Source: Marivita sp. XM-24bin2 (GTDB lineage: Bacteria > Pseudomonadota > Alphaproteobacteria > Rhodobacterales > Rhodobacteraceae). From it: a DNA stretch of 34,261 nt. Of the stretch, positions 1-34,261 are shown piece after piece. The translations under genes were made by a program, and so were the position numbers. The notes under the pieces are model-generated. The model saw nothing but the letters and a program-made list of their open reading frames with translations. It ran no database searches and was not told where the DNA came from. The stretch is from positions 1-34,261 of the forward strand of contig QCWH01000073.1 in NCBI GenBank assembly GCA_003149565.1, written 5' to 3'. How positions within the stretch are numbered: the stretch's first letter is position 1; each line of letters opens with the position of its first letter.

Positions 1-275
1 AAATGCTGAAAGTATGGGTTCTCAACCCAGCGAGCGACAACGGCTTCATCCGACAGGCGATGCAGATGTTGCAGATACATCAGGCCCGCCACCAGCCGTG
101 GCTGTGTCGCCGGGCGGCCGGTTCCTGACGGAAAGAAACCGGCCCATTCCCGCTCGAAGAAATCCCAATCGATCAACGCCGCCAACTTCACCAGTTCGTG
201 GCGCATATCGATCAAGTCAACGAGGCGCGGGCGCAGAAGATCATCTTGTTCAGGCGGGCGATTACGATGTTTCAT
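1..275 (-). CDS. IS5-family transposase, N-terminal part (continues off window)
   Basis: Reading from an ATG at 275 down to position 1, the frame is open and encodes about 91 residues of an IS5-type transposase N-terminal region. It begins MKHRNRPPEQDDLLRPR and contains RPATQPRLVAGLMYL, HRLSDE and RWVENPYFQHF. This is the helical DNA-binding part; the DDE catalytic domain would lie outside the window. It aligns almost residue for residue with the gene starting at 32600. Unlike that copy it is uninterrupted at the SDE-AVV position, so it serves as the reference for the IS110 insertion site. Whether the complete gene is intact cannot be judged. Confidence 0.8.
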   Translation of the reverse strand, partial: MKHRNRPPEQDDLLRPRLVDLIDMRHELVKLAALIDWDFFEREWAGFFPSGTGRPATQPRLVAGLMYLQHLHRLSDEAVVARWVENPYFQH

Positions 276-391
276 GGCAAGATCAAATTGCAGGGTCTTC
301 AATGCAATAGTACAAAACCTTGCAATTCATGACCACTTAAATCATCGTTTAATCATTCATTATCAACAGCTTGTGCGTTGTTCAGGACGGA
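1..391 (-). mobile_element. IS5-like insertion sequence, left copy (partial)
   Basis: The 5' end of an IS5-like element lies on the minus strand and runs off the left window edge. It is the inverted counterpart of the element starting near 32484. Non-coding leader, transposase start and coding sequence match that copy closely, with scattered base differences, until homology stops around position 391. The exact terminal base and any target duplication cannot be fixed because the other end is outside the window. Confidence 0.8.
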
Positions 392-489
392 CGACTGAGA
401 GACGGTGGCGTCGCCTTATGGACATCCAGCCCAACGAATGTGCTATCCTGCATATCGTCTCTCTCGCATTCTTGAGGCTTGGCGCCGGC

Positions 490-530
490 CTATCCAGAGC
501 AACCCTCGAACGGAGAATGCCGCTGGATAG
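490..530. repeat. 8-bp inverted repeat downstream of the kinase gene
   Basis: CTATCCAG (490-497) and CTGGATAG (523-530) form a perfect inverted repeat separated by 25 bases, just past the stop of the histidine kinase gene (stop at 544, minus strand). It could act as an RNA stem at the operon end, but there is no T-run for a classical terminator. Nothing else recognisable lies between 392 and 543. Confidence 0.3.
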
Positions 531-543
531 ACCACCGAGACAG

Positions 544-2388
544 TCAGCTCACACCGCGATCATGGGGGCTAAAGGTAATGAGAACCTTTGCTCCAGAATA
601 AATGGGTACAATATCAAATGTAGCACCAATGAGGTGCGCGCGCCTTTTCATATTGTTTATTCCATATCCATACTTGTCTGCAGGATTGAATGTTGAACCA
701 CCAGTATTTTCAATGAAAATTTTCAAAACATTTCTTTCGTCGACTTCAGATCCAACTCGAATTCTTGCGCAACCCGCTCTTGCGTGTGCATTATGAAATG
801 CTTCCTGCAGGATTCTAAACAAATTGAGGGAGCTGGAGGCGGGTAAAATGTTTTTATCCATCAGGTTGAGCATATCCCATTCAATTGATAATCCTTGAAC
901 CATCATTGGCTCGACTACCTGTTGACGAAATATCGACAACATAACGAAGGTGTCTTGATATTGATCGGCCCCAGTGTCCAAAATAAAACGAATTTCTTGA
1001 GACGCATATTTGGATATCTTTGATATTATTTTATCATTAGTGTCTTCCCGCTTTTCAGAGAGGGCTTGTATAACTGATAGATATGTTAGCACTCCGTCAT
1101 GAAGATCCCGCGCAAGTCTTGCGTTTTCCTTTAGAACTGCACTTGTTTCAATTAGTGATAAATTCTTACTGTTTTCAATGTTTAGCTCTAACTCGCGCTC
1201 AGCTAACTTTTCTGCCAAAAGTAATTCTTGCTGAGCTAGCTCATTGCGCATTTGAAAAACTTCGTTTGTAAAAATCAACACCACATTCATGAAAAAAATG
1301 GTAAGTGCAAGAGATAATAGAAAAACACTTTCTTGAAAAAAACCAAATCTTAATAAAATATCATAGGAAAGGGCAAAGGCGATGGCAGTGAGGGAGACTC
1401 CAAATAAAAGCATTGCATAATTCCCAAATCTGATGAAAGAAAGAAATGAATGTATGGCTGTGAACAATATTCCAATAACCATAACTGGTGCGCTTACGAG
1501 CAAATTCATAACATGTGTCAAGCTTGGGAAAAGAATACATATTGACAGAATAATTAGCGATACAGCTGACGCAGTGATCCAAATACTTTTTTTACTCCCT
1601 TCAGCCTTAAGCAGAATAACCGTAAGAAAATTATGGGTTGCGACGACCAAAAGAGGTGAGAAGATCAGTACGTATTTTGTCATAGATCCAATCGAATAAT
1701 ACTCGGCAAAAATATTTGCAGAAATTCCGCAAAATATAAATAATGTGATCACAATTACTGGAAGAGTTTCAGATACGTTGCGCGTTGTGCAGGATACAAA
1801 CACAAGCGACAGCAGGGCTAAAAGTGTGAGGCCCCAAAGAATGATGGGTACTTTTTTTGTGATAATTTCTCGTATTAGAACTGCACGAACAAAATATGGT
1901 TTTGGGCCAATATAAATTTTTGCAAGGGAAGCAAAGATCCTCGTTGATTTCCTTAGTGTAACCTCAGCCAAATTTTCTTCATTGGCCTTTAGGTTCCGAA
2001 GTGGAATCAGGGCGCTTCTGTATGCATTTACGGGAGTAATACCCAATTTATCTACGCTGGTAAAAATAGGTTCCCCATTCAGAGAAACTAATAAATTTCC
2101 AGAGTAATAGGGAATGTATAAATATTCCAATGAACCACTTGAGGTAGTCGGTACAGAGATTGCGCCAGATATCAATGGGATTTCGAGACTCGCTGTGGGT
2201 CTTAATAACTTGAAGTAAGGAAGAGATGTTTCGCCCTCTTGTACCGATCCGGTTGAGTCCTGTGAGAAGATGTTTGCGGGGGGTATGTTTAAACGTAATC
2301 CATTATTGATAAAAAAGGAGACAGACCACAGGATTATAATTGATGCGATTATCAATAATAGTCTTTTTGCTGTACCAAAAAGGGCCAC
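544..2388 (-). CDS. Membrane sensor histidine kinase, NarL/LiaS-type (HisKA_3)
   Basis: A 614-residue sensor kinase. An N-terminal membrane anchor (about 8-30) is followed by an extracytoplasmic beta-rich region (about 60-165). A set of hydrophobic helices follows (about 178-200, 208-232, 238-262, 268-290, 295-320, 328-345, 355-375), resembling 7TM receptor-type kinases. A short coiled coil (380-410) leads to the phosphoacceptor helix RLARDLHDG with His430. The ATPase domain has an N-box (RILQEAFHNAHARAG, near 525-539) and a G-box (YGYGINNMKRRAHLIG, near 573-588). Where many kinases have an Asp in the middle ATP-lid motif, ENTGG is seen. The GTG start overlaps the response-regulator stop by one base (TAGTG), implying translational coupling. 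The ligand is unknown. The gene is clearly AT-richer than most of the window. Confidence 0.9.
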   Translation of the reverse strand: MALFGTAKRLLLIIASIIILWSVSFFINNGLRLNIPPANIFSQDSTGSVQEGETSLPYFKLLRPTASLEIPLISGAISVPTTSSGSLEYLYIPYYSGNLLVSLNGEPIFTSVDKLGITPVNAYRSALIPLRNLKANEENLAEVTLRKSTRIFASLAKIYIGPKPYFVRAVLIREIITKKVPIILWGLTLLALLSLVFVSCTTRNVSETLPVIVITLFIFCGISANIFAEYYSIGSMTKYVLIFSPLLVVATHNFLTVILLKAEGSKKSIWITASAVSLIILSICILFPSLTHVMNLLVSAPVMVIGILFTAIHSFLSFIRFGNYAMLLFGVSLTAIAFALSYDILLRFGFFQESVFLLSLALTIFFMNVVLIFTNEVFQMRNELAQQELLLAEKLAERELELNIENSKNLSLIETSAVLKENARLARDLHDGVLTYLSVIQALSEKREDTNDKIISKISKYASQEIRFILDTGADQYQDTFVMLSIFRQQVVEPMMVQGLSIEWDMLNLMDKNILPASSSLNLFRILQEAFHNAHARAGCARIRVGSEVDERNVLKIFIENTGGSTFNPADKYGYGINNMKRRAHLIGATFDIVPIYSGAKVLITFSPHDRGVS

Positions 2389-3041
2389 TAATCAATTATT
2401 CCCATTTGACGTGCCTCATATACTGCCTCAGACCTGCTATTTACTTGTAATTTTTTATATATATTTCGAATGTGCGTAGGTACTGTTTTTTGAGACATCT
2501 CCAAGACAGATGCTGTCTCATTATATGAGAGCCCCTTAGCCAAAAGCTGCAAAACTTGAGATTCTTTATTTGTAAGAATATGTTTATCGATCCTGTCTGG
2601 CTTACTTTGAATAATAAATGTTAAATCTTGTATTCTGGAAAATACTTTTCGTGCAATCATTGGAGAAATGGGCGATTCACCACGCAAGGCCATTTCAATG
2701 GATGATTGAAGTGTTAGTGAATTGTCGTCTTTGTGTATGTATCCAATCGCTCCACTTTCGATTGCAGTGTAGATGCTTTCGGCATCAGACAGTGCTGAAA
2801 TTACTATAATACAAGCTGAAGGCTGTGTTCTCGCCAAATGTTCGATGCTCTGCAAGCCGCTACCGTCCGGCAGATCAAGGTCAATGAGCGCCACATCGTA
2901 ATTTTGATAAAGTGAGTGCTCAATCAGCTCATGATTTTTCTCAAACACAAAACAGTCAGATACACTTTCCCATTCTATTATGATTGATCGAAATCGATCC
3001 CGCAATATCAGATTATCTTCGAGCACAGATATAGTTAGCAT
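2388..3041 (-). CDS. Response regulator, NarL/FixJ family (REC + LuxR-type HTH)
   Basis: A 217-residue response regulator. The receiver domain (1-120) starts MLTISVLEDN, with acidic residues at E8/D9, the phosphorylation site Asp54 in ALIDLDLPDG, and Lys in YIHKD near 104. The LuxR/GerE HTH at the C-terminus reads LTNKESQVLQLLAKGLS, then VPTHIRNIYKKL. The ATG at 3041 is preferred to a GTG at 3104 because the receiver fold begins there and a GAAAG stretch lies upstream. It is the cognate partner of the kinase that follows immediately. It lies downstream of hfaD on the same strand, so control of adhesion is plausible, but no binding site is identified. Confidence 0.9.
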   Translation of the reverse strand: MLTISVLEDNLILRDRFRSIIIEWESVSDCFVFEKNHELIEHSLYQNYDVALIDLDLPDGSGLQSIEHLARTQPSACIIVISALSDAESIYTAIESGAIGYIHKDDNSLTLQSSIEMALRGESPISPMIARKVFSRIQDLTFIIQSKPDRIDKHILTNKESQVLQLLAKGLSYNETASVLEMSQKTVPTHIRNIYKKLQVNSRSEAVYEARQMGIID

Positions 3042-3192
3042 GATTAAGCTTTCGTCTATAGGTAGCGCGCATTCTTCTAGTAATCCCAGTAATTTACTGA
3101 ACACATTTTATTTACATGTATCGTAGGCGCTGGACGTCTCTTTATTGAATTTCACTTTGTATCTTGCGATGGGCTCGACTTTCGGAGTCTGA

Positions 3193-3212
3193 CGTCGCCA
3201 TACAAGGCGACG
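3193..3212 (-). terminator. Hairpin after hfaD
   Basis: A 7-bp perfect stem (CGTCGCC / GGCGACG) with a 6-base loop lies 17 bases past the hfaD stop. No T-run follows on the minus strand, so it may be a weak terminator or an mRNA 3'-end stabiliser separating hfaABD from the two-component genes. Confidence 0.4.
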
Positions 3213-3228
3213 CCAATAATTTAAACCC

Positions 3229-5025
3229 TCAACGTGTAAAGCTGAAGCCACCGCTGGTACGGTTCGTGATCGACGTCGTCGATACGTTGCCGGTTGCCGA
3301 AGCAAGGACAGTGTTTCCGGTAACCGTCGACGCTCCCACAGATGTCGCAGAACCCACAGCTGCAATATTTGCAAGTACTATCGCTGCAGTCGACGATCCG
3401 CCGCTGATTTCCTGCTGGCTGGTGGATACCATAGTGCTTGTACCAAGGTTGGACGAACCTGTGTTCTGCAACACGTTGGTCTGCGTATTCAGAGCCGCTG
3501 TCGAGAACACATCGTTGTTGTTCAAGATCAGGTTCGAAGCAGCGTCCGAGAATTCGACATTTGCGACAATGTTGGCGGCGGTGTTCAGGGCTTTGATACC
3601 CACGTCTGTGGCCACCTGGCGACCCGCAACAAAGCTTTGCGACCCTTCAATACCTGTTGAGGTGACGGCAGCCACGTTCGTGGCTTCGTTGCCCGAAGCT
3701 GTGGCACCAATTTGGTTATCGGACAATGTCACATCCACACCAGTCAATGAACCACCAGTTGCAGGTGTCCCTGTCACACCATCGCCGAATGACACTGTAC
3801 CGAGTGCCGTGGTTGCCACAACTTCATCAACGGCGTCTCCACCAGTAAATTCCTGCAGCGATGCAACACCAACAGACACACCATTTATACCGCTTGTCGT
3901 TGCGATACCGCGGTTGGTTGCCGTGTTCCCGGCAGCGTCGGATAGGATTGCGTTGTTGCGCAAGACGATATTGTCCGAAGTGATATCAGCTCCGGTATCA
4001 ACACCAACTGCAACGACACCAGTCGTATCGGCGGTGATTGAAACAGCACCGGTGCCTGCGCCTTCTGAAATCGTTTGAAGGTTTGCAACACCAAAATCTG
4101 CGACAAAGGCACCAATTACGCCGGTTGTTTCAACAGCGGTCGAGCCCAAGGTACCGGTCAGGACACCCTGCACCGGGTTGTCCGCAGTTCCAGCAAAAAG
4201 ATCATTGACGGCGGTGTTTGCGGCAGAGCGCGACGCAACCGTGTTTTCATCAAGCGTAATATCACCGCTGATTGCGCTGCCACTGGCAGTATCCGTAACT
4301 GATACGGTGGCATCTCCGAAGGTTTCAGCGGTCACTGAAACTGACCCATCTGCTGTCGCGTCGGTTGCAACAGATTGAAGGTTGGCAATCGCAGCGGGGC
4401 TGCTGGGCGATCCGGTGCCGGCACCGGTCACAGAGAGCGTGTTCATGACGTCGTTTGCAAGCGCGTCTGCTACAGCTACGTTGCCGCTGTTCGTCACATT
4501 CCCCGAAACGATCGGTGCGTCTAGCGCGACATTAAAGCCTACCGTACCAATTGCTGTACCGGTGTTTGCGGTCACTTCACCGCCAGTAGCGGCAGTGTTT
4601 ACAAGCTCTTGTTGGGAAAGAATTCCTGATGCAGCGTCAATGTCCACAGAAGTAGCAGAGATTTCTGTTGATCCGGTTAAGACGCTTCCGTCAGGTGCGC
4701 TGACAGTCACAGTGTTGGTCCCTTGGTTCAGACGTGCTTCGGCCGTAGCAGATTCACCGAAAATGGTCTGGGCTCCAGTAATATCAGTAGTATCCGTCTT
4801 GTTGATCTGGCTCTCAGACGCCGCAACGTCAGCGTCAACATTGGTACCGTCTACAATCTGGCTTGTCGCAGAAACAAATCCCGCTAATGCAGCGTCAACT
4901 GATATGGTGCCATCAGCAATAGTGATCGTGCTGTCTGCAGCAGATGCTGTCGATACAAAGCCTGCCGCCACCAGCGCGGTACTGGCAAGGAGAAGTGTTC
5001 GGAAATTGGATGTCGTTTTGGTCAT
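3229..5025 (-). CDS. hfaD: HfaD-like holdfast anchor / beta-repeat surface protein
   Basis: A 598-residue secreted protein. A classical signal peptide (MTKTTSNFRTLLLASTALVA, cleavage expected after TASA near residue 29) is followed by a long Ala/Thr/Ser/Val/Asn-rich region with almost no charged or aromatic residues. A degenerate repeat recurs at least five times, of the form hydrophobic-x-N-x-x-x-A-x-A-x-x-N-x-A-x-N, for example LDENTVASRSAANTAVN, LRNNAILSDAAGNTATN and LSDNQIGATASGNEATN. This suggests stacked beta strands of an amyloid-like or adhesin type. The ATG at 5025 is chosen for its signal peptide and the upstream GAGGAA. It is the third gene of hfaA-hfaB-hfaD; in Caulobacter HfaD anchors the polysaccharide holdfast. 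Assignment rests on operon position plus composition, since repeat proteins diverge fast. Confidence 0.72.
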   Translation of the reverse strand: MTKTTSNFRTLLLASTALVAAGFVSTASAADSTITIADGTISVDAALAGFVSATSQIVDGTNVDADVAASESQINKTDTTDITGAQTIFGESATAEARLNQGTNTVTVSAPDGSVLTGSTEISATSVDIDAASGILSQQELVNTAATGGEVTANTGTAIGTVGFNVALDAPIVSGNVTNSGNVAVADALANDVMNTLSVTGAGTGSPSSPAAIANLQSVATDATADGSVSVTAETFGDATVSVTDTASGSAISGDITLDENTVASRSAANTAVNDLFAGTADNPVQGVLTGTLGSTAVETTGVIGAFVADFGVANLQTISEGAGTGAVSITADTTGVVAVGVDTGADITSDNIVLRNNAILSDAAGNTATNRGIATTSGINGVSVGVASLQEFTGGDAVDEVVATTALGTVSFGDGVTGTPATGGSLTGVDVTLSDNQIGATASGNEATNVAAVTSTGIEGSQSFVAGRQVATDVGIKALNTAANIVANVEFSDAASNLILNNNDVFSTAALNTQTNVLQNTGSSNLGTSTMVSTSQQEISGGSSTAAIVLANIAAVGSATSVGASTVTGNTVLASATGNVSTTSITNRTSGGFSFTR

Positions 5026-5144
5026 GAGTTCCTCAATTCGATAGTTTGGGTTTGCGGTGATTACTGCCATGCGGCGCAGTGCGTGCATTTCAGATTCAGG
5101 CAGCGTGGGGAAATAAGACTTTCAACCCCACGCGTTGAATTTCG

Positions 5145-6488
5145 TTAATTTTGGGAATGGGCCCTTACTGTCTCTAATGCTGCAAGGACCTCAGGAGGTG
5201 CCTCAACACACTCAACCCCAACCGCTTTAGCAACTTCGCAATACGCTGAGGCTTGTTTTTGCGGATGCTGAACAACAACGAGGAAAGGCCCACCGTCACG
5301 ATTGACGCTCACCATGTCGGCTTGAACTTCGGCGAAGAGGTCCGGATTATTCTGCTTGAGGTTCTTCCAAACTCCAATTGCAGCCTCGGCGCTTGTTCCA
5401 GCTCCAACCACCACGATCCCTCCACCAGCAGATGCGGCTGGTTGCTTTTCAGGTTGCGTCGAAACTTGGTCTTCTTGAGGTACCAGATCGGAATTTTGTA
5501 CAGATGCTGCTTGCGCAGCAACCTTTGCAGAATCTCGTGGCTGTGTTGCAGAGACAGCAGTGATTGGCGCAGGTGGCCATTTGCGTGTGTCTTTGGGCGG
5601 CCGAGGGCGTGGTAATTTACGATTTAAGTCAGGCTGGACCAATCTGACGCATGTTTCATTGGGAACATCAGAAACGGCTTCTAATAGATCTAAACTGGCA
5701 AGCTGTAGGATAGATCGCACTGCCATTTGCATAGGCTCAGTCATTTGGGTACCTGCCTTGATATCGAACAGGCGAGTGTCGAAAAAACGAAAGACATCGG
5801 CTCCGACTTCCAGCCCAATCACTTGTTTTTGCAAGGATACAGCGTGCTCAACAACCAGGTTGCGTGTGTTAACTATTCGAAGGTCAACTGCAACGTTTAT
5901 GATCACATTTCGAGAACGTGCTCCAACGCCACCAATTGTTACTTCTATACCACTGCTTGTTATGCTGTGATTAAGTTCGGTTACTCCGCCGACAATGTAG
6001 TAGTCACTCTGCAGTATTGATCCACCCATATAAGGCATCCATGGCGCAGGTTCTGATTCGGGAGTTGCTTGGTGCATACGACCGTCACCGAGCCGCTGAC
6101 GATCGAGATAGGTGAGTTCCAGTTCCGCCACACGGGGATCAAGGCGCTCATGAATACGAATGGCTGGTCCTATTCCGGCCAAGGCGCTATACACCATCAG
6201 ACCTGCGCCCTGAGTTACTGGCGCTCCTTCAGAGTCATTTATCCGACCAGTAAAGTCCCGAACATCACCCACAGCAATACCCAGGGGCTTAGAATTTTTT
6301 CTGGAAAGCTCTAACGCGTCACCATAACACTGTAATGCATCATCTATGGGTGTCCGATTCTCAGTAACTAAAGCATTAGTTAAAACTGGGACGTTTCCTT
6401 GCTCTAAATCAAAGCGCTCATTGACCGGCGGAGAGCATGCGGAAATAAAAATTAGGCTAACAACTGCAGGCGTAGCGGGAAGATGCAT
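5145..6488 (-). CDS. hfaB: HfaB-like CsgG-family lipoprotein with C-terminal SPOR-like region
   Basis: A 447-residue outer-membrane lipoprotein. The signal peptide ends in a lipobox (ISAC, Cys18). A CsgG/HfaB-type region follows (about 40-280), with GIAVGDVRDFTGRIND, YYIVGGVTELNHSI, IGGVGARSRNVIINVAVDLR and RSILQLASLDLLEAV, matching proteins that form the curli-type or holdfast-type secretion channel. A Pro/Gln-rich linker leads to a C-terminal part (about 370-445) with AYCEVAKAVGVEC, resembling a SPOR peptidoglycan-binding fold. The ATG at 6488 is preferred to an upstream TTG because it gives a proper lipoprotein signal. It lies 5 bases after hfaA. Expected role: export and stabilisation of HfaA and HfaD at the cell pole. 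Confidence 0.88.
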   Translation of the reverse strand: MHLPATPAVVSLIFISACSPPVNERFDLEQGNVPVLTNALVTENRTPIDDALQCYGDALELSRKNSKPLGIAVGDVRDFTGRINDSEGAPVTQGAGLMVYSALAGIGPAIRIHERLDPRVAELELTYLDRQRLGDGRMHQATPESEPAPWMPYMGGSILQSDYYIVGGVTELNHSITSSGIEVTIGGVGARSRNVIINVAVDLRIVNTRNLVVEHAVSLQKQVIGLEVGADVFRFFDTRLFDIKAGTQMTEPMQMAVRSILQLASLDLLEAVSDVPNETCVRLVQPDLNRKLPRPRPPKDTRKWPPAPITAVSATQPRDSAKVAAQAASVQNSDLVPQEDQVSTQPEKQPAASAGGGIVVVGAGTSAEAAIGVWKNLKQNNPDLFAEVQADMVSVNRDGGPFLVVVQHPQKQASAYCEVAKAVGVECVEAPPEVLAALETVRAHSQN

Positions 6489-6493
6489 AGTCT

Positions 6494-7090
6494 TTATTTC
6501 CAAGAACAAGCGCTTGAGCTTGTAATGTGGCTATTCAATGGACTTCCAGCAACGGACTGATCGTTTTCAGACTCTTGAGACAGTGCACTAGAGCTACCGC
6601 CTACTTCGCCAGAAACCCCTCCTTGAGTGCTTGTGTCAACGCTGCTTGATTGCGTTAGCCCACTTACATCTTGAGTCGTATTGATGGTATTGCTGCCACC
6701 GGATGAATTTAACGGACCACTTTCCTCACGACCAGACTGGTTTCCTGCTGAAGCTGCTTGAACTGTAGGAGAGTTCAACACACTAGGCGCTCCGGAGCTG
6801 CCATCAGTGATTGCGCTACCACTATTACCAATCGTAGTGGCAGCCAAATCGCAATTTATTTGATCTCCCGCAACGTTCGTAGTAGTTGTGGAATTGAAAA
6901 TTGGCGCTTGATACATGCCAGCTTTCTTCTTTTCGATTAGGTCCACTACTCCACTTTTCACCGCGCGGTCATTATCTGAGCGGAACTGATAAGACGATGA
7001 GAAACCCGGGCCAAATCCTTGGGCCAATGCGGTATTTGGAATGGCGAAAAGGACTAATATTGCTGATGCTTTCAGTTTACTCAGTAACAT
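6494..7090 (-). CDS. hfaA: HfaA-like holdfast anchor protein
   Basis: A 198-residue secreted protein with a signal peptide (MLLSKLKASAILVLFAIPN, cleavage after ALA near residue 23). The N-terminal mature part contains NVAGDQINCDLAATTIGNSGSA, a pattern shared with HfaA-type proteins. The C-terminal half is very rich in Ser, Gly, Thr, Asn and Gln. This fits a small amyloid-like surface subunit that joins the holdfast to the envelope. It is the first gene of the hfaA-hfaB-hfaD operon, with an upstream AAGGATTGAG ribosome-binding region. Identification relies mainly on gene order and this motif. Confidence 0.72.
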   Translation of the reverse strand: MLLSKLKASAILVLFAIPNTALAQGFGPGFSSSYQFRSDNDRAVKSGVVDLIEKKKAGMYQAPIFNSTTTTNVAGDQINCDLAATTIGNSGSAITDGSSGAPSVLNSPTVQAASAGNQSGREESGPLNSSGGSNTINTTQDVSGLTQSSSVDTSTQGGVSGEVGGSSSALSQESENDQSVAGSPLNSHITSSSACSWK

Positions 7091-7301
7091 AACTCAATCC
7101 TTTTTTTCCTCAATTGAGCGCGCGATCATGATTTTTTTCATATAACATGAATGTCTAATAACGAGATTCGGATGAGGTGAATATCCTATGAACATAGTAT
7201 TTCTTATCCCGAATTTCCCAAGTAACATGATGTTTTTCGCGCCATGAGCGACGATAATGTGTTATGTTTCAGCACGTTATTTGGGTTGGAGGTGGCGGAT
7301 C
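7091..7301. promoter_or_regulatory. Intergenic region carrying the hfa operon promoter
   Basis: An AT-rich 200-base gap between hfaA (minus) and the IS1380-type remnant (plus). The hfaA-proximal side holds the leader (AAGGATTGAG before the ATG) and must contain the operon promoter. The remnant-proximal side has a good ribosome-binding site (TTGGAGG) before the ATG at 7302. I could not define convincing -35/-10 boxes or the left end of the IS1380 element. Confidence 0.4.
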
Positions 7302-7929
7302 ATGGATCACCCAAAGGGTGCAGGCGAAACAGGTGATGTTCGGCTTCGTTTTGACCGACGGATGCGGCTGGATTTTCATGGTTCCAAGATCAGTTCTGAC
7401 GGCGGATTGCTGTTGTTTCGGGAACTGAATGAAGTGATCAGCCTGCACGACATCGCAGGTGGATTGCTGAGAGACACGCGAACTTGCCACAATCGCCTGC
7501 ATTCTCTGGTTGGCCTGTTGCGCCAGTCTGTCTTCGGTCGGCTGGCTGGGTACGATGATGTGAATGATGCGGATCGTTTATCGCTTGATCCAGTAATGCG
7601 GCAGGTGGTCGGCGGACGGGCTGTGGATGCCAAGGCCGCGTCGACAAGGCAGATGGGGCGGTTCGAGACCAAGGTGCTGGCAACTTCGGACAATCGCATT
7701 GCGCTGGCGGACCTGTCGGGTCAATGGATCGACCGGGTTCATGCGGCGACGCCACCCAAATGGATCACGCTGGATATGGACAGTTCAGTCAGTCCAGCCC
7801 ATGGCGCACAGGAGGGCACGGCCTAGAACGGTCATTTTGGCTGCCTGTGCTATCACCCTTTGTTCATCTTCAACCAGTTCGGTCACCTCGAACGCTGCGC
7901 TCTATTCCCGGTAATGTGCATAGCGCGGT
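7302..7929 (+). pseudogene. IS1380-family transposase remnant
   Basis: The N-terminal part of an IS1380-type transposase. MDHPKG starts at 7302 and the reading continues through SKISSDGGLLLFRELNE, GYDDVNDADRLSLDP and a first catalytic-type segment, ITLDMDSSVSPAHGAQEG. A TAG at 7824-7826 replaces an expected Tyr codon. Beyond it the same frame resumes clear family sequence (NGHFGCLCYHPLFIFNQFG, LERCAL). A one-base frame change then occurs near 7905 (GNVHSA appears in another frame), and the sequence ends where the IS3 terminus begins at 7930. With a nonsense codon, a frameshift and a missing C-terminal half, it cannot encode active transposase. Confidence 0.85.
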
Positions 7930-8795
7930 TGAACCGCCCCGGGTTTACCGGAGGATGTTTGGCTCAAATGTTAGGCTGCATTTTCGGTTTGGTTCAAGGC
8001 TTCATAGAATTTCTCCTCAGCTTCTTGCGGCGTGATGTATCCAATGGCACCGTGTAACCGCTGGGTGTTGTACCAGTGGACCCATTTGGCGGTTTCCCAT
8101 TCCAGTTGGCCGACTGATTTCCATGGCCCGAGGTTGGGCATGTTGATGACTTCGGTCTTGAAGAGGCCGATGATGGTTTCGGCCATCGCATTATCATAGG
8201 AATCCCCAACCGTGCCGACCGATGCATCGATACCGGCCTCGACCAGACGATCGCTGTATCGAATGGATTGGTATTGGGATCCGCGGTCAGAATGATGGGT
8301 GAGGCTTTGGTCGTTTGCTGGCCGACGCTGGCAAATAGCTTGGTTCAATGCGTCCAACACAAAGCTGGTGTTCATTGATGTGGATACCCGCCAACCCACG
8401 ATTTTCCGTGCGAAGACGTCTGTTATAAACGCAACGTAAGCCATGCCTTGCCAAGTCGAGACATAGGTAAAATCGCTGATCCAGAGCTGATTGGGAAACT
8501 GTGCCTCGAACTTGCGGTTCACCTTGTCATCAGGACATGGTTGAGCTGTATCCGGGTTGGTTGTGGTGACCTTCTTTCCACGCTTAACACCCTGTATTCG
8601 CATTGATTTCATCAACCGCTCTACCGTGCATCGGGCGATGTCGAAGCCTTCCCGACGCAGTTGTTGCCAGACCTTCCGCGCCCCGTAGCAGGACCGATTA
8701 CCGTCGAAGACGCGTTTGATTTCCTTGCAGTCCAGCGCGTCCCGTTTCACGCGATCAGACGCCTTCTCAGGATTTCGTCTCACAGCCGCAGCGCC
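7930..8795 (-). mobile_element. IS3-family element, 5'-truncated
   Basis: The right terminus TGAACCGCCCCGGGTTT starts at 7930, immediately against the IS1380 remnant, and the orfB stop is 41 bases inside. The orfA gene and the left terminus are missing: family similarity of OrfB fades upstream of about 8795. The element is therefore a fragment that cannot transpose by itself. Confidence 0.75.
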
Positions 8796-8834
8796 ACAAA
8801 CAGTGATGAGGTTGCGCCTTCGCAGTGTCACCAT
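7971..8834 (-). pseudogene. IS3-family OrfB transposase (rve domain), N-terminus lost
   Basis: An open frame of 287 residues. About residues 17-287 match IS3-type OrfB: the HTH_21 region (PEKASDRVKRDALDCKEI, NRSCYGARKVWQQL), then the integrase core WISDFTYV (first Asp), LTHHSDRGSQYQS (second Asp) and DSYDNAMAETIIGLFKTE (Glu). The DDE triad is complete. The first 15 or so residues are unrelated sequence from the junction, and no orfA or programmed frameshift region remains. It is classed as a pseudogene because the normal start and orfA are missing, although the catalytic domain could still be expressed by chance. Confidence 0.8.
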
Positions 8835-8885
8835 GCCCTTGTGAGACGATCCTGCCCCCGACCAGAAAACGTGCCATGATGGCCA
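8796..8885. other. Junction sequence between IS3 fragment and DUF4407 gene
   Basis: Ninety bases with no recognisable gene. They are the breakpoint of the IS3 5' end and the downstream flank of the DUF4407 gene. Confidence 0.4.
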
Positions 8886-10352
8886 TCATACGGCCTTCAT
8901 ATCTTGTGGTTTTGAACGTTTTTCGGAGAAACTTTCAGCAATCATCCTGTCGAGCCATGCCCGTTGTGCACGCTGACGGCTCATCTGCTGGAATTCGGCG
9001 TCAACCTCTTCGATACTTGACATGACCTGTGTACGCTGCGTGGCATGCTTAACCGTTTCCGCGCAAGCTTGGCTGACTACCCGGCCGATCTCGTTCTGTT
9101 GGCGGCAGGCAAGCCGGGTAGAGTAGACGGGTGGCGCCGGGGTCATCAGGATGATTCCAAGGGTGGCCAGGTCGAGAAGGACCAAGGCTACGATCACGGC
9201 CACGATGCGGGACTGTAGCCAGGGAGAATTTGATACAAGTATCTCCAGTGCTGCCGCGCTGGCTAAAAGGCCCTCAGGCCGCGGGACGTATGCCGGGTCC
9301 ATCAGAACGGCGTCGGCCACGATACTGGTGCGGTTCTCTTGAAGTTTGGCGAGTTCGTCAGCGAGCGCGCCGTATCGGGTATCAAGAAAAGCGATCTGGG
9401 TGGGAACAGCAGGATCTGCCGCCTTCTGCTCAATGATGCTGGTCGTGCTCGCGATGCGCTCATCAAGGCCAGCAATTTGTGCCTCGATGGCATCCATTTG
9501 AGCCGTCAGGGTCTCATGACGTGCGTGCGCTTCCGCAAACTTTGGTCCACGTGCTGCGACCGTGACGAGCGTGCCATCGCTGCGCGTTCCACCGAATTCT
9601 TCAGCATGTTTATCCTGTGTGGCAGCCATGATCTGCTCTGCGAGCGCCTCACGCTGCGCGGCTAGACCGGCACGCTCCGCAACCGCAGTATCGAACTTGA
9701 CGTCAACCAGTTGGAAACGTTGTTCTTGGACTGCCTCAAGCCGTTGGCGGATCGCCTGACGTTCAGAAGAAATCTCCTTCAAGTCACCCTCGATCCGCAG
9801 AATTTTGCCGTCCACACGTGCTTCTGCCTGCTGCAAAAGACCCGCATTTGCGGAACGATACTGCTCGTCAATGACAGCCTGAATATCCCGTTGATAGAGT
9901 GCCAGATCCAGAAATCCAGCGCACACAAAACTCAGGACACCGGCCGCGGAAATGCGCACGAACACGGAGAGTGCGCGAAGAACTTTGCTTCCGGAGGTTC
10001 GCGTCGTTGGGGTGATCAAGCCATGTTCCAGCGCCAGCCGTTGGCCCTGAGCCGACCAATGAAAAGGGATTAACGCACGATCAACGAGCATGACCACTGT
10101 GCCAATAAGTGCGGCCAATGCCACGTTTTCAACACTCCATCCACGGGCGATAGACAGGCCAAGGCTCCACGCCCCCGTCATGAACACAAAGACGAGAAGC
10201 ACCGAGAACGCTGTCCACTTGATTTGAACCCGTTCTCCGGCTGGCGTCTGTTCGAGCACGGTCGCGTCTGCCCCAACAATAAAGCCCGCCAAGCGAAGCA
10301 CCGGGCCCAACGGCTTCGGCGCCGTGAAGGAAAGGTTCGCATCATGCATCAT
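8886..10352 (-). CDS. DUF4407-type membrane protein with coiled coil
   Basis: A 488-residue protein. There is a short cytoplasmic N-terminus, two close membrane helices (about 46-68 and 74-92) and a third near 130-152. A long Ala/Glu/Arg/Gln-rich coiled coil (about 165-350) follows, then a fourth membrane helix (about 382-405, RIVAVIVALVLLDLATLGII) and a charged cytoplasmic tail. This topology, with two helix groups bracketing a long coiled coil, fits DUF4407 proteins, whose function is unknown. The tandem ATG at 10352 is preferred because CGAGGATAG precedes it. It is last of five minus-strand genes diverging from the MerR-led operon. A role as the membrane component of the neighbouring MoxR/VWA machinery is inference. 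Confidence 0.7.
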   Translation of the reverse strand: MMHDANLSFTAPKPLGPVLRLAGFIVGADATVLEQTPAGERVQIKWTAFSVLLVFVFMTGAWSLGLSIARGWSVENVALAALIGTVVMLVDRALIPFHWSAQGQRLALEHGLITPTTRTSGSKVLRALSVFVRISAAGVLSFVCAGFLDLALYQRDIQAVIDEQYRSANAGLLQQAEARVDGKILRIEGDLKEISSERQAIRQRLEAVQEQRFQLVDVKFDTAVAERAGLAAQREALAEQIMAATQDKHAEEFGGTRSDGTLVTVAARGPKFAEAHARHETLTAQMDAIEAQIAGLDERIASTTSIIEQKAADPAVPTQIAFLDTRYGALADELAKLQENRTSIVADAVLMDPAYVPRPEGLLASAAALEILVSNSPWLQSRIVAVIVALVLLDLATLGIILMTPAPPVYSTRLACRQQNEIGRVVSQACAETVKHATQRTQVMSSIEEVDAEFQQMSRQRAQRAWLDRMIAESFSEKRSKPQDMKAV

Positions 10353-10509
10353 TGTGGCTATCCTCGTTGGTTGCCCGGCTGCGAAGAGTGTTGCTGCGAA
10401 GTCCAACCCTTACGGTCGCATTGTGCGGCCCTGGCCTCATATGTGTGTCGAGCTGTGGACGAGGGTGTCGCCGACAAGCAGATCACATTCGGCGCCGGAT
10501 GGGTGTGGC

Positions 10510-10869
10510 TCAAAGACTGTTACTCCCCACAAGAACGACTGGAACAAGGAGGTCATTCAGGGAAAAAGCGGCCATAAACGTCCCCCTCACAGTCACAACG
10601 CTTCCCGGAGCTTTCGGGCTTGAGAGGCCAACGACCGTAATGGTGTCGCCCTTCTGGTCCGTCATCTGGAAGCCACCCACACCAAAGAGGCTGGCACGGT
10701 TTTGAACTTGACCCGTTACGGCCACCGCAGCCCCGTCATGCTCTTCGGGTTGTTCAAGGAGTTCACCAATGGTGATCGACTGCGCCATGAGCGGGTTGGT
10801 TTCCTCTGCACGCAGGAAGAAAAGAAAAATGCAGAAGCCGAGAATAAGGACGAGAAGGATCCGGACCAT
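10510..10869 (-). CDS. Small membrane-anchored OB-fold-like protein
   Basis: A 119-residue protein with an uncleaved N-terminal anchor (MVRILLVLILGFCIFLFFLR). A compact beta-rich domain follows: ITIGELLEQPEEHDGAAVAV, TGQVQNRASLFGVGGFQM, ITVVGL, GSVVTVRGTF. The repeating V-TG-V, F-M-D, I-V and V-V-RG-F pattern resembles small OB folds exposed on the periplasmic side. No catalytic residues are evident. It sits between the DUF4407 gene and a helical protein gene on the same strand, suggesting an envelope-located partner. The family is not firmly identified. Confidence 0.6.
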   Translation of the reverse strand: MVRILLVLILGFCIFLFFLRAEETNPLMAQSITIGELLEQPEEHDGAAVAVTGQVQNRASLFGVGGFQMTDQKGDTITVVGLSSPKAPGSVVTVRGTFMAAFSLNDLLVPVVLVGSNSL

Positions 10870-10954
10870 AGTGATCTCACGATAAGCAAAAGTGGATGAA
10901 GGGGGGATAGGGGTGCAGCCTCACGAAAGGCTGTCCACAGCGCGTTGCTCGAAC

Positions 10955-11542
10955 TTAGCGGTTCGTGACAAAGGGCTTGAGGGCCTGGGTGACGCGGTCC
11001 TGCAGGTTTTGCACGATCTGATTCACAACCCCATTGCTATCGGCGACCTGTGCGTCCACCATCGCGTTGATACGCTCCAAGCTCGACTTGGCCCGGTGTT
11101 CGCTCAATTCCCCGTTCGCCACCTTTGCGTTAACCTCTTCGGTCGCAGAGACCTCCCATTTGAAAAGTTCCTGCTCGTCCTTGGCCATGATTTTGGTAAG
11201 GGATGCGCGGGTCTCCATGAAAATGCCCGCAATCGCAGCATCCAGTTCTGCCGTCGCCGCCAAATTGGCCTTGAGGAGTTCTTTCTGGAGGATCCCATGT
11301 TTTGCAACGATCACGGCGCTGATCGCACGTTCCTTAGCCTCGTTGTGAACCCGGAAGAGATCAATCGCCATCTGTCCCGCGATAGCGCCCGCTTGGCGTT
11401 GGACTCGCATTTTTGTCCAGAGGCTTGCTGACTCATCAATCTGTGCATGGATTGCTTTGAGCCCACCTTCAACGGATTGTGAAAGCACCAGATCGAGTTG
11501 CGAGCCGGGGGTCTCTGACTTAGGCGTAGAAGAGGTTTGCAT
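10955..11542 (-). CDS. Uncharacterised alpha-helical protein
   Basis: A 195-residue soluble protein without signal peptide or membrane segment. After a polar N-terminus (1-15) it is almost entirely helical, rich in Ala, Glu, Lys, Gln and Leu, with heptad-like spacing, for example AELDAAIAGIFMETRASL and LSEHRAKSSLERINAMVDA. It looks like a coiled-coil adaptor or an assembly subunit. The ATG is preceded by GGAGAAAC. I do not recognise the family. Position between the OB-like gene and the 240-residue gene places it in the same minus-strand transcription unit, possibly pairing with the coiled coil of the DUF4407 protein. Confidence 0.6.
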   Translation of the reverse strand: MQTSSTPKSETPGSQLDLVLSQSVEGGLKAIHAQIDESASLWTKMRVQRQAGAIAGQMAIDLFRVHNEAKERAISAVIVAKHGILQKELLKANLAATAELDAAIAGIFMETRASLTKIMAKDEQELFKWEVSATEEVNAKVANGELSEHRAKSSLERINAMVDAQVADSNGVVNQIVQNLQDRVTQALKPFVTNR

Positions 11543-11809
11543 TGTGTTTCTCCATGTTTTGGGCGCGCAAAATTACCACAGTCTTTCTCGAAGAGCCGGG
11601 TGGCGTTCTGCCTTGGATTAGGGGTGGGGGGCAGCCCGGTAGGGCTTCACGGTTTCTTCGTAAACGGGGAATGGTACCGTCGGAGCGGGCGTGGGCGTAT
11701 CTCTCCCATCTGAGCGCAGTGAGTGCGGTAGATGCACTTTGCGCCACGCCACGAAATCGCGAAAAGCTGTTCATCTAAGGCGCCATTCCGGTCAGCTCCG
11801 AGGTAGCCA
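11543..11809. other. Gap without recognisable gene
   Basis: A 267-base GC-rich gap between two minus-strand genes. Open frames here have no ribosome-binding site or family resemblance. A G-rich stretch near 11620-11632 is the only visible oddity. A promoter for the helical protein gene could lie here. Confidence 0.35.
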
Positions 11810-12529
11810 TCAAAGCAACTGGCAGTTCTGAGCGCCGTAAGCGCGCATCCAGACGGTCGGGCGCATTTCGTCGTCAGACAGAAACGTTCGCGCGCAGAAC
11901 ATGGGCAGACGCGGCAGTACAGAGACAAACCGTCCCCATTCGCGCTCCATGGGAACGTCCTGCGTGTAGCCGGACCAAGTTCCCGGCTTCATAGCCCGAT
12001 AATGCTGACCATTACGCTCGGGAATAACCGCTTCATTTTCCCAGGACCGGAAGATCTGCTTCGCCTCCGCATCGATGTGGGGCAGAAGCGGTGCATGGAA
12101 ATCTACATCAGACCGCTCAACGAAGCGCTCTAGGGCGTGCTTTCCGAAGCTCACGCCTCCGGCCCAGATTGACACCCCTGCACGGTGCGCCTGGAGGCGA
12201 ACACCAATATAGGTGATGACCGTATCGTTGTATTCTAGGAACTCATCCGGTTTCTGGAACGTCATGGTTTTGACGTAGCGGCCGACAAGCAGGAACCGCT
12301 TGCCGCAGGGTGAGCCGGAGACCTTGGTGACACCTGTCTGACGCTTCGCCCGCGCCAGAAGTCGCTTGACGCTTTTGGCGTTGGGGCGGGCCTCCATGAT
12401 CAGATCAAACAGGCGTTCCGGAACAAGGGGCTGACTGGATGCTGTCGTCAAAGCCTGTCGGGCCCGTCCTCGCTTGAGAGACTCCCTCATGGACTTGGAT
12501 GTCGAAAATTCCCCGTGACGCATCTGCAT
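11810..12529 (-). CDS. Uncharacterised 239-residue protein
   Basis: A soluble protein with a basic N-terminus (RESLKRGRARQAL) and a second basic patch (NAKSVKRLLARAKRQ). A mixed alpha/beta domain follows with FGKHALERFVERSD, YTQDVPMEREWGRFVSVLP and MFCARTFLSDDEM. The His/Glu/Arg-containing helix HALERFVERS is the most distinctive element. The ATG at 12529 is chosen over a GTG at 12577 because AAGGGAGGA lies at ideal spacing before it. No family is recognised. A TTGACA on the minus strand at 12603-12598 lies within a putative shared operator, so the gene may be co-controlled with the MerR-led operon. Confidence 0.55.
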   Translation of the reverse strand: MQMRHGEFSTSKSMRESLKRGRARQALTTASSQPLVPERLFDLIMEARPNAKSVKRLLARAKRQTGVTKVSGSPCGKRFLLVGRYVKTMTFQKPDEFLEYNDTVITYIGVRLQAHRAGVSIWAGGVSFGKHALERFVERSDVDFHAPLLPHIDAEAKQIFRSWENEAVIPERNGQHYRAMKPGTWSGYTQDVPMEREWGRFVSVLPRLPMFCARTFLSDDEMRPTVWMRAYGAQNCQLL

Positions 12530-12597
12530 AGGCCTGTCCTCCCTTTCCCGATTTGATTCGCTGTCTGTGAGAAACACCTACGGGGAGCGACAAAATG

Positions 12598-12620
12598 TGT
12601 CAAGTTCGGTGTAAACTTTT
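12598..12620. promoter_or_regulatory. Putative operator A (two TGTMAA boxes)
   Basis: TGTCAAGTTCGG is followed directly by TGTAAACTTTT upstream of the minus-strand gene starting at 12529. The same two words recur in the divergent region at 13327-13352 in the opposite order. The complement of TGTCAA gives TTGACA, a perfect -35 word for the minus strand, but no clear -10 follows. Candidate site for the MerR-type regulator at 13407. Confidence 0.35.
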
Positions 12621-12648
12621 AACGAAATACCAGAATTAACATTACGCG

Positions 12649-13248
12649 TCATGTTATGTTCACCTCCGCAGAACCCCGCGCACGCCCCTCCACAGCCGCC
12701 CTTAAGGGCGTTCCCACATCAACGGGTGCGCGCCGCATGTAGTCAATGGAGGCCTGCCGCTCAGATTGTGAAAAATCATCGGACAGTACCCGCAGTACCC
12801 GACGCACCGAGAATGCGACGCCATCGGGCAAGCGCGCCGTAAAGTTAGATTGCAGCGCAGTCCAGATGATCGCATCAAAGTCAGTCTGGTCCAGGAACTC
12901 CTCAATGCCCCGTACAGCAGACGGGTGCCGACTCACGGCACGTCCGCTAGCCGTGCCGGGCACCGAAACAGCCCATCCGACATCTTCTTTGTGGTAAAGG
13001 CCCTCGCGCGCCGCAAGGTTATCAATGGCATCTCCGACATTGCTGAAGGGGCTTTGGGCGACGAAGGTCCGGCAGGGAGTTCCATTCTTCTCATCAACAA
13101 CAAGCGTCAACCGTCGCCGCCCATCCGGACCCGAAATGCGACTAAACTCGAGAGGAAGGCGCGGACCAGTTGGTATAAAGTCACCCTGAGTCCTCAAGTT
13201 TCGCGGATCCCAGATCAGAGATCCCCAAGCACAAACACCAACCTTCAT
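12649..13248 (-). CDS. Gamma-glutamylcyclotransferase-like fold protein
   Basis: A 199-residue protein beginning MKVGVCAWGSLIWDPRNL. This resembles the YGSL strand-turn of the GGCT/AIG2/ChaC-like fold, where the loop binds the substrate alpha-amino group. LPLEFSRISGPDGRRRLTLV and a following region with VDEKNGTPCRTFVAQS also fit that fold. A small GGCT-like enzyme or amine/peptide-modifying domain is possible, but the catalytic Glu is not assigned with confidence. It is the first minus-strand gene of the divergent cluster and its start faces the MerR-type gene across 158 bases. No strong ribosome-binding site is visible. Confidence 0.55.
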   Translation of the reverse strand: MKVGVCAWGSLIWDPRNLRTQGDFIPTGPRLPLEFSRISGPDGRRRLTLVVDEKNGTPCRTFVAQSPFSNVGDAIDNLAAREGLYHKEDVGWAVSVPGTASGRAVSRHPSAVRGIEEFLDQTDFDAIIWTALQSNFTARLPDGVAFSVRRVLRVLSDDFSQSERQASIDYMRRAPVDVGTPLRAAVEGRARGSAEVNIT

Positions 13249-13326
13249 GAAACTGTCACATTCGGGCTGTTGAACATATTTATCCCTGATCCATCTTGCG
13301 ATCTGAAGGGCACATCGAGTGCTATA

Positions 13327-13377
13327 TGTAAACTATTTTTTGTCAAGTTTGGCGCAACATTACATTTTATGTTGACA
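13327..13377. promoter_or_regulatory. Putative operator B in the divergent promoter region
   Basis: The 158-base AT-rich gap between the divergent genes starting at 13248 (minus) and 13407 (plus) contains TGTAAACT (13327-13334) and TGTCAAGTTTGG (13341-13352). It also has an inverted form, TTGACA, at 13372-13377. The first two words are shared with operator A. TTGACA words on both strands may be -35 boxes; -10 boxes are unclear. Confidence 0.4.
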
Positions 13378-13406
13378 CCTAACCAATCAGATGCCAAAAG
13401 GCCATC

Positions 13407-14114
13407 ATGATGGAACATGACAACGAACTCACCCTCGAGGAAATTAGTAACGCGACCAGGGTTTCGATCCGGACCCTGCGGTCGTGGATCGATGAAGGTT
13501 TATTGGACCCACCCGACAAATCCGGACGTGGCGCACGGTATCCGCGAGAAAATGTAGACCGCGCCCTCGCGGTCCTCGCCCTGAAAGCCCAGAAACAGTC
13601 TCTCAAGGAAATTGCGGAGGCGTTCATTCATGCAAGCCCTGCCGATTTCCAGCATTGGGCAGCGGAAGCACCCACGCCCCCCGCGAACCCGATCACCTCC
13701 TACATTCAGGAGAACCTTTCGCAGGAGACGCGTGGCATCCCGGTTAAATCGAAGGCCCTTTTCGATCTGGATGACCCGGTTATCGCAGCATCGATGTCGC
13801 CTGAAAAACGCGAATATCTACGCAGGAAACACATGCCGGCGGGCGGTCGTCCGGACAACCCCCGTACTGGAAATCGAGAACGACGCGAGGAGGAGATCGC
13901 CGCAATCGAGAACCTGATCCCTGAGCTGGAACGCATCTTAGGCTCGCTGAAACCCCCCAGGCGGGTCAGATCGGAACCGTGGGTCCGATTACCCGTCACG
14001 TTCGGTCTCGAGCTCTCTGTGCGCGGCGATCTATCGCCACGCGAGAGGTATGTCTTCGAGCAGTTTGCAGGCGAACTCAGAGCCTTATTAAGAAAAAGGG
14101 ATCCAGATGAATGA
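13407..14114 (+). CDS. MerR-type transcriptional regulator
   Basis: A 235-residue protein. The N-terminal winged HTH (about 8-70) reads LTLEEISNATRVSIRTLRSW, then DEGLLDPPDKSGRGARYPRE, the classic MerR HTH plus wing arrangement. It continues with LAVLALKAQKQSLKEIAEAF. The C-terminal part (150-235) contains a Glu/Arg-rich helix and a beta-rich end and lacks the Cys residues of metal-responsive MerR proteins. The gene heads the plus-strand operon and overlaps the VWA gene by 8 bases. It probably controls both arms of the divergent cluster via the repeated TGTMAA words. The inducer is unknown. Confidence 0.8.
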   Translation: MMEHDNELTLEEISNATRVSIRTLRSWIDEGLLDPPDKSGRGARYPRENVDRALAVLALKAQKQSLKEIAEAFIHASPADFQHWAAEAPTPPANPITSYIQENLSQETRGIPVKSKALFDLDDPVIAASMSPEKREYLRRKHMPAGGRPDNPRTGNRERREEEIAAIENLIPELERILGSLKPPRRVRSEPWVRLPVTFGLELSVRGDLSPRERYVFEQFAGELRALLRKRDPDE

Positions 14115-15429
14115 ACTGAACTTCACCCTGACGACCGGCGTTGACCGGACCCTGTTTTGGGAGGGTGGCGACTCCGTACGCTACCTTGTGGCGCGCCTGA
14201 ACGCGGCAAAAAATGACGATGCCAGCGTCGCAAAGCGACCACCGCTGAACATCGCCTTGGTGATTGACGCCAGTCGCTCTATGGGGGGCGGCAAGCTGGC
14301 CGCAGCCCAAATGGCTGCGATCGGTCTGGTCGAACGCTTGTCCGCCGACGACCGGATCAGCGTCGTGTCTTTTGCGGACGATGTGGTCGTACACATCGAC
14401 GGCATGGCTGCCGGGCCGGATAATCTGTCCCGGATCCGTGCGGAGATTTCGAGCATCCGCACCCGCGGCATGACCTTCCTGTCCGGCGGGTATTTCGCAG
14501 GCGTCGAGTGCGCGGCCTCCGTTATCGCAGACGATCCGACCATGACCCCGCGCGTGCTTTTGCTCAGCGATGGGCAGGCCAATCGTGGGCTGACCGATCC
14601 GAACGAGCTGTTCGAACATGTTGGGCAGTTGCGCCAGCGAGGCGTCTTGACGTCGACCTTGGGCGTCGGGGACGGGTATGACGAGAACCTGCTGCGCGGC
14701 ATGGCCGAACATGGTGGCGGGCGCCTCCATGATGCGGAGCTCACCGAAGAGATCACCTCTGTTCTACATGGGGAACTCGACGATATCACACTGACGGTAA
14801 TCGAGGATGCAAAACTGCATCTGACCTTCCCAGACAGCGTCCAAGTCGACCTTCTTGGCACCCTGCCCCATGTGCTGCAAGGCCACAGCGCCGAGGTTGT
14901 GCTGGGTCCAGTTCAAAGCGGTGTCGAGCGCGTGGTTGTGTTCAAGCTGACCTGCCCGCTTGCGGATATTTTCTCGCAGCAGCTTGATTTCACCGTTACG
15001 GCCAGTGGACAGACTGTGGAAACCGGTGAAGCCCTGTCGGTTGGGCCCGACAATGTCACCCTAACAGTCGCTTCGGGAGCAGAGAATAACGCGCAATCGC
15101 GCGACGACGCTTTAGCCGCGATCGTGGCGCGCATCTGGAGCGCGCATATCATCGCGACGGCCGCCCGGTTCAATCGTGATGAGGCGTATCGGGAAGCGGA
15201 AGAATTCGCAGCCGAACAGGTGCATCATTTCCGCCGTTACGTGCAGGGTCTTGATGGTGCCGACGACATGGTGCGCGAATTGCGCATGCTTGCGGGCCGT
15301 ATCGGACGCCGCATGTCGTCGCGCAGCACCAAGGAGATGTATCTCCACAGCAACCGCGTGTCGTCGAGCCGGACGGACCGCCGCGGCGAAAAACCGAGCT
15401 GGAGCGAACGTTTGCGTGACGACCGTTAA
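14107..15429 (+). CDS. VWA-domain protein with intact MIDAS
   Basis: A 440-residue protein. A short beta-rich N-terminus (1-47) precedes a von Willebrand factor A domain (about 48-215) with a complete metal-ion-dependent adhesion site: DASRS (Asp54, Ser56, Ser58), Thr123 in RGMTFLSGG and Asp155 in LLLSDGQAN. A beta-sandwich region (about 220-320) and a helical C-terminus with an Arg/Ser-rich basic tail follow. No signal peptide or membrane helix is seen, so it is likely cytoplasmic. VWA proteins next to MoxR ATPases act as adaptors that recruit substrates through the MIDAS metal. The MoxR gene here lies three genes downstream, with a second VWA protein directly after it. The start overlaps the MerR-type gene. 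Confidence 0.85.
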   Translation: MNELNFTLTTGVDRTLFWEGGDSVRYLVARLNAAKNDDASVAKRPPLNIALVIDASRSMGGGKLAAAQMAAIGLVERLSADDRISVVSFADDVVVHIDGMAAGPDNLSRIRAEISSIRTRGMTFLSGGYFAGVECAASVIADDPTMTPRVLLLSDGQANRGLTDPNELFEHVGQLRQRGVLTSTLGVGDGYDENLLRGMAEHGGGRLHDAELTEEITSVLHGELDDITLTVIEDAKLHLTFPDSVQVDLLGTLPHVLQGHSAEVVLGPVQSGVERVVVFKLTCPLADIFSQQLDFTVTASGQTVETGEALSVGPDNVTLTVASGAENNAQSRDDALAAIVARIWSAHIIATAARFNRDEAYREAEEFAAEQVHHFRRYVQGLDGADDMVRELRMLAGRIGRRMSSRSTKEMYLHSNRVSSSRTDRRGEKPSWSERLRDDR

Positions 15430-15447
15430 CGGCCCCACCAGATCCAA

Positions 15448-15478
15448 CCGCCCTGATCCTCTCACCTGATCGGGGCGG
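15448..15478 (+). terminator. GC-rich hairpin after the VWA gene
   Basis: CCGCCCTGATC (15448-15458) pairs with GATCGGGGCGG (15468-15478) over 11 positions, with one G-U pair and a 9-base loop, 19 bases after the VWA stop. No T-run follows. It probably attenuates or processes the transcript within the operon rather than ending it fully. Confidence 0.5.
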
Positions 15479-15570
15479 CCACCATTCCTTAGCAGTTCAT
15501 CTGACCGCATGCCCTGCAATGCGAATGCAGACCTGCGACTGCTCGATACATTCTTCTCTCGAGGCCTGAC

Positions 15571-16650
15571 ATGACCCACGCATCCTCAATCATCCCCCTG
15601 CACCGCATTCCTCAAGTCGCCCCGACACAGGTAATGTCCGCTGCGCTGGACGACATCCCCTACGCCCAGCTGTCCACAGAATACTCATACCTGCTACGAC
15701 ACCTTGCAGGCCCGCTGTTGCCCCGTGTCTATCGCGTCTTCGGCGACGAGCACGCCCCCCTCTACATCCTGACCGACCCCGCGCGCCGCCAAGTCTGGAA
15801 CGCCTGTCTGGCCGCAGAATATCCTGAGGGTGATATGGCCTGTTTGCGCCGGAACTTTCTTCTGGAGCGTTCAAAGACTCTCCTGGACGACGCGTATGGA
15901 CATGTTCCGGATGGGTTTCAGGGTCTGTTGCGCCGCGCCGGTAAAATCGGACATGATCCCAACTACTACACGTTTTGGCATGATCACCTGACGCATTTTC
16001 CGGAGGACTTTGCGTATATTTCTGGTCGCCTTGAGATCAGCGCTGAGTTGACAGAAGCGCTCTTGAAACTCCCCGCCCCGCTGCGCCGGCTACGTGTTTA
16101 CAAATGCTTCAAGAACCTGCGGGACATGGGTGATTTTGTCACTGCGATGACGGCGGTTCATGGAGGAACCCCATCCGACGAGGTCTGGGACGTTATCCGC
16201 GATAAACTCTATGCCGGCCGGAGCCCGCTCAAGATGCTGCTCAAGATCGTTGATGCCGCGCCTTGCCCGGCGCCTTTCATCACCGGAGATGATCGGTTCC
16301 GCCACTTGAATACCGTCAAAGCCATGAAAGCCGCTGGCTTGAAGTTCAAGAACTGTCTGCGTTCTGCGTTCATGATCAAAGATGTACTGCGCGGCCCCAC
16401 ACAATGCTATGAATTCATCGGAGCAGAAGAGCCTTGTGTGGTTGGCCTCACAACGGACGGACCGTTTGGCTGTCGTCTGGATGATATCCGCGGCCTGAAG
16501 AACAAACCTGTTTCTGACAAAACTGAAAAAATGGTCGAGCAGGCGCTTTCTGAACACGGAATCACCAAACGTCGGAGTGTCTTTTCCATCGTTGAAGACT
16601 GGGAGGAGCGCTACGAGCCCTCTGACGATACCGACTTTTTTCCATTTTAA
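15571..16650 (+). CDS. Uncharacterised protein, possible PcfJ-like C-terminal domain
   Basis: A 359-residue soluble protein. The N-terminal two thirds are helical (LSTEYSYLLRHLAGPLLPRV, LRRLRVYKCFKNLRDMGDF). The C-terminal third has RFRHLNTVKAMKAAGLKFKN, then a Cys, a spacer ending in YEFIGAEEPCVVGL, and DIRGLKNKPVS. That order (Gly-x-x-Leu-x-N-Cys, a strand with an acidic or aromatic residue, then a G-x-x-N) resembles the core of PcfJ-like proteins, but the match is by eye and weak. It lies between the VWA and LRR-like genes, after a hairpin, in the same orientation. A client or specificity factor of the MoxR/VWA machine is a guess. Confidence 0.5.
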   Translation: MTHASSIIPLHRIPQVAPTQVMSAALDDIPYAQLSTEYSYLLRHLAGPLLPRVYRVFGDEHAPLYILTDPARRQVWNACLAAEYPEGDMACLRRNFLLERSKTLLDDAYGHVPDGFQGLLRRAGKIGHDPNYYTFWHDHLTHFPEDFAYISGRLEISAELTEALLKLPAPLRRLRVYKCFKNLRDMGDFVTAMTAVHGGTPSDEVWDVIRDKLYAGRSPLKMLLKIVDAAPCPAPFITGDDRFRHLNTVKAMKAAGLKFKNCLRSAFMIKDVLRGPTQCYEFIGAEEPCVVGLTTDGPFGCRLDDIRGLKNKPVSDKTEKMVEQALSEHGITKRRSVFSIVEDWEERYEPSDDTDFFPF

Positions 16651-16728
16651 CCGCGCTCAACGCGACCTCATCCAAGAACTGGCGCAGCATATGAGCCGTC
16701 TCCGCCCTGACCATTCTGGAGAGACAGA

Positions 16729-18399
16729 ATGACGTATCACGATACCTCTATTCCGCCCGAACTCCTGAAGGCTCCAGATGACCGGGACGGCATTTTTGTC
16801 ATGCACAATGCCGCCCGCCATCTTCGGGCGGACGGGGACCGCCTGCGCTGCGTCGATCTGATAGATAACCCACACTTGGAAACCCTCGACTTGTCAGCCT
16901 GCGCCAACCCCGTGCACCTGACGGTCCGGGGATGTCCCAAGCTCGCCACTGTTCTCCTGCCAGACGCACCACATGGGGCTGTCCTGCATTGGGAGTTCGG
17001 AGACACGGGCAGCCCGGTTCAGATCTTCGGAGCTCTCGCGTCATTCGACAGCTGTCAGCCAGATGGGCATACATGCCAGATCAAGACGGACGGTCCTACG
17101 TATGGTCGATCTCTTCTCGTTCCACCGGGCGCAGCGCCGTGCGCACCCACCGAAGACACGGATTTGTTCGTTCTTCTCGCCCCCCCTGACGAGTCCCCTC
17201 AACCCGTGCCGATCGTCACGTCCGACCTCCGGGCCGTGCACTTGCACGGCCTCACGAGCACGGACGAACTCGACCTGAACGGCCCCGCCCTCACCTTGGC
17301 CCAGATCGTCAACCTGCCGTCGCTTAGACACCTCAAGGCGGGTCCGGAGATGTCAGCCCTGTCCGTGGACCGCTGCCCGAAATTGTGCACGCTCACCGCA
17401 AGCGGATCCGTTCTACGCATCCACCGCAGCGGCGGGAGCGAAATGGATCTGACAGGCGTCTGGGATCATGCTCGTTTTGTGGCTGTGAACGCGCGCCTGA
17501 AAGGCGGTCTGATCGGCGCCACCCAAGCCCATAACTGCCGCCATATCTTTTCCGACGCGGCGAGCCTGTCGAATGCCACCGCTCCTCTGGCGGCCTTACC
17601 GTCCCCAGACGCAATCCATGACCCTTATTGGCGGACCACGCTGCACCGTTGGGTCAACACAACCGCGGCTCCGTCATCCGTTCTGCCCGCCCTGAAGATT
17701 CTACACGCCCTGCTGGATACCGAGGGCGATGCCGATGAACTCTGGGGCATGCGGCGTGATCTGCATCAGCGTCATGCCAAACTCTCCTACCTGGGCCCGG
17801 GACGTAGCGCTCTCTGGAAAGCCCCCCGGGACCTCGCCTTCGAAACCCAACAGGCGGACTTCGCCCTATGGCGCGCATGCGCGTCACAGGGCGTCGACGA
17901 CCCGGCCTATCAAGCAGCGTTGGAAACCCTTCCTTGTGTCCTCCCGATGGCCGTGCTGGCGCGTGCAGCACGAAGCGCTTCCTCAGAACAGGATCAGCAA
18001 GCCTTGTTGGCCTGTCTTTCCGCATCCATGGGCAACATGCCGACAGGATCGGACATTCCCACAAAACGCCAGGAGCCCCACCAACATACGCTGGTCGGGG
18101 TCGCGCGTCTGATCGAGGGCTTGCTGCCCCTGCGCAGCCACCCCACGGTCGCATCCATATTCTGGGATCTCCCAGAGTTCCTCGAAAAAACCTTGCCGGC
18201 TTCCTCGCGCCTCTCTCCTCTGACTGTCCTCAATCAGATGGGGCTGAGCAGTGCAGGGGCACAGCTTCTCGCGCAGGCCCGCGATTTGCTCAAAGACAAC
18301 CCGGATCTGGCCGCCAGATTTCACGCAGCTGCCCTCCAGCCACCGCGCACGGACCTGCTGGCTGCCATTCACAAAGGACACCCTCAACATGCAGACTAA
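16729..18399 (+). CDS. Uncharacterised protein with LRR-like N-terminal half
   Basis: A 556-residue soluble protein. The N-terminal half (about 30-240) has irregular leucine-rich-repeat-like units: LRCVDLIDNPHLETLDLSAC, VHLTVRGCPKLATVLL, LRAVHLHGLTSTDELDL, LPSLRHLKAGPEMSALSV, DRCPKLCTLTA. The recurrent CPKL step suggests a solenoid binding surface. The C-terminal half (300-556) is helical and Ala/Leu-rich. The ATG is preceded by GGAGAGACAG. It overlaps the MoxR gene by 11 bases, so the two are almost certainly co-translated. Inference: a sensor or substrate-recognition component feeding the MoxR ATPase. No family name is assigned. Confidence 0.6.
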   Translation: MTYHDTSIPPELLKAPDDRDGIFVMHNAARHLRADGDRLRCVDLIDNPHLETLDLSACANPVHLTVRGCPKLATVLLPDAPHGAVLHWEFGDTGSPVQIFGALASFDSCQPDGHTCQIKTDGPTYGRSLLVPPGAAPCAPTEDTDLFVLLAPPDESPQPVPIVTSDLRAVHLHGLTSTDELDLNGPALTLAQIVNLPSLRHLKAGPEMSALSVDRCPKLCTLTASGSVLRIHRSGGSEMDLTGVWDHARFVAVNARLKGGLIGATQAHNCRHIFSDAASLSNATAPLAALPSPDAIHDPYWRTTLHRWVNTTAAPSSVLPALKILHALLDTEGDADELWGMRRDLHQRHAKLSYLGPGRSALWKAPRDLAFETQQADFALWRACASQGVDDPAYQAALETLPCVLPMAVLARAARSASSEQDQQALLACLSASMGNMPTGSDIPTKRQEPHQHTLVGVARLIEGLLPLRSHPTVASIFWDLPEFLEKTLPASSRLSPLTVLNQMGLSSAGAQLLAQARDLLKDNPDLAARFHAAALQPPRTDLLAAIHKGHPQHAD

Positions 18400-19555
18400 C
18401 GCGACACCGGATCAGGTCAGCACCATCCTCGAGACGATGATTGACGCGCTCCACGCAGAGCCAAAAGACGCCGGGCTGATCCCACCCCTCATGATCTGGG
18501 GTCCACCCGGCATCGGCAAGTCCGCCATCGTACGGAGCCTTGCGGAACAACGGAAGATGGGGCTGGTTGATGTCCGCCTCGCACAGCGGGAACCGGTCGA
18601 CATGCGCGGCCTGCCCGTGCCGGACGGGGACAGCGTGCGGTGGTTGGTCGCCTCGGAATGGCCGCGCGATCCGGACAGCCGCGGCATCATCTTCTTTGAC
18701 GAATTGACGGCTGCCGACAGCACGCTTCAGGCGGCGGCCTATGAATTGATCCTGGACCGCCGCCTCGGCGATCTCTACCGCGTCCCAGACGGCTGGTACA
18801 TCGTTGCAGCCGGCAACCGCCTCGAAGATCAGGCCGTGGCGTCCACCATGTCCTCCGCCCTGTCAAACCGGTTCTGTCACCTTGAAATGGCCCCCGACAC
18901 CAGCGCCTGGCTTGGATGGGGACGCAAAGCCGGCCTCCATCCCACCGTCTTGGGATTTCTGGCGTGGCGGCCAGATCTTCTGTTCAAGTTGGAGCGTGAC
19001 AGTCAGCGCGGATGGGCAAGCCCGCGGTCCTGGGAGCGGGTCAGCTACCTTTTGAAACTTTTCGACACGGCCGGCGACACGCCACAGGAAGACCTCCTCG
19101 CGCTCCAGATCGCCGGGTTGGTCGGGGAGGCGGTGGCCACGGAATTCCTCGCCTTCCGACATATTGCGCTCGAAGGCCCCTCCGCCGAGGATATCCTGCT
19201 GCGCGGCCGGGAGCCCATGGTTCCGCGACAAGGAGACCGCCGCTTCGCGCTCGCCTCTGCCCTCATCCATGTTGCTCTGACACATCGGCGACGGCATACG
19301 TCCATCCTCTTGCGCCTTCTCACGGTGACTGAGGCCTTCGGCGCCGATTTTGCCGCGATGATCGTCAATGCGGTCACGGATGTTCTGAGCGTCCCGGAAC
19401 TCGAAGCCCTGATGGCGACCCCGGAGATGGCCTCCTGGCGCAAACGTCACGGAGTTGCCATCGGCGGCTATTCGCGACACACCGGATCGGCTTCTGCTAC
19501 CTCAGCGCAAGAGGACATGTTCGACCTGGATACCCTCATGAAAGCGGCGCAATGA
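18389..19555 (+). CDS. MoxR-type AAA+ ATPase
   Basis: A 388-residue ATPase with Walker A GPPGIGKS (38-45), Walker B IIFFDE (Asp104, Glu105), sensor-1 Asn143 in AAGNRLED and an arginine-finger candidate Arg161 in ALSNRF. A C-terminal lid extends to about 300 and a variable tail follows. MoxR ATPases form rings that remodel or activate partner proteins together with VWA-domain proteins. The ATG at 18389 lies inside the end of the preceding gene. The stop overlaps the next start as ATGA, giving strict coupling to the HExxH/VWA protein. All key catalytic residues are present. Confidence 0.92.
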   Translation: MQTNATPDQVSTILETMIDALHAEPKDAGLIPPLMIWGPPGIGKSAIVRSLAEQRKMGLVDVRLAQREPVDMRGLPVPDGDSVRWLVASEWPRDPDSRGIIFFDELTAADSTLQAAAYELILDRRLGDLYRVPDGWYIVAAGNRLEDQAVASTMSSALSNRFCHLEMAPDTSAWLGWGRKAGLHPTVLGFLAWRPDLLFKLERDSQRGWASPRSWERVSYLLKLFDTAGDTPQEDLLALQIAGLVGEAVATEFLAFRHIALEGPSAEDILLRGREPMVPRQGDRRFALASALIHVALTHRRRHTSILLRLLTVTEAFGADFAAMIVNAVTDVLSVPELEALMATPEMASWRKRHGVAIGGYSRHTGSASATSAQEDMFDLDTLMKAAQ

Positions 19556-20838
19556 TCCACGACGCCACAGGCCCCGGATCCGAAGAGATCGAAGCCTTCC
19601 AACGCCTTAAACGAGAGGCTCAGGACGCGCTGGAAAGCATACGCGCCGGGTTCCTATTGCGCCGGCCGTTTCTGGCGATGATCGCCATGCGGCTTGATCT
19701 GGTCGCGGTGATCGATGACCGTCTGCGCACGGCAGCCACGAATGGGAGCGTCATCTACTTCGATGCCCGGTTCTTCTTTGAATGCTCCGAGGAGAAACGC
19801 CTGTTCGTCTTTGCCCACGAGGTCTGGCACTGCGCCCTTGGGCACATGTCCCGGGCCGCCGGGCGTCTTCCCAACATCTGGAACATCGCGGTTGATCATG
19901 AGGTCAACTGCCTGCTCCAAGAGGACGGCTTCCCGCGACCGGACGATGCGGTGTATTTTGAAAAATATGACGGGGTGAACGCGGAAAGAGTCTATGATCA
20001 CCTTGTGAAATCTGGCGTGGATCTCCCGTCAGGCTTTGATCTTCACCTCCCCCTTGCGGGGCTGCCTCGAGAGGATGGCACGGGATCAGGCGATAACACG
20101 GTGCTGATCGACACAGACTTCCGGCCCTACGAGGCCCCACCGAGCGAGGCGCAGGCCACGCGTATGCGCCTCGAGGCCGCACGTGAAGCCAAGAAACGTC
20201 ATGGCACCCTGCCCGGTATGGTCGCATTCGAATTGGATCAGCTGGAGCATGCGCGCACCGACTGGCGACCGATCCTGTCCCGCTTCGTGAAAAACGCCAC
20301 GATGACCCGTCTCAACTGGTCGCGACCGCAGCGCCGCCATGTCCATGCGGGCCTCTACCTACCCAGTCGGCGGCGCGATAGAATGCGCATTGCCATCGCC
20401 ATCGATGTCTCGGGCAGCGTGTTCGATATCGCACCCGCCTTCATCGCCGAGGCTATGGGCATTCTCTCCCAAAGTTCTGTGACAGGCATAGACCTGATGC
20501 TGTTCGATATCGCCATCCGAACACGGGCTAACCTGACCTCTCCAGATGATCTGCCCGCTATTCTCAAAGACTGTCAGGGCGGCGGCGGAACAGACTTCCG
20601 GCCCCTGTTTGTTGACGGCCTGTTGGATGAGACTGTGGCGGCCCTGATCGTGCTGACGGACGGCTTTGGGCCCGCGCCTGACACCGCGCCCAAAACCCCG
20701 ACTTTGTGGGCCCTTACCTCGGACGGTGAAAAACCAGCGCCCTGGGGTGAAATGATCCGCCTGCCAGACTTGACACCTTCCCCTGAGCGGCGGCTTCCGC
20801 GACTGTCAATGCGACACCCCCCGCGCAGCTCCCGTTGA
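19552..20838 (+). CDS. DUF2201-type protein: metallopeptidase-like HExxH domain plus VWA
   Basis: A 428-residue protein with two parts. Residues 1-130 have a zinc-peptidase signature, HEVWHCALGH (His89, Glu90, His93, His98), followed by NIAVDHEVN (Asp115/His116), as in DUF2201 N-terminal domains. A linker (about 160-275) rich in basic residues leads to a VWA-like domain: DVSGS (Asp285, Ser287, Ser289), GGGTDF (Thr347) and LIVLTDGFG (Asp370). The MIDAS is complete. Families with this architecture are regularly paired with MoxR-like ATPases. The start overlaps the MoxR stop by 4 bases. A protease or metal-dependent adaptor activated by the MoxR ring is the likely role. Confidence 0.88.
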   Translation: MIHDATGPGSEEIEAFQRLKREAQDALESIRAGFLLRRPFLAMIAMRLDLVAVIDDRLRTAATNGSVIYFDARFFFECSEEKRLFVFAHEVWHCALGHMSRAAGRLPNIWNIAVDHEVNCLLQEDGFPRPDDAVYFEKYDGVNAERVYDHLVKSGVDLPSGFDLHLPLAGLPREDGTGSGDNTVLIDTDFRPYEAPPSEAQATRMRLEAAREAKKRHGTLPGMVAFELDQLEHARTDWRPILSRFVKNATMTRLNWSRPQRRHVHAGLYLPSRRRDRMRIAIAIDVSGSVFDIAPAFIAEAMGILSQSSVTGIDLMLFDIAIRTRANLTSPDDLPAILKDCQGGGGTDFRPLFVDGLLDETVAALIVLTDGFGPAPDTAPKTPTLWALTSDGEKPAPWGEMIRLPDLTPSPERRLPRLSMRHPPRSSR

Positions 20839-20869
20839 CCGCAACTTCTATTTTGGAAAGACCTCGTCT

Positions 20870-22003
20870 ATGAGCATTTTTACCTATTCAAGTCACGCGG
20901 GAACCGCACTCCTGACTATGCTGGCCTGGACGTCTTGGTCTGGACCAGGTCAGGCGCAGGAGATGGAGGCCCTATCGGGCGTCTGGGGCGCGCGCGTTGG
21001 TGACGTCGAGATCAGGATGTGTGCTCAATCCGATCCGGACCACCTGTTCAATAGGGATTTCGCCGCGATTTACACAACGCAGGACTACCAGATCGTGCTT
21101 CTGGACCGAGAGAGCAGCACGACATGGAGCCCGAGGCTTGCGCGGATCGTCAGCACAACAGGTCTTGATGATGGGTCTCTGCAGCTGGAGAGAGCTCCGG
21201 CAGACCTTTGGTCTGGCGTTACTCTCGTCCCGATGGAGACGGTGGAGGACACTGAGCCTTGCCTCACCCACGTCTTCAATGGGCCCCGGACCTTCCTCCT
21301 AGAACCGGTTGTGACAGCCACAGAACTGGATGGTGTGCCATACGAGGTGGTAAGCATCCTCGATCCGTCAGGACATGGAGGGGTCACCACGTTCCAGCTG
21401 CCTGGGAAAAGCCCGGGGCCGGCGGCTATCAACGCGTGGCTTGCAGACGTTCTGCCCACCACGGTCGAGGAGGCCCCCTATTATTCCTGCACGATGCATG
21501 CCCTCCAGTTCGGTGCCGGAAGCTTTTGGGAACATCGTCTCGTACCAGAATTGATCACCGACCAGATCCTTGTTGTGCAAGAAACCATGGACGTCTTTTG
21601 CGGTGGTGCCCGACCAAGCTATTCGATCGAATGGACCGTGTTCGACAGGGAAACTGGCGAGGAGATCGACACCAGTACGTGGATCAGGGAGGACGCCTTC
21701 TACGACCTCGGACATTATGCCGGACAGGGACCGGAAATCGGTGATCCAGAGGTGGCGAGAGGGTTTCGGGAGTTGATGGTCGAGGCGTTTACCGCAACAA
21801 ATCCCAGTCAATTCTGTCACGATTTACTCGACATCGTCGAAACTTGGGACGTCAGACCAAGCAGGGATGGGTTGGTACTCACGCCCTCAGACGATCTCGG
21901 GCCAGGAAGGGCGTGCGCGACCGGGTTGTCCTTCTCGATTCAGGAGATCACGCCTTACCTTATGGATGCGGCTATGATCGCTAGGTTGATGAAACGCGAA
22001 TGA
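20870..22003 (+). CDS. Secreted protein of unknown function
   Basis: A 377-residue protein with an N-terminal signal sequence (to about residue 30, GPGQAQ then E). The mature part is acidic, with several Cys (for example CAQSD, EPCLTH, YYSCTMH, VFCGG, QFCHD, RACATG) that could form disulfides in the periplasm. The segment YYSCTMHALQFGAGSFWEHR, then YSIEWTVFDRETGEEID and LTPSDDLGPGRACATG, recalls DUF3298-like layouts, but only loosely. It starts 31 bases after the DUF2201 gene with GGAAAG upstream, so it is probably the last gene of the operon. It could be a periplasmic reporter or client for the membrane-anchored products of the opposite arm. Confidence 0.6.
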   Translation: MSIFTYSSHAGTALLTMLAWTSWSGPGQAQEMEALSGVWGARVGDVEIRMCAQSDPDHLFNRDFAAIYTTQDYQIVLLDRESSTTWSPRLARIVSTTGLDDGSLQLERAPADLWSGVTLVPMETVEDTEPCLTHVFNGPRTFLLEPVVTATELDGVPYEVVSILDPSGHGGVTTFQLPGKSPGPAAINAWLADVLPTTVEEAPYYSCTMHALQFGAGSFWEHRLVPELITDQILVVQETMDVFCGGARPSYSIEWTVFDRETGEEIDTSTWIREDAFYDLGHYAGQGPEIGDPEVARGFRELMVEAFTATNPSQFCHDLLDIVETWDVRPSRDGLVLTPSDDLGPGRACATGLSFSIQEITPYLMDAAMIARLMKRE

Positions 22004-22101
22004 CGAAAACTCGGGAAGTTTTTAGCTTAAAGCTTGCGCCCGAGTGGCGTCCGCTTACAAGCAATCTCCAAAATTCATGATCAAGGAGAAGACAATGGTA
22101 T

Positions 22102-22185
22102 ATGTATTACTGGAGAAATCAATCAGGTAGAGAGTTTTCGAGAATTGAAACTGCATTCGCACTGATCGATCAACTGGATTACTGA
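22102..22185 (+). CDS. Possible 27-residue small ORF upstream of the hsdM remnant
   Basis: An ATG at 22102 opens a 27-codon frame beginning MYYWRNQSGREFSRIETAF and ending with TGA at 22183. An AAGGAG lies 12-17 bases upstream, and the coding sequence ends 17 bases before the hsdM start. Composition (aromatic N-terminus, amphipathic rest) is compatible with a real peptide or with a leftover C-terminus. The rest of 22004-22202 shows no gene. Confidence 0.25.
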   Translation: MYYWRNQSGREFSRIETAFALIDQLDY

Positions 22186-22202
22186 ACAAGAAGGGTAGCA
22201 AA

Positions 22203-22445
22203 ATGACGGGTCAACAGCAGGCAGAGGCATTGCGCCGCGAAATCTGGCAAATTGCAAACCGCGTGCGGGGCGCGGTTGATGGCTGGGATTTCAAGCAGTT
22301 CGTCCTGGGCGCGTTGTTCTATCGCTCCATCAGCGAGAACTTTACCAGCTACATCGAAGGTGGTGACGATAGCATCAACTATGCAGGCATGGCCGACGCA
22401 GACATTTCCGATGAAGCAAAAGTCGATGCGATCAAGACCAAGTAG
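22203..22445 (+). pseudogene. hsdM: hsdM remnant (type I restriction-modification methylase, N-terminus only)
   Basis: The first 80 residues of a type I R-M methyltransferase subunit: MTGQQQAEALRREIWQIANR, then VDGWDFKQFVLGALFYRSIS, ENFTSYIEGGDDSINYAGM and DEAKVDAIKTK. This is the HsdM N-terminal helical domain. Full-length HsdM is about 500 residues and continues with GYFI at this point, where a TAG now follows. The whole catalytic domain, hsdS and hsdR are absent. A good ribosome-binding site (AGAAGGG) is retained. It marks the spot where an older type I system was replaced by the present defence locus. Confidence 0.88.
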
Positions 22446-22525
22446 CCTTTCGGTCCAAACTCAGGCTCTTCAGTAATTCCGTCTCGCGGTTCAACACGCT
22501 CAATCCGAATTACTTTCCCAGTCAT
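22443..22525 (-). pseudogene. Start of an unknown minus-strand gene, cut at the hsdM junction
   Basis: An ATG at 22525 on the minus strand with GAAGGAAG before it opens MTGKVIRIERVEPRDGITEE and PEFGPKGY, then runs antisense into the hsdM remnant and stops at 22379. The good ribosome-binding site and sensible composition suggest the 5' end of a lost gene truncated at the same breakpoint as hsdM. The family is not recognised. Between 22526 and 22628 I see only the upstream regions of this fragment and the HTH gene. Confidence 0.3.
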
Positions 22526-22628
22526 TCCATCTTCCTTCAAATTAGAAATCTGCCTTCGAGAATCACCTCGACAGACCGCACGATCATAAATACCGTTTGA
22601 GGGTGTCAATTTCTGGCATGGAGATCAA

Positions 22629-23000
22629 ATGTCTTTTGCAAAAGCGCAGGATTTGCTTCGCCTTGCCCAGATGGCGGCTGCCCGGCGAGGTGGCGTCAGT
22701 CTTGAGGACATCTGCATCGAGTTCGATGTGTCGCATCGCACCGCTCAACGGATGACTGAAGCGCTCGAGGCAACTTTCGTTAATGTTTCGACCGCCGACG
22801 ATGCGGAAAGACGGCGCTACTGGCGGTTGGCTCACTTTTACTCTGCCGTTGACAAATGGAATGGACGAAACAAGTGGCGCTCTTCAGGCGGACTTGACAA
22901 ACCGGCGGGGTGGCTAGCGCTTCGGCCACATACTGATCACAGGACATCTCTTCCAAATCGGTTGCCTCCCATGGAGCGTGCAATAAGCTTTGCGCCATGA
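22629..23000 (+). CDS. Short DeoR-type HTH protein (WYL regulator lacking its WYL domain)
   Basis: A 123-residue protein. Residues 1-70 match the N-terminal HTH of WYL-domain regulators (AKAQDLLRLAQMAAARRGGV, then DICIEFDVSHRTAQRMTEAL, ERRRYWRLA). After about residue 70 similarity stops and a short unrelated tail follows, so roughly 200 residues including the ligand-sensing WYL domain are missing. The gene has GGAG before its ATG. Its stop overlaps the ATPase start as ATGA, the same coupling seen between the next two genes. It may therefore be an internally deleted but still translated operon leader. A plain DNA-binding repressor without ligand control, or a dead gene kept for coupling, are both possible. 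Confidence 0.65.
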   Translation: MSFAKAQDLLRLAQMAAARRGGVSLEDICIEFDVSHRTAQRMTEALEATFVNVSTADDAERRRYWRLAHFYSAVDKWNGRNKWRSSGGLDKPAGWLALRPHTDHRTSLPNRLPPMERAISFAP

Positions 23001-24502
23001 GAAATGCAGCGAATCGGAGGCCGAAGACAAGAGAGGTGGATGCGACGCCATATGCGGCATCGCTCATCGAGGGTCATCGCGATTTTGGTTACAGCCTCGA
23101 GACAGCTCTTGCAGACATCATCGACAACGCCATCACCGCTGGCGCTAGAACGGTAAAATTGATCGCCGACACCGTCGCAGACGAGCCGTGGATCGCGCTG
23201 GCAGATGATGGTTCGGGAATGACAGAGACCGAACTGATCGAAGCCATGCGTCTCGGTTCAAAGAATCCGACGGATGAACGCGAGGCCGAAGACCTCGGTC
23301 GGTTCGGTTTGGGCCTGAAGAGTGCCAGCTTCTCGCAGTGTCGAAGGCTGACGGTTCTGACGCGGCAAGACGATCGGACATCTTGTGCGCGCTGGGATCT
23401 GGATCGCGTCGCGAAACGGAACGACTGGAGCCTCGAACTCATCGATAACCCCGAAGTTGTGACGGGCCATGACCTCCTTCTGGAAACCGGAACGATTGTC
23501 ATTTGGGAGAAACTCGATCGCTTGAGTGGCGGTTATACACATGATCGTGCGAAGCGGGCGGAACACATGAACTCGGAGTTGTCCCGCGCAGAACATCATC
23601 TTCGTTTGGTGTTTCATCGCTTTCTGGAAGGCGCCAAGCCACGTCTGACACTGTCGCTCAACGGTCGCCCACTGAAGCCCATCGACCCCATGGCAACTAC
23701 ACACGCCGCAACGCAGAAGGACCCAGAGGAGGTGCTGCGCCTGCGTCAGGGTGACGTGCTGATAAGTTGCCACACGCTGCCCCATCACAAGCGGATGAGC
23801 CGTGAAGAATGGGAAGAAACGGGCGGTCCAGAGGGGCATCTGAAGTCCCAGGGCCTCTACGTCTATCGCGAGAAACGTCTCATCATCGCGGGTGGGTGGC
23901 TAGGTCTGGCGAGCCAAACCGAACTGACGAAACTCTGCCGGATCGCAGTCGATATTCCAAACACGATGGACGCGGAATGGAAGATCGACGTGAAGAAGGC
24001 CTCGGCCCAGCTGCCTCCGGTGGTGCGTGAGCGCCTGAAAAAGGTGGTCGAGCGGTATGTCGGCACGTCCAAGCGGACGTATCGGAGCCGGGGTCAGAAA
24101 CTGGTCGATGAAACCCGTTTCCCGATCTGGAATCGGGTGCAGAGGGATGGACAAATCGTCTTCCGCCCCAACCTCGAGCACCCTGTCTTCCGAACCTATG
24201 CCGAGCATTTGCCAGAAGACTTGCGAGAGGGTTTCGAGCGGTGCCTGCGCATTGTCGGTTCAGGTCTACCGATCGAGACGCTGCACGCTGAGCTTGTGGG
24301 GAATGCGGAAGCGGTCACGGCTGACGAGACATCAGCAAACGATCTCGAGCAGCTGGTCTACTCCCTCGCAGTGACCCTGATGGAAAACGGTGTGCCGTCC
24401 GACGCTTTGTCGGACACGCTGCAGAGTAACCCATTCTTACGAGTGCGGTGGGAAGCCGCCGCGCCGATTCTGAAAGATTTCTTGAGGACACGGATTTCAT
24501 GA
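22997..24502 (+). CDS. GHKL ATPase, MORC/MutL-like, of a restriction-modification locus
   Basis: A 501-residue protein with an N-terminal GHKL ATPase domain: ALADIIDNAITAGA (Asn44), ALADDGSGM (Asp70, Gly72, Gly74), LGRFGLGLKSAS (100-110) and a Thr-containing strand ETGTIVIWEKL. A transducer-like region (about 200-345, with SREEWEETGGPEGHLKSQGL and VYREKRLIIAGGW) and a helical C-terminus follow. This is the MORC/MutL-like class found beside DNA methylases in bacterial R-M systems. ATP-driven dimer closure on DNA is the expected mechanism. It couples by ATGA to the gene before and by a 4-base overlap to the Z1 gene after. Confidence 0.88.
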   Translation: MRNAANRRPKTREVDATPYAASLIEGHRDFGYSLETALADIIDNAITAGARTVKLIADTVADEPWIALADDGSGMTETELIEAMRLGSKNPTDEREAEDLGRFGLGLKSASFSQCRRLTVLTRQDDRTSCARWDLDRVAKRNDWSLELIDNPEVVTGHDLLLETGTIVIWEKLDRLSGGYTHDRAKRAEHMNSELSRAEHHLRLVFHRFLEGAKPRLTLSLNGRPLKPIDPMATTHAATQKDPEEVLRLRQGDVLISCHTLPHHKRMSREEWEETGGPEGHLKSQGLYVYREKRLIIAGGWLGLASQTELTKLCRIAVDIPNTMDAEWKIDVKKASAQLPPVVRERLKKVVERYVGTSKRTYRSRGQKLVDETRFPIWNRVQRDGQIVFRPNLEHPVFRTYAEHLPEDLREGFERCLRIVGSGLPIETLHAELVGNAEAVTADETSANDLEQLVYSLAVTLMENGVPSDALSDTLQSNPFLRVRWEAAAPILKDFLRTRIS

Positions 24503-27237
24503 ATAAAGCCATCGAGATAGTGAAGAATATGGTCGAGAGTGGCCTTTACAATCAGCCCCGGAAGACCGAAGACGAGCTTCGCAATATGATCCGGGGAGTC
24601 GCCTCTGCGGTCCCGCCCGGCCTCAGTGATGACGAGATCGAGCAGATTGCGCGGGAGATTGAGCACAAGCAGGGCATCAAGGCTGGGCTTGGTGCGGTGG
24701 TCGACAGCGAGGATTTCGAACCTTGGCTGGATGACGCAAAGCCGTCGATCGAACCTTTCTACTGGAATCGCTACCGGAAGTTGCTGCTGCAAAATGGCCT
24801 TCCGAAGGATGTCGTGCTTACAACGGACACGGTCACGGACAAGATCCTCGGTCGGCTGGGCAACCCCGATAAGCATGTACCGTGGGATCGGCGCGGCATG
24901 GTGGTTGGCCACGTTCAAAGCGGAAAGACCGCCAACTATACCGGCCTGATCTGCAAGGCTGCAGATGCAGGGTATAGGCTGATCATCGTCATTGCCGGTA
25001 TTCACAACAACCTTCGAAACCAGACTCAGGCCCGGATCGACGAGGGGTTCATCGGCCGCGATACCGGAAGGTCCCAAGAAACGAAGAAGAGCGGGGCAAA
25101 ACACACCGTTGGCGTCGGCCATTTCGACCCTAACAATACGCCAGTCAGCCTTACCAATACGCTGCGGGACTTCAACATGGATACGGCTTCCACCAACACG
25201 AGCGAGATCGACTCGTACAAGGTACCTGTCGTCCTCGTGATCAAGAAGAACCATAGGACGCTCGCGAACCTGCTAGATTGGCTCAAGGACAACAGCGCCC
25301 GTGGCGATCAGGAGATGATCGACCAGCCGATGCTCCTGATTGATGACGAAGCCGACAACGCATCGGTCAATACGAAGTATGGCAAGAAGCTTGTCACGAC
25401 GATCAATGGGCAAATTCGGGACCTGCTAAACATGTTCCATCGAAGCTGTTACGTCGGGTACACGGCGACGCCATTCGCCAACATCTTTATTGACCCCGAT
25501 CAAGATGACGAGATGTACAATGAAGACCTCTTTCCGAGGGATTTCATCATCGGCCTTGACGCGCCCACCAACTACTTCGGCCCGACCAAGATCTTCGTGG
25601 ATGGACTGCCGGAGGACGGCGTTCCAACCTGGCTTCGTTACATCACCGACAACGATGACATTCTGCCGTTAAAGCACAAGATTGATCATGAGCTCGATGC
25701 GCTGCCGTCGTCGCTGACGCGGGCACTGCGTACCTTTCTGCTCGCAAGGACCATCAGAAACATGCGCGGGCAGCAGGCGGCCCATTGCTCGATGCTTGTA
25801 AACGCGAGCCGTTTCACCGCCGTTCAGGGCCACCTGCGAAACCGCCTTCACGACACGCTCGAGCGTGTCCAGAATTCAGTTCGCATCAATGCGAGTCGGG
25901 GCGCGGCCGCATTGAGTGATCCGGAGATTGCCGCGCTCCATGGCGTCTGGCAGGAAGAGTACTACGACACTGAATTCGATTGGCCATCCATCCAGTCCGA
26001 GCTGCTTGATGCTATCGCTTCCGCCAAGATCGTCGAGGTAAACAGCCGCGCCAATGATCTGGACTATTCGAGCTCCGGAGAACGGGGCCAGACCGTTGTC
26101 GCCGTCGGTGGGTTCTCGTTGTCACGCGGGCTGACGCTGGAAGGGCTGACCGTTACCTGGTTCCTGCGCAACACCATGATGTACGACACCCTCATGCAGA
26201 TGGGACGGTGGTTCGGCTATCGGAACGGCTACGAGGACCTTTGCCGCATATGGATGCCCAGTGAGGCAATAGATTGGTATGCATTCATCGCCAATGCTGC
26301 CGATGAACTGCATGATGAGTTGCGCACCATGGAAAAGGCCAAGGCGACTCCGCGAATGTTTGGTCTTGCGGTGCGGAGCCACCCCGCCTCTTTGCTGGTG
26401 ACTGCGCGAAATAAGTTGGGGTCCGGCCAGAAGGTCACTATGCGGATTGGCCTATCCAATAAGTTCGTGGAAACCGCCAAAGTCAGCATCAAACCTGGTG
26501 ATCTCACCGCCAATCTTGAACTCGCGAAATCTCTGATCTCGAAAATTAACGCCGGGACGTTTCATGAAGAGAGAACCCAATGGGGCAGACTCATAAGAGG
26601 CGTTCCGGTGGGCTACGTAGATGAATTTCTCGCGGGCTGGCGCAATGAAGATCGCAGTGTGACGACAGACCCCCGTCCTATCCGTAGCTATATCCGCGCG
26701 AGAAAAAGCGACCAGTTGCGGACATGGGACGTTCTCATCCCAAGTCTGGAAAAGGGAACAACGGACGACACACTGGGAACCGGCGTTGTTCCGGCGAACC
26801 GTTCTGTTGACCTTCGTGACCTAAAGCATGAGTTCATGTCTTTCAGTGGCAAGAAAATGAGAGTTGCGTCTCGTGGTATTGAAAAAGCTGGGGTCGACGT
26901 GTCGAAGGCTCAAACTGCGGAAGCAAAGTACCGAGCGAAGGCGGGAAGATCGGAAGTTGAACGAGTGAACTATCCGGACTCGATCTATCGGAAAGAAAGG
27001 GATCTAGGCCTTTTTATTCTGCATTTCGTAAAGGGCAGAGCACCTAAAGGAGAAGAATCCAAGAAGGAGGCTACGTTGATCCCGTCGGATCCCGTAGTTG
27101 CTTGGGGAATAAGCCTGCCCGAATCCAAATATGAGGATGAAGGCGAAGAGTTCATTGTAAACACCGTGAAATTCAGAGAGCTTTTCGGGGAAGACGACGA
27201 GGACGATGATCAGGAGGCTGAACTTGAAGCCTCGTGA
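24499..27237 (+). CDS. Z1-domain superfamily II helicase-like ATPase
   Basis: A 912-residue protein. Walker A GHVQSGKT lies at 137-144, DEAD-type motif II LLIDDEADNAS (Asp282-Asp286) next, and motif III GYTATPFAN (TATP 322-325). The Z1 core (about 400-640) contains the conserved SRGLTLEGL (542-550) and QMGRWFGYR (567-575), corresponding to helicase motifs V and VI. The C-terminus (640-912) is variable and ends in a very acidic tail. The ATG at 24499 overlaps the previous stop and is preferred to an in-frame ATG at 24448. Z1 proteins accompany GHKL ATPases in R-M-like loci and probably translocate on or open DNA for the nuclease. Confidence 0.92.
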   Translation: MNKAIEIVKNMVESGLYNQPRKTEDELRNMIRGVASAVPPGLSDDEIEQIAREIEHKQGIKAGLGAVVDSEDFEPWLDDAKPSIEPFYWNRYRKLLLQNGLPKDVVLTTDTVTDKILGRLGNPDKHVPWDRRGMVVGHVQSGKTANYTGLICKAADAGYRLIIVIAGIHNNLRNQTQARIDEGFIGRDTGRSQETKKSGAKHTVGVGHFDPNNTPVSLTNTLRDFNMDTASTNTSEIDSYKVPVVLVIKKNHRTLANLLDWLKDNSARGDQEMIDQPMLLIDDEADNASVNTKYGKKLVTTINGQIRDLLNMFHRSCYVGYTATPFANIFIDPDQDDEMYNEDLFPRDFIIGLDAPTNYFGPTKIFVDGLPEDGVPTWLRYITDNDDILPLKHKIDHELDALPSSLTRALRTFLLARTIRNMRGQQAAHCSMLVNASRFTAVQGHLRNRLHDTLERVQNSVRINASRGAAALSDPEIAALHGVWQEEYYDTEFDWPSIQSELLDAIASAKIVEVNSRANDLDYSSSGERGQTVVAVGGFSLSRGLTLEGLTVTWFLRNTMMYDTLMQMGRWFGYRNGYEDLCRIWMPSEAIDWYAFIANAADELHDELRTMEKAKATPRMFGLAVRSHPASLLVTARNKLGSGQKVTMRIGLSNKFVETAKVSIKPGDLTANLELAKSLISKINAGTFHEERTQWGRLIRGVPVGYVDEFLAGWRNEDRSVTTDPRPIRSYIRARKSDQLRTWDVLIPSLEKGTTDDTLGTGVVPANRSVDLRDLKHEFMSFSGKKMRVASRGIEKAGVDVSKAQTAEAKYRAKAGRSEVERVNYPDSIYRKERDLGLFILHFVKGRAPKGEESKKEATLIPSDPVVAWGISLPESKYEDEGEEFIVNTVKFRELFGEDDEDDDQEAELEAS

Positions 27238-28186
27238 TCCTTGGGACAGGCTCGATCCGGACGACGCAAAGCGGGTCGATGTCGCGGGCCGCTTCGATTT
27301 CTTCTGGGTGGTACTGGAAGCGGGCATGCCAGGCCTGATGTTGAGCCTGCCCGGCCTGCCGCAACCATTGCCGCGACTACCGAAGTTGAAGAACCTTGTC
27401 GCTTCGTTCCGCCCTGTTTCAGGTGGATCAGCATACGTTTTGGGCCTCAAGGAAAAAAGCCAAGTCGAGATCTTTGAAACACTTTGCCGGGATGTGGTCG
27501 AGGCCGGCGAAGCAGGCGCGGATCGCGATGAGGCGCTCTCGCGCGCGCTTCAACGCACGCGGCGTTGGTATCACCTTCTGCGCGGAGGAAAGAGCAATGG
27601 GCTGTCAGTTGAAGAGCAGCGAGGTCTTGTCGGCGAGTTGGCATTCCTTAGGGAGCTGGTGGCCGTGCTTGGACCGGACACAGCGATCGAGGCTTGGACC
27701 GGTCCCACCGGCTCGGCGAAGGATTTCGAGCTGATTGGAAGTTGCGTCGAAGTGAAGGCAAGGCGTGTAGCGGCAAAGCCGTTTGTGACCATTTCATCCG
27801 AAGATCAGCTTGCAGATGTCGAAGGCAGCCGCCTTTGCCTACGTGTGGTCAACGTTGCGTCAGCCGTTCTGCCGGAAGGTCAGAGCTTCCATGATCACGT
27901 GCGAAGGACTGCTGAGATGTTCGAAGAAGAGGGCGCGGCGTTCGAAGCATGGGAGGAGACGCTCTATTCAACGGGATATGATCCTGAGAACGACTACGAC
28001 GACAGGCGATGGCTTCTTGGCGCTGCGACCGATTTTGAGGTGACAGAGGGCTTCCCACGGATTTCCGTGCCTCTTGCACCAGGCGTGGAGAATGTCCGGT
28101 ATGCGATCGCTCTCGATGCCTGCGAACCGTTCAAACTGGAAGGAGATCTGATCGACGTGATCCGTAAGGGGCTTGAGCATGAGTGA
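27224..28186 (+). CDS. PD-(D/E)XK nuclease-fold protein (DUF4420-like)
   Basis: A 320-residue protein. Nuclease core: Glu138 in RGLVGELAFL, Asp167 in SAKDFELIG and Glu176-x-Lys178 in CVEVKAR, together a complete E-D-ExK site. It is probably the DNA-cleaving subunit of the locus. Start choice is unusual. An ATG at 27206 exists, but a perfect AGGAGG (27212-27217) lies inside that frame and sits 6 bases before a TTG at 27224, so TTG initiation is favoured. The gene then overlaps the Z1 gene by 14 bases. The stop overlaps the AIPR gene start. Confidence 0.85.
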   Translation: MKPRDPWDRLDPDDAKRVDVAGRFDFFWVVLEAGMPGLMLSLPGLPQPLPRLPKLKNLVASFRPVSGGSAYVLGLKEKSQVEIFETLCRDVVEAGEAGADRDEALSRALQRTRRWYHLLRGGKSNGLSVEEQRGLVGELAFLRELVAVLGPDTAIEAWTGPTGSAKDFELIGSCVEVKARRVAAKPFVTISSEDQLADVEGSRLCLRVVNVASAVLPEGQSFHDHVRRTAEMFEEEGAAFEAWEETLYSTGYDPENDYDDRRWLLGAATDFEVTEGFPRISVPLAPGVENVRYAIALDACEPFKLEGDLIDVIRKGLEHE

Positions 28187-30263
28187 TCTCGAAGAATTTC
28201 ATCATGAGCTTATCGCAGATATCCAGGGCGATGCCGACGTCCTTGGACTTGTCACAGTGGAAGCGTTCTTCGAAAAAGTCGGAGAGCTGCTCACGGAGGC
28301 CGGCGAATTGGACGGCGCAAGCCGTGCCTATTTCGGTGATGCAATTGCGGGTCACCAAGCAAGGATCGATGGTTACGGTGGTGACCCTCGTGACGGGGAT
28401 GGAATTCTGAGTTTAGTTCTGTGCGATTTCTCGATCACTGACGATGTGAGGCTCATCTATAAGAACGATCTTCAAACCCTATTGAACCGTCTATATCGAT
28501 TCCTGAAGGCAAGTTTGGATCGGGGTTTTCGCGAGCGAATCCAAGATCACCGTTATGCGTTTGGCGTAGCGGATCTCATCGCCACGACTTGGAAAGATAT
28601 CGAGAAGATCAAATTAATCATTGTTTCGAATGCCGATTCAAGGACCCAAGCCGACGCGGCGAATGTCAAGGATCTTGATGGCAAACCGGTTACCCTCAGC
28701 GTCTGGGACCTGAAGCGTCTCAAGCAATACATGGAACAGGGCCAGGCGCGGGCGAACCTGATCATCGATTTCGACAGGGATTTCGGTGGCAGCGTTCCCC
28801 TTCTTGCGGCCTCCGGAAGCGACAGTTCGCTCGAAAGCTATCTCGCGGTCATTCCCGGAATACAGTTGGCAGCCATCTACGACAAGTGGGGACCGCGCCT
28901 GCTAGAGGCCAACGTCAGAAGCTTTCTGCAGGCACGCGGTAAGGTGAACCAAGGCATTCGCAACACGATCCGCGATGAGCCGCACATGTTCTTTTCCTAC
29001 AATAACGGCCTCAGTGCGACGGCCGACGCGATCGAGATGGAACAGACCGATCAGGGCCTCCAGCTGGTGCGGGCGGATAATCTGCAGATCGTCAACGGCG
29101 GTCAGACAACAGCCTCACTGCACGCGGCGAGAAAGGCGTTTGCCGAGCAGTTGGATCGGGTCCACGTCCAGATGAAGCTGACCATCGTGCCGCGCGAACA
29201 ATCCGAACTCGTGGTCCCGCGCATCTCGGAATACGCAAACAGCCAGAACAAGGTGAACGCGGCGGACTTCTTCGCCAACCATCCTTTCCACATCCGAACA
29301 GAAGAGCTATCGCGCAAGGTCCTGGCGCGGGGAGAGGACGGGTATCGGGACACCAAATGGTTCTACGAGCGCGCGCGGGGGCAATATGCCGATGAACGCG
29401 GACGCAGGACCATTGCGGAGCGTAAGAGGTTCGATGCCGAATTCCCTCGATCTCAGTTCCTCACGAAGACCGACCTTGCCAAGTTCGAGAACACTTGGGC
29501 CTGCATGCCGCATATCGTGAGCCTCGGAGCGCAGAAGAACTTCGCGGAATTCGCCAAGCACATCGGCAAGCGATGGGGTTCCGAAGGAGCGGCGTTCGAT
29601 GAGCTCTGGTTCAGGCGCATGATCGCAAAGACCATCATTTTCCGGGCCACCGAAAAACTAGTCTCGGGCGCGGAATGGTACGAAGGCGGCTACCGTGCCA
29701 ACATTGTGACCTACGCGATTGCCAAGCTTGTACATGATGCAGAGGAACGGGAGATGGTCGTCGATCTGGACGCCGTCTGGAGATACCAGGATGTCTCGCC
29801 CGACTTGAAGACTGCGTTGTTGGTAGCTGCCGCCGAAGCTCAGGACGTAATCACGCACCCGCCCGAGGGCGTGCGCAACTTCAGCGAATGGGCCAAGAAG
29901 CAGGCTTGCTGGAAGGGACTGGAAGATCGGGAGTTGAGCTATCCGGAGGAAATCGACCGTGTTCTGATTTCGCCGGACCTTGCCAACGAACGGGCGAGAG
30001 AGGCCCGTGCGGACAAGGCTGTCGAGACCAGCGTCGAGGCGGAACTCGAGGTGCACAGGCTTGGCGCTGCTTTCTGGGCAGAAGCTCGGAATTGGGCGCG
30101 GGAACGTGGCCTTCTGTCTCCGCGAGAAAATGGGGTTTTGGAGACTTGCGCCGCGATCCCAAGCAAGATGCCGTCCGACAAGCAATGCGCGATCGCGATG
30201 AGCGCACTCAAGAAGCTTCAGGATGAAGGCTTCTCGCACGCGAGCCTTGAACTGACGAGTTAA
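28179..30263 (+). CDS. AIPR-domain protein (abortive infection phage resistance family)
   Basis: A 694-residue protein. The AIPR core is marked by FFSYNNGLSATAD (271-283) and LQIVNGGQTTASL (302-314), with RISEYANSQNKVNAADFFAN following. The N-terminal 200 residues are mixed alpha/beta; the C-terminal 200 are helical. AIPR proteins occur in phage-resistance loci; their enzymology is not well established. The ATG at 28179 overlaps the preceding stop by 8 bases, so the four genes GHKL, Z1, nuclease and AIPR form one tightly coupled unit. Its 3' end faces the methylase gene, with only three bases between the two stops. Confidence 0.92.
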   Translation: MSDLEEFHHELIADIQGDADVLGLVTVEAFFEKVGELLTEAGELDGASRAYFGDAIAGHQARIDGYGGDPRDGDGILSLVLCDFSITDDVRLIYKNDLQTLLNRLYRFLKASLDRGFRERIQDHRYAFGVADLIATTWKDIEKIKLIIVSNADSRTQADAANVKDLDGKPVTLSVWDLKRLKQYMEQGQARANLIIDFDRDFGGSVPLLAASGSDSSLESYLAVIPGIQLAAIYDKWGPRLLEANVRSFLQARGKVNQGIRNTIRDEPHMFFSYNNGLSATADAIEMEQTDQGLQLVRADNLQIVNGGQTTASLHAARKAFAEQLDRVHVQMKLTIVPREQSELVVPRISEYANSQNKVNAADFFANHPFHIRTEELSRKVLARGEDGYRDTKWFYERARGQYADERGRRTIAERKRFDAEFPRSQFLTKTDLAKFENTWACMPHIVSLGAQKNFAEFAKHIGKRWGSEGAAFDELWFRRMIAKTIIFRATEKLVSGAEWYEGGYRANIVTYAIAKLVHDAEEREMVVDLDAVWRYQDVSPDLKTALLVAAAEAQDVITHPPEGVRNFSEWAKKQACWKGLEDRELSYPEEIDRVLISPDLANERAREARADKAVETSVEAELEVHRLGAAFWAEARNWARERGLLSPRENGVLETCAAIPSKMPSDKQCAIAMSALKKLQDEGFSHASLELTS

Positions 30264-30266
30264 CGC

Positions 30267-31781
30267 TCAAAGGCTTTCGAATACAGGTAGTAGGGCTTCG
30301 GCAATCTGCTTAGCAAGAAATGGAGGCACTGCATTGCCAACCTGCACGAACTGCTCGGTGCGATTACCCATGAAATGGTAGTTGTCTGGGAAGGTTTGCA
30401 GCCGCGCGGCCTCGCGCACCGTCAGGCTGCGGCACTGCGTTGGGTCTGGGTGAATGAAGTAGTGCCCGTCCTTCGAGATGTGGCTTGTTACCGTAGAAGC
30501 CGGGGCTTTGCCGATCTGAACGCGGAACCTGTCATTGAACTTGCCCGTTTTCCAGTTCTTGTGGTTTGGCGCTAGGATGTCCGGAAACTGGTGCGCGCGT
30601 GGGCTAGGCCCCTCGGCTTTCGCGAAACACGCGGCGTAGAGGTAGCGCGCAAGATCGGATGGCATATGGCCTCGGGTTTCGTGACCTGAGACGCCGATGA
30701 GCTTCGGGTCGTCCAGAAACGCAGCGAGTCCCGGCTGCAGCTTACTGGAAAGAGGTTTTCTTACGTTGCTGGCGCGACCCAACTGCGAAGTCGCTAGAAG
30801 TCGTTCCTCGACCCGATCCAGCTCGTTCAGAAAGCTGCCAAAGTTATCGCCCGGATAATCCCGGACGATCTTGCCGACAGACTCGATCGCGTCGACCACC
30901 GCGTCGTACCAAGCGTGCTCGTCATCGCGTCTGCTCAACCCGCTTCGCAGCCTCGGCAGGCCTGTCAACATGTCCCTGACTGGAACCAAGGCGTTTTGCT
31001 GGTGAAGTTTCGGGGTGAAGTCACAGGCGACATCCGACCTGATCCCGACGATGATGACCCGGTGCCGTGCCTGTGGAATTCCGTGGTCCTCGGCGCGGAT
31101 AACGAAGTCCTTTGGTTCGGGTTTTGAGTCTGACTGGACGCCGGCCGAAAGGGAAACGAGCCTGTAGCCCGAGCCAGCGCGCTCGAGGTCGGAAGCGACC
31201 TGCTCAAAGATCGCCAACCCCTCGACAGACGAGGAAAGCATACCCTTCACGTTCTCCATGACGAACACCGCAGGGTTTAACTCGTTCAGGACGCGGCAAT
31301 ACTCGCGATATAGGAAGTGCCGGTGGTCATCCTTCGGTCTGTAATCCCGGATACCGGCGTTTCTCGACCGTCCGGCGAGCGAATAGGCTTGGCAGGGAGG
31401 GCCGCCGATCAGGAGAGTGCGATCACCGGCCAATCGCTTTGTCGCAGACATCCTCTCGGAGAGTATGGCTGCTGTATCCGGTTTTCCGAGCTCTGCGCAT
31501 AGTGCCTCGTTTTCGGCAGCTTTCCATTGCTGAGGGTACAGAGCTTTCCAATCCGGGCATTCGTGCTTCCCGGCAATCCATGAATAGTACTCCTGTGGAA
31601 ACTCATCAAATTGGCGCAAGAATGCGCGGAGTCTCAGTGTCTTGTGCGCGGCACGATCCTTTTCGATTGAGACGGCGGTTTCATAGGCGCGCGATCCATC
31701 GTTCCTCTTGCAAGAAGAGAATCCTTCACCGAGCCCTCCCGGGCCTGAAAACAGATCAACGATTTGAACGGGTTTCGACAC
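30267..31781 (-). CDS. dcm: DNA (cytosine-5) methyltransferase
   Basis: A 504-residue C5-methyltransferase with motif I VDLFSGPGG (Phe11-Gly16), motif IV GGPPCQAYS (nucleophile Cys130), motif VI ENVKG (176-180), motif VIII QARHR (237-241) and motifs IX/X with LTVREAARLQTFPD and QVGNAVPPFLAKQIAEAL. All catalytic motifs are intact. It would protect host DNA from the neighbouring nuclease. The start is uncertain: a GTG at 31781 gives MSKPVQIVDLFSG with GAAGAG upstream and leaves a 67-base divergent gap to vsr. An ATG at 31859 would overlap vsr by 11 bases and has no ribosome-binding site. The gene is convergent with the AIPR operon. The target sequence is not predictable here. Confidence 0.95.
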   Translation of the reverse strand: MSKPVQIVDLFSGPGGLGEGFSSCKRNDGSRAYETAVSIEKDRAAHKTLRLRAFLRQFDEFPQEYYSWIAGKHECPDWKALYPQQWKAAENEALCAELGKPDTAAILSERMSATKRLAGDRTLLIGGPPCQAYSLAGRSRNAGIRDYRPKDDHRHFLYREYCRVLNELNPAVFVMENVKGMLSSSVEGLAIFEQVASDLERAGSGYRLVSLSAGVQSDSKPEPKDFVIRAEDHGIPQARHRVIIVGIRSDVACDFTPKLHQQNALVPVRDMLTGLPRLRSGLSRRDDEHAWYDAVVDAIESVGKIVRDYPGDNFGSFLNELDRVEERLLATSQLGRASNVRKPLSSKLQPGLAAFLDDPKLIGVSGHETRGHMPSDLARYLYAACFAKAEGPSPRAHQFPDILAPNHKNWKTGKFNDRFRVQIGKAPASTVTSHISKDGHYFIHPDPTQCRSLTVREAARLQTFPDNYHFMGNRTEQFVQVGNAVPPFLAKQIAEALLPVFESL

Positions 31782-31848
31782 TTCACTGCTCTTCGCTGCC
31801 CCTGCCTTACCTCTTTCCAGGTTTTCGCAGACATGGCAAGGAGGAGAG
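31782..31848. promoter_or_regulatory. Divergent dcm/vsr promoter region
   Basis: The 67-base gap between the preferred dcm start (minus) and vsr start (plus). AAGGAGGAG directly before the vsr ATG is a strong ribosome-binding site. No clear -35/-10 pair is visible; promoters may extend into the genes. Confidence 0.35.
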
Positions 31849-32345
31849 ATGGTGGACATCGTCGATGCCGCGACTCGCTCCCGCATGATGGCAGGGATAA
31901 AGGGAAAAACACGAGGCCTGAACTGGCGCTCCGTCTGGCACTGCACGCACGCGGCTTCCGCTACCGTCTTCACTCAAAGAAAGTCCACGGACGACCGGAC
32001 CTCGTCCTTCCCAAGCACCGCGCCGTCATCTTTGTGCACGGTTGCTTCTGGAATCGGCATGAGGGATGCCGCTACTCTACCACTCCCGCGACGCGCGTAG
32101 CGTTCTGGCAGAAAAAGTTCGAGGCGAATATTGCTCGGGACAGCGCCGTTCGCGGAGCGCTGCTTGCGGCGGGCTGGCGCGTTGCGACGATCTGGGAGTG
32201 CGCCTTACAAAAGCCCGAACAGGTCGCGGCACCGGCCGACCAGCTTTCACGATGGTTGCTCTCAGAAACGGAGACGCTCGAGCTCAGCAAACGCGAGGTC
32301 TCGCCACCCACAGGAGAAGGTGAAGATGTCAGCTCGTCCAGCTGA
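31849..32345 (+). pseudogene. vsr: Vsr-type very-short-patch endonuclease, frameshifted
   Basis: The start MVDIVDAATRSRMMAGIKG is in one frame. The remainder, NTRPELALRLALHARGFRYR, HGRPDLVLPKHRAVIFVHG, CFWNRHEGCRY, FWQKKFEANIARD and GWRVATIWECAL, continues one base back. The change falls at an A5 run (31905-31909) where six A residues would restore Vsr. Either a one-base deletion (or sequencing error) has broken the gene, or ribosomes shift by -1: GGGAAAA (31902-31908) is in the correct phase for a slippery heptamer. The catalytic Asp of GRPDLVLP is present. The residue after GCFW is Asn where Vsr enzymes usually have His. In this locus type Vsr may nick T:G mismatches from deaminated methylcytosine. 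Confidence 0.85.
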
Positions 32346-32394
32346 TTGGTTCAGGCCGGCAGGGTATGATGCGCCTGGTGAATGTTCGAACTGA
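32326..32394 (+). pseudogene. 5' end of the next defence gene, cut at the island border
   Basis: An ATG at 32326, with AGGAG before it, overlaps the end of vsr and reads MSARPADWFRPAGYDAPGEC, then Ser, Asn and a stop. The good ribosome-binding site and overlap mimic the coupling used elsewhere in the locus. This suggests the beginning of a further gene whose body was lost when the right border was rearranged. The remaining bases to the IS start near 32484 (32395-32483) show no gene. Confidence 0.4.
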
Positions 32395-32599
32395 GTGTCT
32401 TCTTGCGCACGCCACTGGCGTCGAAGCGTTTAATCGGGAACTCCGCAAAGCCATTTTATTTCAGAGGCTTGCAACCTATTCAGTCCGCCCTGAACAACAT
32501 ACAAGCTGTTGATAACGAATGATTAAACGATGATTTCAGTGGCCATGAATTGCAAGGTTTTGTACTATTGCATTGAAAACCCTGCAATTTGATCCTGCC

Positions 32600-32830
32600 A
32601 TGAAACATCGTAATCGCCCGCCTGAACAAGATGATCTTCTGCGCCCGCGCCTCGTTGACTTGATCGATATGCGCCACGAACTGGTGAAGCTGGCCGCGTT
32701 GATCGATTGGGAGTTCTTCGAGCGGGAATGGGCCGGTTTCTTTCCGTCAGGAACCGGGCGCCCGGCGACACAGCCGCGGCTTGTAGCGGGTTTGATGTAT
32801 CTTCAACATCTGCATCGTCTGTCTGATGAG
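32600..32830 (+). pseudogene. IS5-family transposase, 5' part, disrupted by insertion
   Basis: An ATG at 32600 encodes MKHRNRPPEQDDLLRPR through RPATQPRLVAGLMYL and HRLSDE, ending at codon GAG 32828-32830 where the IS110-family element begins. The frame resumes at 34218 with AVVERWVENPYYQH. Removing the insert gives a continuous match to the left copy, with one synonymous difference at the junction codon (GAG versus GAA). The disrupted gene cannot give full-length protein. Confidence 0.85.
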
Positions 32831-32835
32831 ATGGA

Positions 32836-32848
32836 GTGGTTGCCGCCC
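32836..32848 (+). repeat. Left subterminal inverted repeat of the IS1111-type element
   Basis: GTGGTTGCCGCCC is a perfect complement of the right repeat at 34200-34212 and lies five bases inside the left boundary. Confidence 0.85.
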
Positions 32849-32916
32849 TCCCAAAACGGCATCGCAATGTGCCAAGGTCGTGGTGCTCAACGCCACACAA
32901 ACAGGAGGACGGCGAG

Positions 32917-33945
32917 ATGAAGGATATGATGATTGGAGTGGATCTGGCAAAGAATGTTTTTCAGGTCCATGGTGCCCTGCGGACAGGTGAGGTGCAGTTT
33001 CGCAAGAAGCTCACGCGAAAGCAGTTCCCTGTGTTCATGGCCCAACAGGAGCCTTGCCTGGTCATCTTTGAGGCCTGCGGTAGCGCGCACTTCTGGGCGC
33101 GCGGCATGGAAGCACTTGGACACGAGGTGAAACTGATCGCGCCACAGTACGCGCGCCCTTTCGTCAAACGTCAGAAAAATGATGCAGCCGATGCCGAGGC
33201 GATCGTCATCGCAGCTCGTCAACCGGAGATGCGCTTCGTAGTACTCAAGACGGTTGAGCAACAGTCCCGCGCGGCGGTATTCCGCGGCCGGGAGCGGCTG
33301 GTTTATCAACGCACCGCAGATGTGAACGCCTTACGGGCGCTGTTGTATGAACACGGCCACGTGTTTCCCGCGGGAATACGTTATCTTGATCGCATGAAAG
33401 CGCTTGTGGAGGACGCAGCTTCAGAACTGCCCAGGCTGATCCGGGAAGAGTGCCAAGACCTGGTGACGCAGATTTCAGAGAAGACGACGCGTATCATCGA
33501 ACGGACCGCCAAGCTCAAGACGCTGGCCACTCAGTCAGACACGGCGCGCCGGCTCCAGACTATGCCGGGTGTGGGACCGCTGACGGCCGTTGCGGTGGAA
33601 GCGTTCGGACCCGACATGGCGCAGTTCAAGAAAGGGCGCGACTTTGCGGCATGGTTGGGTCTTGTGCCCAGGCAGCATTCTTCTGGAGGAAAGGAACGGT
33701 TGGGGCGGATGACAAAGGCCGGTCAGGCCGATATTCGACGCCTCTTGATCATTGGCGCAATGTCGCGACTGAACTGGCTGGGGCAACGCAGCATTGTGGA
33801 AGGGAGCTGGCTGTCACGCATGTTGGCTCGCAGGCCCAAGATGCTGGTTGCGATCGCGCTGGCCAACAAGATGGCCCGGCAGCTCTGGGCGATGCTGACG
33901 AAGAACGAAGATTACAAGGATCCGGCGCTGGCAGACGCGACATGA
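32917..33945 (+). CDS. IS110-family transposase (DEDD recombinase)
   Basis: A 342-residue recombinase. The N-terminal RuvC-like DEDD domain has Asp9 (IGVDLAKN), Glu52 (IFEACGS), and Asp89 and Asp92 (KNDAADAEAI). A coiled-coil segment (about 190-225) follows, then the C-terminal Transposase_20 domain with LQTMPGVGPLTAVAVEAFG, FAAWLGLVPRQHSSGGKE and RMTKAGQADIRRLLIIGAMS, the last including the conserved Ser region. The ATG at 32917 is preferred because AGGAGG precedes it. No frameshift or stop is seen, so the protein appears intact and the element potentially active. Confidence 0.95.
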   Translation: MKDMMIGVDLAKNVFQVHGALRTGEVQFRKKLTRKQFPVFMAQQEPCLVIFEACGSAHFWARGMEALGHEVKLIAPQYARPFVKRQKNDAADAEAIVIAARQPEMRFVVLKTVEQQSRAAVFRGRERLVYQRTADVNALRALLYEHGHVFPAGIRYLDRMKALVEDAASELPRLIREECQDLVTQISEKTTRIIERTAKLKTLATQSDTARRLQTMPGVGPLTAVAVEAFGPDMAQFKKGRDFAAWLGLVPRQHSSGGKERLGRMTKAGQADIRRLLIIGAMSRLNWLGQRSIVEGSWLSRMLARRPKMLVAIALANKMARQLWAMLTKNEDYKDPALADAT

Positions 33946-34044
33946 TGCTCATGTCGAACCGCTAGCAACGGTGCCAAGGGGGTGTGAGAAGACGACGACC
34001 TGAATGGGCAAAACGATCGAACAGATCCGGATTGAGAAAACCAG

Positions 34045-34152
34045 CAACGGCCTGCGAGCTGAAAGCTCGACGATGAGATTTGGACCCAATCCGCTGATTA
34101 CCATCCCGGCCCGCGGCTTCTGGAAGTGCCGCATATCGAGGCCTCACAGAAG
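34045..34152 (+). ncRNA. Candidate bridge/seeker guide RNA core of the IS1111-type element
   Basis: This non-coding 3' region contains four short guide-like segments in order. CAACGGCCT (34045-34053) is complementary to the right target flank plus core. A 6-bp hairpin (34055-34060 with 34064-34069) comes next, then GATGAG (34072-34077), identical to the left target flank plus core. CCATC (34101-34105) is complementary to the element's left end. A hairpin (GCGGC 34113-34117 with GCCGC 34128-34132) precedes CACAGAAG (34145-34152), identical to the element's right end plus core. Read against the complementary strand, this is the order target-left, target-right, donor-left, donor-right known for IS110 bridge RNAs, around a CT core. 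The full transcript probably spans about 33950-34200; its ends are not visible. Confidence 0.6.
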
Positions 34153-34199
34153 ACCGCGCTCGATCACACGTCAACAAGGTCAGAAACTTCTTGCGCTAC

Positions 34200-34212
34200 G
34201 GGCGGCAACCAC
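34200..34212 (+). repeat. Right subterminal inverted repeat of the IS1111-type element
   Basis: GGGCGGCAACCAC, perfect complement of the left repeat at 32836-32848. Three bases (AGA) separate it from the AG core at 34216-34217. Confidence 0.85.
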
Positions 34213-34217
34213 AGAAG

Positions 34218-34261
34218 GCCGTTGTCGAGCGTTGGGTCGAGAACCCCTATTACCAGCACTT
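34218..34261 (+). pseudogene. IS5-family transposase, continuation after the insertion
   Basis: The frame AVVERWVENPYYQH continues the gene interrupted at 32830 and runs off the right window edge. It matches the left copy (AVVARWVENPYFQH) apart from a few substitutions. Confidence 0.85.

What the first reader, a model, noticed from the sequence alone, without database searches (positions are those of the whole stretch)
34045..34152. Readable guide RNA in an IS1111-type element that explains its own insertion site
The element's target is known exactly because an uninterrupted copy of the host IS5 is present in the window. The 3' non-coding end holds a 9-base complement of the right target flank and a 6-base match to the left flank, both including the core, on either side of a small hairpin. 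Further downstream are a 5-base complement of the element's left end and an 8-base match to its right end, again bracketing a hairpin. Order and polarity match the target loop then donor loop of IS110 bridge RNAs (IS621), with the same CT core when read on the complementary strand. The segments are short, so chance contribution is possible, especially for the 5-base one.
Basis: partly seen in the sequence, partly recalled or inferred. Interest (0 to 1): 0.75.

Follow-up and report, generated by a model that had tools for sequence, protein, structure and literature searches.

The report
IS1111 element with verified guide RNA
A small jumping gene carries a short non-coding segment, very likely an RNA, whose loops spell out both the DNA site it sits in and its own end, and relatives sitting in other sites carry correspondingly changed letters, so the known guide-RNA mechanism of this transposon family very probably applies here.

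Summary
Confirmed, with corrections. Window 32831-34215 is an IS1111-group element (DEDD transposase, 12-bp subterminal repeats, long 3' non-coding region) inserted in an IS5-type transposase gene. Its 3' region (34000-34170) looks like a bridge RNA/seekRNA. In 66 elements with guide slots fixed by RNA landmarks, guide 1 matches its own right flank at 5.08 of 7 non-core positions (other elements' flanks 1.79) and guide 2 its own left flank at 4.41 of 6 (others 1.63); 0 of 20,000 shuffles reach either, also with one element per guide family (n=35). An unguided scan of 13,259 combinations ranks these registers first. The 3' donor segment equals the element's own right end, core included, at 7 of 7 bases in 71 of 78 elements. 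Corrections: guide 1 is 8, not 9, bases; guide 2 is a 7-base slot; the intact IS5 copy differs from the inferred target at one core base; the 5-base donor segment stays unproven. IS1111 guide RNAs are published (PMC11187229, PMC11208160): a new member of a known kind. Possibly new: the core position that varies is the opposite one from IS621.

The parts
32831..34215 (+). IS1111-group element, 1385 bp between the two AG core copies (1387 bp with 7-bp left and 3-bp right extensions if the left AG is counted in, the published convention)
   Evidence: sTIR pairing, interrupted IS5-type gene, relatives with the same ends; 7/3 extension convention from PMC11187229 passages
32829..32830 (+). left copy of the AG core (CT on the other strand)
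34216..34217 (+). right copy of the AG core
32824..32830 (+). left half of the target read by guide 2 (TGATGAG)
34216..34223 (+). right half of the target read by guide 1 (AGGCCGTT)
32836..32847 (+). left subterminal inverted repeat GTGGTTGCCGCC
34201..34212 (-). right subterminal inverted repeat GGCGGCAACCAC
32917..33945 (+). DEDD transposase/recombinase, 342 aa, with GLVPRQHSSG motif at residue 248
   Evidence: PF01548 3.3e-09 and PF02371 6.6e-24; motif; nearest solved chains ISCro4 9t56 and IS621 8wt6
34000..34170 (+). predicted bridge RNA/seekRNA body, two-part structure closed by GATCGA 34015-34020 / TCGATC 34160-34165
   Evidence: RNAalifold on 33 elements, 36 pairs, 9 with a change on both sides; single-sequence fold z -2.73; model R1
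34046..34053 (+). guide 1 (AACGGCCT), pairs with the top strand of the right target half and core
   Evidence: covariation
34056..34068 (+). hairpin between the two target guides (GAGC/GCTC stem)
   Evidence: coordinates
34071..34077 (+). guide 2 (CGATGAG), pairs with the bottom strand of the left target half and core; first base mismatched here
   Evidence: covariation
34101..34105 (+). proposed left donor guide CCATC, complementary to the element's left end
   Evidence: sequence only; covariation inconclusive
34108..34143 (+). stem-loop between the donor segments (GGCC 34108-34111 / GGCC 34140-34143, inner hairpin)
   Evidence: coordinates
34145..34152 (+). right donor guide CACAGAAG (7 covarying bases ACAGAAG plus one), matches the element's right end and core
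   Evidence: 71 of 78 elements match at 7 of 7
34190..34196 (+). CTTGC-type -35-like motif near the right end, conserved at 26 bases before the core in 78 of 87 elements; possible junction promoter in the circle (inference)
   Evidence: published precedent ISEc11/ISEc21 (PMC11187229, and passages)

Best explanation
The region is the guide RNA of an IS1111-group insertion sequence. The transposase gene and the downstream region are transcribed (inferred). The RNA folds into a target half and a donor half (predicted). In the target half, guide 1 (34046-34053) pairs with the top strand of the right target half and guide 2 (34071-34077) with the bottom strand of the left target half, overlapping on the 2-bp core, so 13 bp of target are read. 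In the donor half the segment 34145-34152 reads the element's right end and core; a short segment at 34101-34105 probably reads the left end. The DEDD recombinase, with this RNA, joins the circular element to the target at the core, inserting in one orientation without further duplication. Shown here: the coupled variation of both target guides and of the right donor guide with the corresponding DNA. Inferred from published work on the family: transcription, RNA-protein complex, circle, strand exchange.
For: Fixed-slot test: n=66, guide 1 5.08 vs 1.79 of 7, guide 2 4.41 vs 1.63 of 6, 0 of 20,000 permutations; one per guide family n=35, 5.03 vs 1.75 and 4.29 vs 1.59, own flank best or tied in 31 of 35, strictly best in 29. 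Unguided scan of 13,259 combinations: the top 17 all lie on the guide registers or the core. Right donor guide: 7 of 7 in 71 of 78, 14 distinct right ends, shuffles reach at most 24. Core agrees in all five places in 50 of 86 (39 AG, 11 TG) and in all readable places in 17 more. Window guides 10 of 11 with own flanks, best other 6. Structure conserved. Model R1 finds the RNA in 136 of 390 genomes of the order sample and 118 of 394 of the family sample (the samples overlap). Published experiments on IS1111 seekRNAs in PMC11187229 (abstract and sections 6, 9, 12, 13, 14 read).
Against: No transcript was seen; only predictions. Some elements fit badly: L022 2 of 13 (its ends look misassigned), L041 and L211 1 of 7 for guide 1, L038 and L152 1 of 6 for guide 2. 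19 of 86 elements disagree in the core in at least one readable place. Seven of 78 right donor guides are one base off. The left donor guide is not confirmed. Signals of z 5-6 also occur outside the guides (34001, 34003, 34118 against core positions or -3), so weaker z values in that scan mean little; they probably reflect clade-linked cores. The strand-specific wobble bias expected of RNA pairing is weak: 29 against 13, p 0.02 on an even expectation, with a background of 4775:4242.
Confidence: 0.95

Rival explanations
1. The matches are chance, picked by eye from a 256-base region.
Against: Registers recur at the same RNA columns in dozens of elements with different targets and the right donor guide follows the right end.
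Confidence: 0.01
2. The segments work as DNA (microhomology or a protein-read DNA site), not as RNA.
For: No transcript data here; the wobble bias that would favour RNA is weak.
Against: The two guides match opposite strands, lie on either side of a conserved hairpin inside a conserved fold with some compensatory changes, and IS1111 transposases co-purify with RNA from this region (PMC11187229, sections 9 and 14).
Confidence: 0.03
3. The element inserted by another route (for example carried with a rearranged IS5 copy), and its guides match only because they evolved towards the present flanks.
For: The exact pre-insertion target is not present as an IS5 copy in the genome: the IS5-type copies seen carry GATGAAGCC.
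Against: The same guide-flank relation holds in genomes and sites that have nothing to do with IS5; one base in the core separates the inferred target from the IS5 copies.
Confidence: 0.02

Closest known systems
IS1111-family seekRNA (ISEc11, ISKpn4, ISPa11, ISPst6; Siddiquee et al. 2024, PMC11187229)
   Same: 3' non-coding region downstream of a ~340 aa DEDD transposase, sTIR, left extension 7 and right 3, two target matches with the top-strand match 5' of the bottom-strand match, GL-P----S(t)G motif.
   Different: Different target and sequence. In the sections and passages I saw, the paper treats target matches; I saw no donor-end guide there and only one use of the word core. The donor guide and core covariation is measured here.
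IS110-group bridge RNA, IS621 (Durrant et al. 2024 PMC11208160; Hiraizumi et al. 2024 PMC11208158)
   Same: Target loop and donor loop, each with two guide segments around a hairpin, all including the core; same polarity once the target strands are swapped.
   Different: RNA in the 3' end, not 5'. Target guides 8 and 7 nt (13 bp) instead of 9 and 4 (11 bp). Right donor segment dominant, left one only 4-5 nt. Core read in the RNA frame is C plus a variable base, while in IS621 the second base T is almost invariant and the first less so (passage).
ISCro4 recombinase (PDB 9t56)
   Same: Nearest solved chain by sequence (E 3.1e-11, residues 210-285).
   Different: Match covers only the C-terminal domain; which subgroup it belongs to was not checked here.

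Membership tests
IS1111 group of IS110-type insertion sequences | DEDD transposase with PF01548 and PF02371, about 330-350 aa | tested here: met
   342 aa; both families above cut-off
IS1111 group of IS110-type insertion sequences | GL-P----S(t)G motif in the C-terminal domain | tested here: met
   GLVPRQHSSG at residue 248; motif from PMC11187229 section 6
IS1111 group of IS110-type insertion sequences | subterminal inverted repeats of 11-13 bp with 7-bp left and 3-bp right extensions | tested here: met
   12 bp perfect; AGATGGA and AGA
IS1111 group of IS110-type insertion sequences | long non-coding region downstream of the transposase gene | tested here: met
   255 bases from stop codon to the right sTIR (33946-34200)
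IS1111 group of IS110-type insertion sequences | insertion without target duplication | tested here: inconclusive
   Lengths fit a single core shared by both flanks, but the intact copy differs by one base there
seekRNA / bridge RNA | two target-matching segments, top-strand match 5' of bottom-strand match (IS1111 order) | tested here: met
seekRNA / bridge RNA | target segments change with the insertion site among relatives | tested here: met
   0 of 20,000 permutations
seekRNA / bridge RNA | donor-matching segments (right end) | tested here: met
   71 of 78
seekRNA / bridge RNA | donor-matching segments (left end) | tested here: inconclusive
   14 of 82 elements in the tally match at all 5 bases; 4 bases are nearly invariant
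seekRNA / bridge RNA | conserved RNA fold | tested here: met
   36 pairs, 9 with changes on both sides, but many pairs invariant
seekRNA / bridge RNA | RNA is transcribed and bound by the transposase | not testable with these tools
   no expression data
curated Rfam family | match at gathering score | tested here: not met
   0 matches in the window
IS621-type bridge RNA (IS110 group) | RNA in the left end, 5' of the recombinase gene | tested here: not met
   it lies 3'

The most novel reading that the evidence does not exclude
In this IS1111 lineage the core dinucleotide is itself guide-encoded with its own rule: the base next to the element's left end (G in the element's frame, C in the RNA frame) is fixed, while the other base is free (A, T, rarely G or C) and switches together in the target guides, the right donor guide and both DNA flanks. 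In IS621 it is the other core position that is almost invariant. A group with left TG and right CG (L024, L208, and the minus-strand element of L058) would mean that target and donor cores may even differ naturally.
Probability: 0.45. Interest if true: 0.5.

Novelty: new member of a known kind. Interest (0 to 1): 0.4.

Why it matters
It shows from sequence alone that RNA guiding in the IS1111 group extends beyond the few elements tested at the bench: target guides and right donor guide follow their DNA across a large alphaproteobacterial lineage. The guide lengths (8 and 7) and the natural variation of one core base give concrete, testable rules for retargeting, complementing IS621, where non-CT cores were tested by design and worked less well (passage).

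Tried and rejected
Rfam gave nothing. The first covariation listing used longest shared words and mixed real guides with chance words elsewhere in the region; it was replaced by fixed slots and an unguided scan. My first core table read the donor core from the wrong two letters; that column was discarded and redone; the 7-base donor table is unaffected. The wobble-asymmetry test is too weak to lean on. Search for the same guide pair elsewhere: 1 of 390 genomes, the own one, 0 viral contigs. The other exact copy of GATGAGGCCGTTG in the genome (contig C25) showed no similarity to the window's IS5-type sequence in the comparison made. Sigma-70 scan was not run; the promoter remark rests and the published precedent.

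Rows dropped: of 217 loci then held I gave 170 plus the window to the RNA model, leaving out 47 that I judged duplicates or distant fragments. 159 matches (window twice); 36 without recognisable ends, 12 duplicates, 111 left, 24 more dropped for doubtful ends, 87 left; 1 without anchor, 86; 20 more dropped for imperfect anchors, 66 in the test.

Full report
The element. The window is one whole contig of a 4.43 Mb draft genome; close relatives of its transposase lie in Marivita, Roseovarius and other Rhodobacterales. A 342-aa transposase gene (32917-33945) matches both IS110 domains, carries the GLVPRQHSSG motif and is nearest, among solved chains, to ISCro4 and IS621. Perfect 12-bp subterminal repeats lie at 32836-32847 and 34201-34212, with AG-ATGGA outside on the left and AGA on the right, as described for the IS1111 group (PMC11187229, section 6 and passages). 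The element interrupts an IS5-type transposase gene (DUF772 in the intact copy) in codons for Asp-Glu-Ala-Val-Val.

The observation. All four segments are present at the stated places. The intact IS5 copy of the window reads GATGAAGCCGTTG; the inferred pre-insertion site is GATGAGGCCGTTG, so the two differ by one base in the core. By themselves the short matches are not all beyond chance: 40 of 85 left flanks of other elements find a word of 6 or more in the window's non-coding region, while 0 of 85 right flanks reach 9.

The test. I collected relatives from the genus (15 of 17 genomes with a transposase match), the GTDB genome contigs (40 loci), the family (40 of 394 genomes by DNA) and plasmids (four loci of 30 listed hits). 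A first 33-element alignment of the non-coding region gave a conserved fold: an outer stem GATCGA/TCGATC, a target half with an internal hairpin, and a donor half with a GGCC/GGCC stem; 36 pairs, 9 with at least one change on both sides. The covariance model R1 then found the RNA in 136 of 390 genomes sampled from the order and 118 of 394 sampled from the family; 60 further stretches were fetched. From 159 model matches, 87 elements had both ends.

Target guides. With slots set by RNA landmarks alone, 66 elements could be scored. Guide 1 matches the complement of its own right flank at 5.08 of 7 non-core positions, other elements' flanks at 1.79; guide 2 its own left flank at 4.41 of 6, others 1.63; 0 of 20,000 permutations reach either. 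With one element per guide family: all sTIR types n=35, 5.03 vs 1.75 and 4.29 vs 1.59; the GTTGCCGCC-type clade n=23, 5.22 vs 1.81 and 4.43 vs 1.64. The outermost position of each slot is at background, so the guides are 8 nt (6+2 core) and 7 nt (5+2 core) and the target is 13 bp. The poorest fits are L022 (2 of 13, doubtful ends), L041, L211, L128, L038 and L152 (6 of 13). The window scores 11 of 13.

Unguided scan. Over 87 elements (effective number 56.2) I compared every well-filled RNA column with every flank position from -20 to +20 on both strands, 13,259 combinations with enough variance. The nine highest z values (13.1 to 9.3) lie on two diagonals: RNA 34048-34051 against +6 to +3, complementary, and RNA 34071-34075 against -7 to -3, identical. 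Ranks 10-17 are the core positions and the outer guide 1 positions +7 and +8. From rank 18 down, off-register neighbours and a few constant-region columns appear at z 5-6.4.

Donor guide and core. In 78 elements where the landmark GGC[CT]T was found, the following segment equals the element's right end plus core at 7 of 7 bases in 71, over 14 distinct right ends; the other 7 are one base off; shuffling reaches at most 24. The left donor segment is nearly invariant, matches at all five bases in 14 of 82, and remains open. In 86 elements the left core is AG 56, TG 26, CG 2, GG 1, GA 1 and the right core AG 54, TG 22, GG 4, CG 4, AA 1, GT 1. Left core, right core, both target guides and right donor guide agree fully in 50 (39 AG, 11 TG) and in all readable places in 17 more; 19 disagree somewhere. 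The single element with GG on both sides, L050, has GG in guide 2 and the donor guide, and CC at the end of guide 1 one base out of register. The second core base is G in 85 of 86 left and 84 of 86 right flanks. In the RNA frame this means C fixed, second base free; in IS621 the second base T is almost invariant and the first less conserved (PMC11208158, passage). These elements are related, so the number of independent core switches is small; AG occurs with both GTTGCCGCC- and GGATGCCGCT-type repeats, so it is probably more than one (inference).

Mechanism. I read this as the published IS1111 seekRNA/bridge RNA system. Coupled variation is shown; transcription, RNA binding, circle formation and strand exchange are taken over from PMC11187229 (abstract, sections 6, 9, 12, 13, 14 and passages), PMC11208160 (passages and section 12) and PMC11208158 (passages). 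A CTTGC motif lies 26 bases before the core in 78 of 87 elements (27 in 4, 23 in 1, absent in 4), a spacing that would put the -10 region on the circle junction; a junction promoter is published for ISEc11 and ISEc21.

Novelty. Literature searches in an open-licence library found the three 2024 papers above and no later large-scale covariation study of IS1111 elements; papers outside that library, and preprints, were not searched. Durrant et al. describe covariation models for IS1111 and manual inspection of loops in six IS110/IS1111 elements (section 12), and Siddiquee et al. mention natural re-programming among relatives (section 14). So the window holds a new member of a known kind. The bold reading, the core rule, deserves a tree-weighted test.

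Noticed in passing
window 22997-32345: Genes matching PADLOC models MzaB, MzaC, MzaD and MzaE in order (E 6.4e-88, 1.5e-133, 4e-18, 2.6e-89), followed by a cytosine methyltransferase on the other strand and a Vsr endonuclease: a likely Mza-type anti-phage system next to the IS. The gene before it (20870-22003) had no PADLOC match.
   Followed up: partly
window 14107-20838: Cluster of VWA protein, two proteins without Pfam match, AAA ATPase and DUF2201 metallopeptidase/VWA protein, function not examined.
   Followed up: no
L024, L208 and the minus-strand element of L058: Left flank core TG but right flank core CG, with CG in guide 2 and the donor guide: target and donor cores may differ. In L014 and L015 the guides carry G and U at the variable core base, which could accept both T and C by wobble (inference).
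   Followed up: partly
L060: Two IS1111-type elements side by side: the right flank of one is the left target half of the other.
   Followed up: no
contig C25 of the own genome, L219 1501-1513: An unoccupied exact copy of the inferred 13-bp target in a gene unrelated to IS5.
   Followed up: partly
L038/L078 against L044/L077: Guide 1 is identical but guide 2 differs, so the two target guides seem to change independently.
   Followed up: no
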